A stretch of DNA of 64,000 bases from Streptomyces sp. R21 (lineage in GTDB: Bacteria > Actinomycetota > Actinomycetes > Streptomycetales > Streptomycetaceae): positions 1,612,001 through 1,676,000 of the forward strand of contig NZ_CP163435.1 in assembly GCF_041051975.1 (NCBI RefSeq), given 5' to 3'. The position numbers and the translations under genes were made by a program. This document shows, one piece after another, positions 1-64,000 of this stretch (positions are counted from its first letter, which is position 1; the number at the start of each line of letters is the position of its first letter). The notes under the pieces were generated by a model that was given only the letters and a program-made list of their open reading frames with translations, was not told the DNA's origin and did not search any database.

Positions 1-191
1 GCGATGGCCCGCTCCCACTCCGCCATGCTCGGCCGGGTCTCCCGTACGAAGTCGTGGAGATGCCGGCTCAGGGCGGCCAGCAGTTGGTGCAGCCGGGGGT
101 CAGCCGTGCCCCGAAGGCTGTCGACGACCGCGTCGGTGAGGGTCGTGCTGTCGGTGTCGCTGTTGGTCTGCGTGGTCGGTTCGGTGGTCAT
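1..191 (-). CDS. Intradiol ring-cleavage dioxygenase, N-terminal part (cut by window edge)
   Basis: Only the first 63 codons are inside the window. The translation carries the helical N-terminal domain of catechol/hydroxyquinol 1,2-dioxygenases, with DPRLHQLLAALSRHLHDFVRE followed by MAEWERAI. The iron-binding Tyr/His residues lie beyond the edge. The ATG at 191 has GGAGCGGA just before it. Members of the family open catechol or hydroxyquinol between the two hydroxyls using Fe(III). The gene lies 31 bp downstream of a phenol-type hydroxylase on the same strand, so the pair probably hydroxylates and then cleaves one aromatic substrate. Hydroxyquinol is a reasonable guess; catechol is not excluded. 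Confidence 0.8.
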   Translation of the reverse strand, partial: MTTEPTTQTNSDTDSTTLTDAVVDSLRGTADPRLHQLLAALSRHLHDFVRETRPSMAEWERAI

Positions 192-222
192 TCCGCTCCC
201 CTGGTGCCGTCCCCCGGTCCCA

Positions 223-1983
223 TCAGGCATGTCCGAGGATCCGCCGCAGCGCGTCCGTCAGCAACTGCTCCGCCTCCTGCGTCGCCGTGGCGTACCGGAA
301 GGCGACGAACCCGTCGGGACGTACGAGCAGGGCTCCCGAGTCGGCTACCTCGCTGAGCCGGGCCCAGTCCCCGTACGGGTCCTCGTACTCCTGTCCGGGC
401 CCGATGACGACGGTCGCGATGTCGAGGCCCTGGGCCTGGCCCTGGGCCCCGGCCGCCTTGACCCAGCCCTCGCCGCCGATGCCGGTGATCAGTGTGAAGC
501 GGCCCCGGCCCACCGTGTCCAGGGTGGACAGGGTCCGGGTGCCGGAGGTGATCCAGGCGTGCGGGAGCTTGGCGCCGGGACGCGAGGAGGGCTGATGGTA
601 CAGCTCGGGGTCGCGTGCGAAGCCCGGGTCCGTGGTGCCGTCGGGGACGATCGCGGCCGAGGCGTCGGCGGAGTAGCGCTGGTTGAGGTCGACGCCGTGC
701 GCATTGAACTCGTACACCTTGAACGCGATCGCCTCGCGCAGTGCGGCGCGCTGCTTCTCGGCGGCCTCGGTGGCGTCCTTGCGGGCGGCGATGTTGGCCC
801 ACAGCTGCTCGGGCGTCCCCGGGGAGAGCCCGTCCAGGGCCTCGAAGATGGGAGCTGTCTCGCCGATGGACTTGTTGGCGCGGGTGACGATCTGCCTGCC
901 GATCGGGGCGCGTTCAGCGGTGTAGGTGTCGAGAAGCTTCGACGACGCCGCGCCGTCGAGGACGAGCTTCAGTTTCCAGGCGAGGTTGTGGGCGTCCTGG
1001 ATCGACGTGTTGGAGCCGAGGCCGTTCGACGGCGGATGGCGGTGCGTGGCGTCGCCCGCGCAGAAGACACGCCCGTTCGAGTACGTCTCGGCGTACATCT
1101 CGTTGACCGTCCATGCCGACGACGACTTGATGGTCACCGGGATCTCGTCGTCGCCGACCAGCTGCCGGACGACGGACTCGGCGTACGCGGTGGTCAGGTC
1201 GGGTGCGCCCGCCGTGACGTCGTACCCCCAGACGATGAGCCACTCGTTCCAGGGGCGGACGTTGCGCACCAGGCCCGCGCCGATGCCGCCGACGGTGGCG
1301 CCCGGGGCGAGCACCCAGTAGAGGGTGGAGGGCCGGTGCGCGGTGTACTTGCCGAGATCCGCGTCGAAGACGATGTTGATGCTGCCCGCGACACCCATCT
1401 GACCGCCCATGGGCAGTCCGGCGTCCTCGGCGACCTTGGAACGGCCGCCGTCCGCGCCGATGAGGTACTTGGCGCGGATCTCGTACGTGTCCCCGCGCAG
1501 CCGGTCCCGGACGGTGGCCGTCACGCCGTCGGCGTCCTGGGTGTGCGCCAGGTACTCGGTGTCGAAGCGCAGGCGGGTGCCACGGGTGACGGCCGCGTCG
1601 ACGAGCACCGGTTCCATGAGGTGTTGGGGCATGTCGCACATACGGGTGGGGCTGGCCAGTTCGTGCGCGGCCTGGACGAGCGGGTCGTTGCCCCAGGAGC
1701 GGACGCGGCCCAGTTCCTCGCCCGCGAGGCTGGTGCAGAAGGTCGTGTTGCCCATCAGGTGCTGCGGCGTGGCCTGAGCGATGACGTCCTGCTCGACCCC
1801 GAGGTCGCGCAGCACCTCCATCGTGCGCTGGTTGGTGATGTGCGCGCGGGGCGTGTCGGCGAGGCTCCCGTAACGGGTGACGACGATGTTGGGTACGCCG
1901 TACGTGCTGAGCGCGAGCGCCGCCGAGGCGCCGGCCGGGCCACTGCCCACGATCAGAACATCGGTCTCGACGACGGTGTGCAC
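223..1983 (-). CDS. FAD-dependent aromatic hydroxylase (TfdB/PheA-type)
   Basis: A class A flavoprotein monooxygenase of about 586 residues. The FAD-binding GSGPAGASAALAL is near residue 13, the DG motif YLIGADGGRSKVAEDAGL in the middle, and the GD motif CAGDATHRHPPSNGLGSNTS further on. A C-terminal thioredoxin-like domain is typical of phenol hydroxylases. Such enzymes use NAD(P)H and O2 to hydroxylate phenols ortho to an existing hydroxyl. GTG at 1983 was chosen because AGGAG sits 10 nt before it; an upstream GTG at 2043 would place the duplicated repeat inside the coding region. It probably forms an operon with the intradiol dioxygenase. The exact phenol cannot be read from sequence. Confidence 0.85.
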   Translation of the reverse strand: MHTVVETDVLIVGSGPAGASAALALSTYGVPNIVVTRYGSLADTPRAHITNQRTMEVLRDLGVEQDVIAQATPQHLMGNTTFCTSLAGEELGRVRSWGNDPLVQAAHELASPTRMCDMPQHLMEPVLVDAAVTRGTRLRFDTEYLAHTQDADGVTATVRDRLRGDTYEIRAKYLIGADGGRSKVAEDAGLPMGGQMGVAGSINIVFDADLGKYTAHRPSTLYWVLAPGATVGGIGAGLVRNVRPWNEWLIVWGYDVTAGAPDLTTAYAESVVRQLVGDDEIPVTIKSSSAWTVNEMYAETYSNGRVFCAGDATHRHPPSNGLGSNTSIQDAHNLAWKLKLVLDGAASSKLLDTYTAERAPIGRQIVTRANKSIGETAPIFEALDGLSPGTPEQLWANIAARKDATEAAEKQRAALREAIAFKVYEFNAHGVDLNQRYSADASAAIVPDGTTDPGFARDPELYHQPSSRPGAKLPHAWITSGTRTLSTLDTVGRGRFTLITGIGGEGWVKAAGAQGQAQGLDIATVVIGPGQEYEDPYGDWARLSEVADSGALLVRPDGFVAFRYATATQEAEQLLTDALRRILGHA

Positions 1984-2000
1984 GAAGGAACGCTCCTGAC

Positions 2001-2042
2001 GGTGGGAACAGGCACCAACAACGGTGGGAACAGGCACCAACA
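2001..2042. promoter_or_regulatory. Two tandem 20-bp operator-like repeats
   Basis: GGTGGGAACAGGCACCAACA occurs twice, at 2001-2020 and 2023-2042. The 22-bp period is two helical turns. Each copy has GGTG and CACC ends around an 8-bp centre, so it has partial dyad symmetry. The copies lie immediately upstream of the hydroxylase ribosome-binding site. That placement suits a repressor or activator of the aromatic operon, but no regulator gene is adjacent in this window. Confidence 0.55.
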
Positions 2043-2076
2043 CTCGCGATCATGGTGGGGTGCCGGTGGGCGTGGG

Positions 2077-2093
2077 TGTCTCATTACGAGACA
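2077..2093. promoter_or_regulatory. Inverted repeat TGTCTC-N5-GAGACA
   Basis: A perfect 6-bp inverted repeat with a 5-bp AT-rich spacer (ATTAC), in the 246-bp gap between the divergent hydroxylase and clamp genes. The size suits a TetR- or MarR-type operator. It could serve either promoter. Confidence 0.4.
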
Positions 2094-2229
2094 GCGGGCT
2101 ACGGCCGCCCGGTACCGCACGTACCTGGCGGGAGCCCCGCGCTGAGCAGAGAGCGCTGAACCGGGCGTTGTCAGTGGCGGCCTATAGCGTGCGCGGACCG
2201 ATTGACGCGACACGATGGGGGATCCACGG

Positions 2230-3444
2230 ATGGAGTTCCGGATCGAGCGAAGCGCCCTCGCCGAGGCTGTGGCCTGGGCGGCCAGGTCGCTGCCCACGCG
2301 TTCACCCGTCCCCGTACTGGGCGGCCTGCTGCTGGACGCGAGGGACGGCCGGCTGCGTATTTCGGGCTTCGACTACGAGGCATCGGCCCGCATCGAGGTC
2401 CCGGCGGAGACGCTGAGCGCCGGTCAGGTGCTCGTGCTGGGGCGCAGGCTGCTGGACATCTGCCGGGTGCTGCCCGAAGCGATGGTGGAGTGCGCGCTGG
2501 AGGGCTCGCGCTTCACGATGGAAGGGGGCGGCACGCGCTTCGGGCTGTCGACCTTGTCCACCGCGGACTACCCGACGCTTCCCGGACTTCCCGCCGTTCG
2601 CGGGATGGTGGATGCGGCGGAGTTCGCGACGGCAGTGGCGCAGGTCGTGACAGCCGCGGGCCGCGACGATTCCCTCCCGGTGCTCACGGGGATTCAGCTC
2701 CGGTTGGACGGCGAGTCGATGACCCTGGCCGCTTCGGACCGGTACCGGTATGCCGTGCGTACGGTGCCTTGGAAACCGGAGGCGGTGGGTTCCGAAGCGG
2801 TGGGTTCCGGCGTGGTGGAGGCAATGGGTTCCGATGCGGTGGAGGTGGTGGTTCCCGGCCGCAGGCTGACGGAGATCTCCCGTGCGCTGGCGAAGTCCGG
2901 GCTGATGCGCATCGGGCTGAACACCGGGGGCGGCAAAGGCGGATCGAGCGGCGAAGGCGGTTCAGGTGGCTCGGGCGGCGGCTTGATCGCCTTCGAGGGC
3001 GCCGGGATGCGTACGACTCTGCGGCTGCTGGAGGGGCGGCTGCCGCGCTACGACAAGTTGTTCACACTGGACAGCCCGGCCGTCGCGGTCACGCAGCGGG
3101 AGGCGCTCGCCGACGCGGTCCGCCGGGTCGCGGTCGTCGCGGAGCCGAACAGCCCGATCCGGCTCGACTTCTCCGCCCGGGGAACGGTCCTCCTGCAAGC
3201 GGGGTACGAGGACGACATCGCCTCACAACAGCTCGCGGCCACATTGACCGGCGCCGATGACATGGCAGTCGCCTTCAACCCCGTGTACTTGCTGGAAGCC
3301 CTCACCTCCTTCAACGCCTCGCACGTGCGCCTTGAGCTTCTGGGACCGGGCCAGCGGACGCTGCTCAGTGGCGCGGCGGACGGGGATGACACCGCGCTTG
3401 AGGACCACCGCCATCTGCTCATGTCTGTACGGCAACTGAGCTGA
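2230..3444 (+). CDS. dnaN: DNA polymerase III sliding clamp paralogue (second DnaN)
   Basis: A beta-clamp of 404 residues that aligns through all three clamp domains (MEFRIERSALAEAV at the start, SDRYRYAVRTV in domain II, and a C-terminal HRHLLMSVRQL). The clamp encircles DNA and tethers polymerases and repair enzymes. The canonical dnaN sits beside dnaA/gyrB/recF; none of these is here, so this is a stand-alone paralogue as known in several Streptomyces. It carries two oddities: a repeated Glu-Ala-Val-Gly-Ser stretch around residues 180-205, and a Gly/Ser-rich insertion around residues 235-255. ATG 2230 is preferred over 2215 because GGGGGA precedes it at a good distance. No partner polymerase is next to it. 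Confidence 0.85.
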   Translation: MEFRIERSALAEAVAWAARSLPTRSPVPVLGGLLLDARDGRLRISGFDYEASARIEVPAETLSAGQVLVLGRRLLDICRVLPEAMVECALEGSRFTMEGGGTRFGLSTLSTADYPTLPGLPAVRGMVDAAEFATAVAQVVTAAGRDDSLPVLTGIQLRLDGESMTLAASDRYRYAVRTVPWKPEAVGSEAVGSGVVEAMGSDAVEVVVPGRRLTEISRALAKSGLMRIGLNTGGGKGGSSGEGGSGGSGGGLIAFEGAGMRTTLRLLEGRLPRYDKLFTLDSPAVAVTQREALADAVRRVAVVAEPNSPIRLDFSARGTVLLQAGYEDDIASQQLAATLTGADDMAVAFNPVYLLEALTSFNASHVRLELLGPGQRTLLSGAADGDDTALEDHRHLLMSVRQLS

Positions 3445-3554
3445 CGGTTTGACGGAGCGACGGGCTGACGGGCTGACGGACGCATGGAGCCCCCCATGGA
3501 ATCGTCTAGGCGACCACGATTGGTTGATTCTTGGACGATACGGTGGGAGGCGTC

Positions 3555-5378
3555 GTGACCATCGCAGAGCACTCCCCCGCCCGTCTCGCCCTCACACCGC
3601 TGCGTGAGGCACGCGAGCGCTTCCTCGATGGGCGCCCGCTGCCCGACGGCGTACCGGACGAGGTCGTCGCCGCGTGGCGGCGCGCCCGGTTCTACGGTGT
3701 GCCGCACGACCTGCGGGAGCCCCTGACGTCCTCCCCGGGCGCTCATTCCGAGTCGCCTCTCCTGACCGCGGCCCGTCCCCTGCTCGAACGGCTCGCCCCC
3801 GCGCTCGGCACCGGACGGTCCTCGCTCGTACTCACCGACGAGCGACCGCGGGTGCTCTGGGTGACCGGGAGCGAGCCCGGGGATGAGCTTGGGGAGGCGC
3901 TTGGGGACGCGCTGGGGAAAGGGTTCAGGGACCGGTCCCGTGACGGGCTCGGGGACTGGTCCGGTGACAGGCGGCGCGTCGGCCTGTCCGAGCAGGAGGT
4001 GGGTCACAACAGCGCGGCTCTCGCGTTGCGCACGCGCCGCCGTGCCGAGGTGCACGGGCCCGAGCACTTCCTCGACCTGTGGCAGGAGGTGTCCGCGGTC
4101 AGCGTTCCCGTGCTGGCGCCGGAGACCGGACAGGTACTCGGCACGGTGACGGTCGCCTCCGGGCTCTGCACCGGATGCGGACCGCATCCCGGAGCAGCAC
4201 TCGCGGAGGCAGCCACCGCGGCGGTGGAGGCCGAACTCCTCGCGCGGTCACGGGCGGTGGAGCGGGCGCTGCTCGACGCCTATCTCGCAGCGGCCCGGCC
4301 GCAGACGCCCGCCACCGTCGCGCTCGACGGGCGCAACCGCCTGATCAGCGAAGCGGCCGAGCAACTGCTGTCGCCGGAGGCCCTGGAGACCCTGGAACGG
4401 GGCACGGCGTCGATGCTGCGGCAGGGACTTGACGCCGTCCCGCAGCCGTACGGCATCCAGCTGCCCGAGGGGGCCGGATGCACCGCCGAGATCACTCCCG
4501 TACGACATCTGGGTGCCGTGATCGGCGTGGTCGCCGTCCTCGAACCGGCCACGGCCGCACCCGCCCGGCCCTCGCCGCCTCCGCCGGTCACCCTCGCCGG
4601 ACGTTCCGTCCCCTGGCGGCACACGGTCGGCCGGGCGACGGAGCTGGCCCGGACCCGCGAACCGCTGCTCCTGACCGGTGAGCGCGGGACGGGGAAGACC
4701 CTGCTGGCACGGGAGCTGTCGGCCGGGGGCGCACTGTCGACCGTGGATGCGGCAGAAGGCGTCACCGAAGGTGAACTCACCGTCGTCTGCAGAGAGTTGA
4801 CCGACGGTCGACCCAACCTCCTGCGTCACGCCGAGCGCCTCGACCCCTCTGACATCGCCTCCCTGAACTCACTCCTCGACGAGCACCCGAACGTCCCCCT
4901 GCTCATCACCTACACACCCGGATCGCCACCCGGACCCTGTCTCCAGCGGCTCCTGGACACCCTGGCCGCCCGCTCGGTCGCCCTCCCGGCGCTGCGCGAA
5001 CGCCCGGACGACATCAGGGCGCTGCTCCAGGAGCTGGCCCCCAAACCCGCGCCGGGACAGCCGCCGCTCACCTGGACGCGGGACGCGCTGCGCGCCCTGG
5101 AACAGCACCCCTGGCCCGGCAACATCACAGAACTCGCCCACCTCGTACGGGCGTTGGCAGAGCAGCGTCGAGTGGCGGGACCGGTGCGGCGGGACGAACT
5201 GCCCGATCCCGTACGGGAAGGGCCCGCGGCGCGGCGCCTCAGCCCCGTGGAGCATGCCGAGCGCGCAGCGATCCTGGAGGCACTGCGTCGTCACGGCGGC
5301 AACAAGGCCCGCGCGGCGGTCGCGTTGGGGATCGGCCGGGCGACGCTCTACCGAAAACTGCGGGGCTATCGGGGCTGA
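3555..5378 (+). CDS. Fis-type transcriptional regulator with GAF-like domain and degenerate AAA+ domain
   Basis: About 607 residues with the layout of AcoR/GodR-like enhancer-binding proteins. A GAF-like sensor occupies roughly residues 75-235. An AAA+ region has Walker A GERGTGKT near residue 375. The C-terminal Fis helix-turn-helix reads GGNKARAAVALGIGRATLYRKL. The GAFTGA loop that contacts sigma-54 is absent and the AAA+ part is shortened, which fits the lack of sigma-54 in Streptomyces. It is therefore probably a sigma-54-independent regulator. GTG 3555 is chosen because GGGAGG lies just before it; the TTG at 3531 has no such site. Whether it controls the azoxy cluster beginning 200 bp downstream is unknown. 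Confidence 0.75.
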   Translation: MTIAEHSPARLALTPLREARERFLDGRPLPDGVPDEVVAAWRRARFYGVPHDLREPLTSSPGAHSESPLLTAARPLLERLAPALGTGRSSLVLTDERPRVLWVTGSEPGDELGEALGDALGKGFRDRSRDGLGDWSGDRRRVGLSEQEVGHNSAALALRTRRRAEVHGPEHFLDLWQEVSAVSVPVLAPETGQVLGTVTVASGLCTGCGPHPGAALAEAATAAVEAELLARSRAVERALLDAYLAAARPQTPATVALDGRNRLISEAAEQLLSPEALETLERGTASMLRQGLDAVPQPYGIQLPEGAGCTAEITPVRHLGAVIGVVAVLEPATAAPARPSPPPPVTLAGRSVPWRHTVGRATELARTREPLLLTGERGTGKTLLARELSAGGALSTVDAAEGVTEGELTVVCRELTDGRPNLLRHAERLDPSDIASLNSLLDEHPNVPLLITYTPGSPPGPCLQRLLDTLAARSVALPALRERPDDIRALLQELAPKPAPGQPPLTWTRDALRALEQHPWPGNITELAHLVRALAEQRRVAGPVRRDELPDPVREGPAARRLSPVEHAERAAILEALRRHGGNKARAAVALGIGRATLYRKLRGYRG

Positions 5379-5577
5379 GCGGAGCAATTGAATCCACGCG
5401 CAGTGGAACGGCTCACCTCTGCGCCGCTTCCGTTGCTCCTCCACCGATGCACGAATTACCCTTATTTCACGCGTTCGTTCCTGCGCACGCGTTCGTCCAT
5501 GAGCGTGTTCGTCCATGAGTGGTTTCGTTCATTCGCGCAATCGCGGGCACGCATGGCAAGCAATCACGGGGGAAACA

Positions 5578-6339
5578 TTGAAGGTCCGACTACTGGGTCC
5601 CTTAGAACTGACGGACGACCTCGTCACGCTCCGGATACCCGGCGAGAAACTCCGGGCGACCATGGCCGCACTCGCACTGTCACCGAACCGACCGGTCTCG
5701 CGCAGTGATCTCATCGACGAGTTGTGGGGCGAGGATCTCCCGCGCAATGCGGAGAACTCCCTGCATGGTCATGTCGCCCGACTTCGCCGCATCATCGACA
5801 CGCATACCGGAAAGGACAATCTGCGTGACCTGATTCAGACCTCGAGTTTTGGATATATGCTCGCGCTCCCGGAAAACGACATCGACGCAGCGCTGTTCTG
5901 CCAACTCACCCGGCAGGCCGCGGGGTTGTACCGGACCGCGCCCACGCAGGCGCTTTTGCTCCTCACCCGGGCCCTCGCCCTGTGGCGCGGCCCCGCACTC
6001 CTCGACACGGGGCAGGGCCTGATCAGCCGCATGGCCTACACCCGGCTCACGGAGACCCGGCTCGCGGCGTACGAGTACTACTTCGACGCCGCGCTCCTGC
6101 TGGACCTGCACCGCGAGATCATCACCGAGTTGCATCCGCTGCACGATCGCTACCCGCTGCGGGAGCGGTTCTGCGAGCAGCTGATCAGCGCGCTGTACCG
6201 CTCGGGACGGCAGGCCGAGGCGCTCGACGTCTACCACCGCACCCGGCGGCGGCTCGCCGACAGTCTCGGGCTTGAGCCCGGTGACGCGCTGCGCGAGCAG
6301 TTCGAGAAGGTGCTGCGCCGTGAGCCGTTGACGGTCTGA
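5578..6339 (+). CDS. SARP-family pathway regulator (VlmI-type), TTA-containing
   Basis: A short SARP of 253 residues: an N-terminal OmpR-like winged helix (KVRLLGPLEL ... SRSDLIDELWGEDLP) followed by a bacterial transcriptional activation domain with AYEYYFDAALLLDLHREII and ALYRSGRQAEALDVYHRTRR. SARPs activate antibiotic clusters, and valanimycin is activated by the SARP VlmI. A TTG start at 5578 is proposed, with GGGGG five bases before it, where the family's conserved start lies; ATG 5515 would add 21 unusual residues. Codon 9 (5602-5604) is TTA, so translation should depend on the bldA leucyl-tRNA. The position next to the VlmA-like gene makes it the probable cluster activator. Confidence 0.85.
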   Translation: MKVRLLGPLELTDDLVTLRIPGEKLRATMAALALSPNRPVSRSDLIDELWGEDLPRNAENSLHGHVARLRRIIDTHTGKDNLRDLIQTSSFGYMLALPENDIDAALFCQLTRQAAGLYRTAPTQALLLLTRALALWRGPALLDTGQGLISRMAYTRLTETRLAAYEYYFDAALLLDLHREIITELHPLHDRYPLRERFCEQLISALYRSGRQAEALDVYHRTRRRLADSLGLEPGDALREQFEKVLRREPLTV

Positions 6340-6483
6340 GACACCCGCCGGCCGTCGACGGTCCGCCCCCGCGACCACCGTTGACGGTTGACCGTCCGCC
6401 CCGCCACCGCCGTTGACGGTTGACCACCCACCTGCCAACGCCGTCGACGGTTGACCGTCCGCCCCCAACAACGCCGTTGACGG
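6325..6483. repeat. Six spaced copies of palindromic CCGTYGACGG
   Basis: CCGTTGACGG or CCGTCGACGG occurs at 6325, 6352, 6378, 6410, 6441 and 6474, with 26-33 bp between starts. Several copies are embedded in a longer unit continuing GTTGACCGTCCGCCCC. The first copy overlaps the last codons of the SARP; the rest fill the gap between the convergent SARP and VlmA-like genes. CCGTCGACGG is a perfect palindrome. The array could be a minisatellite, a multi-site protein-binding region or a transcript-end structure. Confidence 0.75.
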
Positions 6484-6562
6484 CCTGCGGCACTCCCGCA
6501 TCCCAGGGCGGGCGTCACGGCCCCTTGCCGCCCGCCCGTCACCGGGCGGCAACACCCCACGC

Positions 6563-7576
6563 TCACACCGACTTGGTCACGCGCAACAGTTGCCAGACCG
6601 CGCTCGCCCGCGCCCGCCCATGGAAGGCCAGGTATTCGGGAAGCACCAGGTCGGGGCCCCACTTCTCCTTGTAGGCCAGCTGGCCGGCGGCCGGGTACAC
6701 GGACTCCCCATGTGCGGCGAGGAAGCGCAGAAAGCGGCCGGTGAGCGCGCTGGCCGTGGCCGCCTCGTGCTCCTCGGACAGCCCGGTGAACGGGGTGAAC
6801 CCGAAGTGCAGCCACTGTGCACCCTCGGCCCGAAGCGTATCCAGCGCCCGCACGTTGACCGCTTCCAGCAGGCCGGGCACACCGCCCGGCACCCGGCGGC
6901 TCAGATCGTGCAGCCACCCGGAGCGGGTGCCGTACGCGGGGACGTACGAGATGTAGGCGACGACCCGCCCCTCGACACGGCCCACGAAGAGCCGGCGTTC
7001 GGCCTGCGCCGGGCCGCCCAATTCGCCGATGAGGAACTCGATCTCCTTCACATGGCGCCCCTTGGCCCGCAGCCACTCCCGGTCGACCGCGCCCACCTCG
7101 TCGCTCAGCTCACCGAGTTCCGCCTCACACACCTCCAGGCCGCCGCGCCGGGCCCGGGAGATCTTGTTGCGCAGCTTCACGAAGCGCGAGCCCTTGAGAG
7201 TGAACTCGGGCAGGTGGAGGGCGTAGGAGCTGCCGATCTGGTTCACCGTGAATCCCGAGCGGGCGTAGAGGTCGGCGTCGGCGCGCTGGAGTTGCACGGC
7301 GGCGACCTTGCGGCGGTTCTCACGCGCGAATTCCAGGAAGGCGCCCAGAAGTTCGGGGCGGTCCGGCTCTGCGGCGAAGGGGCCGCCGAATTGGATCAGA
7401 TGACGGCCCGCCCTGCGGAACACCACCACACCGAGGGTTCCGGGCCGGGTGAAGTACTCGTTCCCCGAGTTGAGGGCGAGGAACGCGCTGGGATTCTCCG
7501 CACAGGCGCGCAGCGCGAACAGGACCGTGTCGTACGCGGTCGTCCGCGATGTGACCGTCTCCCGGGCCATTGACAT
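6563..7576 (-). CDS. VlmA-like aminoacyl-tRNA-dependent transferase (LPG-synthase C-terminal/GNAT fold)
   Basis: A soluble 337-residue DUF2156 protein, the fold of the catalytic C-terminal half of MprF lysyl-phosphatidylglycerol synthases. It lacks the membrane half. Family-typical stretches are GTLGVVVFRRAGRHLIQFGGP, YVPAYGTRSGWLHDLSRR and LHFGFTPFTGLSEEHEA. In valanimycin biosynthesis the comparable protein VlmA moves serine from seryl-tRNA onto the alkylhydroxylamine. All other azoxy core families lie next door, so the same role is inferred. ATG 7576 has GGGGGA six bases before it. It is divergent from the biosynthetic operon and convergent with the SARP. A general lipid-aminoacylating role is less likely without membrane segments. 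Confidence 0.8.
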   Translation of the reverse strand: MSMARETVTSRTTAYDTVLFALRACAENPSAFLALNSGNEYFTRPGTLGVVVFRRAGRHLIQFGGPFAAEPDRPELLGAFLEFARENRRKVAAVQLQRADADLYARSGFTVNQIGSSYALHLPEFTLKGSRFVKLRNKISRARRGGLEVCEAELGELSDEVGAVDREWLRAKGRHVKEIEFLIGELGGPAQAERRLFVGRVEGRVVAYISYVPAYGTRSGWLHDLSRRVPGGVPGLLEAVNVRALDTLRAEGAQWLHFGFTPFTGLSEEHEAATASALTGRFLRFLAAHGESVYPAAGQLAYKEKWGPDLVLPEYLAFHGRARASAVWQLLRVTKSV

Positions 7577-7767
7577 TTACCGTCCCCCTGTCGTCCGCCC
7601 ACTCCCCAACCTTGCGCACGGTCCTTCGATGCCGCTGAAACGCCCGTCTCCGTCCCGTGTCAGGACCTTCTCAGCGCCGGCTGCGAGTTTGTCGAAACCA
7701 ACGTTCGACCCATGCTCAAGTACACCGTCCGGATCAATTCCCGGGCGGAAGGAAAACGGGGGCCGGT
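7577..7767. promoter_or_regulatory. Divergent promoter region of the azoxy cluster
   Basis: This 191-bp gap separates the divergent VlmA-like gene and the ALDH-led operon and must hold both promoters. A pair of imperfect heptamers, TCGAAAC (7691-7697) and TCGACCC (7704-7710), resembles SARP half-sites. Their 13-bp spacing is not the usual 11 or 22, so the assignment is weak. Confidence 0.4.
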
Positions 7768-9438
7768 GTGACCGGAATGCAGGCGAAGACGCGTGCTTCG
7801 CTTGGGGCAGGTGAAGTGAAACTCGGTGCGGGGGCGCGGACTTACGGCTCGTACATCGACGGGAAGAACATCGCGGAAGACCAGTGGGTGTACGTCGTCG
7901 ACGCGGCCGCGCTGCTGGACGACGCGTTCAGCAGCCTGACGCTCAAGCGCAAGCTGGAGAAGGGATACGTGCCGGCACGGGAGTTGCCGCCCTCGATCGT
8001 CGGGCGGGTCGCGAAGGCGGGCCCCCAGACGGTGCAACTGGCCCTGGAGGCGGCCGCGGAGGCCGCGCCCGAGTGGGGCGCCACACCGCTGGACGTCCGG
8101 CTCGACCGGATGTGTGCGCTGCTGCACCGCCGGATCGCCGAACGGGCCGACGAGATCGAGGAGATCCTGGTCCAGGAGGGTCACCCGCGGGTGCTCGCCC
8201 GCTGGCAGGTCTCCGGCATGCTGGAGTGCTGGGGTCCCGAGTCCGTCGGTTTCTATCATGCGCAACTGCACCAGGAGTTCCGGCACGGCGCCCGGGAGAT
8301 CTCCGTGCGCCGCAGGCCGGACGGTGTGGTCTGCCTGAACCCGCCGCAGAACGCCCCGATGGCCAGTGCCCTGCTCGGCGTGCACGCGATCTTCGCGGGC
8401 AACGCCCTGGTCGTACGCGCCCCACGAAGCGGTCCGTTGGGTGTCATGTACGCACTGCAGGAGCTGGTGGCCCCGGTGCTGGCGGAAGTGGGGGCTCCGC
8501 CCGGCACTCTCGGGGTGGTCTGCGGCGATCCCGGTCCGATGCTCAATGCCTGGCTGGCGAGTCCGCTCGTCGACGACATCATGTACTTCGGCAGCAGCGA
8601 GGCCGGGATCCGCTTCCAGGAGCGGTGCGTGGCCGCCGCGAAGAAGCCGATCCTCGAACTCGCCGGCAACGACGTGGTGACCGTCTGGAAGGACGCCGAC
8701 GTCGAACTGGCCGCCGAGGCGCTGACCGAGGGCTTCTTCGGCTCGGGCCAGCTGTGCATGATCCCCAACCAGGTGCTGGTCCACCCCGATGTGGCCGACC
8801 GGCTCCTGGAGGAGCTGATCCGGCAGACGCGGCGCATCCGGCCCGGACACCCGGGCGACGAGGGCGTACTGCTCACACCGGTGCTGCGCAACGAGAAGTT
8901 CTTCTCCTGCCTCGACGAGGCGCTGCTGCACGGCGCCGAGCTCGTCTGCGGCGGCCATGCGATGCGGGTCGACGGCACCCGGGACGGCGCCGGCATCTTC
9001 CTGGAGCCCACCGTCGTGCTGGTCCGCGGCCTGACCGACGCCCGGCGGATGACGGCCGTACGCCATGAGACGTTCTTCCCGCTGCTGCCGGTGATCGTCG
9101 CCGAACCGGACGACGACGAACGGCTGTTGAAGCGGTTCATCGGCTTCGTCAACAGCAACGGCTACGGTCTGCGCAACTCGCTGTGGGCCTGCGACCGCAC
9201 GGTGATCGACCGGTTCGTCGACCGCGTCACCGAGGGCGGGCTGCTGAAGGTCAACGACTCCCACATCGGCTTCCTGCCCTATCTGCCCTCGCACGGTGGC
9301 ACCGGTCTGACCGGCGGCGTGTTCGGGGAGGCCAACTACCCGACCCTGCGCACCACCCATGTGCAGGGCGTGAGCGTGGCACCGGCCGGAATCCGCCCCC
9401 GCGACGCCGTCTTCGGCACGGGGCGAAGGTCTGCCTGA
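7768..9438 (+). CDS. Aldehyde dehydrogenase-family oxidoreductase of the azoxy cluster
   Basis: A complete ALDH-fold enzyme. With a GTG start at 7768 (GGGGG five bases upstream) it has 556 residues. The catalytic glutamate lies in ILELAGND (about E297) and the catalytic cysteine in FGSGQLCMIPNQ (about C330), with family-typical spacing. It leads an operon with an N-hydroxylase, an aminotransferase and N-N-forming enzymes. Two readings are possible: it reduces an activated acyl group to the aldehyde that the aminotransferase then aminates, or it oxidises an aldehyde. The first fits alkylamine supply in alkyl-azoxy pathways. An N-terminal extension of about 40 residues relative to many ALDHs makes the exact start uncertain; ATG 7777 is an alternative. 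Confidence 0.8.
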   Translation: MTGMQAKTRASLGAGEVKLGAGARTYGSYIDGKNIAEDQWVYVVDAAALLDDAFSSLTLKRKLEKGYVPARELPPSIVGRVAKAGPQTVQLALEAAAEAAPEWGATPLDVRLDRMCALLHRRIAERADEIEEILVQEGHPRVLARWQVSGMLECWGPESVGFYHAQLHQEFRHGAREISVRRRPDGVVCLNPPQNAPMASALLGVHAIFAGNALVVRAPRSGPLGVMYALQELVAPVLAEVGAPPGTLGVVCGDPGPMLNAWLASPLVDDIMYFGSSEAGIRFQERCVAAAKKPILELAGNDVVTVWKDADVELAAEALTEGFFGSGQLCMIPNQVLVHPDVADRLLEELIRQTRRIRPGHPGDEGVLLTPVLRNEKFFSCLDEALLHGAELVCGGHAMRVDGTRDGAGIFLEPTVVLVRGLTDARRMTAVRHETFFPLLPVIVAEPDDDERLLKRFIGFVNSNGYGLRNSLWACDRTVIDRFVDRVTEGGLLKVNDSHIGFLPYLPSHGGTGLTGGVFGEANYPTLRTTHVQGVSVAPAGIRPRDAVFGTGRRSA

Positions 9439-9550
9439 CACACCGGGCGAAGGCCTGCCCCCTACGGCGCCCGATGGCTGATCCGGCCTGGCCCACCAGA
9501 GATCCAACATGCCTCAGACACACGCGAGTCACGAGAGTTCGAGGACATTC

Positions 9551-10687
9551 ATGCGTTCCATGCACCATGCCCGGGGGATCTGCGAGTCGTTCCTCCCCGG
9601 CCTGCTCGACAAACTCGAATTGATACCACTGGCGGAAAGGGAGGCGCCGGGCAGTCCGGCGCTCGACCACTTCCGGGCCTGTGGCGGCCCGGGGCTTGTC
9701 ATTCCGAAGACCTACCAGGGCGGCGGCGCCGACCCACTCCAGGCGCTCGCCGTCGTCCGCGCGGTCGGCGCGGTGTCGCCGTCGCTGGCCGTGGCGACGA
9801 CCATGCACCACTTCTCCGTCGCCACCCTGTTCACCCTCGCCGACAGTGTCAAGAGCAGCGGCATGGAGTGGGCGCTGCTCGAAGGCATCGCGGAGCAGCG
9901 GCTGTTGGTGGCCTCCGGCTTCGCCGAGGGCCGGCCGGGGCAGGGCATTCTCGCGCCGACGGTGCAGGCCCGGCCGGTGGACGGCGGCTACCTGGTGAGC
10001 GGCAGCAAGAAGCCGTGCAGCCTGTCCGCTTCCATGGACCTGCTGACGGCGAGCGTGGCGCTGCCCACCGAGGGCGACGGCACGGAACTGGCCGTGCTGC
10101 TGCTGCCACGGCTCACCGAGGGCATCAGCGTCCACCCGTTCTGGAAGAGCTGGGCACTGGCCGGGGCGGAGAGCGACGAGGTGCGACTGTCCCATGTCTT
10201 CGTCGACGAGCAGCTGTTGATGCGCACCGCGGCGGCCGATCCCGGTGAGCTGGACGAACTGCAGACGGTGGGCTTCCTCTGGTTCGAGCTGCTGATCTCC
10301 GCCTGCTACCTGGGCGCGGTCAGCGCTCTGGTGGAGCGGGCACTGGCCCGGGAACGCGGCAGTGTGCCGGAGCGCGCGGCACTGGCGACCCGGCTCGAAG
10401 CGGCGCAACTGCTCCTGGAGAACGTGGCCCGCATGCTGCGCGACGGCGAGACCGGCAACGAGGCGCTCGCCAAGACGCTGGTGGCCCGCTACGCCGTACA
10501 GGACGCCCTCGGCGACGCGGTGCCCCGAGCGGTCGAGATGCTCGGCGGCATGGCCTTCGTCACGTCGTCCGAGGTCGCCTACCTCGCCGCCGTCTCGCAC
10601 GCACTCGCCTTCCATCCTCCGTCCCGGGCGAGCTTCGCCGCCCCGTTCCTGGAGCACGTGGCGGGGCAGCCGCTGCGGCTGGCGTGA
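9551..10687 (+). CDS. Acyl-CoA dehydrogenase-fold flavin N-hydroxylase (VlmH-like)
   Basis: About 378 residues with the acyl-CoA dehydrogenase fold: LVIPKTYQGGGADPLQALAV in the N-terminal helical domain, GGYLVSGSKKPCSLS in the beta domain, and a C-terminal helical bundle. Two-component flavin monooxygenases of this fold include isobutylamine N-hydroxylase VlmH, which uses FADH2 from a separate reductase. A flavin-reductase gene lies 2.3 kb downstream in the same operon, supporting N-hydroxylation of an alkylamine over beta-oxidation. ATG 9551 has GAGG before it; an ATG at 9509 would add 14 residues with a poorer site. Confidence 0.75.
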   Translation: MRSMHHARGICESFLPGLLDKLELIPLAEREAPGSPALDHFRACGGPGLVIPKTYQGGGADPLQALAVVRAVGAVSPSLAVATTMHHFSVATLFTLADSVKSSGMEWALLEGIAEQRLLVASGFAEGRPGQGILAPTVQARPVDGGYLVSGSKKPCSLSASMDLLTASVALPTEGDGTELAVLLLPRLTEGISVHPFWKSWALAGAESDEVRLSHVFVDEQLLMRTAAADPGELDELQTVGFLWFELLISACYLGAVSALVERALARERGSVPERAALATRLEAAQLLLENVARMLRDGETGNEALAKTLVARYAVQDALGDAVPRAVEMLGGMAFVTSSEVAYLAAVSHALAFHPPSRASFAAPFLEHVAGQPLRLA

Positions 10688-10699
10688 GGTAGGCGACTG

Positions 10700-11959
10700 A
10701 TGACACTGGCACCGCCCGAGACGACCCGCGAGGCACTCGGCCGCCTGTACCGGACCCGGCTGAGCAAAGGCCGCGCGACCCTGGGCGAGATGTTTGGCGG
10801 CCACGTAGAAATCGCCTCCCAGGGGGCGTGGGTCACCACATCCGATGGCAGTCGTTTCCTCAATTGCGGCGGCTACGGCGTCTTCCTGACCGGCGCCCGG
10901 CACCCCACCGTCCTGCGGTACGTGACCGAACAACTGCACACCCACCCGGTGGCCACCCGCCTCTTCCTGGAACCGCAGGCCGCGCTGGCCGCCGACGAAC
11001 TGGTGGCAGTGGCGCCGCCGGGCCTGGAGCGCGTGCACTTCGCGGGTTCCGGAGCCGAGGCCGTGGAGGCCGCGATCAAGGTGGCCCGCACCCGGGGCAG
11101 GACCCGGCTCGTCGCGATGGCCGACGGCTACCACGGCAAGACGATGGGCGCCCTGAGCCTCACCGGCAGGGACGTCTTCCAGGCGCCCTTCCGCCCTCTG
11201 CTGCCCGACACGACCCACATCCCGTACGGGGAGGTGGAGCCGTTGCGCGAGGTGCTGGCCGCCGCTCCCGGCGAGGCCTGCGTCTTCGTCGAGCCGGTGC
11301 AGGGCGAGGCCGGGGTGGTCGTCCCGCCGCCCGGCTATCTGCGGGCCGTGGCCGACCTCTGCCGGGAGTACGGCGCGCTGCTCGTCCTCGACGAGATCCA
11401 GACGGGTCTGGGGCGGCTCGGCTCCTGGTGGGGCGCGGACGCCGAGGGCATCTCCCCGGACCTGCTGCTGACCGGCAAGGGGCTCGGGGGCGGGGTCGTC
11501 CCCGTCTCGGCGCTGCTGGCCACCCCGGAGGCGTACGCGACCTTCGACCGCGACCCGTATCTGCACACGTCGACGTTCTCGGGCGCCCCACTCGCCATGG
11601 CCGCCGTGCGGGGCGCCCTGGCGGCCCTCCACGACGACGAACTCATCGCACGAGCACGGGTGTTGGGCGAGGAGATCCTCAACGTACTGCGCCGGATCGT
11701 CCGCGGGCACTACGGCGCCGCGGTACGGGAGGTGCGCGGCCGGGGTCTGCTGCTCGGCATCGAGTTCGCGGATCCGGGCCCCGCGGGCGACCTGCTCATC
11801 GAGCTGATCCAGCACGGGGTGATAGCCAACCACTCCCTCAACTCGCATCTGGTGCTGCGCCTGACCCCGCCCGCCGTACTCACCCGCGGCGATCTCGACT
11901 TCCTCTACGAAGCGCTCGACCGGGCCTGCCGTGCGCAGTCCGCCCGCTATGGAAGGTGA
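10700..11959 (+). CDS. Class III PLP aminotransferase
   Basis: A 419-residue omega-aminotransferase of the acetylornithine/4-aminobutyrate type. The PLP phosphate site is in FAGSGAEAVEAAIK, the ring-binding Asp in LVLDEIQTG (D231), and the Schiff-base Lys in LLTGKGLGGG (K260). It follows the N-hydroxylase by 12 bp and precedes the SRPBCC gene by 9 bp, so it is co-transcribed. It probably converts the aldehyde made by the ALDH-family enzyme to the primary alkylamine that is N-hydroxylated next. This differs from valanimycin, where the amine comes from valine by decarboxylation. Confidence 0.85.
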   Translation: MTLAPPETTREALGRLYRTRLSKGRATLGEMFGGHVEIASQGAWVTTSDGSRFLNCGGYGVFLTGARHPTVLRYVTEQLHTHPVATRLFLEPQAALAADELVAVAPPGLERVHFAGSGAEAVEAAIKVARTRGRTRLVAMADGYHGKTMGALSLTGRDVFQAPFRPLLPDTTHIPYGEVEPLREVLAAAPGEACVFVEPVQGEAGVVVPPPGYLRAVADLCREYGALLVLDEIQTGLGRLGSWWGADAEGISPDLLLTGKGLGGGVVPVSALLATPEAYATFDRDPYLHTSTFSGAPLAMAAVRGALAALHDDELIARARVLGEEILNVLRRIVRGHYGAAVREVRGRGLLLGIEFADPGPAGDLLIELIQHGVIANHSLNSHLVLRLTPPAVLTRGDLDFLYEALDRACRAQSARYGR

Positions 11960-11968
11960 CAGACAGAC

Positions 11969-12466
11969 ATGCGAAACGCACAACTGACCGTACGAGCAGC
12001 GGGCGTCGAAGCCGACGCCGGATACGCGCGCATCACCGACTTCGCCCGCTACCCCGAACTGTCACCAGTGGTCCGTTCCGTGATGGTCCGTCAACTTGGT
12101 GGCGACGAGGAGCATAGTGACTGGGAGGTGTTCTTCCGCAACGGCATCCTGCGCTGGACGGAGGCCGACCGGTTCGATGCGGGGCGCCGGTTGATCACCT
12201 TCCGCCAACTCCACGGCGACTTCGAGGAGTTCACCGGCAGCTGGTCCGTCCGCCAGGACGGTGACGGCTGTCTGATCGACTTCGCCGCCGAGTTCGACTT
12301 CGGGATACCGAGCCTGGCGGGCATCCTCGACCCGGTCGCCGAGCGGGTGCTCAAGGAGACCATCGCGGCGGTGCTGGCGGGGCTGTTCGACAGTTCCGAA
12401 GTCGTGCCGCGGTCGACGACGTCCTCGCAACCCCCGGTGCGAGCAGCACAGACGGTGGTCGTCTGA
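11969..12466 (+). CDS. SRPBCC/polyketide cyclase-like protein
   Basis: A 165-residue START/SRPBCC-fold protein (DFARYPELSPVVRSVMV, then DWEVFFRNGILRWTEADRF and a long C-terminal helix). The fold makes a hydrophobic cavity used by cyclases, aromatases and lipid carriers. Its stop codon overlaps the start of the membrane protein by one base, so the two are translationally coupled. Being tied to the N-N bond-forming enzymes, it may bind the alkyl intermediate or assist rearrangement. That role is inference only. Confidence 0.7.
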   Translation: MRNAQLTVRAAGVEADAGYARITDFARYPELSPVVRSVMVRQLGGDEEHSDWEVFFRNGILRWTEADRFDAGRRLITFRQLHGDFEEFTGSWSVRQDGDGCLIDFAAEFDFGIPSLAGILDPVAERVLKETIAAVLAGLFDSSEVVPRSTTSSQPPVRAAQTVVV

Positions 12467-12954
12467 TGGACGCGAAGAACCTCTTCGAGACGCCCGTCAC
12501 CTACCGGCTGATCCGCCTGGAGTACGCGCTCGGTCTGGTCGTCGCGTCCGCGTTCTTCCTCGCCCATGCCGACGGGGTCCGCTGGCCGGCGGCGATCGCG
12601 CTGTTCGTCTACATCGACCTGATCGGCTACATCCCCGGCGCGATCGTCCACCATCACGCCCGCGGGGCACCCATCTCCCGCACGTACTACGTGCTCTACA
12701 ACGTCATGCACAGCCTGGTCACCCAGACGCTGGTGGCGCTCGCCTGGGTCTGGCTGTCCGGCGCGGAGTGGGCGCTGCTCGCCCTGCCGATCCATCTCTT
12801 CGGCGACCGGGCGCTGTTCGGCAATTTCCTCAAGCCGTTCGGCCTGGCCTTCGAGCCCGCGGCGGATCCGGCGTACGAGCGGTTCCGCCGGGAGTTCGCC
12901 GCAGGTGGCCGCCCGGCCCCGGTGGCCGAGATGCTCGACGCGAGGGTGACATGA
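12466..12954 (+). CDS. Small membrane metalloprotein, VlmO-like hydrazine synthase candidate
   Basis: A 162-residue integral membrane protein with about four hydrophobic segments. Candidate metal ligands lie at segment ends: H62-H63-H64 (GAIVHHHARG), H82, H110 in PIHLFGD, and acidic residues D51 and D114. In valanimycin biosynthesis a membrane-bound hydrazine synthase (VlmO) acts together with a diiron azoxy synthase (VlmB). The order membrane protein, flavin reductase, diiron protein in one operon supports the same pairing. I infer the family from context and residue pattern, not from an alignment. It overlaps the preceding gene by 1 nt and the next by 4 nt. Confidence 0.7.
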   Translation: MDAKNLFETPVTYRLIRLEYALGLVVASAFFLAHADGVRWPAAIALFVYIDLIGYIPGAIVHHHARGAPISRTYYVLYNVMHSLVTQTLVALAWVWLSGAEWALLALPIHLFGDRALFGNFLKPFGLAFEPAADPAYERFRREFAAGGRPAPVAEMLDARVT

Positions 12955-13463
12955 CCGACATGGCCACCGCGCCGCACCGGGATCGTACGGGCGTATGGCG
13001 ATCCGTGGCCGGCGTGTCGGTGCTGACGTGCGGTGCGGCCGGGCAGGCCCACGGGGTCACGGTGAGCACGCTGGCCGTGGCCTCGCTGCGGCCGCTCATG
13101 GTGTCGGTGGCGCTGCGCCGCGGGAGCCGGGGACTCTCGGCGCTGCTGCGCTGCGGACTGTTCGCGGCCAATGGCCTGTCCGACCGACAGGCGGGCCTGG
13201 CGCGGCACTTCGCCCGCTCCGACCGCGCCGACGGCTGGGACCGCCCGGGCTCCGCCGGCCTGTGCGACGGCCGCACCTCCTGCGGTGCACCCCTGCTGCG
13301 GGACACCGTCGGCTGGCTGGAGTGCCGTGTGGAGCGCACCATCGCGGTCGGCGACCACGAACTGGTGCTGGCCCGTGTCCTCGCGGCGCGGGCCGGCGCC
13401 GGCCCGCCCCTGCTGACCACCGCAGACCTCGCCCCTACAGGAGTCCACGATGCAGACGCATGA
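12951..13463 (+). CDS. Flavin reductase (VlmR-like partner of the N-hydroxylase)
   Basis: A 170-residue HpaC/SnaC-type flavin reductase with VWRSVAGVSVLTCGAAGQAHGVTVSTLAVASLRP split around the flavin site and GWLECRVERTIAVGDHELVLARV near the end. Enzymes of this type supply reduced FAD/FMN to two-component monooxygenases; VlmR does so for VlmH. The ATG at 12951 overlaps the previous stop (ATGA), and the gene overlaps the diiron protein by 14 nt. Both overlaps indicate tight translational coupling. Confidence 0.85.
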   Translation: MTDMATAPHRDRTGVWRSVAGVSVLTCGAAGQAHGVTVSTLAVASLRPLMVSVALRRGSRGLSALLRCGLFAANGLSDRQAGLARHFARSDRADGWDRPGSAGLCDGRTSCGAPLLRDTVGWLECRVERTIAVGDHELVLARVLAARAGAGPPLLTTADLAPTGVHDADA

Positions 13464-14427
13464 CCCCGCCACCCCTTCCGTATCGGCAGTTCCCGCCGAA
13501 GCCGACTGGGAGCGCGCGCCCTCGCTGGTCGACGGCGCGATGAATCTGGAGCTGACCGCCGCCTCCTGCGATCTGCGGTACTGGCTGCGCTCGGTCCCGA
13601 ACGGCACGCTGCGCGGCCAGGTCCTGGGCCACGATCCGGGCGTGCGCCCCCTCGACGTCACCCGCGAACCGGGACCGCTGCACCAGGCGCTCACCCAGGA
13701 GCTGGCCTTCCGCTCGATCGCCGAGGAGAAGGCCACGCGGGCGATCGCGCATCTGGTCGCGCTGGCCCCGAGCGTCGAGACGATGGAGTTCTACGCCACC
13801 CAGCTCATCGACGAGGCCCGGCACGCGATGGTCTTCCGCAATCACCTGCGCGCGCTCGGCGTCGAGACCACCCCCCAGGCGCTCGGACAGCTCGCGGGCA
13901 CCGACCGGAACGCGGTGCTGATCCCCCTCGAGGACCTCGGCCTCCATGTCCTCAGCTATCAGGGCGACTTCATCGGCGGTGTCGTCGTTCTGACCATCCT
14001 CGTCGAAGGTGTGCTGGCACCGGCGGCGGAACTCAGCGAGCGCAAGTGGCGGATCTTCGACCCGGCGGTCGCGGACATCGAGCGGGGCGCCGGCATCGAC
14101 GAGATACGCCACCTCAGTGTCGGCAGCTCCATCGCCCGCGACCATCTCCTGGCCCACCCCGAGGACAAGCCCCGCCTTCTCGAACTCGTCCAGCGGGGGC
14201 AGGCGTTGTGGAACGACCTGCCCGTGGCCGACATGGTGCTGCGCCGCGAGATCCTCTTCCAGGAAGGCCTGGACAAGCATGCCGGCCTGGTCGGCGACTA
14301 CGAGATCTGGCCGGGCCGGCGGTTGGTGGACACCACCGTCGAGGAGCGCATCGGGACCGCACTGGAGTGGTCCGAGACGATGCAGGTCCGGCGACTGGCG
14401 TACATGGGGCTCACGGACACGCCGTAG
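13450..14427 (+). CDS. Ferritin-like non-heme diiron oxygenase, VlmB-like azoxy synthase
   Basis: A 325-residue AurF/ferritin-like diiron protein. Two ExxH motifs are visible, EARH (E122/H125) and EIRH (E218/H221), plus candidate ligands at E92/E93 and E186. VlmB in valanimycin biosynthesis is a diiron azoxy synthase that oxidises a hydrazine through azo to azoxy. Co-occurrence with VlmO-, VlmH-, VlmR- and VlmA-like proteins is the main ground for assigning that reaction here. The ATG has AGGAG eight bases upstream, inside the end of the reductase gene. An arylamine N-oxygenase role (AurF-like) is the main alternative. Confidence 0.8.
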   Translation: MQTHDPATPSVSAVPAEADWERAPSLVDGAMNLELTAASCDLRYWLRSVPNGTLRGQVLGHDPGVRPLDVTREPGPLHQALTQELAFRSIAEEKATRAIAHLVALAPSVETMEFYATQLIDEARHAMVFRNHLRALGVETTPQALGQLAGTDRNAVLIPLEDLGLHVLSYQGDFIGGVVVLTILVEGVLAPAAELSERKWRIFDPAVADIERGAGIDEIRHLSVGSSIARDHLLAHPEDKPRLLELVQRGQALWNDLPVADMVLRREILFQEGLDKHAGLVGDYEIWPGRRLVDTTVEERIGTALEWSETMQVRRLAYMGLTDTP

Positions 14428-14500
14428 CGTGAACGTTGCTGTTCCTGTCGAGTCCGTTCGCCGTTCCTGACGCGCCCCTTCGCCGCCCGATCGCGCCGGT

Positions 14501-15238
14501 TCACCGTGCGACGGTGTCGACTCGGCGTGCGTGCCGTGTCAGCGCGCGGACGACCACGGACGCGGCCAGGGCATGACCCCGACTGTTCAGCCGACCGGGG
14601 TGCGGACCCCACAGACTCGCCAGGTCGAGCCCGTGCTGGTGGCTCATCAGGTTGATGTGCAGGGCTCCGTGATGAAGCGTCACCAGGCCGGTCCGCTCGA
14701 CCAGTTGTCGCTGGCGTGCACGTGTCTCCTCCCGCTGCCCCGCGTGCGGCGGGTCTGACGAGGCCCGCTCGAAGGGGGTGATCACCACGGCGTCGCGGTA
14801 GGTCCCGCTCTTCAACGAGTCGAGGATGCGGGAGAGTTCGACCTCCAGGGCGTCGGCGTCGAAGGCCGGTGCGCGCAGCTCGGGTCCGCCGCACGACACC
14901 AGCGCGAGGTCGCCGCGGAAGACGAGGGCGTCCGCCAGCTGCCGGGAGCGCACCTCGAAGAGGAGCAGGTCCCGTCGGCCGCGCGCGATGCGGCAGGCCG
15001 CGCCGGGGTGCGCCGAGCGGAGTGCGGCGGCGACCCGGTCGCTCCAGCTCACGGAGCGGTATCCGGGCACGGCGGCGGAGCGGGCGAGCCGCGCCTCGTG
15101 CTCGCCGAGGATCACCGCGCGCCGCCAGGGCGTGCCGGCCAGCAGGTCCGCGGCCTCACCCGGGCGCAGACAGTGGGGGTCATGGTCCTCCCCCGCCAGT
15201 AGCCCTGGCCTGGGCGGTGCCTCAGTGTCGTCGGTCAT
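14501..15238 (-). CDS. Degenerate SGNH/GDSL hydrolase-like protein
   Basis: A 245-residue protein whose C-terminal HPGRLNSRGHALAASVV resembles block V surroundings of SGNH hydrolases, and whose VILGEHEARLAR stands where GDS should be. The nucleophile Ser of block I is not evident (GEH replaces GDS), so esterase activity is doubtful. Its ATG at 15238 overlaps the stop of the MmgE/PrpD gene (ATGA), so it is the second gene of that minus-strand pair and probably belongs to the azoxy pathway. No reaction can be named. Confidence 0.6.
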   Translation of the reverse strand: MTDDTEAPPRPGLLAGEDHDPHCLRPGEAADLLAGTPWRRAVILGEHEARLARSAAVPGYRSVSWSDRVAAALRSAHPGAACRIARGRRDLLLFEVRSRQLADALVFRGDLALVSCGGPELRAPAFDADALEVELSRILDSLKSGTYRDAVVITPFERASSDPPHAGQREETRARQRQLVERTGLVTLHHGALHINLMSHQHGLDLASLWGPHPGRLNSRGHALAASVVVRALTRHARRVDTVAR

Positions 15239-17133
15239 CGTGCCCCCGCTGTCCGGTTGTGCAGGAGCCGGGCCCATGGCTCGGGCCGCTCGGTGCCCTC
15301 CGGCAGCCGTACCCGCACGGCCGTGTCACCGCTCTCCCGCGGGGTCCGGTCGAGTACGCCGAGCAGGTCGGAGGCATTGCGTCGCAGCAGATCCGCCAGC
15401 AGTGCGCGGTCCGCCGAGGCCAGGAGTTCGGCGACGGCCTCCGGGGCCACGGGGTCCAGCACCGGCGCACCCCCGGTCAGCACCTGACGTGCGGTGGCGG
15501 CCAACGCGGCTGCTTCCAGGGCCACTTCGGCGAGGGTCCGGTCGGGGACGGCGGCGCCCCGCAGATGGTCGTACGCTGCCTCCAGCGCGCTGGTGTCCAT
15601 CACCTTCTTCCGGATGTGGCGAGGGCGCCGCCTTCCGGGCCTCACCTCCTCCCGCTCGCCCTGCACCCCCGCGAGTGCGAGGGTGATCAGCCGCCGGGTC
15701 CCGGCGGGCCCGAGATCCGGCAACTCGCCGACCAGGTCGACGACTTCGGGATCGCCTCCGCAGCGCAGGAACTTCTCGCCCGTGAGTTCCGCGAGCGCGG
15801 CGTGATCCGCGCTGCCCACGGCCCCGACGGCCTCCGGCCGCTCCGCCCGCAGTTCCCGCCCGTCCCGCAGCCGTACGACGACCCGGGCGCCCAGCCGCTT
15901 CGTCGCCCACCGGAAGTCGGTCTCGGGGGCGAGCCACGGCGGGGGCAGGACGTCGGCCGCCCGCTCGTCGGCCGCCCGCACCCACGCCTCCGCCCGTTTC
16001 CCGGCCCGGCGCAGCGCCTGGCCCAGGGGCGCGGTGGCGAGCAGTGCGGCCCGGCTCAGTTCGGGGTCGTGGACGGTGCGCACCTTCGCCGCCAGCTCCC
16101 ATCGTTCGGGGCGCTCCACCGCGGGAGGCGCCAGGTCGGCGGGGAGCAGGGCGCCGGTGAGGAGGGCGGTGGCCACGTTGTACGGGAGGGAGAAGTTGAG
16201 CGCGGCGACACCGGAGCCGGGGCCGATGTCCGCCCCCCGTGCGGTCCGGTCGAGGCCGTGGGTGAAGAGGGAGCCCTCGACGACGACCTCCGCGATGTCG
16301 TCGGCGTCGATTCCCGCCGTGTGCAGGTCGACCGCGCAGTCGACGGCGGCGCTGGTGTACGCGCTGCCGGGGTGCACCTTGTAGGAGAGGGTCTCGGTGT
16401 GCCAGAGGGTGCCGAGTCCGGCGACGGCCTCCTCGGGCAGGGGCACCTCGGCAAACTGGTGCAGGAATCCCTGGGGGTGTTCCAGTACGTCGCCGGGTCC
16501 GCGCAGCCCCGCGTGCGCACCGTCGCAGGCGCTGAGCCCCGTCTGCAAGGGCGCGACCGCCGCGAACCCCTTGGCGTCGGTGGCGAGGAAGCCGCGGGCG
16601 AGGGGCCATGTCGGCACCGAGAAGGCGAGCCCGAGCGCGTCCGTCCAGGTCCCCGCGGGGGCCTCCTCCGCGCGCAGCCGTCCGGCGACCGCACCGGCGA
16701 GGTGGGTGTGTCCGGCGGCCTGGCCGCGGAAGGGGCCCAGGGTCGCGGCGGCGGTGATGCGGGCCGCCGTCTCGTTCGCGGCGAGGATCGCGGTGAGCAG
16801 CTGATGGCCGTCGAGGGCGAGCGGCGCCGCGTACGCCACGGGGACGGTGACGCAGGAGTGCGAGAGGTGTCCGGCGTACGCGGTGTCGTCGTAGTCGAGG
16901 CAGATGGCCGCCATCGCGAGCGAGACGGCGGCGCGCGCGGGGTCGTCGTGCAGCGGGCCGCCGTACGCCCGGACGATCCGACCGCCGAGCGGGTGCGCGT
17001 ATCCGGCGCGGGCGGCGGCGAGTTGGCTGAGGAGCTGGCACTTGAGGTGGGCGACGACACGGTCGGGGGCGTCGCCCAGCTCCATGTCGCCGGCCCAGGC
17101 GGCGAGTTGCCCGATGAGGGTGGGCCGGGTCAT
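15235..17133 (-). CDS. MmgE/PrpD-family dehydratase with C-terminal extension (VlmK-like)
   Basis: A 632-residue protein whose first ~500 residues are MmgE/PrpD (CLDYDDTAYAGHLSHSCVTV, LAANETAARITAAATLGPF, SYKVHPGSAYTSAAVDCAVD). In valanimycin biosynthesis VlmK, of this family, removes phosphate from the VlmJ-phosphorylated hydrate to make the acrylate double bond. A VlmJ-type kinase gene is 2.8 kb away. The protein is about 120-150 residues longer than usual. A basic linker (RPGRRRPRHIRKK) leads into a helical tail beginning MDTSALEAAY, whose own ATG (15600) has a purine-rich sequence before it; the tail may be a fused or separately started protein. The 262-bp gap on its 5' side holds its promoter. 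Confidence 0.8.
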   Translation of the reverse strand: MTRPTLIGQLAAWAGDMELGDAPDRVVAHLKCQLLSQLAAARAGYAHPLGGRIVRAYGGPLHDDPARAAVSLAMAAICLDYDDTAYAGHLSHSCVTVPVAYAAPLALDGHQLLTAILAANETAARITAAATLGPFRGQAAGHTHLAGAVAGRLRAEEAPAGTWTDALGLAFSVPTWPLARGFLATDAKGFAAVAPLQTGLSACDGAHAGLRGPGDVLEHPQGFLHQFAEVPLPEEAVAGLGTLWHTETLSYKVHPGSAYTSAAVDCAVDLHTAGIDADDIAEVVVEGSLFTHGLDRTARGADIGPGSGVAALNFSLPYNVATALLTGALLPADLAPPAVERPERWELAAKVRTVHDPELSRAALLATAPLGQALRRAGKRAEAWVRAADERAADVLPPPWLAPETDFRWATKRLGARVVVRLRDGRELRAERPEAVGAVGSADHAALAELTGEKFLRCGGDPEVVDLVGELPDLGPAGTRRLITLALAGVQGEREEVRPGRRRPRHIRKKVMDTSALEAAYDHLRGAAVPDRTLAEVALEAAALAATARQVLTGGAPVLDPVAPEAVAELLASADRALLADLLRRNASDLLGVLDRTPRESGDTAVRVRLPEGTERPEPWARLLHNRTAGAR

Positions 17134-17395
17134 GCCGTCGGCTCCCGGTCGCGGCCGCCGCCCTTGTCGGTCGCGCTTGCACCCGGGGTGGGCTCCGGGG
17201 CGGCCGGTCGGAAAACTGAGCAGCTCCGGGGAAGCATGGGTTTGTTCCCGCGCCCGCCGCCAGTGTCACAGCGAGTGTGTGCTGTCGCTCTGGCGGGCGA
17301 AAGCCCTTGCAGCGCGGCCAAGCGGGCCTTTGGCCGGTGTGGCCGGAGGGCGGCGTCGGGGCGTGCCTGCGCTCCCCCTCGGTCGCCGAGGCCGT

Positions 17396-19006
17396 TCACG
17401 CGCTCGCCTCCGCCGAGGCGTCGCGCTCCGCCGGGCCGGTCGCGGGCGCCTCGTACGCGTCCGCGACCCGGCCCGGCTTCCCCCGAAGGAGCACCAGCGC
17501 ACAGAGTCCTCCGATCAGCGTCCCAGCCGCCGCCACCTGCATCACCAGATGCATCCCGTCGACGAAGACGGGACCGACGGCGTCCTGTACCGACCGCCGC
17601 AGTTCGGCCGGCAGCGCGTCGGTGCGCGACAGATCGCCCCCGCTGAGGAGGTCGTACGCCTGTGCTCGCGCCGTCCGCGGCATGGCAACCGCGGACAGCG
17701 CGTCCGGCAGGCTGCCGCGCAGGTGCCGCAGCAGCAGTGCCCCGGCCAGCGCGACCCCGAAGACCGCGCCGACCTGGCGGAACGTGTTGGAGATCCCGGA
17801 CGCCGTGCCGGCCTGTTCGGCGGGGACCGAGCCAAGGAGCGCCACGGTCGCGGGCGCCCCGGTGAACGAGACACCGATGCCGAGCAGCGCCAACGCCCAC
17901 CAGTAGCCGCCGAAGCCGGTTCCGGCGTCGAGGACGGTCAGGCCGTACAGGCCGCCCGCGGAGCACAGCGAGCCGAACACGATGGGGCGGCGCGGACCGG
18001 CCCTGGACGCGACGACGCTCGCCGCGAACGAGGCGATCATGATCGGCACGGTCAGCGCGAGGAACCGTACGCCGGTCTGAACGCTGCTGAGCCCCTGCAC
18101 GGTCTGCAGGTGCAGCGTCAGCAGGAAGATCGCCGCGAACAGCCCGAACAGGCTGAGGAAGTTGACGGCTCCGGCTACCGCCACGACCGGCCTGCGGAAC
18201 AGGTGCAGCGGCAGCATCGGATCGGGCTGCCGCAGTTCCCAGGCCACGAATCCGGTCAGTGTCACGGCGGACACGGCGAAGGCGCCGAGGATGAGCGCGG
18301 AGCGCCAGCCCTCGGTGTTGCCCTCGATGAGCGCGTACGCGAGGGCCGCGATCGCGACGACGAACAGCAGCTGTCCCACGATGTCCAGACGCCGGGCGCG
18401 CGGCCCGTGGTTCTCGCTCAGCAGGCGGGACAGTACGACGGTGGCGAGCAGCCCGATGGGCACGTTGACCCAGAAGATGCTCTGCCAGCCGACCGAGTCG
18501 ACGAGCAGGCCGCCGACCACCGGTCCGGCGGAGAGTGCGAGTCCGCCGATGCCCGCCCAGATGCCGATCGCCCGGGCGCGCGCGACGGCCTCGGTGTACG
18601 TGGCGGAGACCAGCGCGAGCGACACCGGGATCATGATCGACCCGCAGACACCCTGGATCGCGCGCCCCACCAGCAGGACGCTCGTCGAGCCCGCCAGCGC
18701 GCACAGGACCGAGCTCAGCGTGAAGCCGATCAGCCCGCCCAGGAACAGCCGCTTGCGGCCGACGACGTCGCCGAGTGTGCCCGAGGTGAGCAGCAGACAG
18801 GCGAAGGCCAGCGCGTAGGCGTCGACGATCCACTGCAGCCCGGTGATGTCCGCGGAGAGATCCTGCTGGATGTCGGGCAGCGCCACATTCACGATCGTGG
18901 CGTCGAGGTACACCATGAACACGCCGAAGCAGACGAAGCCGAGCAGCAGCCCCTTGCGAGGGCCACGCGTGCCTCGGAGGTCATGGTGGTTTGTGGTGTC
19001 GCTCAT
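17396..19006 (-). CDS. DHA2-type MFS drug exporter
   Basis: About 536 residues with 14 predicted membrane segments. The signature DATIVNVALPDIQQDL lies in the first segment, followed by GTLGDVVGRKRLFLGG in the loop and GRAIQGVCGSIMIPVSLALV. This subfamily exports antibiotics and dyes by proton antiport. It lies inside the azoxy cluster and is divergent from a TetR across a region with two perfect TetR-type operators, so it is probably the export/self-resistance gene. ATG 19006 is chosen because GAGGA precedes it, and because an upstream start would overlap the operators. Confidence 0.9.
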   Translation of the reverse strand: MSDTTNHHDLRGTRGPRKGLLLGFVCFGVFMVYLDATIVNVALPDIQQDLSADITGLQWIVDAYALAFACLLLTSGTLGDVVGRKRLFLGGLIGFTLSSVLCALAGSTSVLLVGRAIQGVCGSIMIPVSLALVSATYTEAVARARAIGIWAGIGGLALSAGPVVGGLLVDSVGWQSIFWVNVPIGLLATVVLSRLLSENHGPRARRLDIVGQLLFVVAIAALAYALIEGNTEGWRSALILGAFAVSAVTLTGFVAWELRQPDPMLPLHLFRRPVVAVAGAVNFLSLFGLFAAIFLLTLHLQTVQGLSSVQTGVRFLALTVPIMIASFAASVVASRAGPRRPIVFGSLCSAGGLYGLTVLDAGTGFGGYWWALALLGIGVSFTGAPATVALLGSVPAEQAGTASGISNTFRQVGAVFGVALAGALLLRHLRGSLPDALSAVAMPRTARAQAYDLLSGGDLSRTDALPAELRRSVQDAVGPVFVDGMHLVMQVAAAGTLIGGLCALVLLRGKPGRVADAYEAPATGPAERDASAEASA

Positions 19007-19012
19007 CGCCGT

Positions 19013-19105
19013 CCTCACGTGAGGGGCCTGGCCGAACCGGTCGCTACGCGGGACCATAATGACCGACGGTCAGTCAGTCAACGCCGAGTGACCGACGGTC
19101 AGTCA
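19013..19105. promoter_or_regulatory. TetR operators in the exporter/TetR divergent promoter
   Basis: TGACCG-A-CGGTCA, a perfect 6-bp inverted repeat, occurs at 19060-19072 and 19089-19101. Each is followed by GTCA, giving a 17-bp direct repeat 29 bp apart. A separate 12-bp palindrome CCTCACGTGAGG lies at 19013-19024, next to the exporter ribosome-binding site. The arrangement is classic for a TetR repressing itself and a divergent exporter. Confidence 0.75.
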
Positions 19106-19130
19106 ACTTACGTAGACCAGAGGAGACTTC

Positions 19131-19757
19131 GTGGCCGCGATACGCACGACACCCCCGACAGCGCCGCGCCGGAAACGGGTGGCCAAGAGCCCCGAGGACC
19201 GCAGGGCGGCGCTCATCCGGGGTGCGGGCCGGGTCTTCCGCGAGAAGGGCTTCGCCGCCGCGACGGTCGCCGAACTGGCGGAGGCGGGTGAGGTCGCCAA
19301 GGGCACCTTCTACCTCTACTTCGACTCCAAGGACCATCTGCTGGGCGCCATGTGGGAGGAGTACGTCGACGGATTCCTGCGGTCCACCCAGGAGTTGCTG
19401 GAGACGGACGGGGACTGGTGGCCCACACTCGACCGGCTCATCCGCGCCCTGGTGGACCACGCCGTCGACAACGCCGCCCTGCACCGCATCGTGTACGGGT
19501 CGGCGAACGCGAAGGCGCTGGAGCTGTGCCGGACGTCCAACCAGCGTGTCGTGGACGTGATGGTCGCGTTCGTCCGACGCGGCGCCCGCGCCGGGGTGTT
19601 CCGTGCCTACGACCCGACTCTCGTCTGCCGGATGCTCTTCCACGCGGCCGACGGGCTCCTCGACGATCTGATCAGCCGGGGTGAGCAGGTCGATCCCGAG
19701 GTGATCGTGGCAGCCGTACGGGAGTTGACGCATCGAGGGCTGGGCGACACCGCCTGA
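19131..19757 (+). CDS. TetR-family repressor of the divergent exporter
   Basis: A 208-residue TetR protein. The N-terminal helix-turn-helix reads GRVFREKGFAAATVAELAEAGEVAKGTFYLYFDSKDHLL. The C-terminal ligand domain follows. The GTG at 19131 has AGAGGAG before it. It is divergent from the MFS exporter and separated from it by two copies of a palindromic operator. Such repressors usually release DNA on binding the exported compound or an intermediate, giving feed-forward export. The tRNA-like gene and kinase follow on the same strand. Confidence 0.9.
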   Translation: MAAIRTTPPTAPRRKRVAKSPEDRRAALIRGAGRVFREKGFAAATVAELAEAGEVAKGTFYLYFDSKDHLLGAMWEEYVDGFLRSTQELLETDGDWWPTLDRLIRALVDHAVDNAALHRIVYGSANAKALELCRTSNQRVVDVMVAFVRRGARAGVFRAYDPTLVCRMLFHAADGLLDDLISRGEQVDPEVIVAAVRELTHRGLGDTA

Positions 19758-19850
19758 CCCACCCACTCGAAACCGACGCGCGGGCGTCTCAGGACGATCT
19801 CATCGACATCTCAGCGGAGTTCGGCAGTCTCTCCGGCGCAAGGACATCCG

Positions 19851-19937
19851 GGAGAGGTGCCCGCAGCGGCCCAACGGGGTTCCGGCGTCAGCCGGATCGG
19901 GTGCAAGCCCACGCAGGTTCAAATCCTGCCCTCTCCG
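19851..19937 (+). tRNA. tRNA-Ser-like RNA gene with a non-canonical anticodon loop
   Basis: An 87-nt cloverleaf. The 7-bp acceptor GGAGAGG/CCTCTCC is perfect. The D arm is CCCG/CGGG with loop CAGCGGCCCAA, the long variable arm is GGG...CCC, and the T arm is GCAGG-TTCAAAT-CCTGC. The discriminator is G and CCA is not encoded. The long variable arm, G73 and D-loop sequence are those of bacterial tRNA-Ser. The anticodon arm is abnormal: the best stem (TCCGG/CCGGA, 19881-19885 with 19892-19896) leaves a 6-nt loop CGTCAG. In the standard register position 33 is C, not U, and the stem has a mismatch. It should not decode normally. It lies between the TetR and the kinase, in a cluster whose key step uses seryl-tRNA. 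Confidence 0.72.
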
Positions 19938-19970
19938 CGAGCAATGCCGAGTGCGCGGGAGGGTGCGTCG

Positions 19971-20909
19971 ATGAGCGACGTCCTCAAGTCCGGTCCAGAC
20001 GTCCTCAAGTCCGTTCTGGTGGTGGCCAATCCGGCCGCGGGATCGTGTACACCGGACGCGGTGGAGAAGACGGTCGGGCTGCTCTCCAAGGCGGCCGCGA
20101 CCGTGGAGCTGCGACTGACCGCCGGACCGGACCACGCCCGGACCCTCGCCCGCGAGGCCGTCTCCGCCGGCGCGGCCGACACGGTGGTGGCGATCGGCGG
20201 CGACGGTACGGCCCACGAGGTGATGACCGGGCTGATGGACGCGGGCGGCGACGCGGCCCTCCTCGCGCTCCCCTTCGGCACCGGCAACTCCTTCTACCGT
20301 GCGATCTGGTCGGACCGGCCGTGGCGGGCGGCGCTGGACGCCGTCCTCGCCACGCCGTATGTGCGGCGGATCGATCTGGCCGCGGTCGCGGAGACCGGCG
20401 GCCTCGCGCTCCTGGGCGCGTCCTCGGGGCTGGCCGCACAGACCCTGGTCACCGCCCGCGAGGTCGCCGGCACCGGCCGGGACCGGTACCAGGAGGCGGT
20501 GACACGCGCGGTGGCCGACGGCTTCCGCCCCTATCCGGGCCGGGTCACCGTCGACGGCGTCGAGGTGCACCGCGGCCCGACAGTGTGTGCGAACGTCGGC
20601 GGCGGCCGTCATCGCGCGGGCCGCTTCCTGCTCCTGCCGCACTCCGCCCTGGACGACGGCCTGCTCGATGTCTGCGTGGCCGGCCCCGGCCTGCCCCTGC
20701 CCGAACTCCTCCAACTCGCCCGCGACGGAGCCCATGTGGGCCGTAAGGGGGTGGTGTACGCCCGAGGCCGCCGGATCGTCGTGGAACGCACCGACGGCCG
20801 ACCCGTCCTCTTCGAGTACGACGGCGATCTCGCCCCGAAGGCCGCCTCCCGCTACACGCTGGACGTCGTGCCGCGGGCCCTCACGGTCCTGGCACCGCCC
20901 CGGTCCTGA
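19971..20909 (+). CDS. Diacylglycerol kinase-family lipid/small-molecule kinase (VlmJ-like)
   Basis: A 312-residue DAGK-catalytic-domain protein. The nucleotide-binding core VVAIGGDGTAHEVMTGL is followed by LPFGTGNSF, both hallmarks of the family. VlmJ of valanimycin is of this family and phosphorylates the alcohol of valanimycin hydrate so that VlmK can eliminate it. A VlmK-like gene is in the same cluster. The ATG at 19971 has GGGAGGG seven bases upstream. Extension of the frame upstream to 19857 would read through the tRNA-like gene and is rejected. The last 29 bp overlap the 3' end of the convergent siderophore decarboxylase gene. Confidence 0.85.
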   Translation: MSDVLKSGPDVLKSVLVVANPAAGSCTPDAVEKTVGLLSKAAATVELRLTAGPDHARTLAREAVSAGAADTVVAIGGDGTAHEVMTGLMDAGGDAALLALPFGTGNSFYRAIWSDRPWRAALDAVLATPYVRRIDLAAVAETGGLALLGASSGLAAQTLVTAREVAGTGRDRYQEAVTRAVADGFRPYPGRVTVDGVEVHRGPTVCANVGGGRHRAGRFLLLPHSALDDGLLDVCVAGPGLPLPELLQLARDGAHVGRKGVVYARGRRIVVERTDGRPVLFEYDGDLAPKAASRYTLDVVPRALTVLAPPRS

Positions 20910-22173
20910 CCGTCGGGCCACTCGGGTCGCGGTCCGCGCTCTGGTCCGCGTCTCGGTCCATGTCTCCGTCCGCGTCCAGGAAGTGGAAACCGGGCGCCGG
21001 GTGCATGAGGAAGTCGTGGTGGGAGATGTTCCAGGCGTAGGCGCCCGCGAGGGAGAACGCCACGCGGTCGCCCGCGCGCAGCCCCGCGGCCGGAACGCCG
21101 CGGGCCAGGAGATCCTTCGGCGTGCACAACTGGCCGGTGAGGGTGATCTGTTCGTGCTGTGCGACGGGTCGCTGCCAGGGGTGCGGCCAGGCGTCCACCG
21201 CCAGAACGGTGCAGGGCTGGTCGTGCCCCTTGGTCGCCGGGGTGCGCAGATGGTGGGTGCCGCCGCGGACCACGGCGAACTCCTCGCCGTGGCTGGTCTT
21301 CACGTCCAGCACCTCGGTCGCGTACCAGCCGCAGTACGCGGTCAGCGCCCGGCCGGGCTCGATGCGCAACGTCAGGTTCCGGTGAGTGTCGGCCAGTCGG
21401 GCAAGCCCCTTGCCGTACGCGGCCCAGTCGAAGCGGGCCTCGGGGTCGGCGTAGTCCACCGCCATGCCGCCTCCCACGTTCACCTCGGCGAGGCGGACGC
21501 GGTGGCGCGCGGCCAGGTCCGTGGCCCAGGTGACGACGGTCTCGGCCACCGCGAGCTGTTCGGCCGCGTGCAGTCCGCTGGCCAAGTGGGCGTGTATGCC
21601 CCGGAGTTCGAGGTGGGGAAGGCTCCCGTCGGTGAGCCGTCGGATCACTCGGTCGGCCCGTGCCGGGTCGAGGCCGAAGGGGGTGGGGCGGCCGCCCATC
21701 GCCAGGGAGCTCCCGGCGAGCGCGCCGTCGCCCACGGCAAGGTTGAAGCGCGGCAGGACCGCCACCCGGCGGCCCGGCGCGACCCGCAGGGCCAGTTCGG
21801 CGAGCACCCCGAGTTCGTACTCGCTCTCCACATGGAAGCGCTCCACGCCCCGCTCCAGAGCCCCGGCGATCTCCGTCGGCGTCTTGCCCGGACCACCGAA
21901 GGCCAGCGGGCGTCCGGGCACCGCCTTGTCCACATGCGCGAGTTCGCCGCCGGAGGAGACCTCGTAGCCGTCGACGTACGGGGAGAGCGCGGCCAGGATC
22001 TCAGGCTCCGGGTTGGCCTTGGCCGCGTAGTACAGCTCGACGCGCTCGGGCAGCGCGGCCCGCACGGTGTCCGCGTGCGCACGCAGTGCCGCCAAGTCGT
22101 AGAGGTAGGCGGGGAGTTCGGCCGGTGGCAGGGACAGGACCCGTGAGCGCACTGCTGGGGTCGGGTCGGTCAT
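20881..22173 (-). CDS. Type III PLP-dependent decarboxylase of NIS siderophore operon (PvsE-like)
   Basis: A 430-residue alanine-racemase-fold decarboxylase (DAP/ornithine decarboxylase group). The PLP lysine is in ELYYAAKANPEPEIL, the phosphate-binding glycines in EVNVGGGMAVDY, and the C-terminal catalytic region includes GQLCTPKDLL. In vibrioferrin biosynthesis PvsE decarboxylates a serine-derived unit to give the ethanolamine part. It is the last gene of a five-gene overlapping operon; its ATG overlaps the NIS synthetase stop (ATGA). The tail overlaps the convergent kinase by 29 bp. Confidence 0.85.
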   Translation of the reverse strand: MTDPTPAVRSRVLSLPPAELPAYLYDLAALRAHADTVRAALPERVELYYAAKANPEPEILAALSPYVDGYEVSSGGELAHVDKAVPGRPLAFGGPGKTPTEIAGALERGVERFHVESEYELGVLAELALRVAPGRRVAVLPRFNLAVGDGALAGSSLAMGGRPTPFGLDPARADRVIRRLTDGSLPHLELRGIHAHLASGLHAAEQLAVAETVVTWATDLAARHRVRLAEVNVGGGMAVDYADPEARFDWAAYGKGLARLADTHRNLTLRIEPGRALTAYCGWYATEVLDVKTSHGEEFAVVRGGTHHLRTPATKGHDQPCTVLAVDAWPHPWQRPVAQHEQITLTGQLCTPKDLLARGVPAAGLRAGDRVAFSLAGAYAWNISHHDFLMHPAPGFHFLDADGDMDRDADQSADRDPSGPTVRTGAVPGP

Positions 22174-23921
22174 CGGGCGCTCCGGGTGGTGTGCCGCAGG
22201 ATGTCCTCGGCGAGGGGTGAGGGCAGTCGGACGTATCCGGCGTCCCGGTCGGCCTTGCGTTCCCAGCGGGTGAGCAGGTTGGCCTTGGCGGGCAGCGGGA
22301 CCCCGGCGAGCAGGGCGGCGAGGCGCGGCGGGCAGCCGTACCGGTCGCCGTACGTCTGGAGGCAGCCGCGGACCTTCGCCCACAGCGCGGCCTCGGTGTC
22401 CGGGTGCACATCGGCGAGCGCGGCGAGGAGCTCCGCGATGTGGTTGACCAGCAGGCAGTAGACGACGCGGTCCCAGCCGCGCTGCGCGTCGTACGTCATC
22501 GGGTCCGCGACCTCGGACGGCAGCGCGGCCAGCGCCTCGGCGTGGTGCTCCGGGACGAGCTTGGTGCCCTCCAGGTCGCGAAAGAGCACCTGGGCGGGCA
22601 TGCCGTCGCCGTCCACGCAGATCAGCACGTTCTGCAGATGCGGTTCGAGGACCAGGCCGTGGTCGAAATAGGCGGCCAGCACGGGGGGAACGAGCAGCCT
22701 GAGATACGCCGTCCACCAGGCGAGCACGGCTTCCGGACCCGCTCCGGCGAGGAGGCGGGACACGTGGGCGGGGCCGGTCGGGTACTCGTCGGCGACGGCG
22801 GCCGCGAGCAGGGGGGTGGTGCCGGGCAGCAGCCGCTGGGCGAGGCCTTCGCGGACGATCACGCCGAAGCCCTCCAGCAGGGAGCGGTCCGGTGCGCCGT
22901 CGGGTCCGGGCAGGGCGAGGCTGCGGTAGGCGGGTTCGCGCAGCACGGCGCTGCCCGGGAAGCGGTCGGCCAGGTCGGACAGGGCCGGTTCCAGGGCGCG
23001 GGTGAGGGCGACCGCGCCGGACAGCTCATAACTGGCGTTCTTGCGCAGGCAGTTGGTAATGCGGATGTTCAGGCTGAACTTCAGAAACGCCTCGCCGTCG
23101 TAGAGCGTGCGTACGGAGGCGGTCGCGGCGAAGGGCCCGCCGCCCTCGCCCAGGTCGAGGACGTCGCCGCGTGCGACAGCCGCGCGCAGCGTCGGGTGGT
23201 CGCGCAGCATCGCGTACTGCCAGGGGTGCGCGGGCAGCAGCCGGTAGCCGTCCGGGACGTCGGTGCGCTGTCGGTCCAGTGGATCGGCGGCCCCAGGTGC
23301 GGCGGTCTCCTCGGCGACGAGGTGCTCGCGGACGGCGAGGTGCCGCAGCGGGAAGGCGGCCCCGGCCTCCGGCGCGTACGCCTGCCAGGCCGCGGCGTCG
23401 CCCGTACGGGCCTTGGGCGTGGGATGGAAGCGGTGCCCGAACATCAGGGACTGCTCGGAGGCGAGGTAGGCCGCGAGACGGTCACCGTCCAGCCGCGGAC
23501 CGGGTGAGCCGGACGCCTCCAGTGCCGCGGCCACGGCCCGATGGCTGGACTCGATCTGCTCCGCGAACTCCTCGTTGCGCACACCGGTGCGCAGTGACAG
23601 CTCGTCCTGCGTGTACGCGGCCAGGCGGCGCCAGTCGACTTCCGCCCAACTCCCGTCCTCCCGCTGCTCGTTCACCGTCCCGGCGAAGCGATGCGCGCCG
23701 AGCAGTGACGTACGGCGCAGGGCGATCCGCAGCAGCGCACCGCGCCGGGGCAGCCGCAGCAGCAGGTGGGCGTCATCGACGGCGGTCTGGCGCTCGGGTC
23801 CCGAGACCTCGCGCAGCAGGCAGTTGAGGAGGGTGTGGGCCACGGCCTCGTCGGCGGTGGGGAGTTGGGCTGGGACGGAGGGGATGGGGGCGCTTCCGAG
23901 AGCATCGGTCAGCGAGGGCAT
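22170..23921 (-). CDS. IucA/IucC-type NIS siderophore synthetase (PvsD-like)
   Basis: A 583-residue NRPS-independent siderophore synthetase. Family motifs are LLPAHPWQYAMLRDHP, KFSLNIRITNCLRKNASYELSG and the FhuF-like C-terminal region with HLQNVLICVDGDGMPAQVLFRDLEGTKL split around the active site. Such enzymes adenylate a citrate carboxylate and condense it with an amine or alcohol. Its start and stop overlap its neighbours, so it is translated as part of the operon. It is the second of two non-identical NIS enzymes, which suggests two successive condensations on citrate. Confidence 0.9.
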   Translation of the reverse strand: MPSLTDALGSAPIPSVPAQLPTADEAVAHTLLNCLLREVSGPERQTAVDDAHLLLRLPRRGALLRIALRRTSLLGAHRFAGTVNEQREDGSWAEVDWRRLAAYTQDELSLRTGVRNEEFAEQIESSHRAVAAALEASGSPGPRLDGDRLAAYLASEQSLMFGHRFHPTPKARTGDAAAWQAYAPEAGAAFPLRHLAVREHLVAEETAAPGAADPLDRQRTDVPDGYRLLPAHPWQYAMLRDHPTLRAAVARGDVLDLGEGGGPFAATASVRTLYDGEAFLKFSLNIRITNCLRKNASYELSGAVALTRALEPALSDLADRFPGSAVLREPAYRSLALPGPDGAPDRSLLEGFGVIVREGLAQRLLPGTTPLLAAAVADEYPTGPAHVSRLLAGAGPEAVLAWWTAYLRLLVPPVLAAYFDHGLVLEPHLQNVLICVDGDGMPAQVLFRDLEGTKLVPEHHAEALAALPSEVADPMTYDAQRGWDRVVYCLLVNHIAELLAALADVHPDTEAALWAKVRGCLQTYGDRYGCPPRLAALLAGVPLPAKANLLTRWERKADRDAGYVRLPSPLAEDILRHTTRSAR

Positions 23922-25114
23922 CAGCGGCTCCAGCGGGTGCGGAGAGAGGTGGCGGTGGTCGCGCAGACGGTGGCCAGGGCGACGGCGCTGCCGGTGAGGA
24001 CGGGGGCGGCCGGTCCGAAGCGGGCACTGCCCGCAGCCGCGGCCACGCCGGCGACGACCGCGCCGGCCTTGGAGAAGAACTCCAGCGAGCCGAACAGCCC
24101 GCCGGGCGCCCGGCCCTGGGCACAGTCGGCCGCCAGGATCGACAGGCAGACCAGGCCGAGCGTCATCCCGGCGCCGAGGACCAGTCGTACGGCGATCAAG
24201 GACGGGAGCGAGTCGGCGAAACCGTGCCCGGCCAGGCCGAGCGCGATCAGCGCGAAGCCGAGGGCGATCCCGGCCCGAGGGCGGGTCCGGAAGGCGGTGT
24301 GCACGGCGAGGGCGGAGACCAGGTAGCACAGGTGAGGCAGGGCGAAGAGCACGCCGGACAGCGTGGGCGAGGCGCCCGGCAGGCGCTTCTCGACGAGGGA
24401 GATCAGATAGGGGAAGGAGATGACGGTGGAGAAGACGAAGGCGAACTCGAGCGCGTACAGGGCGCGCAGCGACACGATCGGGGCCGTCGTCCTGGGCAGG
24501 ACCTGCTCCGCCCGCTCGGTGGTCTTCCCCTCGGCCGGTTCGGGCAGCGCGGCGAGCAACAGGGCGGCGGTGAGGGGCAGTACGGCGAGCAGCGCGTACT
24601 GGCGGTGCGGCGACAGCCAGGACGACAGCGAGCCCACGACGATCGGGGCGACGACCAGGGCCGCCCGTGCACTGCCCTGCATCAGAGTGAGCGCCCGCGA
24701 CAGGTGCGGCCCCTCCAGCGCGGCTCCGAGGTATCCGTTGGACGCGGCGAACGTGCCGCCGAGGATGCCCTGGAGCACCAGCGCCGCCGTGAACGTGGCG
24801 AGTGAATCGGCCCACCCGGCGAGCAGGAAGGACACGGCGAGCCCCAACTGGGCCCGCAGCAGCAGCCGTTTACGTCCGAAGCGGTCGGCCAGCCGCCCCC
24901 ACAGCGGGGCTCCGAGGGCGCCGAACACGGTGGGGACGACGTACAGCAGACCCGCCCAGCGAGCCGTCCGGTCGCCGAGTTCGGGAAGGATCTCGGTCAG
25001 GTACGGCGGCAGCCCCAGCGCGGCGAAGGACGCCACGAAGTAGCAGCCGGCCACGGCGTGCACCTGCCGGGGCCCGAACGCGGGGCGCGGCATCCGCAGG
25101 GTGCCCGCGCTCAT
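23921..25114 (-). CDS. MFS siderophore exporter (PvsC-like)
   Basis: A 397-residue, 12-segment MFS protein starting MSAGTLRMPRPAFGP, with GAPLWGRLADRFGRKRLLL in the first cytoplasmic loop. It lies between the two NIS synthetase genes and overlaps both, exactly where pvsC lies in the vibrioferrin operon. It probably exports the finished siderophore. ATG 25114 overlaps the upstream stop (ATGA). Confidence 0.88.
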   Translation of the reverse strand: MSAGTLRMPRPAFGPRQVHAVAGCYFVASFAALGLPPYLTEILPELGDRTARWAGLLYVVPTVFGALGAPLWGRLADRFGRKRLLLRAQLGLAVSFLLAGWADSLATFTAALVLQGILGGTFAASNGYLGAALEGPHLSRALTLMQGSARAALVVAPIVVGSLSSWLSPHRQYALLAVLPLTAALLLAALPEPAEGKTTERAEQVLPRTTAPIVSLRALYALEFAFVFSTVISFPYLISLVEKRLPGASPTLSGVLFALPHLCYLVSALAVHTAFRTRPRAGIALGFALIALGLAGHGFADSLPSLIAVRLVLGAGMTLGLVCLSILAADCAQGRAPGGLFGSLEFFSKAGAVVAGVAAAAGSARFGPAAPVLTGSAVALATVCATTATSLRTRWSR

Positions 25115-26889
25115 GCCGACACCCCCGTCCCGCGCAGGTAGTTGGGGCCGGTGGTGTAGTGCTTGTTGATGTCGGCTGCGCCCGACCGCTGCTTGGTGAG
25201 CAGGGTTCCGGCACTGACCATCGCCTTCACCGGCAGACGGTCCGCGTCCAGCACCCGGGCGCGCAGGACGGCGCCGGGCTCCCCCGGTCCGGTGCCGAGC
25301 CGTTCGACGGCTTCGGACAGCCGGTCGCGGACGAGGCGGAGCAGTGCGGGAAGCGGTGCGCGCCCGTGCCGGGCGAGCCCGAACGCGTAGGCGCCCGCGC
25401 ACAGATGGACGGTGATGGTGGTGAACAGGTCGGCCACCGGCCCGTCGTCGTCGCCGAACACTCTGGGGTCGTCGAAGTCCGCCGGTCCGGGAGCTGCGGC
25501 ACCGAGCCGTTCGCGCAGCCGTACGGCGTTGATGCGCGGCCCGTCGTTGTCCTTGAGCAGCAGCCTCAGCCGTGTCCGGCCGTCCGCCCGTCGGTCCAGC
25601 ACCACGGAGATGTTCTGCTGGTGCGACTCCAGCGCGATGCCGTACCCGAAGAGCGTGGTCTGCCAGTCGAACAGCAGGGTCAGCCAGGCGTCCAGCAGGG
25701 CGAGCGGGTCGCCGCCGTAGAAGCGGTCGGCGAGACGGTCGACGACCAGCCGGCCGCCGGGGGCCTCGGCGAGCAGCGCGGCCAGGGGGACCACGAGTGA
25801 GTCCTCGAGTCCGGCCGGGAGGCGGCGGCAGAGCACGGCGAGCGACTCGTGCCCGGCGTGCGCGTACACGGTCTCGTCGGCGTGCAGGATCGTGTCCCGG
25901 AAGCGGGGCTCGTGGACCGTCACCGTCTGGAGCAGCCGCTGCCCGGCGGCGCCGTCGACGAGGGTGCCGGGCTTGATGGTGCGCCGGTTGCGCAGGCCCA
26001 ACGTGGCGGTGGGCAGCGGCAGTTTGAGGTGCAGGGCCGGGTCGGCGGTCACCGCGACGGTGCGCATGGACAGGGTCGGTACGACTTCGAGGTGGGCGCG
26101 GTCGGCGAGCAGCGCGCTGCCCGTCAGTCCCGTGTCGCGCAGGGCGGCGTCCAGCGGGGCGCCGACGGTCAACGGGTGGACGGGCAGGGCCACATGAGTC
26201 CGTTCGGCTTCGGGCATCCCGAGGACGGCGGGTGTGGGCCAGTGCTCCGGGAGCGGGCCTCCCGTCGCGGTGACTGCCTCCCGGGGCACGGCGAGCCAGC
26301 GCAGCGCGAAGCGCGGGTGGAACTCGGGTGCGTATGCCCGCAGTTGCTCCTCGTCGAGTCCGGAGCGGCCTCGTGCGGTCGGGTAGACGGGGTGGTCGAG
26401 GCGGGCGGCGAGGGTGTCGTGGCCCAGGCTGCGGTGCGGGCCGGTCCAGTCGGCGGGGTCGCCGCCGTGGCGCGCGGCCAGACGTACGACGGTCTCCTCG
26501 CGCGTCCGGCCGTGCAGCCGCATGGTGGCCAGCGTCTGGCGGCACTCCTCGGCGAACGCGTCGAAGCCGTCGCGGTCGAGGGGGTCGGCCGGCGCCCGTA
26601 GCGCGGCGAGCACGGTCTCGACGGTGGTCAGCTCGCCGTCCGCCTCACTGACGAGCAGCGGCAGCCGGGCGGCGTACAGGCTCTGGAATCCGTCCTCGGA
26701 CACCGGCAACAGCAGGGCGTCGTCCTTGCCTTCCAGCCGGAGCCAGGCGCCGTCCGGGCGGTGCGTGAGTGTGCTGCGGGTGCGCAGGCCGACGACGTCC
26801 TCGCGCAGCAGGGCGGAGAGGACGCGGGTGAGCAGCTCGGCCTCCGCGGCGTCCACCGCGGTCCGAGCCGTCGCGGTCTGGGGCGTCAC
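25111..26889 (-). CDS. IucA/IucC-type NIS siderophore synthetase (PvsB-like)
   Basis: A 592-residue NIS synthetase. Motifs include HVALPVHPLTVGAPL, a LRNRRTIKPGTLVDG segment and the C-terminal GYGIALESHQQNISVVLDRR with RLLLKDNDGPRINAVRL. The C-terminus ends in KQRSGAADINKHYTTGPNYL, typical of family members acting on substituted citrate. GTG 26889 overlaps the stop of the ATP-grasp gene. It is only distantly similar to the second NIS enzyme of the operon. Confidence 0.9.
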   Translation of the reverse strand: MTPQTATARTAVDAAEAELLTRVLSALLREDVVGLRTRSTLTHRPDGAWLRLEGKDDALLLPVSEDGFQSLYAARLPLLVSEADGELTTVETVLAALRAPADPLDRDGFDAFAEECRQTLATMRLHGRTREETVVRLAARHGGDPADWTGPHRSLGHDTLAARLDHPVYPTARGRSGLDEEQLRAYAPEFHPRFALRWLAVPREAVTATGGPLPEHWPTPAVLGMPEAERTHVALPVHPLTVGAPLDAALRDTGLTGSALLADRAHLEVVPTLSMRTVAVTADPALHLKLPLPTATLGLRNRRTIKPGTLVDGAAGQRLLQTVTVHEPRFRDTILHADETVYAHAGHESLAVLCRRLPAGLEDSLVVPLAALLAEAPGGRLVVDRLADRFYGGDPLALLDAWLTLLFDWQTTLFGYGIALESHQQNISVVLDRRADGRTRLRLLLKDNDGPRINAVRLRERLGAAAPGPADFDDPRVFGDDDGPVADLFTTITVHLCAGAYAFGLARHGRAPLPALLRLVRDRLSEAVERLGTGPGEPGAVLRARVLDADRLPVKAMVSAGTLLTKQRSGAADINKHYTTGPNYLRGTGVSA

Positions 26890-28073
26890 GGCTGGATCTC
26901 CCAGCGCTGGGCCGCCAGGAATGCGGTGGCCGCCCTGTCCACGGCCCGCTGGTCGGTTCCGGTGGCCCGCAGGACGCCGAGGTAGTCGCGGTTGGTGCGG
27001 TACAGCTCGTGCCGCTCACCTGTCTCCCGCAGCGGCCGGTACGTCAACTGCACGCCGTCTACGGCGAGTTCCGAGGCCTCCGGTGCCGCCGTCAACGTCC
27101 CGGCGCGCTCGGCGCAGGGGTAGTCGAGGCGGGCCGCGCCGTCGCGGCGGGCGCCGAGGTCGGCGGGGAGCGGTTCGCCCAGGTGGGTGCGGAGGATGTG
27201 CTCGAAGAGCGGGATCTCCAGCAGCCGGCCGAGCAGCAGGTCGCACTGGTCGCCGATGGCCCGGTAGTTGACCTCGATGATGCGGGCGCGCCCCTCGTGC
27301 ACGACGAACTCGGTGTGGCAGGCGCCGAACCCGACGTCGAGCGCGTCCAGTTGGGCCAGCACCTGTGCGACGACCGGCTCGGGATGTGCGGGAACGAACG
27401 TCAGCCGGTCCTCGATGAAGTACGGCGGCGGGGACAGCTCGGTGTGGAACCCGCCCAAGATGTGCCGGGTGCGGCCGTCGCCGAGGGTCTCCAGGGTGTA
27501 GAGCTCGCCGGGCAGGTACTCCTCGACGACCAGCACGGCCCCCGGGCGGCGCGCCAGGATCTCCTTGCAGCGTGTGACCAGTTCCTCGGAGCTGTCGACC
27601 AGGACGACGTCCTCGCTGGCCACGCCCTCGCGGGGCTTGACGACACAGGGGTAGGGCGCGTCGAGGGCGGCCGGTTCGGAGAGTTCGGCGGACCAGACGG
27701 TGTCGACGCCCGAGGCGGCCAGGTGCCGGCGCATCTCGGCCTTGTCCTTGGTCCGCAGCGTGGCCCGCCAGTTCTTGGCGGGAAGCCCGAAGTAGGCGGC
27801 GGCCAGGGCGGCTTGGGTCTGGAGGTGGTCGCTGTTGGTGAAGACCGCGTCCGGCGTGTGATGGGTCGATATCCGGGTGATGACGGCGCGGAAGTCGCGT
27901 ACGTCGCACTCCAGGATCTCGATCCGCGGATGCTCGGGGCCCAAGTACGCGGCCCGGTGGGCGTCCGGCTGGTCGGTGAGGACGGTGACGTCGAGGCCGA
28001 GCCGTGCCGCGGCGGGCAGGAACCCTTCGGTCACGGAGTCGGTGGGGTTGAGAGCAAGCAGGTAGAGGCGCAC
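26886..28073 (-). CDS. ATP-grasp ligase of the siderophore operon (PvsA-like)
   Basis: A 395-residue ATP-grasp enzyme. Nucleotide-binding features include YPCVVKPREGVASEDVVLVDS, VVEEYLPGELYTLETL and the Mg-binding RIIEVNYRAIGDQ. ATP-grasp ligases join a carboxylate to an amine through an acyl-phosphate; PvsA is thought to add alanine in vibrioferrin. It is the first gene of the operon. The GTG at 28073 has a poor ribosome-binding site, so the start is uncertain. No iron box lies immediately upstream; transcription may come from the transport operon, past the weak hairpin at 28116. Confidence 0.85.
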   Translation of the reverse strand: MRLYLLALNPTDSVTEGFLPAAARLGLDVTVLTDQPDAHRAAYLGPEHPRIEILECDVRDFRAVITRISTHHTPDAVFTNSDHLQTQAALAAAYFGLPAKNWRATLRTKDKAEMRRHLAASGVDTVWSAELSEPAALDAPYPCVVKPREGVASEDVVLVDSSEELVTRCKEILARRPGAVLVVEEYLPGELYTLETLGDGRTRHILGGFHTELSPPPYFIEDRLTFVPAHPEPVVAQVLAQLDALDVGFGACHTEFVVHEGRARIIEVNYRAIGDQCDLLLGRLLEIPLFEHILRTHLGEPLPADLGARRDGAARLDYPCAERAGTLTAAPEASELAVDGVQLTYRPLRETGERHELYRTNRDYLGVLRATGTDQRAVDRAATAFLAAQRWEIQP

Positions 28074-28115
28074 GGGCGTGGGTCAACTTCCGCTCGGAGG
28101 TGGGGGGTTGCGGGA

Positions 28116-28142
28116 CGGGGCCGCGGTTCGGGTGCGGCCCCG
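28116..28142 (-). terminator. GC-rich hairpin after the siderophore-binding protein gene
   Basis: CGGGGCCGC pairs with GCGGCCCCG over 9 bp with a 9-nt loop, 17 bp beyond the stop of the binding-protein gene. There is no U-tract. It may attenuate rather than end transcription into the downstream biosynthetic operon. Confidence 0.5.
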
Positions 28143-28158
28143 CCCCGGTAAGCGGGAG

Positions 28159-29184
28159 TTACTTCTTCGGGAGGTCCACGCCGGTGGCCTTGGCCACGTC
28201 CGCGAGCATCTGCTCGGCGGCCTGGACGCCGATGCCGGACATCCAGGTCTCGTCCGGAACCTCGAAGACCTTCTTGTTCTTGACGGCCGCCAGGTCCTTC
28301 CAGACCGGGTTGGAGGTGACGTCCTTGCGCTGGGTCTTGTCCGGGGTGTCGGCGGTGGTGACGAAGATCAGGTCGGCGTCCGCGCGGTCGATCTGCTCGG
28401 GGCTGACGTCCTTCATGGTCACGGCCGGGTCGTCGGAGACCTGCGAGGCCGGGCGCTTGAAGCCGATGTCGTTCAGGACGACGCCGCTGTAGGAGTTGGA
28501 CTGGTACAGACGGGTCGGCCCGGCGATGAAGCGGACGACCGAGGCGGTCGGCATCGCGTTGCCGTCCTTCTTCTTGATGGCCTCACCGAGCGCCTTGGCG
28601 CGGGTCTCGTACTCCTTCAGCTTCGCCGCGGCCTCGCTCTCCAGGCCGAGCGCCTTGGCGTGCACCTTCAGGTTGGCCTTCCAGGGACCGCCGGTGGTCT
28701 CGGTGAAGACGGTCGGGGCGATGGCGCTGAGCTTGTCGTAGACCTTCTCGTGCCGGACCTTGGACGACAGGATCAGGTCGGGCTTGAGCGAGGCGATCAG
28801 TTCGAGGTTCGGCTCCAGGAGCGGACCGACGTCCTTGGTGCCGCTCAACTCGCCCTTCAGGTACGTCGGGAAGCCGCCCTCGCTTTTGAAGTGCGGGGCG
28901 ACCGCGCCGACCGGGTCGATGCCGAGCAGGGTGACGTCGTCCAGCTCGCCGGTGTCGAGCACGACCACCTTCTTCGGCTGGGACGGGATCTTCACGTCAC
29001 CCATCACGGTCTTGAGGGTGCGCGGGAAACCGGCGGACGCGGCACCGGCGTTGGCCTCGTCCTTCCCCGACGTGTCGGAGTCCTTCTCGCTGCCACAGGC
29101 GGCCAGTGCCGCGGTGCCGAGCACGACGGCGAGCAGCACGGCGAGGAGCCGGCCGATTCCGCGCAGGGGGGATCGCTTGAGCAT
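28159..29184 (-). CDS. Fe(III)-siderophore-binding lipoprotein (FecB/FepB type)
   Basis: A 341-residue secreted lipoprotein. A basic N-terminus and hydrophobic segment end in a lipobox (LAACG) with Cys about residue 30. The mature part has the TroA/FecB fold (KVVVLDTGELDDVTLLGIDPV, then LIASLKPDLILSS). It delivers ferric siderophore to the adjacent FecCD permeases. It lies between the import genes and the vibrioferrin-like biosynthetic operon, so it probably recognises that siderophore. A 15-bp repeat precedes it. Confidence 0.9.
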   Translation of the reverse strand: MLKRSPLRGIGRLLAVLLAVVLGTAALAACGSEKDSDTSGKDEANAGAASAGFPRTLKTVMGDVKIPSQPKKVVVLDTGELDDVTLLGIDPVGAVAPHFKSEGGFPTYLKGELSGTKDVGPLLEPNLELIASLKPDLILSSKVRHEKVYDKLSAIAPTVFTETTGGPWKANLKVHAKALGLESEAAAKLKEYETRAKALGEAIKKKDGNAMPTASVVRFIAGPTRLYQSNSYSGVVLNDIGFKRPASQVSDDPAVTMKDVSPEQIDRADADLIFVTTADTPDKTQRKDVTSNPVWKDLAAVKNKKVFEVPDETWMSGIGVQAAEQMLADVAKATGVDLPKK

Positions 29185-29199
29185 GGGGGGTTCGTCTTT

Positions 29200-29240
29200 C
29201 TCGTAGGGGTGTTGCTCGTAAGGGTGTTGCTCGTAGGGGG
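29200..29240. repeat. 15-bp tandem repeat before the binding-protein gene
   Basis: CTCGTAGGGGTGTTG at 29200-29214 and CTCGTAAGGGTGTTG at 29215-29229 are followed by a partial third copy to 29240. The repeat lies in the leader of the binding-protein transcript, 16 nt upstream of its start codon. No function is evident; slippage here could change leader length. Confidence 0.7.
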
Positions 29241-29273
29241 CTTCTCTTACGGGCGTGGGTGCGCAGGTGCGGG

Positions 29274-30122
29274 TCAGGCGGGCGCGGTGGCGCGTCGTAC
29301 GGCACTGCTCCTCGGGACGACCAGCGGTGTGCCGGTCTCCGGGTCGGGGATCACCCGGCAGTCCACGTCGAACACGGACTTGACCAGTTCCGCGTCGAGG
29401 ACGTCGGCGGGTGGTCCGGCGGCGGCGAGGCGCCCGTCCTTGAGGACCACCATGTGGTCGGCGTAGCGGGCGGCCTGTCCGAGGTCGTGCAGCACCATCA
29501 CCACGGTGCGGCCGGCCTCGGCGTGCAGGGCGGCGACCAGGTCGAGTACGTCGAGCTGGTGCCGCAGGTCGAGGAAGGTGGTGGGTTCGTCGAGCAGCAG
29601 CAGCTCGGTGTCCTGGGCCAACGCGAGGGCGATCCAGGCGCGTTGGCGCTGGCCGCCGGAGAGCTGGTCGACGGGTTGGTCGCGCAGCTCCGCCGTGCCG
29701 GTGCGCTCCAGAGCCGCTTCGACCGCCGCCTGGTCCGCCGCCGACCAGGGACTCAGCAGCCGTTGGTGCGGATAGCGGCCGAGCCGTACGAGCGCTTCGA
29801 CGGTGATCGCCTCGGGGGTGACGGGCTGCTGCGGCAGAAGCCCCATCCGGCGGGCGAGCGCACGCGCGGTCAGCCGGTGGATGTCGGCGCCGTCGAGGGC
29901 GACGGTCCCGGCGGCCGGTGCGAGCAGTCGACTCAGACCGCGCAACAGGGTGGACTTTCCACAGGCGTTGGGGCCGACGATCGCGGTGACGGCACCGCCC
30001 GGCAGCGTCAGATCGAGGCCGCCGACCACGAGCCGGTCGCCGTAGCGCAGGTCGAGGCCTTGCGTGGTCAGCTGGTTGGCGGTGGCCATGGGTGACTCCT
30101 GGGGGCGAGTCGGATGCGTCAT
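29274..30122 (-). CDS. Siderophore ABC transporter ATP-binding protein (FepC/FhuC type)
   Basis: About 282 residues. Walker A is GPNACGKST, the signature is LSGGQRQRAWIALAL, Walker B is LLLLDEPTTFLDL, and the switch His lies in VMVLHDLG. It powers ferric siderophore import with the two permeases. ATG 30122 overlaps the permease stop (ATGA) and has AGGAG six bases upstream. ATG 30089 has an equally good site and is an alternative start. Confidence 0.92.
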   Translation of the reverse strand: MTHPTRPQESPMATANQLTTQGLDLRYGDRLVVGGLDLTLPGGAVTAIVGPNACGKSTLLRGLSRLLAPAAGTVALDGADIHRLTARALARRMGLLPQQPVTPEAITVEALVRLGRYPHQRLLSPWSAADQAAVEAALERTGTAELRDQPVDQLSGGQRQRAWIALALAQDTELLLLDEPTTFLDLRHQLDVLDLVAALHAEAGRTVVMVLHDLGQAARYADHMVVLKDGRLAAAGPPADVLDAELVKSVFDVDCRVIPDPETGTPLVVPRSSAVRRATAPA

Positions 30123-31168
30123 GCGTGGCTCCTGTGGACGGGCTTGCTCTGGCGGAACATCAGCACCAGCAGCCAGGGGGCGCCGAGCGTCGCGGTGACC
30201 GCGCCGACAGGCAGGCCTTCGACGGGCAGCAGGTGCTGCACCACCAGGTCGGAGGCGAGCAGCAGGACGGCTCCGGTGAGACCGGCCAGGGCGAGTGATC
30301 CGGCGGTCGGGGGGCCCGTGACGAACCGCACGAGGTGGGGTACGGCGAGCGCCACGAAGGTCACCGGACCGGCGAGCGCGGCGGCCAGGGAGGCCAACAC
30401 CACCGCTAGGACGAGGATGTGGAGACGCGCCCTGGAGGTGCGCAGGCCCAGGGCGCCCGCGGAGTCGTCGCCCAGGTCGAGTACGGCGAGGGAGCGGTGC
30501 AGGGCGAAGGCGGCGGCCAGCGCGACCAGCATGGCGCCGGCCGCGCCCCACACCTCGGTCCAGGTGCGCCCGTACACGGACCCGGTCGTCCACTGGAGCG
30601 CCGATCCGGCCAGCTCGGCCGGGAAGCGCACGATCATCAGGTTCACCGCGGCGGCGAGGCCCGCCTGCACCGCCAGTCCGGTGACGACGAGCCGGGTGAC
30701 AGCCAGCCCGGAGCGCCAGGCGAACACCCCGAGCAGCAGGGCGGCGAGCAGTCCGCCGGCCAGCGCCCCGACCGGGATGAGCGTCTGCGAGGCACCCGCG
30801 GCGATCAGCGCGACCGCGCCCAGCGAGGCGCCGCCCGTCACGCCCATGACGTCGGGAGAGGCGAGCGGGTTGCGGAACAGCCGTTGCAGGACGCAGCCCG
30901 CCGCGCCGAGTCCGGCACCGGCGACGATCGCCGCCACGGCCCGGGGGGCACGGAACTGCTGCACCACGAGGACGTCGCCCGAGTCCCCGAGCCCGATCAG
31001 CGCCCGCAGCGCGGTGGTCGCGGGCAGCCGCATCTCCCCCGTGGTCAGGGCGACGGTGAGCAGGACGAGAAGAAGGAGGAGAGCGCAGGCGCCGTACGCG
31101 AGGACTCGGCGACGGTGTCGGGTACGGGCGCTGTCGGCACGTACAACTCCCGTGAGGGCGGCGGTCAT
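30119..31168 (-). CDS. FecCD-type siderophore permease (second subunit)
   Basis: A 349-residue integral membrane protein of the BtuC/FecD family. Conserved stretches are RAPRAVAAIVAGAGLGAAGC, QRLFRNPLASPDVMGVTGGA and GPVTFVALAVPHLVRF. It pairs with the upstream permease to form the import channel. Start and stop overlap neighbouring genes by 4 nt. Confidence 0.92.
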   Translation of the reverse strand: MTAALTGVVRADSARTRHRRRVLAYGACALLLLLVLLTVALTTGEMRLPATTALRALIGLGDSGDVLVVQQFRAPRAVAAIVAGAGLGAAGCVLQRLFRNPLASPDVMGVTGGASLGAVALIAAGASQTLIPVGALAGGLLAALLLGVFAWRSGLAVTRLVVTGLAVQAGLAAAVNLMIVRFPAELAGSALQWTTGSVYGRTWTEVWGAAGAMLVALAAAFALHRSLAVLDLGDDSAGALGLRTSRARLHILVLAVVLASLAAALAGPVTFVALAVPHLVRFVTGPPTAGSLALAGLTGAVLLLASDLVVQHLLPVEGLPVGAVTATLGAPWLLVLMFRQSKPVHRSHA

Positions 31169-32214
31169 CGGGCCACCTTCCGGGCGAGCAGGGCCAGCAG
31201 CGGGGCGCCGAGGAAGGCGGTGACGATGCCGACCTCCAGTTCGGAGGGCCGCACCACGAGCCGTCCGAGAACGTCGGCGGAGAGCAGCAGCAGCGGTCCG
31301 GCGATCAGGCAGCCGGGCACCAGCAGCCGGTGGTCGCCGCCCAGCAGCGGCCGTACGAGGTGAGGTGCGGCCAGGCCGATGAAAGCGACCGGACCGGCCA
31401 CGGCGACCGCCGATCCGGCGAGCAGCACCACCGCGATGCCGCCGGCGAGGCGGATCCGGGCCACCGGCACTCCGAGCGCCTGCGCCGAATCGTCGCCCAG
31501 CGCAAGGGCGTTGAGGGCGGGGGCCACGCACAGGGCGACGAGCAGCCCGAGCACCAGCGTGGGCAGCACCGGCCACAGGACGTCGAAGGTCCGGCCGGAG
31601 AGCGACCCGGCGAGCCAGAACCGCGCCTCGTCCAGCGTCCGTTGACTCGCCAGCATCACAGCTGACGTCCAGGAGAGCAGGACGAGTTGGAGCACGGTGC
31701 CGCCGAGGGCGAGCCGTACGGGGTCGATGTCCCCCGAACGCCGGGCGAGCGCCTGGGCGAAGAGGGCGGCGGCAGCCGCTCCGGCGAACGCGAACCACAT
31801 GTACTCGACGGGGCTGGTGAGATGGAGCGCGAAGATGGCGACGACGACCGCGAACCCGGCACCCGCGTTGATACCGAGCGTGGTCGGGGAGGCGAGCGGG
31901 TTGCGCGTGATGCCCTGGGCGACGGCCCCCGCGACGCCGAGCGCGGCGCCGACCGCGAGACCGATGACGGTCCTCGGCAGCCGCAGCCCGGTCACCACGA
32001 GCGCGTCACGTCCCTGAGCATGGCCGAACAGCGCGTCGGCCACGGTGGACAGGGGGATGGAGCGGGCTCCGAGGGCGAGGCTCAGCGCGGTGCAGAGCAG
32101 CAGGGCACCGATGCCGATGAGGAACAGGGGAATGTGCCGGAAGGCACGGAAGGGCACACCCATGGGTGCGGCCCGTTCGGTCGCAGTCACAAAACGTGAG
32201 CTTAGGTTAGGCAT
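31165..32214 (-). CDS. FecCD-type siderophore permease (first subunit)
   Basis: A 349-residue permease (LRLPRTVIGLAVGAALGVAG, RNPLASPTTLGINAGAGFAV, GPVAFIGLAAPHLVRPLLGG). It heads the import operon. The ATG at 32214 lies inside the iron box; if that box overlaps the promoter, translation more likely begins at GTG 32190 or ATG 32163, before the first membrane segment. None of the three has a strong ribosome-binding site. Confidence 0.88.
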   Translation of the reverse strand: MPNLSSRFVTATERAAPMGVPFRAFRHIPLFLIGIGALLLCTALSLALGARSIPLSTVADALFGHAQGRDALVVTGLRLPRTVIGLAVGAALGVAGAVAQGITRNPLASPTTLGINAGAGFAVVVAIFALHLTSPVEYMWFAFAGAAAAALFAQALARRSGDIDPVRLALGGTVLQLVLLSWTSAVMLASQRTLDEARFWLAGSLSGRTFDVLWPVLPTLVLGLLVALCVAPALNALALGDDSAQALGVPVARIRLAGGIAVVLLAGSAVAVAGPVAFIGLAAPHLVRPLLGGDHRLLVPGCLIAGPLLLLSADVLGRLVVRPSELEVGIVTAFLGAPLLALLARKVAR

Positions 32215-32220
32215 GCTTTA
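32202..32220. promoter_or_regulatory. Iron box (DmdR/IdeR type) before the import operon
   Basis: TTAGGTTAGGCATGCTTTA matches about 14 of 19 positions of the DtxR-family consensus TTAGGTTAGGCTAACCTAA. It sits at the 5' end of the first permease gene. Iron-loaded DmdR1 would repress import here. Confidence 0.75.
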
Positions 32221-32312
32221 CTTTTCAACCAGCTGTGGAATCGCTGTGACGTGCACACCTTCCGGCCGCCGGCGCATCCGTACCCCCGAAGTCGTTCGCG
32301 TGATCCTTTGAG

Positions 32313-32331
32313 TAAGGTAAGCCTTGCCTAT
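32313..32331. promoter_or_regulatory. Iron box (DmdR/IdeR type) before the reductase gene
   Basis: TAAGGTAAGCCTTGCCTAT, about 13 of 19 matches to the DtxR-family consensus with clear dyad symmetry. It lies 37 bp before the FhuF-like gene, which is divergent from the import operon, so both sides should be iron-repressed. Confidence 0.7.
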
Positions 32332-32367
32332 GCATCACGCAATGACGTCTCGCGCTCAGGAGTGCCG

Positions 32368-33222
32368 ATGACCATGGCCCTGGAGATCCCGCCGGCCGCC
32401 GCCGCGACGGGCGTGTCCGGCCTCCTCTCCGACGCCTACCGGCGCCTGGGCGACCTCTGCGAGGCGCTGGCCTTGAGCGTCGCGGACGAGGACCCGAAAG
32501 GCCTTCAAGTCGGCTTCACTGGCCAGGATTTGATGGGCCATCAGGATGCGATCGACGCTTTCGTGACGGCTGAGGCCAAGCGGATTCACGACCGCTACGG
32601 GCACGTTTCGCGCCCGGACGTCGCCGCCTCCCGCGCCCTCCACGACTACGCGTGGTCGGTCGGCCTGCTGATGAGCGGAGTCTGGTACCTGGAGCGGCGG
32701 GTGCCGCGGATCCGGCCCGAGGACGTACGGCTGGACCTGGCTTCCGGCGTGTTCGAGATCACGCCGACCTCCGAACTCGCGTGTCTGCCGGGCGACCCGG
32801 CCGCCGACCGGCCCGGCGCCCGGGTCGTACCCCACGAGGAGTCGCTGCGCGCCGAGTTGAGGACAGCGGTCGCCGACCACATGCGACCGCTCCTGTCCGC
32901 CCTCGGCCCGTACGTAAGGCGCGGTCCGCGCGCCCTGTGGGGCATGGTCGCCGACGACCTCGTGTCCGGGATCTGGTACCTCGGCCGCACCCTCGGCGAG
33001 GAGGACGCCGCCGTACGGGCCGCCACCGCGCTCCTGCCCTCCGCCGAGGCGCCGTTCCCCGGCGGCGCCGACTTCCGCCACCTGACAGGCTCGGACGGCC
33101 GCCTGCACCCGACCCGCACCCGCATGGGGTGCTGCCTCTACTACACCGTCCGCCCGGCCGAGGCATGCAGCACCTGCCCCCGGACCTGCGACGCGGAACG
33201 TCTGCGCAGACTCGAGGGCTGA
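32368..33222 (+). CDS. FhuF-like 2Fe-2S ferric siderophore reductase
   Basis: A 284-residue protein of the FhuF/IucA-C-terminal type. The [2Fe-2S] ligands are near the C-terminus: GCCLYYTVRPAEACSTCPRTC contains the Cys-Cys-x10-Cys-x2-Cys pattern of FhuF. It reduces Fe(III) in imported siderophores to release Fe(II). ATG 32368 has AGGAG five bases upstream. It is divergent from the import operon and follows an iron box. The stop lies inside a heptamer repeat. Confidence 0.85.
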   Translation: MTMALEIPPAAAATGVSGLLSDAYRRLGDLCEALALSVADEDPKGLQVGFTGQDLMGHQDAIDAFVTAEAKRIHDRYGHVSRPDVAASRALHDYAWSVGLLMSGVWYLERRVPRIRPEDVRLDLASGVFEITPTSELACLPGDPAADRPGARVVPHEESLRAELRTAVADHMRPLLSALGPYVRRGPRALWGMVADDLVSGIWYLGRTLGEEDAAVRAATALLPSAEAPFPGGADFRHLTGSDGRLHPTRTRMGCCLYYTVRPAEACSTCPRTCDAERLRRLEG

Positions 33223-33248
33223 GGGCTGAGGGCTGAGGGCTGAGGGCT
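33214..33248. repeat. Five tandem GAGGGCT heptamers across the FhuF-like stop codon
   Basis: GAGGGCT is repeated five times without interruption from 33214 to 33248, and the TGA stop of the reductase gene lies at its start. A further single copy is at 33282. Slippage would alter only the 3' end. Confidence 0.85.
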
Positions 33249-33286
33249 ACGGGGTGACGTTTCCGGGGCTTCTCACCGACTGAGGG

Positions 33287-34801
33287 CTATGACGGGCTGT
33301 CCGTCTGACGTCGCCGCAGGGCGACGAAGCCGGCCGCGAGGGCCAGCACGCCGGTGCCCGCGATGGCGGTGATTCCACCGGCGCCGCTGAGCGCGAGGTC
33401 TCCGCCGCCCGCATCACCGCCTTGTGGCCGCACGCCCCCTGTGGCGGACGCAGAGGCCGACGGGGAACCGGTGGCCGACGCGGTCGCCGAAGCAGCGGCG
33501 GTCGCACTCGTTCCGGTCGGGCTCGGCGTGCTCTTCCGCGGGGTGGTGTCCCCCGCGTCGCGGCTGAACGTCAGTGTGCCGAAGCCGAGTTGGTCGAAGC
33601 CACCGCTGTTGGGACCGTAGTCACCGCCGCCGCCCTCGGGGGCCGCCTTGGCCGCGACCTGGGTGACGTACGGCGCGGACAGTCCACGGCGCTTGGTGTA
33701 GTGGTTGGCGATCATGGCCCAGATCGGCCGTGTCATCGCCGGGTCCACGGCGGCCGCGCCGCTCGCGGTCTCCGCTCCCGACCAGACGCCGGGGGCGCCC
33801 TTCCTGCGAGTGTTGGCGGTGTACGGCACCTGGCCGCCCATGCTCCACTTGGCCACGTACTGGGCCCCCTTGAGGAAGCGGTTGTCGTCGTATCCGTACA
33901 GGTCGATGCCCTGGTTCCAGGCCATCTCGCAGATGGTGCCCATCAGGCCGACGCCGAGCAGCGCGTGGCCCTGGTCGCGCCCCGCCTCGACCCACTCGGC
34001 GAGACCGTCGCCGTACACGACCGGGATCGCGTTCCTGATGGAGCCCATTCCCTCGCCGTGCTTGAAGTAGGCGACGGCGCGGGCGACTTGGGCGCGGTCG
34101 TCGCAGAGGATGCCGGTGGCGAGGACGCAGGCGATGGCGGTCAGGTCCCAGTTGGCCCAGTAGTTGGTGACGTAGGCGCCGTTGTGTTTCACGAGGAAGT
34201 CCTCGCTGAGCGGGGCGAAGACGTCGCGCATCATCTTCTGGAAGCGGGCCAGTTCGAAGTCGTCGCGGTCGCGGACGAGTTCGGCCGCGTTGGCGAACTG
34301 GTAGCCGTACAGACCGGCCGCGAGGAACCTGTCCGCGCTGCCGGCGAGTCCGGTCAGCTTGGCGGACCAGGCGTTGAGAATGGTGACGGCGGTAACGGCG
34401 CGCGCGGTGTCGCCGGTGATGTGCCAGCGCAGGGCGTTCTGGTAGGCCGCATGGATGTCGTTGTAGAGCGTGACGTAGTTCTGCGGGCCGCCCGAGCCCC
34501 GGTACACCGTCGCCTGCGGGTTCGGCGCCCAGCCGCTCTGCGCGTGCCGGTTGGCCACCAGCTTGTCGTAGCCCGCCTTCCAACGGCCGCTGCCCGCCTT
34601 CACCTTGGCCGCCATCCGGTCCAGGTCGGCCCGGGTGTGCAGCAGGCCCGGATGAGCGAAGGCCGCCCCGGCGGCGGCCGCGGTGGGGGCGGAAACGGTG
34701 ACGCCGAGCGCGACGGCCCCGGCTCCTGCCACCGCGCCGGCACCCGCCATACGAAGCGCTCCGCGCCGGCTGATCGAGCGTCCGCTGCTGTCCTCATTCA
34801 C
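33287..34801 (-). CDS. Tat-exported alginate-lyase-like protein with C-terminal wall/membrane anchor
   Basis: A 504-residue secreted protein. The signal is twin-arginine (ISRRGALRMAGAG) followed by an Ala-rich segment. The body (RADLDRMAAKVKAG, NYWANWDLTAIACVLATGI, EAGRDQGHALLGVGLMGTI) matches the alpha/alpha-barrel alginate lyase family (PF05426). That fold cleaves uronate polysaccharides by beta-elimination. A Ser/Thr/Ala-rich linker then leads to LALSG, a hydrophobic segment and RRRQ. LALSG resembles the LAxTG sortase motif but has Ser for Thr, so sortase attachment is uncertain. The substrate is unknown. Confidence 0.8.
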   Translation of the reverse strand: MNEDSSGRSISRRGALRMAGAGAVAGAGAVALGVTVSAPTAAAAGAAFAHPGLLHTRADLDRMAAKVKAGSGRWKAGYDKLVANRHAQSGWAPNPQATVYRGSGGPQNYVTLYNDIHAAYQNALRWHITGDTARAVTAVTILNAWSAKLTGLAGSADRFLAAGLYGYQFANAAELVRDRDDFELARFQKMMRDVFAPLSEDFLVKHNGAYVTNYWANWDLTAIACVLATGILCDDRAQVARAVAYFKHGEGMGSIRNAIPVVYGDGLAEWVEAGRDQGHALLGVGLMGTICEMAWNQGIDLYGYDDNRFLKGAQYVAKWSMGGQVPYTANTRRKGAPGVWSGAETASGAAAVDPAMTRPIWAMIANHYTKRRGLSAPYVTQVAAKAAPEGGGGDYGPNSGGFDQLGFGTLTFSRDAGDTTPRKSTPSPTGTSATAAASATASATGSPSASASATGGVRPQGGDAGGGDLALSGAGGITAIAGTGVLALAAGFVALRRRQTDSPS

Positions 34802-35001
34802 GCGCTGACTCCTGTGGGGTGGGGTCCGTACGGAGTGGAGACGCGGGAAACGCTCAGGGATAACAGAAAATTCGCGGGGCCTGCCTCACCGGCGGCGAAG
34901 CGGCGAGGAGTCCGTGGTGAACGGCATGCCGCCGGGCGTGACCGGGAGTATCGGCGCCACCCGGTCACGCCCGGCGGCAGCGAGGCGGACGTCCCCGGAA
35001 C

Positions 35002-35379
35002 TCAGCAGTTCGGCACCGGATCCGTCTCGCTGTAGATCGCGGTGTCCTTCATGAAGCCCAGCTGTCCGTTGTCGGCCTTCGTCATCAGCCAGCGGGTCGG
35101 GTGCGGTCCGCCGACCCAGGCCTGGCCGTCCTCCTTGCAGTAGAACCAGCTCGGGTTGGAGTACATACGGCCCACGATCACGTCGGGATCCGGGTACGAG
35201 TGGTTGTTGCCGATGATGCCGTAGACCGCTGCGCCCGAGACGTTGTTGCAGTACCAGTGGATGTTGTCATTGGTCCAGCAGCCCGATGCGGCGTGGGCGG
35301 ACGGCGCCGCGACCGCGCCGAATCCCACGGCCAGTGCCGCCGTCGCCAGCGCCGCGCCGATCTTCCTCTGCATACGCAT
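35002..35379 (-). CDS. Small secreted cysteine-containing protein
   Basis: About 125 residues. A Sec signal (MRMQRKIGAALATAALAVG) ends in APSAHA-A, giving a mature domain of roughly 95 residues. It has four cysteines (CWTNDNIHWYC, FYCKED, PNC end), probably two disulfides. Short beta-rich segments resemble the small SH3-like secreted proteins common in Streptomyces. ATG 35379 has GGGGGA before it; an upstream ATG is rejected because it would bury the signal. Function unknown. Confidence 0.75.
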   Translation of the reverse strand: MRMQRKIGAALATAALAVGFGAVAAPSAHAASGCWTNDNIHWYCNNVSGAAVYGIIGNNHSYPDPDVIVGRMYSNPSWFYCKEDGQAWVGGPHPTRWLMTKADNGQLGFMKDTAIYSETDPVPNC

Positions 35380-35590
35380 GTGTTCCCCCGGGTTGATCAA
35401 GGTGCATCGATGGACGAGGTATCTGACCATTCACTATGCCGAGCACGGACATCCCTGGTCGATCACTTCGATCCTGGTGGAACCGTGCTCGGGGCGATTC
35501 CGTGAGCGGGTGTCGATTTCCGCGATGGCCGTTCGTTTGAAGGGTGGGACGTCGGCAATGCGCCGGCGCGGGCGAAGGGACGTGAGGGTC

Positions 35591-36433
35591 ATGGCCGAGG
35601 TGCGGACGCTGCTCACCGGGCGTGGACTGGTGGAGTCGCCGCGCTGGCACGGCGACCGGCTGTATTTCTCCGACTGGACCGCCGGCGAGGTCGTCGCGGT
35701 CGATCTCGACGGTCGGAGCGAGGTGGTCGCGCGTGTGCAGTCGCTGCCGCTGTGCACCGCCTGGACCCCGGACGGGCGACTGCTGATCGTCTCGGCGCGG
35801 GACGGTCTGCTGGTACGCCGAGAGGCGGACGGGACGCTCGTCACGTACGCGGATCTCGGCAGGCCGGGCTGGAACGACATCGTGGTGGACGGTCGCGGCA
35901 ACGCCTACGTCAACCGCGGCGACTTCGATCCGATGGCCGGGGAGGCGTTCAGGCCCGGCTTCGTCCATCTGGTCACGCCGGACGGTTCGGTCCGCGAGGT
36001 GGCCGACGACATCGCGTTCCCCAACGGGATGGCGGTGACGCCGGACAACTCCACGCTGATCGTCGCGGACTCCTACCGGCACTGCCTGGTCGCGTTCGAC
36101 ATCGACGCGGACGGCGGTCTCTCCCACCGGCGCGTCTGGGCCGACCTCGGCGAGGGCACGCCGGACGGCATCTGCGTCGACGCGGAGAACGCCGTCTGGT
36201 ACGCCGACGTCCCCCACCGGCAGTGCGTACGTGTCGCCGAGGGCGGCAAGGTGCTGCACACCGTCGACCTGGACCGTGGCGGCTTCGCGTGCGCTCTCGG
36301 CGGCCCCGACGGCACCACCCTCTTCATCGTGACCGCCGAGTGGCGGGGCATGACCGAGACCGAGATGGTGACCCCGGGCACCGGCCAGGTGCTCGCCACC
36401 GAGGTCGAGATCCCGGGAGCGGGCTGGCCGTGA
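35591..36433 (+). CDS. SMP-30/gluconolactonase/LRE-family protein
   Basis: A 280-residue six-bladed beta-propeller. Typical motifs are ESPRWHGDRLYFSDW (metal-ligand Glu), NDIVVDGRGNAYV, FPNGMAVTPDNSTLIVADS and GTPDGICVDAENAVWYAD with the catalytic Asp. Family members are divalent-metal lactonases acting on sugar or xenobiotic lactones. ATG 35591 has GAGGG upstream. It is monocistronic and convergent with the FadH-like gene, so the substrate is not indicated by context. Confidence 0.88.
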   Translation: MAEVRTLLTGRGLVESPRWHGDRLYFSDWTAGEVVAVDLDGRSEVVARVQSLPLCTAWTPDGRLLIVSARDGLLVRREADGTLVTYADLGRPGWNDIVVDGRGNAYVNRGDFDPMAGEAFRPGFVHLVTPDGSVREVADDIAFPNGMAVTPDNSTLIVADSYRHCLVAFDIDADGGLSHRRVWADLGEGTPDGICVDAENAVWYADVPHRQCVRVAEGGKVLHTVDLDRGGFACALGGPDGTTLFIVTAEWRGMTETEMVTPGTGQVLATEVEIPGAGWP

Positions 36434-36490
36434 CGCCCACCGAGCGTGGGCGCTTGCGGCCGCCGCCCCAGGGGCGGCGGCCGTCACCGG

Positions 36491-38599
<2,109 letters not shown>

Positions 38600-38633
38600 T
38601 CACTGCCGCACGGAGACACTGCGGGCGCTCGGC

Positions 38634-39335
38634 CTACTGCGCGAGCTGGGGGTACAGCGCCGCCAGGTCCCCGGCCAGCCCCGCCTTGACCTGGCGCGAG
38701 ACGTCGTCGGCGAGCACCTCGTGCGCTCCCGTCTCGATGCCGTCGAGCGCGAGCGCGGCGACCTCACGGGGGTCGGCCTTGGGCCCCTCGGCACCCGCCG
38801 CCAGGTCCGTGTCGACGTACCCGACATGCAGGCCGGTGACCGAGATGCCGCGCGGCTGCAACTCCAGGCGCAGGGAGTTGCTCTGCGACCACAGTGCGGC
38901 CTTGGAGGCGCTGTAGGACCCGCCGAGGGCCAGCCAGGACAGCACGGAGTGGACGTTGAGAATGTGGCCGCCGCCGCCCCGCTCGATGATCGGCGCGAAG
39001 GCACGGGTGAGCAGCAGCGGCCCGTAGAAATTGGTCTCGAACTCACGGCGTACGTCGTCGACCGGGGAGTCGAGGAAGGACGCGCCGACCGCGGCACCGG
39101 CGTTGTTGATCAGCACGGTGACGTCCTCGGCCAGGGCGGCCGCCGCTGCCACGGAGGCGGGGTCGGTGACCTCCAGCGCGACCGGGACGGCGTCCGGATG
39201 CGTCACGGTGCGCGGGTCGCGGGCCGTGGCGTAGACCTTGCCGGCGCCGCGCACGTAGAGCTCCTCCACCAGAGCCTTGCCGATACCGCGACTGCCGCCG
39301 GTGACGAAGACGCTGGCGCCCTTGAGTGCCGTCAT
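38634..39335 (-). CDS. Short-chain dehydrogenase/reductase
   Basis: A 233-residue classical SDR. The NAD(P)-binding VTGGSRGIGKALVEEL is followed by NNAG (VLINNAGAAVG) and the catalytic Ser with YSASKAA (Tyr/Lys). It interconverts alcohols and ketones; the substrate is not evident. ATG 39335 has GGAGAG upstream. Two TetR-type palindromes precede it, suggesting inducible expression by an unlinked regulator. Confidence 0.88.
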   Translation of the reverse strand: MTALKGASVFVTGGSRGIGKALVEELYVRGAGKVYATARDPRTVTHPDAVPVALEVTDPASVAAAAALAEDVTVLINNAGAAVGASFLDSPVDDVRREFETNFYGPLLLTRAFAPIIERGGGGHILNVHSVLSWLALGGSYSASKAALWSQSNSLRLELQPRGISVTGLHVGYVDTDLAAGAEGPKADPREVAALALDGIETGAHEVLADDVSRQVKAGLAGDLAALYPQLAQ

Positions 39336-39354
39336 GACTCTCTCCAGAACAGTA

Positions 39355-39394
39355 GGAAACCGATTGGTTTCCACTACGGTAAACCGATCGGTTT
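39355..39394. promoter_or_regulatory. Paired TetR-type palindromes before the SDR gene
   Basis: GGAAACCGATTGGTTTCC (39355-39372) and AAACCGATCGGTTT (39381-39394) share the AAACCGAT/GGTTT core. The first lies 20 bp upstream of the SDR start. They are 26 bp apart by their left ends. No TetR gene is adjacent. Confidence 0.65.
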
Positions 39395-39724
39395 CGGCTG
39401 GCAAGCCCGCGCGGGCGGCGCCCGTCGCACGGGGAGCGGTCGGAGAAGGCATGTCAGTGCGCTGCGAGCACCGAACCGGTGCACGGGCAGGACACCTGTG
39501 AGCGTCTGCCGGTTCTAGCGTGGCGGCGCAGCTGCACCTCTTCCCGTACGCCGACGGCATACCCTCCACGGAAATCGAAGTCGCTAATCGAAGTCGTTCA
39601 CCCCCGGCGGCCATGGCCGCGATGAGCTGGGTCGCCCTCACCGCGAACGCGCTCGGCCCGGCGAGCGGACTGCTCACCCGCGCCGTGCTGCACCGCCCAC
39701 ACGGCGCAGTGGAAAGGAAGTCGT
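39395..39724. other. Non-coding gap between the SDR and DUF1275 genes
   Basis: No convincing gene is seen in this stretch. A plus-strand frame from GTG 39520 (74 codons) resembles nothing recognised and runs into the next gene, so it is not called. A short direct repeat AATCGAAGTCG/TAATCGAAGTCG lies near 39578-39597. The promoter and leader of the DUF1275 gene must be here. Confidence 0.5.
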
Positions 39725-40462
39725 TTGTACCGGCTGCTGAATGACGCGGTCCGCACCCTGGTACCGGCCGGCGAGGACCGGCACGGTCCGCTGCCTCCGC
39801 TGCTGCTGACCCTGACGGTGGTCACCGGCCTGGTCGACGCCGTGAGCTATCTCGCCCTGGGCCATGTCTTCGTCGCCAACATGACCGGAAACGTGGTCTT
39901 TCTGGGCTTCGCCCTCGCCGGCGCCGCCAACCTGTCCGCGCTCGCCTCCGTGGTCGCCATGGCCGCGTTCCTGATCGGCGCTCTCGCAGGGGGCAGATTC
40001 GGCACCCGGTTCGCGGCGCACCGCGGATACCTGTTGAGGACGGCCACGGCGGTACAGACGGTCCTGGCCGCCGTCACTGTGGTGGTCGCCGCGGTGACGG
40101 ACGGCCGGGTCACCACCGGCGTCCAGTACACCCTGATCGTGTTCCTGGGCCTCGGCATGGGCCTGCAGAACGCCGTCGCGCGGCGCCTGGGCGTCCCGGA
40201 CCTCACCACGACGGTCCTGACGCTGACCCTGACCGGGCTGGCCGCGGACTCCACCTCGGCCGGCGGCACGGCCCCGCGGCCCGGCCGCCGGATCCTGTCC
40301 GTGCTGGCCATGTTCCTCGGGGCCCTCGTCGGCGCCCAACTCGTCCTGCACGGCCATCTCGTCATCACCCTGGGCCTCGCTCTGCTGCTCCTCGCGGTCA
40401 TCTCCGTGACCACCCACCGCCTCTCGACCGCCGAGGCCCCCTGGGCCCGACCGCAGTCCTGA
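39725..40462 (+). CDS. DUF1275 (YoaK-type) membrane protein
   Basis: A 245-residue membrane protein with about six hydrophobic segments. The family signature is LALGHVFVANMTGNVVFLGFAL near residue 45, with LGLGMGLQNAVARRLGVPDL later. The function of the family is not established. The TTG at 39725 has GGAAAGGAAG upstream and gives the family's usual N-terminus. Confidence 0.82.
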   Translation: MYRLLNDAVRTLVPAGEDRHGPLPPLLLTLTVVTGLVDAVSYLALGHVFVANMTGNVVFLGFALAGAANLSALASVVAMAAFLIGALAGGRFGTRFAAHRGYLLRTATAVQTVLAAVTVVVAAVTDGRVTTGVQYTLIVFLGLGMGLQNAVARRLGVPDLTTTVLTLTLTGLAADSTSAGGTAPRPGRRILSVLAMFLGALVGAQLVLHGHLVITLGLALLLLAVISVTTHRLSTAEAPWARPQS

Positions 40463-40481
40463 AGCAGGAAACGAGCACGCG

Positions 40482-40520
40482 AAAAAGGGCCCTCACAGGC
40501 TCTCGCCTGCGAAGACCCTT
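40482..40520 (-). terminator. Strong intrinsic terminator after tRNA-Pro
   Basis: On the minus strand a 16-bp stem (AAGGGTCTTCGCAGGC with GCCTGTGAGGGCCCTT, three G-U pairs) closes a GAGA tetraloop and is followed by a T-run. It begins 8 bp after the tRNA 3' end. The same hairpin could also stop the convergent DUF1275 transcript. Confidence 0.85.
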
Positions 40521-40527
40521 CGCACCG

Positions 40528-40601
<74 letters not shown>

Positions 40602-40760
40602 GTGCGTTTCCCGCGGTGATCCGCGTGATCGCGCAGGACAACACTACCGCACGCCGGAGGCTGCCCTCATCGCCCTTTTCGCCCCCGTCCGCGTCACAGT
40701 CCCCGACTCCGACTCCGACGCGCCATGACGTCCTCCCGGACAACGCGCGACAATCACCGC

Positions 40761-41321
40761 ATGAGTGTGAGCAGCACGGGAGGTACCAGCGGCGAGGGCA
40801 CCGCAGCCGGACCCGGGCCGGACGCCGGGCGGGATCGCGACGCGGAGGGCCGGGCCCGCAGCTCCCGGCCTCGGGACGGACTGGGCAGGCCACTGCCGTA
40901 CGGCAGCGAGGGCGTCGACCGGCAGCCGGAGGGCGTCGTCCGGGCACCGGAGGCGACCGTCGAGGAGGCCCAGGCCCTGCTGGCGGCGGGCAAGCCCTTC
41001 CACGCCCACGAGGTGTTCGAGGACGCCTGGAAGTCGGGCCCCGAGGAGGAACGTGGCCTGTGGCGGGGCCTGGCTCAACTCGCGGTGGGCCTCACCCACG
41101 CGGCACGCGGCAATGTCACGGGCGGCGCCCGGCTGCTGCGGCGCGGGGCCGGTGCCGCCGAGGAGTGGTGCGCGACGGCGGGGCGGGACCGCCCGTACGG
41201 CATCGATGTGCCCCATCTGGGCGCGTGGGCGAGGGAGTTGGCGGACGTTCTGGAGCGCGACGGGTCGGCGGTCGACGCGCGCTCCTGGGCGCCCCGGCTG
41301 GCCGGCGGGGACTCGGCCTGA
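40761..41321 (+). CDS. DUF309 protein
   Basis: A 186-residue protein. The DUF309 helical domain (AQALLAAGKPFHAHEVFEDAWK, LAQLAVGLTHAARGN) occupies residues ~65-160, after a disordered Gly/Arg/Asp-rich N-terminus with the family-typical GRARSSRPRDGLGRPLPYG. The HxxHEVxExxW-like motif suggests metal binding, but the function is unknown. ATG 40761 is preferred to 40725 because the conserved part begins soon after it. Confidence 0.82.
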   Translation: MSVSSTGGTSGEGTAAGPGPDAGRDRDAEGRARSSRPRDGLGRPLPYGSEGVDRQPEGVVRAPEATVEEAQALLAAGKPFHAHEVFEDAWKSGPEEERGLWRGLAQLAVGLTHAARGNVTGGARLLRRGAGAAEEWCATAGRDRPYGIDVPHLGAWARELADVLERDGSAVDARSWAPRLAGGDSA

Positions 41322-41432
41322 GCGAGGGCGCGCGTAACGGAGACCGGAAAACCACGAGTGCGTCGGCCGCACCACCCCCCATCCCCCGGGTGCGGTGCGT
41401 CCGTTGTCAGTGGCGTGGGGCAGACTCGTGGC

Positions 41433-44418
<2,986 letters not shown>

Positions 44419-44463
44419 GAAACCCGCGCGCCGCACCGGGGGCGCGGCCCGCATACTCGGTCC

Positions 44464-44964
44464 ATGTCACCCGCGCCGACCCGTTTCCATGACCCGCGCA
44501 GTACGAAGCACCACTTCGTGGACTCGGTCCTGGTGCGCTGTCCGAGATGCGAGCGGATCGCTCATGTCGTGCCGCGAGCGGACGCCGAACCAGGCGTGCG
44601 GCCCGGGATGTTCGACCCCCGGGGCCTCGCCTGCCGCGCCTGCGGGCTGTCCAGGACGTGGGCCGACCGGTCGGTCACGTTCTCGGGGGGCTCCCTCGCG
44701 CCCGCTCGTGACCCGTACTTCCGTCTCCCGCTGTGGCTCCAGACAGAGACCCGGCACGGCTGGTTGTGGGCGTACAACCTCGAACACCTGGAGCTGCTCC
44801 GGCAGTTCGTCGCGGCCTCGCTGCGCGAGCGGGATCCCTGGTACGAGCACGGCCGCAAGATGACCTATGTCGCCCGCCTCCCCGCCTGGATCAAGAGTGC
44901 CAAGAACCGGGACGAAGTGCTGCGCGCCGTCGACCGGATCCGGGCGACCGTCACGGGCTGCTGA
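44464..44964 (+). CDS. Small zinc-ribbon-like hypothetical protein
   Basis: A 166-residue protein. Two CxxC pairs (CPRC at ~26 and CRAC at ~58) suggest one zinc ribbon in the N-terminal half. The C-terminal half (ETRHGWLWAYNLEHLELLRQFV, LPAWIKSAKNRDEVLRAVDRI) is helical and conserved-looking. I do not recognise a function. Its 3' end overlaps the convergent cobK by 14 bp. Confidence 0.75.
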   Translation: MSPAPTRFHDPRSTKHHFVDSVLVRCPRCERIAHVVPRADAEPGVRPGMFDPRGLACRACGLSRTWADRSVTFSGGSLAPARDPYFRLPLWLQTETRHGWLWAYNLEHLELLRQFVAASLRERDPWYEHGRKMTYVARLPAWIKSAKNRDEVLRAVDRIRATVTGC

Positions 44965-45697
44965 GGCCCAGCCGGTCCAGTACGCCCGGGACGTCGGGGA
45001 CCGCGGTCACGCCCTCCGGCAGTGGTGGGCGTCGTACGACCACGACGGGCACCCCTAGTTGCCGCGCGGCCGCCAGCTTCGGCGCGGTCGCCACTCCCCC
45101 GCTGTCCTTGGTGACCAGGACGTCGATGCGGTGCTCGCGCAGGAGCCCGGTCTCGTCGTCCGCCGTGAACGGACCGCGGGCGAGCAGTACCTCGGTGTGC
45201 GCGGGGAGCGGCGGCTCGGGTGGCTCCACGGAGCGTACGAGGAAGTGGAGTTCGGGCAGATCCGCGAAGGCCGCGAGGCCCAGCCGGCCGGTGGTCAGGA
45301 AGACGCGGCGGCCCAGCGGGGGCAGCAGCGCGGCGGCTCCGGCGAGGGAGTCCGCCATGTGCCAGCGGTCCCCGGGCCCCGGGCGCCAGCCCGGGCGGCG
45401 CAGGACCACGGCCGGGACTCCGGTCGTCGCCGCGGCCGCCGCCGCGTTGGCCGTGATGCCCGCGGCGAAGGGATGCGTGGCGTCGACGACGGCGTCCACC
45501 TCGTGCTCGCGCAGCCAGGCGGCCAGCCCCTCCGCCCCGCCGAACCCGCCGATGCGTACGTCCCCTGCCAGCGCGCCCGGGCGGGACACCCGGCCCGCCA
45601 GGGACGAGGTCACCCGCACGCCGGGGCGGGCCGCCAGCGCGGTGGCGAGTTCACGTGCCTCGGTGGTGCCGCCGAGGACCAGGACGTGCGGGGACAT
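44951..45697 (-). CDS. cobK: Precorrin-6A reductase, CobK
   Basis: A 248-residue CobK/CbiJ protein. HVLVLGGTTEARELATAL is at the N-terminus, VVDATHPFAAGITANA is the family signature, and LVTKDSGGVATAPKLAAARQLGVPVVVV lies in the C-terminal part. It reduces precorrin-6A to 6B with NADPH, directly after CobF. It overlaps the hypothetical zinc-ribbon gene tail to tail. Confidence 0.93.
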   Translation of the reverse strand: MSPHVLVLGGTTEARELATALAARPGVRVTSSLAGRVSRPGALAGDVRIGGFGGAEGLAAWLREHEVDAVVDATHPFAAGITANAAAAAATTGVPAVVLRRPGWRPGPGDRWHMADSLAGAAALLPPLGRRVFLTTGRLGLAAFADLPELHFLVRSVEPPEPPLPAHTEVLLARGPFTADDETGLLREHRIDVLVTKDSGGVATAPKLAAARQLGVPVVVVRRPPLPEGVTAVPDVPGVLDRLGLSSP

Positions 45698-45718
45698 GGC
45701 GTCGAGCCTACGAGAGGG

Positions 45719-46492
45719 TCAGCGCAGCAGGAGCTGCACCCCTCCCACCACCGTCGCGGCGATCACCAGCTGTTCGAAGAGCCGCTGGTTGATCCGGGTC
45801 ACCGCCCACTTGCCGAGGAACGCGCCCGGCACCACGAACAGCGCGAGTGCCGCGTCCAGCAGCAGCGAGTGTCCGTCGATCAGGCCGAGGCCGACGCTGA
45901 AGGGCACCTTGGAGACGTTGACGATCAGGAAGAAGAAGGCCGAGGTGCCCAGGAAGCCGAGCTTCCGGAAGCCCGCGGACAGGAGGTACAGGGACATCAC
46001 AGGGCCGCCCGCGTTGGCGACCATCGTGGTGAAGCCGCCGAGGACGCCGTAGGAACGGGCCTTGATCCGGCCGGTGGAGGTCGTCACCGCGTCGGGTTCC
46101 GCGTCCTGGACCGCGGCTCGCCGACGCCACACCGTGACCGCCGCCATCAGCAGCAGGATCGCGCCGATCGAGGTCCGTACGGCCCCGTCGTCGGCCCACA
46201 CGAGGAACAGCGTGCCGAGGACGACGCCCGCGGCGACCGCCGGGAACAGCCGCCACAGCGTCGGCCAGTGGGCGTGCCGCCGGTAGGTGAGTACGGCCAG
46301 CACGTCCCCGACGATGAGGACGGGCAGGAGTACGCCGGTCGAGGCGCGGGCGGGCAGGACGGCGGCGAAGATCGCGAGGCTGACCGTGTTGGCCCCGCTC
46401 ACGGCGGTCTTCGAGAAGCCGACGAGCAGGGCCGCGGCGGCGAGAGCGGCGAACTCCCAGGGAGATATGTGCCAGAGCGTCATCGTGTTCAT
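45719..46492 (-). CDS. TauE/SafE-family membrane transporter
   Basis: A 257-residue membrane protein with about eight hydrophobic segments. Typical motifs are ALLVGFSKTAVSGANTVSLAIFA near the N-terminus and GGFTTMVANAGGPVMSLYLLSAG in the middle. Members export sulfite or other sulfonate-derived anions; the substrate here is unknown. It lies just upstream of cobK on the same strand with a 21-bp gap and may be co-transcribed. Confidence 0.85.
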   Translation of the reverse strand: MNTMTLWHISPWEFAALAAAALLVGFSKTAVSGANTVSLAIFAAVLPARASTGVLLPVLIVGDVLAVLTYRRHAHWPTLWRLFPAVAAGVVLGTLFLVWADDGAVRTSIGAILLLMAAVTVWRRRAAVQDAEPDAVTTSTGRIKARSYGVLGGFTTMVANAGGPVMSLYLLSAGFRKLGFLGTSAFFFLIVNVSKVPFSVGLGLIDGHSLLLDAALALFVVPGAFLGKWAVTRINQRLFEQLVIAATVVGGVQLLLR

Positions 46493-46780
46493 GCGGGAAC
46501 CGATGCTAGGCGCACCTAACTCTCCGCGTCAGGAGCGTCTCGACAGGTGGCCCCTGTGCGGCGGCGGGGTCACATGTGGCGTACACCGGTTTTCCCCTTT
46601 CTCTCCTGGGCACCCGCGTCCCATGGAGTGGTCGCGGTGCGCCGCCCGCTCGGGGCAGCACCCCGATCCGTGACAGAGCTCGGGGGTGCGGGGCGGAACC
46701 CCATGCGAGAAGCGCACCGCACCGCTCCGTACGCCAGGAAGCAGCACAAGGACGACGGACGGCACAAGGAGGACGCCAGC

Positions 46781-47263
46781 ATGGCGATGGTGAAGAGCAC
46801 GCTCTCCGATCACGCCCGAAAGGTCACCGGGGACGCGCTTCAGGACACCCTCGTGGATCTTCTCGGACTCTCGCTCATCGGGAAGCAGGCCCACTGGAAC
46901 ATCGTGGGTCCCCGGTTCCGCACGATTCATCTCCAGCTCGATGAGGTGGTCACCGCGGCCCGCAGCTACGCCGACACGGTGGCGGAGCGTGCGGCGGCCC
47001 TCGGTGTGCCGCCCGACGGCCGCGCCGAGACCGTCGCGCGCAGCGGCACCCTGCCCGGCCCGAAGGACGGCTGGCTGGAGGACACCGAGGTCGTGGGCCT
47101 GCTCGTGGAGGCGCTGGAGGCGACGATCCGGCGGCTGCGGGGACGCATCGCGGCGACCGAGGAGTCCGATCTCGTCTCCCAGGACCTGCTGATCGGCATC
47201 ACGGCCGAACTGGAGAAGCAGTACTGGATGTTCCAGGCCGAGAACCGGCCGGTGCACGGCTGA
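46781..47263 (+). CDS. dps: Dps-family DNA-binding ferritin-like protein
   Basis: A 160-residue Dps. The ferroxidase-site residues lie in GKQAHWNIVGPRFRTIHLQL (His) and the following DE motif of LDEVVTAARSYADTVAER. It oxidises and stores iron in a dodecamer and protects DNA from peroxide. The N-terminus (MAMVKSTLSDHARK) is short and basic. ATG 46781 has AGGAGGA seven bases upstream. The 288 bp before it hold no gene; they should contain its promoter. Confidence 0.92.
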   Translation: MAMVKSTLSDHARKVTGDALQDTLVDLLGLSLIGKQAHWNIVGPRFRTIHLQLDEVVTAARSYADTVAERAAALGVPPDGRAETVARSGTLPGPKDGWLEDTEVVGLLVEALEATIRRLRGRIAATEESDLVSQDLLIGITAELEKQYWMFQAENRPVHG

Positions 47264-47275
47264 ACGGCACACCAC

Positions 47276-47320
47276 GACAAGCAGGACGAGCAGGACGAGC
47301 ACGACGAGCACGACGAGCAC
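47276..47320. repeat. 9-bp tandem repeats between dps and the DUF3140 gene
   Basis: Five consecutive units, GACAAGCAG, GACGAGCAG and GACGAGCAC three times. They lie in the 77-bp gap, 21 bp before the next start codon. No function is evident. Confidence 0.8.
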
Positions 47321-47340
47321 CGAGATGAGAGGGGCACAGG

Positions 47341-47679
47341 ATGACCGACGCCCTTGAACTCGACGCGCTGTGGGAGGAGTTCCACCACGCGGTGAACATG
47401 ACCTCCCAGGAGCTCGCGGCCCGGCTGCGGGTCAGCGACGCCGCCGAGGAGACGGAGCCGCTGCCCGACCAGGCGGGTTCGCCGACCTGGCAGCACGTCC
47501 TCGCCATCCTCCAGAAGAGGCGCACGGACCTGACCGACGACGACATCCGCACCATGTACGAGGTCGTCGACACCGTCACCGAGCAGCGCGACGAGGAGAA
47601 CGAACCCGCGGCCGACGACACACGCCGTCGGCACCACCTGATGGCGCTGGGGCACGACCCCCTCAAACCGCCCCAGTAG
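47341..47679 (+). CDS. DUF3140 protein
   Basis: A 112-residue acidic protein. The family pattern is LWEEFHHAVNMTSQELAARLRVSD followed by AGSPTWQHVLAILQKRRTDLTDDDIRTM, split here into its conserved blocks, and a C-terminal HHLMALGHDP. The function is unknown. It is often near stress genes and here follows dps. GAGAGGGGCACAGG upstream provides the ribosome-binding site. Confidence 0.8.
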   Translation: MTDALELDALWEEFHHAVNMTSQELAARLRVSDAAEETEPLPDQAGSPTWQHVLAILQKRRTDLTDDDIRTMYEVVDTVTEQRDEENEPAADDTRRRHHLMALGHDPLKPPQ

Positions 47680-47733
47680 TAGACCGGTTGAGCCACCGCA
47701 TCCGCCCTCGGGGACGAGCGAAAGACGTGCACC

Positions 47734-48387
47734 ATGGGCGCCGAACAGCAGCAGGTGATCGAGCGGCTCGTCGCCGCGTACGGCACCACGTATGCCGAGG
47801 AGGCCGGTATCCGGCTGAGGAACACACCGCAGCCGCTGTACCGCACCCTCGTACTGGCGTGTCTGCTGAGCGCACGCATCCGCAGTTCGACCGCGATCGC
47901 GGCGGCACGGGCCCTGTACGACGCGGGCCTGCGCGATCCCCGGAGGATGGCCGCCGCGACCTGGCAGGAACGGGTGGACGCCCTCGGCCGAGGTGGCTAC
48001 CGCCGCTACGACGAGCGCACCTCGACCCAACTCGGTGACGGTGCAGAACTTCTGACGGAACGTTGGAACGGCGATCTGCGCCGAATGCGGGACGAGGCCG
48101 ACGGCGACATGTCCCGGCTGCGCACGCTGCTCCAGGAAGTGCCCGGTCTCGGACCCGTCGGGGCGGACATCTTCCTGCGCGAGGCCCAGCTCGTCTGGCC
48201 GGAGACGGCACCCTGCTTCGACGCCAAGACCCTGGAGGGCGCGCGGCGGTTGGGTCTCCCGGACAGCCCCGACCGACTGGTGAAGATCGCCGGTGACACC
48301 GAACCGGCCGTACTCGCCGCGGCGTTGGTGCGGACGGCACTCGACAAGACGGTGGCGCGGGAGATCCTCGACGACGCCTCCTCGTAG
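47734..48387 (+). CDS. HhH-GPD DNA glycosylase/endonuclease-like protein
   Basis: A 217-residue member of the helix-hairpin-helix glycosylase superfamily. The hairpin is LLQEVPGLGPVGADIFLREAQ. The usual catalytic Asp position after it is occupied in the FDAKTLEGARRLGLP region. There is no C-terminal 4Fe-4S cysteine cluster. It may act on damaged bases; the N-terminal part is divergent, so the substrate is open. The 3' end abuts a decayed peptidase gene. Confidence 0.78.
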   Translation: MGAEQQQVIERLVAAYGTTYAEEAGIRLRNTPQPLYRTLVLACLLSARIRSSTAIAAARALYDAGLRDPRRMAAATWQERVDALGRGGYRRYDERTSTQLGDGAELLTERWNGDLRRMRDEADGDMSRLRTLLQEVPGLGPVGADIFLREAQLVWPETAPCFDAKTLEGARRLGLPDSPDRLVKIAGDTEPAVLAAALVRTALDKTVAREILDDASS

Positions 48388-48389
48388 CG

Positions 48390-48890
48390 CGGCGCGGGTC
48401 TGGAGGAAGACCTGCTGTCCGTCGACGACGTCGATGCCCTGGGCGCGCAGCGCCATGAGAATCGGCATCTCCACGAGGTCGACGCCCAACGGCTCGCCCG
48501 CCAAGCCGTGTTCGCGCAGCTACTCGGCGGCGATCTTGGCGGCGACGTCCTCGGCGATGCCCGCGTCCGGATGGAAGGCGCCGCGGAGGGGCGAGATGCC
48601 TGCCCGGGCGCCGGTCGGCGGGCCTTCCTTGCCGTCGCTGTAGTCCAGCCACGGATTGTGGAGCTGGTGATGGCGGGCGGCGGAGCCAAAGTCCCGGACG
48701 ATCGGGTTCGCCGCCGCGGACGAGCAGCGCGAAGCGGATCTGCTTGTCCGAAGTCGAAGCTGAGCACGGCGCCCAACTCCGAGCGGTTCAGCGCCTCGTG
48801 CAGCCGGGCGAGGCGTTCCCCCCGCAGCCGGTCGAGGTCGATGCGCTCTTCCCAGTCGACCGCGTTCGGCCCGAAGGTGCGGATCGTCAT
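48390..48890 (-). pseudogene. Decayed N-terminal fragment of an M24-family (Xaa-Pro) peptidase
   Basis: Pieces of one protein appear in successive frames: MTIRTFGPNAVDWEERIDL to LSFDF, then DKQIRFALLVRGG, then RDFGSAARHHQLHNPWL to AAKIAAE, and LREHGLAGEPLGVDLVEM to QQVFLQ. There are at least two frame changes (near 48750 and 48705), an in-frame TAG at 48520-48522, and a likely internal deletion after LSFDF. The whole metal-binding pita-bread domain is missing. The remnant ends against the HhH-GPD gene. Confidence 0.85.
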
Positions 48891-48935
48891 GCGGACCACC
48901 CTCATTGCGGAGTGAACGACCGCAGAGCGGGAGCG

Positions 48936-49576
48936 TCAAGTAGCACTGAACACGAACCAGACACCCACGGCGGGCTCCGCGCCGTCGTTGCGGTAGCGGT
49001 GCGGGGTCGTCGACTCGAAGCTGACCGCGTCGCCGGGGCGGATGGCGTACTCGTCGAAGCCGAGGGTGAGGACCAGTTCGCCGGAGGTCAGGTAGCCGTA
49101 CTCGGTGCCCGCGTGCCGCATCAGGCCGCCGGAACCGGAGGAGGCGCCGCCGGGCCGGTAGGTCACGAGCAGGAAGTCGACGTCCGTGCCGGGGACATGA
49201 CCGAGGCGCTCCCACACCACGCCCGAGTCCAGCTCCAGCCTCTCCCGCTGCTCGGCGCCGACCAGCGGTCCGATGCGGCGGCCCGGGTCGGCGGCGAAGG
49301 CCGCGAGGGCGTGCAGAACGGTGGCCGGTGCCCCAACGGCCGCCGGGGCCGGTGCGGTTGCGCCCTGCACCTCGAAGAGCGACTCGACGGAGATGGGCAG
49401 GGCCGTCGTGATCGCGTACAGCGTGCTGACCGACGGCTGGCTCTTGCCGGTCTCGATCTGCGAGATCAGGCTCGCGGGCACCCCGATCTCGCCGCGAGGC
49501 CGCGCAGGCTGACCCCTCGCTCCAGGCGCGCCTGCCGGATGCGCGCACCGACGGGCGGCACGACCGCAGGAGACAC
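48936..49576 (-). pseudogene. XRE-cupin transcriptional regulator with a frameshift in the helix-turn-helix
   Basis: The downstream frame reads IGVPASLISQIETGKSQPSVSTLYAI (second half of an XRE helix-turn-helix) and ends in a cupin domain (GTEYGYLTSGELVLTLGFDEYAIRPGDAV). The first helices (VGARIRQARLERGVSLRGLA) are in another frame, beginning at GTG 49576. The frame changes near 49490-49500 in a GC-rich stretch, where one or two bases seem missing. Such regulators often sit beside M24 peptidase genes, and the neighbour here is also decayed. A sequencing error is possible. Confidence 0.7.
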
Positions 49577-49756
49577 GGGCGACTCCCCTCATCGCCGGAC
49601 TCTGTCCAGCACCATTGAACAGGAGGGCGGGGCGCTCCGACTCGGGATACGGCACATGCTCCTGCTCCGCCCGTAGGGGCGGCGCCAATCCGGGCCGCTA
49701 CGCTTCGTCGGCAGCCCCGAGGCCCCCATGTACACAGGAGCAGGAGCAGTCAGCGC

Positions 49757-49843
49757 ATGAGCACCGTGCGGATCGCGGCCGCCCAACTGGGCACCGTCCT
49801 CACCGGCGTTGATCCCGTACGCCCCGCCGCGGGCCGGGCATGA
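49757..49843 (+). CDS. 28-codon ORF overlapping the next gene, possible nitrilase-start remnant
   Basis: ATG 49757 opens MSTVRIAAAQLGTVLTG, which looks like the first strand of a carbon-nitrogen hydrolase, then stops at TGA 49841-49843. That stop overlaps the ATG of the following gene (ATGA). It may be a truncated nitrilase start, or a leader peptide coupling translation. Too short to decide. Confidence 0.3.
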   Translation: MSTVRIAAAQLGTVLTGVDPVRPAAGRA

Positions 49844-51273
49844 CGACGACCGACGACCGCGGGACCGACTTCGCCGCGCAGGCCGCCGAGCGCTTCAACA
49901 TGCTCTGCCTCGCGGCGCTTCTGCCCGACGAGGTCCGGCTCGCCGCGCTGGACGAGTGGGTGGGCGCGGATTCCGACCTGTTCCAGCTCGGCTTCAATCC
50001 GCCCCCGGTCGTCTCCAGCGCCGTCGCCGCCGCGGGCACCCGGCGCACCCGGATCGCCCTGGCCGGCCGGAGCTCCGACCCCGCCCTCCAGCGCTCCCTG
50101 GTCGCGCTCGACGAACCGGCGATCGACGACGCGCTCAACTCCGTACACCTGCGCGCCTATGACGTGGAGCGCCGGCTGCGGCTGCGCGCCCCGGAGCGGA
50201 CGGCCACCGGCCCCCGCTACCGGGCCGACCACCACCACCGGGCCCTGACCGAGGGCGACCCGCACCTCGCGGCGGCGGCCCTCCTGGACCGGCGCAGCGA
50301 ACAGCCCCGCCGGTCATCGCCCGGCGAGGCGCCCGTCGGACGGCTGGGCCGGCCCGAACCGACCGCCCTGGCCTTCGCCTGGCGCACCGTGCGGGAGTAC
50401 GGCGGCACGGACGCGGTCCGCGCGGTGCTGGCCCGCGTCCTTACGACCGGGCCCGCCGAGGGGCTCACCGCCGAGATCGCCGACGCTCTGATCGGGCCGG
50501 ACCCCGAGGTGTGGCTGAGGTCGGTCGAGGAGCGCCACCTCGGCACGGGCGCGCTGCTCAGCCGCCTGCGGGTCTGCCAGGACACCTTCGAGGCCCGCCA
50601 TCTGCTCGACGAGCCCTTCCGCCCCGACTGGGCGTTGATCCGTGCAGACCAACTGCGCCTGCCCCTGCCGACGCCCGCCGTCCACGCTCTCGTCCACCAC
50701 CCGGACTGCCCGCCCGACACCGCGTTCCTTCTGGTGCACGGTCGTCCGCCGCAGCCCGGGGAGGTGGACGCCTGGTCGCGGGAGCAGGAGGCACGCCGGG
50801 CGGCCAGGGGCGGGCCTCCGCTGCCCGGCCGCTCCACCGGTTCGGTCCGCCCCGACCTGGGCACGGGTCCGCTCGGCCCCACGGCCGAGGACGCCGTACG
50901 GGTGCTCCGCGCGCTGCCGATGAGCACGACCGGCGAACTGCTCTGGTTCCACGTCGAGAACGCGGTCGAGCGCGGTCTGCTCAGCGCGTGGGAGGTGGTC
51001 GAGTACGGCACCGAGGCGCGCAGCGTCATCAGCTGGCTCGGCCAGACGTCCGCCCTGCACACGGTGGACACGGCCCCGCACAGTGGCATCGCGCTCGCCC
51101 ACGAGCAGGTCCGGGCGCACCTGGCCGCGTGGTGCGAACGGCAGCCCCCGCCCGCGGGCATGTGGCAGACGGTACGCCGCATGATCCGCGGCTTTCCCGG
51201 CACACTGCCCGAGCTGCTGCGGGAGGCGGACCGGCGCGCTGGGGCCGACCGCCAGGCCGTCCCGTCGGATTAG
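49840..51273 (+). CDS. Hypothetical protein, 477 residues
   Basis: A soluble, mostly helical protein with no motif that I recognise. Features seen are an N-terminal helical part, a repeat-like section around residues 210-300 with AVHALVHHPDCPPDTAFLLVHG, and a Pro-rich linker near 330. Phrases such as HPDCPPDTAF occur in actinobacterial leucine-rich-repeat-variant-like proteins, so an armadillo-like scaffold is possible. The start at 49840 is coupled to the small ORF; no better ribosome-binding site is near. Confidence 0.7.
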   Translation: MTTTDDRGTDFAAQAAERFNMLCLAALLPDEVRLAALDEWVGADSDLFQLGFNPPPVVSSAVAAAGTRRTRIALAGRSSDPALQRSLVALDEPAIDDALNSVHLRAYDVERRLRLRAPERTATGPRYRADHHHRALTEGDPHLAAAALLDRRSEQPRRSSPGEAPVGRLGRPEPTALAFAWRTVREYGGTDAVRAVLARVLTTGPAEGLTAEIADALIGPDPEVWLRSVEERHLGTGALLSRLRVCQDTFEARHLLDEPFRPDWALIRADQLRLPLPTPAVHALVHHPDCPPDTAFLLVHGRPPQPGEVDAWSREQEARRAARGGPPLPGRSTGSVRPDLGTGPLGPTAEDAVRVLRALPMSTTGELLWFHVENAVERGLLSAWEVVEYGTEARSVISWLGQTSALHTVDTAPHSGIALAHEQVRAHLAAWCERQPPPAGMWQTVRRMIRGFPGTLPELLREADRRAGADRQAVPSD

Positions 51274-51277
51274 CCGG

Positions 51278-52588
51278 TCAGGCGAGATCCGGGACCACGC
51301 GCCGATGACCCTTGCGGTCGTAGTAGCGGGTCATCGCGAAGCCGAAGAGCAGGGCGACGGCGATACCGATGGCGGTCATGACCCAGGCGCGGCCGAGCCC
51401 GGCGTCCAGGCGTGCGTCGAAGTAGAGGATCGAGCGGACGCCGTCGGTGAGCTGCCGCATCGGCTCGAAGATCGCCAGCGCGCGGAAGAACGGCGGCACC
51501 GCGACCAGCGGAATGGTCGCGCCGGAGGACGGAATGCCCATGACGATGAAGACGAACATGCTGACCAGCTGCCCGATCCCGCCGAAGGCCGCGTTGATGG
51601 CCTGGACGCCGAGTCCGACGGCGGCGGTCGCACAGAAGGAGAACACCCAGAGCATGGGCAGGTGAGCGGCGTCCATGTTGAGGATGCCGACGGTGGCCGC
51701 CATGATCACCGATGAGGTGACGGCGGCCAGCACCACCGACATGACGCACTTGACGGCGAGGGTGCGGGTGCGGCTGATGACCACGACGGGGTGCCGGACC
51801 ATCCAGGGCCCGATCTCGTTGTCGACGTAGCCCAGGGCGACGTCCACGCCGTTGCTGATGATGTTCGCACCGAGAAATCCCGCGAGGATCAGCAGCAGCG
51901 TGTAGTACAGCGCGGACAGCCCCAGACCGCTGTGGTCACCGATGGGGTGCCCCTGCTGGACGGTGACGGCGACCGGGTCGGCGAGGACGAGCCGCAACGG
52001 CCCCGAGATCGCCGTACCACTGCCGCGCAACTGGCTCGTCAGGGACTTGCCCAGCTCGACGGAGGCCTGCTGAGCGGCTTTCTGCGAGGTCTGCTGGGCC
52101 AGCGAGGACCCCAGGCTTCCCATGGAGGGGTTGGTCAGGACGGTCATCGTGGGGCGCGCGGGGTTCTTGGTGCGCGGATCGGCCAGCCGGGCCGTCGTCG
52201 CGGTGAACCCTTCCGGGATCACCAGGGCGCCGTACAGCTTCCCGGACTCCAGCTGGCGCTGCGCCTCAGCCCGGTCGAACGGACGCCAGTCGATCTTGTC
52301 GCCCTGGTCCCCCGCCTTCTTGATGGAGGTGGCGATCTGCCGCCCGAAGTTCTGCCGCTCGCCGCCCACGGTGGCACCCCGATCGCTGTTGACCAGGCCG
52401 ATCCGCATCTCGTGGAGGCTTCCGCGCGGATTGAGGACCCCTCCCATGTAGAAGAGGGGCAGCAGCAGGGCCAGGAGGGTGAGCAGGACGGCGGGCGTGG
52501 CCCACACCCGGGGGTTCCTGAGCACCGCCATCACCTGGCGGAACGCGGGCGGCGGGTTCGGCGGAGCGGGATCGGACGTCTGCGTCAT
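51278..52588 (-). CDS. YhgE/Pip-like (DUF3533) membrane protein
   Basis: A 436-residue ABC-2-like membrane protein. One segment lies near residue 35, a large extracytoplasmic region follows (LPLFYMGGVLNPRGSLHEMRIGLVNSD is split at its border), and five or six segments are C-terminal. This is the layout of YhgE/Pip and SNG1-like proteins. A transport or stress role is inferred from the family. ATG 52588 has GGAGGAA upstream. Confidence 0.75.
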   Translation of the reverse strand: MTQTSDPAPPNPPPAFRQVMAVLRNPRVWATPAVLLTLLALLLPLFYMGGVLNPRGSLHEMRIGLVNSDRGATVGGERQNFGRQIATSIKKAGDQGDKIDWRPFDRAEAQRQLESGKLYGALVIPEGFTATTARLADPRTKNPARPTMTVLTNPSMGSLGSSLAQQTSQKAAQQASVELGKSLTSQLRGSGTAISGPLRLVLADPVAVTVQQGHPIGDHSGLGLSALYYTLLLILAGFLGANIISNGVDVALGYVDNEIGPWMVRHPVVVISRTRTLAVKCVMSVVLAAVTSSVIMAATVGILNMDAAHLPMLWVFSFCATAAVGLGVQAINAAFGGIGQLVSMFVFIVMGIPSSGATIPLVAVPPFFRALAIFEPMRQLTDGVRSILYFDARLDAGLGRAWVMTAIGIAVALLFGFAMTRYYDRKGHRRVVPDLA

Positions 52589-52879
52589 GGTTCCTCCGAG
52601 CGGCCGTACTGCGTCGCGGGCCGGACAGGACGTGGACCGAGAGGCCTCCGAGTCGGGCGGAGTCCCCGCACAGAACATACGGCGATCGGCCCCCACGACC
52701 GGCCACACGATCAGGACACGCCGTCAGATGTCCTACGTGTCCGGAAGGCGCATCGCCGGGCCGCTCCCGAGCCCGCCCGTGCCGCCCGTGCCGCCCGGAC
52801 AACCTTGCCGAGACAGATTCTAAAACTTTGATGGTTCGCTTTCTTGAATCGTTCGTGTTTATGAGGATAGGTTGGCGCC
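52589..52879. promoter_or_regulatory. Divergent promoter region upstream of furA
   Basis: The 291 bp hold no gene. The furA-proximal part (about 52816-52865) is strikingly AT-rich for this genome and contains GATTC (52816-52820) and GAATC (52846-52850) as possible arms of a FurA site. A GCCCGTGCC direct repeat lies near 52772-52795. The promoter of the divergent membrane-protein gene must also be here. Confidence 0.5.
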
Positions 52880-55568
<2,689 letters not shown>

Positions 55569-55578
55569 TCCCGCTCCC

Positions 55579-55657
55579 GCAGTGCGGGCCGACCGGGTCG
55601 GCCCGCACTGCCTGGACATGACACAGCCCCGGAGGACACCGTGCCTCCGGGGCTGTG
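55579..55657. terminator. Two strong hairpins between convergent katG and tetR
   Basis: The first (55579-55611) is a near-perfect 14-16 bp stem, GCAGTGCGGGCCGACC with its complement. The second (55622-55657) pairs CACAGCCCCGGAGG with CCTCCGGGGCTGTG around an 8-nt loop. Neither has a T-run, as is common in Streptomyces. They can stop transcripts from both sides. Confidence 0.85.
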
Positions 55658-55678
55658 CTGTGCACGGAAAGCCCTCTT

Positions 55679-56509
55679 CTACATGTCCGTCGAGCTCTCC
55701 CGGTTCTGCTTGTCCGTCGAGCTCTCCCGGTTCTGCTTGTCCGTGGAGCTCTCCGGGCCGTCGCTCGCCGCGCCCCCGGCGAAGCGGTCCAGCAGTGCGT
55801 CCAGGCCGGCGGCCAACCCGTTCGGGCCGCCGTGCTCGGCGAGGGTCGGGGCGACCTTGCGGAGCCTGGGGAACTCCTGCGCCGGCATGCGGTGCAGCCC
55901 GAGCCGGAAGGCGGGATCCGACTCCTCGGGGTTGTCCACCATCGCGCGCAGCTCAACCGACACATAGCCGAGAATCCAACCGGTGAAGGCCCGGAAGGCG
56001 GCCGACACCTGCTCGTCGTCGAGGCCCGCCCGTTCCAGCAGGGCCAGTACCCGCTCGTGATCCCGCAGGACCGCCAGCGGGCGCCGCGCCAGCGGGACGG
56101 CCAGCAGGCGTGTGGCGAGCAGGGGCACCACCTGGGGATGGGCGAAGGCGATCTGATAGGTCGCGAGGGCGATCCGGTGCAGTTCGGCCCGCCATTCGGG
56201 ACCCTCGGCCGCCTGCTGTCCCGCCTCGGCGGAGAGCCCGCCGGAGGTGGAGTCGAGACGGTCCTCCAGTTCCAGGTACAGGGCCTCGACCAGACCGTCG
56301 AGAAGGGCCTCCTTGCTGGGCGCGTACCGGTACAGGGCCATCGCCTCGACGCCGAGCTCGGCCCCGAGGCGGCGCATGCTCAGCGCCGAGAGCCCTTCGC
56401 GGTCGACCAGGTCCAGAGCGGAGGCCAGCACACGCTCCCGGCTGAGCCGGCCGTAGCGTCCGCGGTCGCTGGCACGTCGAGCCGGGGCGGACGTCTGCTC
56501 CTTCTCCAT
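55679..56509 (-). CDS. TetR-family regulator (TetR_C type) with repeated C-terminal tail
   Basis: A 276-residue TetR protein: helix-turn-helix SALSMRRLGAELGVEAMALYRYAPSKEALL near the N-terminus, then a TetR_C ligand domain. ATG 56509 has GGAGG upstream. The C-terminus ends in two and a half copies of ESSTDKQNR, a hydrophilic tail encoded by 27-bp repeats. It is divergent from the polysaccharide operon, and a palindrome lies between them, so it probably regulates itself and that operon. Confidence 0.88.
   Translation of the reverse strand: MEKEQTSAPARRASDRGRYGRLSRERVLASALDLVDREGLSALSMRRLGAELGVEAMALYRYAPSKEALLDGLVEALYLELEDRLDSTSGGLSAEAGQQAAEGPEWRAELHRIALATYQIAFAHPQVVPLLATRLLAVPLARRPLAVLRDHERVLALLERAGLDDEQVSAAFRAFTGWILGYVSVELRAMVDNPEESDPAFRLGLHRMPAQEFPRLRKVAPTLAEHGGPNGLAAGLDALLDRFAGGAASDGPESSTDKQNRESSTDKQNRESSTDM
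55684..55757. repeat. 27-bp tandem repeat coding the TetR tail
   Basis: Two exact units (55684-55710 and 55711-55737) and a partial third to about 55757. Translated on the minus strand they give ESSTDKQNR repeats at the end of the TetR protein. Unit-number changes would keep the frame. Confidence 0.9.
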
Positions 56510-56622
56510 GTCTTGCCTCCAGAAGTGATTCTGGGCCACAACGCCACGGGCGGCGCCCTGCTTACGGAGGTGTCCCCCGCCGCTTGACTGTACGCATCCA
56601 CCGGAGCAAGGTGTACGTATAC

Positions 56623-56638
56623 GCTGTAAATATACAGC
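56623..56638. promoter_or_regulatory. AT-rich TetR operator GCTGTA-AATA-TACAGC
   Basis: A perfect 6-bp inverted repeat with a 4-bp spacer in the 183-bp divergent gap. Related TGTACG and GTATACGC half-sites flank it at 56589-56594 and 56617-56624. It is the most AT-rich part of the region and fits a promoter overlapped by an operator. Confidence 0.65.
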
Positions 56639-56692
56639 AGAGGACACAGACATCATGCCCCCTAGCACTCGACAACCGGGGGAGCGCTCGAG

Positions 56693-59377
56693 ATGACACC
56701 CGACCGGCCCCACTCCCCGCGCGTACCGCCCCGCGTGCCGTTCGCCGTGACCGAGATCAGTCCGGAAGCGCGGCAAGCGGCCGAGCGCGTTCTCGCGTCG
56801 GGCTGGGTGACCACCGGCCACGAGACGGAACTCTTCGAGGAGGAGTTCGCCTCGTACGTCCGCGCCGGTCATGCCGTCGGGGTGAGTTCCTGCACCGCGG
56901 CGCTCGAACTGACGCTGCGCGCCCTGCACCTCCCGGCCGGCAGCCGCGTACTGATCCCGACGGTGACCTTCTGCGGTGCCGCCCAGGCGATCCTGCACGC
57001 CGGACTGCGTCCCGTACTGGTGGACGTCGATCCGCGCACCGGGATGCCGACCCCGGCCACCGTCGCCACGGCTGCCCGGGCCTGCGGTTGCCCCGCCGCG
57101 ATGATGGTCCTGCACTTCGCCGGGGCCCCGGCGCCGGTCGCCGAACTCGCCGAGGCCGCCCGGCTCCCCCTGTCGCTGGTGATCGAGGACGCGGCGCACG
57201 CGCTCGGCACCACGGTGGACGACCGCCCCGTCGGGGGCCTCACCGCGGCGGCCTGCTTCAGCTTCTACGCGACCAAGAACCTGCCCATCGGCGAAGGCGG
57301 CATGGTCACCACGGACGACGCGATGATCGCGGAACGGATCCGCCGCACAAGGCTGCACGGTATGTCCGCGGACGCCTGGCGCCGCGATCTGCCCGGCGGC
57401 AGCTGGCGGTACACGGTCGAGGAAGCGGGCCTCAAGGCCAACATGACGGATGTGCAGGCCGCCATCGGGCGCGCCCAGCTGCCCCACGTGGCCGACTGGC
57501 AGCGGCGGCGCCACGCGGTGGCCGACCACTACGCGTCGGCCCTGGCCCCCGTGCCCGGCCTCGAACCCCTCGATGTCAGCGCGCACGGCACACACGCCCG
57601 GCATCTCTATCCGGTGCGGGTCCAGGAGGAGTACGGCATCGGCCGCGACGAGCTGGTCGAACGGCTGGCGGAACGCGGGATCGGCACCTCCGTCCACTTC
57701 ATCCCGCTGCACCGGATGCCGTACTTCCAGCGGTCCGCGATCACACCTCCGGGCGGTCTGCCCGGAGCCGACGAGCTGTTCCCGCAGCTGCTCTCGCTGC
57801 CCATGCACCCCCGCCTCACCGAGGACATGGTCGGCGAGGTCTGCGCGGAGCTGACCCGGCTCGCCGGGCCACCACGCACCGCACCCGCCCGCCCGCACCC
57901 GCCGCGCCCCGCCGGACTGCGCACCCTCGTCATCGGCGCGGGAGAGGCGGGACAGGCGCTCGCCCGGGACCTCGGACGGACCCCCGATTTCGGGCTGGCC
58001 CCGGTGGGCTATCTCGATGACGACCCGGCCAAGCAGCGGGCCGGCGCCATCGGCAACCTGCCTGTCCTCGGGAAACTGGACGACACCAAGGCGGCCGCGC
58101 TGAAGCACCGGATCGACGCGGTGGTCGTGGCCATCCCCGGCCTGAGCCCGGAGCGTTTCCGACAGGTGGCCGACGCGGCCGAGGCGACCGGGGCGAGCGT
58201 CCGCTATCTCCCGTCGTTCATCGCCGCCCTGCGCCGGGACGTGGCGGGCAGCGACATGCGTGCGCTGGACGTGCACAAGCTGATCGGCCGCGACGAGATA
58301 CACGTGGTCAGCCCCGAGGCGCGCTCCACCGTCGCCGGGCGCCGGGTCCTGGTGACCGGAGCCGGCGGCTCCATCGGCAGCGAACTGTGCCGCCAGGTAC
58401 GCGCCTTCGGCCCGAGCCGGCTCTTCCTGCTCGACCACGACGAGTCGAACCTGCACCGACTGCAACTGGAGCTGTACGGCGACGCGTTGCTCAGCGACGA
58501 CATCGTGATCTCGGACATCCGGGACCGGCCCCGTATCGACCAGGTCTTCCGCGAGCTGCGCCCCGAGATCGTCTTCCACGCGGCGGCGCACAAGCACCTT
58601 CCCCTGCTCGAACGTCACCCCTGCGAGGGCGTGAAGTCGAACGTGATGGGGACCGAGCATCTGGTCCGCGCCGCGGCCGCGCACGGCACCGAACGGTTCG
58701 TCCTCATCTCCACGGACAAGGCGGCCGATCCCGTCTCCGTGCTCGGCGCCACGAAACGCCTGGCCGAACTCATCGTGCAGGAAGCCCAACGCGGCTCCCC
58801 CGCCGGAACCGTGTTCACGGCCGTCCGCTTCGGCAACGTACTCGGCAGCCGTGGCTCGCTGCTGTCCGTCGTGGCCGAACAGCTCGGCACGGGCTCCGCG
58901 GTGACGGTCACCCACCCCGACGTCACCCGGTTCTTCATGACCATCGAGGAGGCCGCCGGGCTGGTCCTGGAAGCGGCCCGGATGGCCGCGGGCGGCGAGG
59001 TGTTCGTCCTCGACATGCACGACCCGATACGGATCGTGGACCTGGTGCGGAAGTTCGCCCAGTCGGTCAACGTGCCGGACGTGCACATCCGCTTCACCGG
59101 CCTGCGGCAGGGCGAGAAGCTCAACGAGACGCTGTTCTCCCGCCATGAACGGCACACGCGGACGTCCCATCCGCAGATCCTCGCCGCGTCGTCCACCCAG
59201 CAGCGGAGCGACTCCGCCGGCCTGTCGGAGCGACTGCCCGGCCTCTACGCCGCGGCGGAACGCAACGACACCGACGCCGTACGCCGCGCACTCGCCGGTC
59301 TCCTCCCCGGCTTCCCCGCCACCGCGGCCCGGCAGCCGCTCTCCGTCATGACCGCTCCGTACCCGGACGGCTTCTGA
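56693..59377 (+). CDS. Fused NDP-sugar aminotransferase and 4,6-dehydratase (PglE-PglF-like)
   Basis: One 894-residue frame joins two enzymes. Residues ~10-395 are a DegT/DnrJ/EryC1 PLP aminotransferase (GVSSCTAALELTLRALHL, VIEDAAHALGT, and the Lys in FYATKNLPIGEGG). After a Pro-rich linker, ~410-870 are a FlaA1/CapD-type dehydratase. This has a CoA-binding-like domain (VIGAGEAGQALARDLG) and an NAD domain (VTGAGGSIGSELCRQV, ISTDKAADPVSVLGATKRLAE). Together they would convert UDP-GlcNAc to a 4-amino-4,6-dideoxy sugar, normally the work of two proteins. GGGGGAG lies before the ATG. It leads the polysaccharide operon. Confidence 0.9.
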   Translation: MTPDRPHSPRVPPRVPFAVTEISPEARQAAERVLASGWVTTGHETELFEEEFASYVRAGHAVGVSSCTAALELTLRALHLPAGSRVLIPTVTFCGAAQAILHAGLRPVLVDVDPRTGMPTPATVATAARACGCPAAMMVLHFAGAPAPVAELAEAARLPLSLVIEDAAHALGTTVDDRPVGGLTAAACFSFYATKNLPIGEGGMVTTDDAMIAERIRRTRLHGMSADAWRRDLPGGSWRYTVEEAGLKANMTDVQAAIGRAQLPHVADWQRRRHAVADHYASALAPVPGLEPLDVSAHGTHARHLYPVRVQEEYGIGRDELVERLAERGIGTSVHFIPLHRMPYFQRSAITPPGGLPGADELFPQLLSLPMHPRLTEDMVGEVCAELTRLAGPPRTAPARPHPPRPAGLRTLVIGAGEAGQALARDLGRTPDFGLAPVGYLDDDPAKQRAGAIGNLPVLGKLDDTKAAALKHRIDAVVVAIPGLSPERFRQVADAAEATGASVRYLPSFIAALRRDVAGSDMRALDVHKLIGRDEIHVVSPEARSTVAGRRVLVTGAGGSIGSELCRQVRAFGPSRLFLLDHDESNLHRLQLELYGDALLSDDIVISDIRDRPRIDQVFRELRPEIVFHAAAHKHLPLLERHPCEGVKSNVMGTEHLVRAAAAHGTERFVLISTDKAADPVSVLGATKRLAELIVQEAQRGSPAGTVFTAVRFGNVLGSRGSLLSVVAEQLGTGSAVTVTHPDVTRFFMTIEEAAGLVLEAARMAAGGEVFVLDMHDPIRIVDLVRKFAQSVNVPDVHIRFTGLRQGEKLNETLFSRHERHTRTSHPQILAASSTQQRSDSAGLSERLPGLYAAAERNDTDAVRRALAGLLPGFPATAARQPLSVMTAPYPDGF

Positions 59378-60417
59378 TGTCCGCGCGCCGTCAATGGTCC
59401 CCCTGGCCGCCACGGCCCGTACCGCCCCGGCGACGCCGCCATCTGCTGCGCGCCCTGCTGATCTGCCTGCTGGCGGCCGTACTCGGGCTGGCCGGGCTCG
59501 TCATCGGCGGAGTGTGGTGGGGCACGAACCACTACGGCGACCAGGTGGCCCGCATTCCGCACGCCTTCCCTACCGGTCCTCGCCCGACCAAGCCGCCGGG
59601 GAACACCGGAGGCAGCACGTACCTCCTCGCCGGAGTCGACCGCCGCTCGGACAGACCGACCACCGGCAGCGAGGCCCGAGCGGCCCTGTGGAAGTACGGG
59701 GCTCAACGCAGCGACACCCTGATGCTGGTGCACTTCAGCGCCGACAAGGGCAAGGCGGACATCGTGTCCATTCCGCGCGACAGCTGGGTCCCCATCCCCG
59801 GACACGGCTCCGCGAAGATCAACGCCGCCTTCTCATGGGGCGGACCGGCGCTCATGGTCGAAACCGTCGAACAGCTCACCGGCAGCCGCATCGACCACTT
59901 CGGGATCATCGACTGGGACGGCTTCAAGACCCTCACCGACTCCGTCGGCGGCGTCCCGATCACCGTCCACGAGAACTCCTACGACTCGGAACAGCACCTG
60001 GGCTTCAAGACCGGCACCCGCACCATGAACGGCAAGGAGGCCCTGTCGTACGTACGGCAGCGGCACGGTCTGCCCGGCGGCGAGTTCGACCGCATCCGCC
60101 GCCAACAGCAGTTCCTGCTCAGCCTGGTCGGCCAGGCCCGCAGCCGGGTCAGCCTCACCGACCCCCTCGCGACCGACCACATGCTCAACGCGATCACCCG
60201 CACCGTCAGCGTGGACGACCACATGTCCAACACCGACCTGCGCAACCTCGTCCTCGGCCTGCGTCATCTGGACACCTCGCGGGCGTCGTTCGGGATCGCT
60301 CCGGTTGTCCGGTCGCAGATGATCGAGGGGCAGTACGCACTGATTCTTGACCGGCACGGGCTGCGAACGCTGTGGCGGGGCATCGAGACGGGAAGACCGC
60401 CCGCCGACGGAAAGTGA
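59377..60417 (+). CDS. LCP (LytR-CpsA-Psr) family glycopolymer transferase
   Basis: A 346-residue protein with one N-terminal membrane segment (LLRALLICLLAAVLGLAGL) and an extracytoplasmic LCP domain. Key parts are the conserved RSDTLMLVHFSADKGKADIVSIPRDSWV (split around the active site), INAAFSWGGP, and YVRQRHGLPGGEFDRIRRQQ near the end. LCP proteins move lipid-linked polymers onto peptidoglycan. The start overlaps the preceding stop by one base. This ties the operon to a wall-attached glycopolymer. Confidence 0.92.
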   Translation: MSARRQWSPWPPRPVPPRRRRHLLRALLICLLAAVLGLAGLVIGGVWWGTNHYGDQVARIPHAFPTGPRPTKPPGNTGGSTYLLAGVDRRSDRPTTGSEARAALWKYGAQRSDTLMLVHFSADKGKADIVSIPRDSWVPIPGHGSAKINAAFSWGGPALMVETVEQLTGSRIDHFGIIDWDGFKTLTDSVGGVPITVHENSYDSEQHLGFKTGTRTMNGKEALSYVRQRHGLPGGEFDRIRRQQQFLLSLVGQARSRVSLTDPLATDHMLNAITRTVSVDDHMSNTDLRNLVLGLRHLDTSRASFGIAPVVRSQMIEGQYALILDRHGLRTLWRGIETGRPPADGK

Positions 60418-60426
60418 GGCAGGTCA

Positions 60427-62034
60427 GTGCGGATCGGGCACCACACGGACCCCTTGCGCGGCGCACCCGGCACGGTCGGGAACGGCGGGCCGTCCGGGAT
60501 GCGTGGCGAGGCCCCGGCCGCCCCCGCCCGGAAGCTGTTCTCGGGGATGGGATTCAGTGCCCTGGCCCAGGTCGCCCCGCTGCTCACCAATCTGGCGCTC
60601 ACGCCGTATCTCATCGGTCATCTGGGGATCGACCGGTTCGGCGTCTGGTCGCTGATGGTGGTCCTGCTGGCGACGCTCACCGTGCTGGACGGCGGCGTCG
60701 GTGCCTCATTGGCGCGCTTCTACGCGTATCACGGTGCCCGCGGCGACCGGGAGGGGACCGGACGACTGGTCATCGGGTCCTTGACGGTCTTCCTCGGCCT
60801 TGGCGTCTGCGTCACCGGGCTGTGCCTGCTGCTCGCCCCGTCCGTGGTCGCCGCTCTCGATGTACCACCGCCGCTGCGGCACGAGGCCGAGCAGCTGCTG
60901 CTGATCCTCGGCCCGCTGCTGACGCTGGCCCTGGCATCGAACTCCGCCACGGCGCTGCTTCAGGCGAACGCACGCTTCGGGCGCCTTGCCGCCGTCAGCG
61001 GCGGGTCCTGTCTGGCCTACGCGATGGCTGTGACCTCACTGATCGGCCACGGCCCCGACCTGCCGCTCCTCGCGGTACTGGCCGCCGGGCGGTACCTGTT
61101 CGTGACGGTCGGTGGCCTCTGGGCGGGGGTCCGGCACATCCGCGTGCGCCGACCGCTGCTGCCGGAGGCGAGCGAGCGGCGTGACTTCGGCGCGTACGCC
61201 TTCCGCATGCAGTTGTCGGGCTTCACGGTGTTCCTCAACGGGGAGATCGACGCCCTGGTCATCGCCGTGCTGCTGCCCGTGCGCTACGTCGGTGTCTACG
61301 CGGCCGGCTACCAGGCCGCGATGGCCCTGCGCAGCCTGCCGCTGTATGCCTTCCCGCCGATCCTCACCCGCATGACCCGCGTCTACGCCGACCACGGACT
61401 CCCTGGAGCGGTGCGGGAGTTCTCCTCACTGGAGCGCCGCTGGCTGCCGGCGGTCCTCACCTACGGGGCGGTGACGACCGCGTCCGTGGGCCTGGCCGTG
61501 CAGGTGTGGCTGGGCACCGAACTGGCCCTGAGCGGAACCGTTGCCGCCGTCCTGCTGGCCGGGTACTCCCTGCAAGTGGCCCTCACCGGGATGCGCACCT
61601 GCGTGGTCAGGGCGATCGGGCGGCCCGGACTGGAGACTCGCTATTCCTGGTGTTCGACGGTGGTGAACCTGGCGCTGACCGTGCCGCTGACGCTCCTCTT
61701 CGGAGTCGTCGGGGTAGTACTGGCGACCTCGATCGGCCTCATGGCCGGTTCCTTGTACTTCGTCTTCCTGTGCCGACGACACGTCGGCCTGCGCGAGCAG
61801 CCGCTTCCGGGACGCTGGGTGCCGGCGACCGCTCTGGCCATGGTCGTGGCCTGTCTCGGGGAGCTCCTGGTTCTCGAGGCGGGGTGGCACGGTGCGCTGC
61901 CCCTGCTGCTGGCCGGTCTGCCGGTACTCGCCGGCCTCGCCGCCGCCTCGGCACTGATGGGGAGCGAACTCGCCGCGGATCCGCGCGCGGGTGAAAAGGA
62001 GTGTCCGCTCGGCAACAAGGAGGAGTCGTCATGA
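60427..62034 (+). CDS. Wzx/MATE-type polysaccharide flippase
   Basis: A 535-residue protein with about 12-14 membrane segments (GFSALAQVAPLLTNLALTPYL, LQLSGFTVF-like, YAAGYQAAMALRSLPLYAFPPIL). Flippases of this group turn lipid-linked repeat units across the membrane. The GTG at 60427 is 9 bp after the LCP stop. The end overlaps the glycosyltransferase start (ATGA). Confidence 0.85.
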   Translation: MRIGHHTDPLRGAPGTVGNGGPSGMRGEAPAAPARKLFSGMGFSALAQVAPLLTNLALTPYLIGHLGIDRFGVWSLMVVLLATLTVLDGGVGASLARFYAYHGARGDREGTGRLVIGSLTVFLGLGVCVTGLCLLLAPSVVAALDVPPPLRHEAEQLLLILGPLLTLALASNSATALLQANARFGRLAAVSGGSCLAYAMAVTSLIGHGPDLPLLAVLAAGRYLFVTVGGLWAGVRHIRVRRPLLPEASERRDFGAYAFRMQLSGFTVFLNGEIDALVIAVLLPVRYVGVYAAGYQAAMALRSLPLYAFPPILTRMTRVYADHGLPGAVREFSSLERRWLPAVLTYGAVTTASVGLAVQVWLGTELALSGTVAAVLLAGYSLQVALTGMRTCVVRAIGRPGLETRYSWCSTVVNLALTVPLTLLFGVVGVVLATSIGLMAGSLYFVFLCRRHVGLREQPLPGRWVPATALAMVVACLGELLVLEAGWHGALPLLLAGLPVLAGLAAASALMGSELAADPRAGEKECPLGNKEESS

Positions 62035-63215
62035 CAGGAACAGCGACGAACGGACCCGGCGCCACAGGAGCCAGGCGCGTTCTGATCGTGGCCCAGCTGG
62101 ACGGATACGCCAACAGCGTCAAGCCGCTGGCCATCGAGCGGTTCCTGCGGGAGCGCGGCCACGAAGTGGAGCTGGTGGACACCAACTTCCTGGCCCGCTC
62201 CTCCGGCACCTCGCTCGGGCGGAACCTGCCGGGATCCCTGCGTCCCACTCGGCTGGCCCTCTACACCAACGACGTGGCGTCCAAGGTGTTCACCCGCAGA
62301 TGGGGTTTCGGACGACGTCATCTGTCGTACTACGTCCTGCTGGCGGATCACCATCTACGCCGGCGCATCCTGCGGCGGGAGCTCCGGCTCGACGCGTTCG
62401 ATCTGGTCATCTGCGAAACGCCGTACGACGCCGGACTGTTGAAGACCCACACCTCGGCCGCGACCCTCTACGACTGCCCCAACCCCTGGGCCGACGAGGT
62501 CCTCTACGAGGGACGGCTCACGGAGCGGCAGCACTCGAGCTTCCGTAGCTGGGAGACGCGGTTCCTGGAGGACATGGACCATCTGTCCTTCTCCTGGGAG
62601 TCCTACGGCCGTTACGCCATGGCACGGTACGGCATCAGCGGACGAAACTTCGTTCAGCTCAACTGGGGTTGCACTCCGTCCACGGAGCGGGCGCGGTTCG
62701 CTGATCCGCCCCGCGTCGTCTACCTCGGCTCGCTCAGCTCGCGGTTCATCGACCTCCCGCTGCTCGTCAGGTTGAGCCGGCTGTACCCGTACATCGATGT
62801 GTACGGAGGGCCGCGGCCCGATCCTGGGCTCGGCCTGAACTACCGCGGCTACGCGTCTCCCGATGTCCTGTCGCGGTATCAGTTCGGTCTGATCACCTGC
62901 ACCCAGGACCCGCTGCGGCGGGAGGGCTTCTCGGCCAAGCACCTGCACTATCTGGCGCACGGACTGCCCGTGCTGGTTCCCGGCTGGCGGCGCCACCTCG
63001 ATCTGCTGCAGGGATCCGTGCCGTACACGGAGGAGTCGTTCGCCTCGGTCATCGGTGAACTGAGCGACGGAGCGCGGTGGCAGGCGGTCAGCGACGAGGC
63101 GTACGCACAGGCTCAGCGGCTGGACTGGAACCGGACTCTGGAGCCGCTGGAGAAGCTGCTCGAAGGGCAGCCGTCGAATGCGGCGGCCCGAGCCGCTGCC
63201 GTGCACGGCCGGTGA
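62031..63215 (+). CDS. Glycosyltransferase (GT-B-like)
   Basis: A 394-residue protein with an N-terminal VLIVAQLDGYANSVKPLAIERFL and a C-terminal half containing RVVYLGSLSSRFIDLPLLVRL and KHLHYLAHGLPVLVPGW. The latter resembles the nucleotide-sugar site of GT4-type enzymes. It probably adds a sugar to the repeat unit. ATG 62031 overlaps the flippase stop and has AAGGAGG upstream. The last 128 bp overlap the convergent polymerase gene. Confidence 0.82.
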   Translation: MTGTATNGPGATGARRVLIVAQLDGYANSVKPLAIERFLRERGHEVELVDTNFLARSSGTSLGRNLPGSLRPTRLALYTNDVASKVFTRRWGFGRRHLSYYVLLADHHLRRRILRRELRLDAFDLVICETPYDAGLLKTHTSAATLYDCPNPWADEVLYEGRLTERQHSSFRSWETRFLEDMDHLSFSWESYGRYAMARYGISGRNFVQLNWGCTPSTERARFADPPRVVYLGSLSSRFIDLPLLVRLSRLYPYIDVYGGPRPDPGLGLNYRGYASPDVLSRYQFGLITCTQDPLRREGFSAKHLHYLAHGLPVLVPGWRRHLDLLQGSVPYTEESFASVIGELSDGARWQAVSDEAYAQAQRLDWNRTLEPLEKLLEGQPSNAAARAAAVHGR

Positions 63216-64000
63216 CGGTGCGGGCGGTGAGCGGCACGAGTGTGACCGCGACAAGCGCGAAGGTCAGCGAGTTGCTGATGCCGAAGGACCAGGGCCGCTC
63301 CAGGACCGAGGCCAACAGGACCGGCAGCAGCAGGGACGCGGCGATCGGGAAGCCCGTGGTGCCGCCCCTGAGCAGAAGGTAGGCCAGCAGTCCGACGAAC
63401 AGCGCGAGGCCGATGATTCCGCCCGCGTAGAGGACGTCGATCCACTCGTTGTGCAGTGAGGGCGAGACAGCCGCCGGAATCTCCCCGCCGGGGTACTTCG
63501 CGGACCAGGCCTTGCCGCCGAAGCCGAGGAGCACCGAGTCCGGCAGTTCGCTCCGGGCCATGTCCCAGATGGTGGCACGCATCCCTAGGTCACCCAGGCC
63601 CCGGTGGTGGAAGGGCAGCAGAGCGCCCATGGCAGCGACCGCGCCGAGGACGGGCACGGCTGCCAGGATGCGTCCGGGCGAGATTCCCGGGACACCTCGG
63701 GGCTCCTCGTCCGGGAGCCTCGGACGCATCAGCATCAGGAAGGCCACGGTGGCGACCGCGGTCACCGAGGCCAGCCTGCTGCCGGTGGCCACGGCCACGA
63801 AGGCGAGGTAGCAGGCGAGCACCACGCGTACCCGTCCGCGCAGCCCGAGCCAGACGAAGGGGATGCACACCATGATGAGCAGGCTGTAGATGTTCTCGTT
63901 GGTGAAGACGCCGGCGTACAGGATTCCCAGGACACCGCACTGGTTGTCGGGCTCGCACTCCCGCAGCACGGTGGCGGGCTCGACGACCGCCTCGATTCCG
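63088..64000 (-). CDS. O-antigen ligase/polymerase-like membrane protein (cut by window edge)
   Basis: The C-terminal ~303 residues of a polytopic membrane protein. The Wzy/WaaL-type region is visible: GVFTNENIYSLLIMVCIPFV, GSRLASVTAVATVAFLML, a periplasmic loop, and SLHNEWIDVLYAGGIIGL. The conserved SxHNxxL-like HNEW signature is present. The frame is open to 64000, so the start is outside. The 3' end overlaps the glycosyltransferase gene by 128 bp on the other strand. It probably polymerises the repeat units. Confidence 0.82.
   Translation of the reverse strand, partial: GIEAVVEPATVLRECEPDNQCGVLGILYAGVFTNENIYSLLIMVCIPFVWLGLRGRVRVVLACYLAFVAVATGSRLASVTAVATVAFLMLMRPRLPDEEPRGVPGISPGRILAAVPVLGAVAAMGALLPFHHRGLGDLGMRATIWDMARSELPDSVLLGFGGKAWSAKYPGGEIPAAVSPSLHNEWIDVLYAGGIIGLALFVGLLAYLLLRGGTTGFPIAASLLLPVLLASVLERPWSFGISNSLTFALVAVTLVPLTARTVTGRARQRLGPPHSTAALRAASPAAPESGSSPAAEPVRTPRR

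What the first reader, a model, noticed from the sequence alone, without database searches (positions are those of the whole stretch)
19851..19937. A tRNA-Ser-like gene with a broken anticodon loop inside an azoxy cluster: candidate dedicated seryl donor
Seen: acceptor, D, variable and T arms are intact with perfect pairing, and discriminator G73, D loop and long variable arm are of tRNA-Ser type. The anticodon arm gives a 6-nt loop, or C33 with a mismatched stem, so normal decoding is unlikely. It lies 33 bp before a VlmJ-like kinase. Established: VlmA of valanimycin transfers serine from seryl-tRNA, and SerRS recognises tRNA-Ser by the variable arm rather than the anticodon. Precedent: Staphylococcus has tRNA-Gly isoacceptors kept for cell-wall synthesis. 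Inference: this RNA is charged by housekeeping SerRS, escapes the ribosome and feeds the VlmA-like enzyme.
Basis: partly seen in the sequence, partly recalled or inferred. Interest (0 to 1): 0.93.

Follow-up and report, generated by a model that had tools for sequence, protein, structure and literature searches.

The report
Anticodon-less serine tRNA for antibiotic synthesis
Inside a gene cluster that resembles the one for the antibiotic valanimycin, this bacterium carries a small RNA shaped like a serine tRNA but without a normal anticodon loop; in 86 of 87 sampled relatives that carry such an RNA, the cluster's amino-acid-transferring enzyme is also present, so the RNA is likely a dedicated donor that would hand serine to antibiotic synthesis instead of to the ribosome.

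Summary
The 87-nt RNA (19851-19937, +) keeps the serine-tRNA acceptor, D, variable and T arms and G73; its anticodon arm is a hairpin capped by GUCA. I extracted 86 copies from same-genus genomes: the tRNA body is nearly invariant, the anticodon and variable arms change freely but stay paired, and 72 of 76 unique copies cannot form a standard anticodon arm. In 392 same-genus genomes, 51 carry the RNA and all 51 carry a VlmA homologue; it was not detected in the 310 VlmA-negative ones. RNA presence follows the VlmA tree (3 changes, shuffled 25.2). Within 10 kb of VlmA, SerRS occurs in 18 of 51 RNA+ and 0 of 31 RNA- genomes. 63 of 68 copies follow an 11-bp TCAG-type direct repeat like a SARP box. 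All 76 have A51-U63; six ordinary tRNA-Ser have G51-C63. Best reading: an anticodon-less tRNA-Ser charged by SerRS, excluded from translation, and used by VlmA-type transferases as seryl donor. Expression, charging and transfer are untested. Ten full-text searches showed no report of it.

The parts
19851..19937 (+). anticodon-less tRNA-Ser-like RNA (87 nt, to discriminator G73; followed by CGA, so CCA is not encoded)
19851..19857 (+). acceptor stem 5' strand GGAGAGG, pairs with 19930-19936
   Evidence: 6 of 7 pairs invariant in 76 unique copies, the seventh GC:70, AU:5, unpaired:1
19860..19878 (+). D arm CCCG-CAGCGGCCCAA-CGGG
   Evidence: fourth pair GC:70, AU:6
19879..19898 (+). replaced anticodon arm: G-U-UCCGGC-GUCA-GCCGGA-U-C hairpin
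19899..19910 (+). long variable arm GGGU-GCAA-GCCC
19913..19929 (+). T arm GCAGG-UUCAAAU-CCUGC with A51-U63
19787..19814 (+). three TCTCA repeats of 11-bp period upstream of the RNA, SARP-box type
   Evidence: 1 match in the window, 0 expected
7660..7674 (+). TCAG-N7-TCAG between the divergent VlmA-like and aldehyde dehydrogenase genes
   Evidence: its place is suggestive, not significant alone
19971..20909 (+). VlmJ-like diacylglycerol-kinase-family kinase
   Evidence: DAGK_cat and YegS_C
6563..7576 (-). VlmA-like aminoacyl-tRNA-dependent transferase (predicted)
   Evidence: LPG_synthase_C 3.6e-65; a profile of 19 relatives matches solved alanyl- and lysyl-tRNA-dependent PG synthases
5515..6339 (+). 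SARP-family regulator
   Evidence: AfsR/SARP models, 138 and 120 bits, both under their cut-offs
7657..9438 (+). aldehyde dehydrogenase (real start probably further in, about 7816)
9509..10687 (+). VlmH-like protein of the acyl-CoA-dehydrogenase fold
   Evidence: function by cluster context
12466..12954 (+). VlmO-like hypothetical protein
   Evidence: no Pfam hit; name by cluster position
13450..14427 (+). VlmB-like protein
   Evidence: no Pfam hit; its 52% match in L064 lies where NZ_CP108456.1 has a 'VlmB-like protein'
15235..17133 (-). VlmK-like MmgE/PrpD-family protein
   Evidence: the homologue in NZ_CP108456.1 is named MmgE/PrpD family protein
10700..11959 (+). class-III aminotransferase
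17396..19057 (-). MFS efflux transporter
19131..19757 (+). TetR-family regulator ending 93 nt before the RNA

Best explanation
The gene encodes an anticodon-less tRNA-Ser-like RNA that is predicted to be charged with serine by SerRS and likely serves as the dedicated seryl donor of the cluster's VlmA-like transferase, while it would be kept out of translation. Shown by sequence: a serine-type acceptor, D, variable and T body with G73; an anticodon arm replaced by a capped hairpin in nearly all relatives; co-occurrence with VlmA genes in 86 of 87 RNA-bearing genomes tested; and a SARP-type repeat upstream. Inferred: (1) the cluster's SARP turns the RNA on together with the pathway; (2) SerRS, the single housekeeping enzyme in this genome or a cluster-encoded copy in others, charges it through G73 and the variable arm, which do not involve the anticodon; (3) without a 7-nt anticodon loop it cannot decode, and A51-U63 weakens EF-Tu binding; (4) VlmA passes the serine to a hydroxylamine acceptor; the VlmJ and VlmK homologues would then phosphorylate and eliminate the serine hydroxyl, as in valanimycin.
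For: Family: 86 copies in 61 loci, G73 in 86 of 86 (the search pattern left position 73 free). Covariation: 97.5% of cells paired, 50 double-change cells against 5.8 in shuffles (0 of 500); further acceptor changes in Nocardia aurantia, GGAAGGG/CCCUUCC. No canonical anticodon arm in 72 of 76 unique copies, present in 4 of 4 housekeeping tRNA-Ser of this genome. Loops of 64 unique arms: 3 nt 11, 4 nt 31, 5 nt 18, 6 nt 3, 7 nt 1. Association: of 392 same-genus genomes 51 RNA+ and VlmA+, 31 VlmA+ only, 310 neither (Fisher 1e-42); 19 of 19 further same-genus RNA+ genomes VlmA+; genus g14: 9 of 9 RNA+ genomes, of 61 sampled; eight more RNA+ genomes: 7 VlmA+. VlmA tree: 3 label changes, shuffled 25.2. 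Serine markers within 10 kb of VlmA: SerRS 18 of 51 RNA+ and 0 of 31 RNA-, VlmK 12 and 1, VlmJ 9 and 1 (the last p 0.08). Upstream repeat: 63 of 68 copies, background 0.9%; a review passage says VlmI binds heptamer repeats upstream of vlmJ and vlmA-vlmH. T stem A51-U63 in 76 of 76, G51-C63 in six tRNA-Ser. Serine identity is described as anticodon-independent and variable-arm-based (passages).
Against: No expression, charging or transfer data. Thirty-one VlmA+ genomes lack the RNA, so VlmA-type chemistry does not always need it; two of these (G073, G086) have VlmJ and VlmK homologues in their fetched stretches. Four genomes (G033, G117, G146, G301) show RNA copies but none in the stretch fetched around VlmA (up to 10 kb each side, about 2 kb on one side in G146), so cis linkage is not strict. 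Four of 76 copies could form a canonical arm. One VlmA-negative genome (G428) has a degenerate copy. The repeat is missing upstream in 5 of 68 copies and in 2 of 10 checked later, among them Nocardia. The Fisher values ignore relatedness. G18-G19, lost in the staphylococcal cell-wall tRNA-Gly, are kept here. Genome searches score a capped number of candidates (10 per genome, 5), so absences are 'not detected'.
Confidence: 0.8

Rival explanations
1. Regulatory or protective RNA: it is charged with serine but acts as a sensor, decoy or sink, for example to buffer SerRS against the pathway or to regulate cluster expression, and VlmA uses ordinary seryl-tRNA.
For: The azodyrecin paper proposes that its VlmA homologue draws alanyl-tRNA from the cellular pool (passages), and 31 VlmA+ genomes do without the RNA.
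Against: RNA presence follows the VlmA tree and goes with a SerRS near VlmA. Most extra copies read are intact and repeat-preceded, as expected for supply rather than for one regulatory switch.
Confidence: 0.1
2. Carrier RNA: serine is not only donated but modified while esterified to this RNA, so the RNA is a scaffold for several steps.
For: A dedicated body, with a private SerRS near VlmA in 18 of 51 RNA+ genomes, would suit a scaffold.
Against: The described VlmA product is a free O-seryl-hydroxylamine (passages), and VlmJ and VlmK act on a late intermediate (passages).
Confidence: 0.05
3. Decaying or selfish tRNA gene copies that hitchhike in antibiotic clusters, on chromosome arms or on plasmids.
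For: Copies are dispersed, 15 matches in each of three genomes, on plasmids, and a few are visibly degenerate (G428; second L044 copy).
Against: Nearly invariant body and compensatory changes, conserved upstream repeat, and no detection in 310 VlmA-negative genomes.
Confidence: 0.04
4. Unusual decoding tRNA, for example a frameshift suppressor used by a cluster gene.
For: ARAGORN assigns ordinary anticodons to some copies.
Against: The assigned anticodons differ between close copies, even within one tandem array (L024), and the loop sequence and length vary freely.
Confidence: 0.01

Closest known systems
Valanimycin VlmA/VlmL system (seryl-tRNA-dependent azoxy biosynthesis)
   Same: VlmA-like transferase with VlmH, VlmB, VlmJ and VlmK homologues; direct repeats upstream of the RNA-VlmJ unit and near VlmA, where VlmI is said to bind in valanimycin; a VlmL-type SerRS near VlmA in 18 of 51 RNA+ genomes
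   Different: The passages read on valanimycin speak of seryl-tRNA and mention no dedicated RNA; no SerRS gene lies in this cluster (one in the whole genome, outside it).
Staphylococcus aureus tRNA-Gly isoacceptors for cell-wall bridges
   Same: a dedicated aminoacyl donor outside translation; A51-U63 in the T stem
   Different: those keep an anticodon arm (recalled) and have lost G18-G19, whereas here G18-G19 are kept and the anticodon loop is gone; serine type, not glycine
tmRNA
   Same: tRNA-like body without an anticodon that is aminoacylated (abstracts)
   Different: no mRNA-like part, serine type, and no evidence of ribosome use
tRNA-Sec and allo-tRNAs
   Same: SerRS-chargeable class with a long variable arm (tRNA-Sec: passages; allo-tRNA: recalled)
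   Different: longer acceptor stems (9/3 for allo-tRNA from an abstract; the rest recalled) and they decode; here 7/5 bp and no anticodon loop

Membership tests
Decoding tRNA-Ser | 7-bp acceptor, 5-bp T stem, long variable arm, G73 | tested here: met
Decoding tRNA-Ser | 5-bp anticodon stem with 7-nt loop and U33 | tested here: not met
   not formed by the window RNA; 72 of 76 unique copies cannot form it, 4 of 4 housekeeping tRNA-Ser of this genome do
tRNA-Sec (RF01852) | gathering score and extended acceptor branch | tested here: not met
   26.8 bits, cut-off 47; 7+5 bp
tmRNA | tRNA-like ends joined to a tag-encoding part | tested here: not met
   ARAGORN, which also seeks tmRNA, calls none in the window; the RNA is 87 nt
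allo-tRNA | 8/4 or 9/3 acceptor branch | tested here: not met
   7/5; the definition is partly recalled, 9/3 from an abstract
S. aureus-type dedicated cell-wall tRNA-Gly | weak-EF-Tu pair A51-U63 | tested here: met
   76 of 76 unique copies; meaning from passages
S. aureus-type dedicated cell-wall tRNA-Gly | G18-G19 replaced | tested here: not met
   GG kept (G18 invariant, G19 at least 90%)
Dedicated seryl donor of VlmA | serylation and transfer by VlmA | not testable with these tools
   needs biochemistry
att-site remnant of an integrative element | 3' part duplicated from a resident tRNA gene | tested here: not met
   the 25-nt 3' end has one place in the own genome at up to 3 mismatches, this one; no integrase among the 10 proteins, a wider search was not made
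VlmA-type azoxy cluster | VlmA, VlmH and VlmB homologues together | tested here: met
   the names VlmH, VlmO and VlmK rest on fold and cluster context, not on comparison with the valanimycin proteins themselves

The most novel reading that the evidence does not exclude
A new class of RNA cofactor: tRNA-Ser freed from the genetic code by replacing its anticodon loop with a capped hairpin, co-evolving with VlmA-type transferases and, in many species, with a private SerRS, switched on by the pathway's SARP, and amplified to as many as 15 gene copies across chromosome and plasmids to supply antibiotic synthesis with serine.
Probability: 0.7. Interest if true: 0.96.

Novelty: categorically new. Interest (0 to 1): 0.94.

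Why it matters
How aminoacyl-tRNA is diverted from translation into natural products is an open question; a 2014 review states that for valanimycin the mechanism is unknown (PMC4052509, passages). A dedicated anticodon-less donor would be a direct, testable answer, would add an RNA gene to the definition of a biosynthetic cluster (cluster transfers that leave it out might then fail), and would provide natural SerRS/RNA/transferase sets that are separate from the genetic code.

Tried and rejected
att-site remnant: rejected, the 3' end occurs once in the own genome at up to 3 mismatches. Ordinary tRNA-Ser: rejected on the anticodon arm. Orphan copies as VlmA-independent genes: rejected when the RNA+ genomes of the genus sample proved VlmA+. 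The first DNA search scored only two candidates per genome, so I repeated it with a covariance model (ten per genome). Set aside before counting: six genomes with only short BLAST fragments, none recovered by the model (G024, G149, G238, G239, G283, G366), and three with 58-62-bit hits (G047, G105, G184), which ARAGORN calls tRNA-Ser(UGA); in G281 a weak 60-bit copy was left unclassified. For the upstream-repeat count 18 of 86 copies were left out: later copies of a tandem array or fewer than 130 nt upstream. The first marker counts pooled all fetched stretches of a genome and so gave RNA+ genomes more sequence: SerRS 20 of 51 and 0 of 31, VlmJ 18 and 2, VlmK 16 and 2; the fair recount within 10 kb of VlmA is. 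One of the 20 SerRS (G372, 41%) resembles the housekeeping enzyme (74% in the core) and drops out there. The published SARP study of valanimycin is not held, so its vlmJ promoter could not be compared. A first structure string was mis-registered by one column and corrected. No structure prediction, protein-database search or viral-contig scan was made. In the 80 best VlmA loci of named genomes, 20 have the RNA within the DNA held, up to 10 kb each side; that sample mixes RNA+ and RNA- VlmA groups, and in this window too the RNA lies more than 10 kb from VlmA.

Full report
What is there. The window lies in a 10.0-Mb genome at contig 1, 1612001-1676000. At 19851-19937 (+) an 87-nt RNA folds as a cloverleaf with a 7-bp acceptor stem, a 4-bp D stem with 11-nt loop, a long variable arm, a 5-bp T stem with UUCAAAU loop, and G73. 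ARAGORN reports 'tRNA-???', Rfam's tRNA family does not reach its cut-off, and the best weak match is tRNA-Sec, 26.8 bits against 47. The place of the anticodon arm is taken by UCCGGC-GUCA-GCCGGA. CCA is not encoded. The RNA lies 93 nt after a TetR gene and 33 nt before a DAGK/VlmJ-like kinase.

The cluster. The neighbouring genes form a valanimycin-like set: SARP regulator, VlmA-like LPG_synthase_C protein (3.6e-65), aldehyde dehydrogenase, VlmH-like protein of acyl-CoA-dehydrogenase fold, class-III aminotransferase, VlmB-like protein, MmgE/PrpD (VlmK-like) and DAGK (VlmJ-like). The valanimycin proteins themselves were not compared; the names follow fold and context. A profile of 19 VlmA relatives matches solved alanyl- and lysyl-tRNA-dependent phosphatidylglycerol synthases. 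In NZ_CP108456.1 the RNA sits between a DUF2156 (VlmA) gene and a diacylglycerol-kinase gene, with a gene named 'VlmB-like protein' downstream.

A family. A BLAST search of 392 same-genus genomes found matches in 53, six of them short fragments only. From 60 fetched neighbourhoods plus the window I extracted 86 copies, 76 unique, with a sequence pattern; more diverged copies would be missed. All 86 have G73; 18 encode CCA. The acceptor, D and T arms are nearly invariant, in part because the pattern asked for the T arm and acceptor, while the anticodon and variable arms differ in sequence and length and still pair. On the alignment, 97.5% of cells pair, with 50 cells changed on both sides against 5.8 in shuffles (0 of 500), and one-column slides drop pairing to 54-60%. 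The alignment was made without the structure, but the structure was read from these sequences. Of 64 unique arms the predicted loops are 4 nt in 31, 5 in 18, 3 in 11, 6 in 3 and 7 in 1; own halves fold at -9.2 kcal/mol on average, swapped halves at -5.5, with 11.9% of swaps as stable as the own mean. A strict test for 5 bp, a 7-nt loop and U33 is passed by 4 of 76 copies (6 with one mismatch allowed) and by 4 of 4 housekeeping tRNA-Ser. The genome has four tRNA-Ser among the long tRNAs fetched: GCU, UGA, CGA, GGA.

Association with VlmA. A covariance model scores ordinary tRNA-Ser of this genome at 41-51 bits and family members at 70 or more. Over the same 392 genomes, 54 have a hit at E 1e-9; in 51 the best hit is over 80 bits, and the three others are ordinary tRNA-Ser(UGA). 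VlmA (E 1e-30) is in 82 of 392. All 51 RNA+ genomes are VlmA+; 31 VlmA+ genomes lack the RNA; 310 have neither (Fisher 1e-42, relatedness ignored). In 31 of 51 the RNA is within 1 kb of a VlmA or VlmJ match, median 162 nt; in 13 more it lies 2-27 kb away on the same contig (coordinates). The other seven: G102, G113 and G285 have RNA and VlmA on different contigs; G033, G117, G146 and G301 have no RNA in the stretch fetched around VlmA. G117 has two contigs, with VlmA on the first and the listed RNAs on the second, of 343 kb. In a family-level sample, partly overlapping the first, 43 of 394 genomes have a hit, in 8 of 17 genera. Its 19 same-genus RNA+ genomes that were new all have VlmA. In genus g14, 9 of 61 have the RNA and all 9 are among the 11 with VlmA. 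Of its eight remaining RNA+ genomes seven are VlmA+, one of them with VlmA in two pieces (G454); the eighth, G428, has one copy with broken pairing. Together that is 86 of 87 RNA+ genomes. The RNA also lies 8 nt after the VlmA stop codon in Nocardia aurantia, with compensatory acceptor changes, and near VlmA in a Streptosporangiaceae genome. Ten Streptomyces plasmid records hold it.

Co-evolution. On a tree of 82 VlmA proteins the RNA label needs 3 changes against 25.2 in shuffles, 0 of 500 as low. G302 has two VlmA genes, and the one in the tree is not the RNA-adjacent one; G073 and G336 are RNA- rows inside an RNA+ group. Within 10 kb of VlmA, a VlmL-type SerRS occurs in 18 of 51 RNA+ and 0 of 31 RNA- genomes (p 6e-5), VlmK in 12 and 1 (p 0.014), VlmJ in 9 and 1 (p 0.08), VlmB in 32 and 12 (p 0.04); VlmH and VlmO are commoner in the RNA- set, 29 and 31 of 31 against 28 and 28 of 51. 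SerRS and VlmK, which imply serine, thus go with the RNA; VlmJ points the same way but not significantly in this count. In eight VlmL-type SerRS the N-terminal domain scores 24-38 bits against 89 for the housekeeping enzyme, while the core scores are alike; a ninth (L098) is short at its N-terminus and closer to the housekeeping enzyme. This hints at altered RNA recognition but is not proof. This genome has one SerRS.

Regulation. 63 of 68 copies with enough upstream DNA have TCA[GT]-N7-TCA[GT] within 130 nt, against 0.9% of random windows; spacings of TCAG pairs are 11 bp (107) and 22 bp (49), all others 2 or fewer. Of ten copies in named genomes checked later, eight have it; Nocardia and Kitasatospora griseola do not. 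In the window three TCTCA repeats stand at 19787-19813, the only match with up to one mismatch, 0 expected. A review passage says that VlmI, the valanimycin SARP, binds three heptamer repeats upstream of vlmJ and vlmA-vlmH (PMC10972967, passages). Many dispersed copies share the repeats, so they look like a regulon rather than debris; binding was not tested. Copy number reaches 15 in three genomes, with tandem arrays of up to five.

Mechanism. Serine identity in tRNA is described as anticodon-independent, resting on the variable arm with G73, and G1-C72 and G2-C71 as conserved in bacteria (PMC9976931, passages); all are present. All 76 unique copies have A51-U63, a pair linked to weak EF-Tu binding in the staphylococcal cell-wall tRNA-Gly (PMC4052509, passages), while six ordinary tRNA-Ser have G51-C63 (two of them read by eye). 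I infer charging by SerRS, exclusion from translation and use by VlmA. None of these three steps was tested.

Literature. Ten full-text searches showed no listing that I recognised as describing such an RNA; most papers of subscription journals are not held. I read passages only, of PMC9379638, PMC12945691, PMC4052509, PMC9437257, PMC7609411, PMC10972967, PMC4810233, PMC9976931 and PMC11705231.

Noticed in passing
window 40527-40601 (-): tRNA-Pro(GGG) identical to copies at G000:C1:1598299 and 1696449; a fourth place, 5368133, scores the same but was not read.
   Followed up: partly
G000:C1:82890, 161319, 403234, 1432243, 9886672 (L112 is one): five dispersed low-scoring tRNA-like genes (about 40 bits), the one fetched called tRNA-Gly(UCC); possibly another dispersed tRNA-like family.
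   Followed up: no
window 47583-47674 (-): ARAGORN tRNA-Leu(CAG) that does not reach the Rfam tRNA cut-off; possibly another unusual class-II tRNA.
   Followed up: no
window about 20881-29184: genes directly downstream look like a siderophore set (decarboxylase, IucA/C-like, ATP-grasp, binding protein), judged by eye from translations.
   Followed up: no
L291 1501-1592 (G428): degenerate copy of the RNA with an 11-bp TCAG repeat upstream in a VlmA-negative genome; looks like decay after loss of the cluster.
   Followed up: yes
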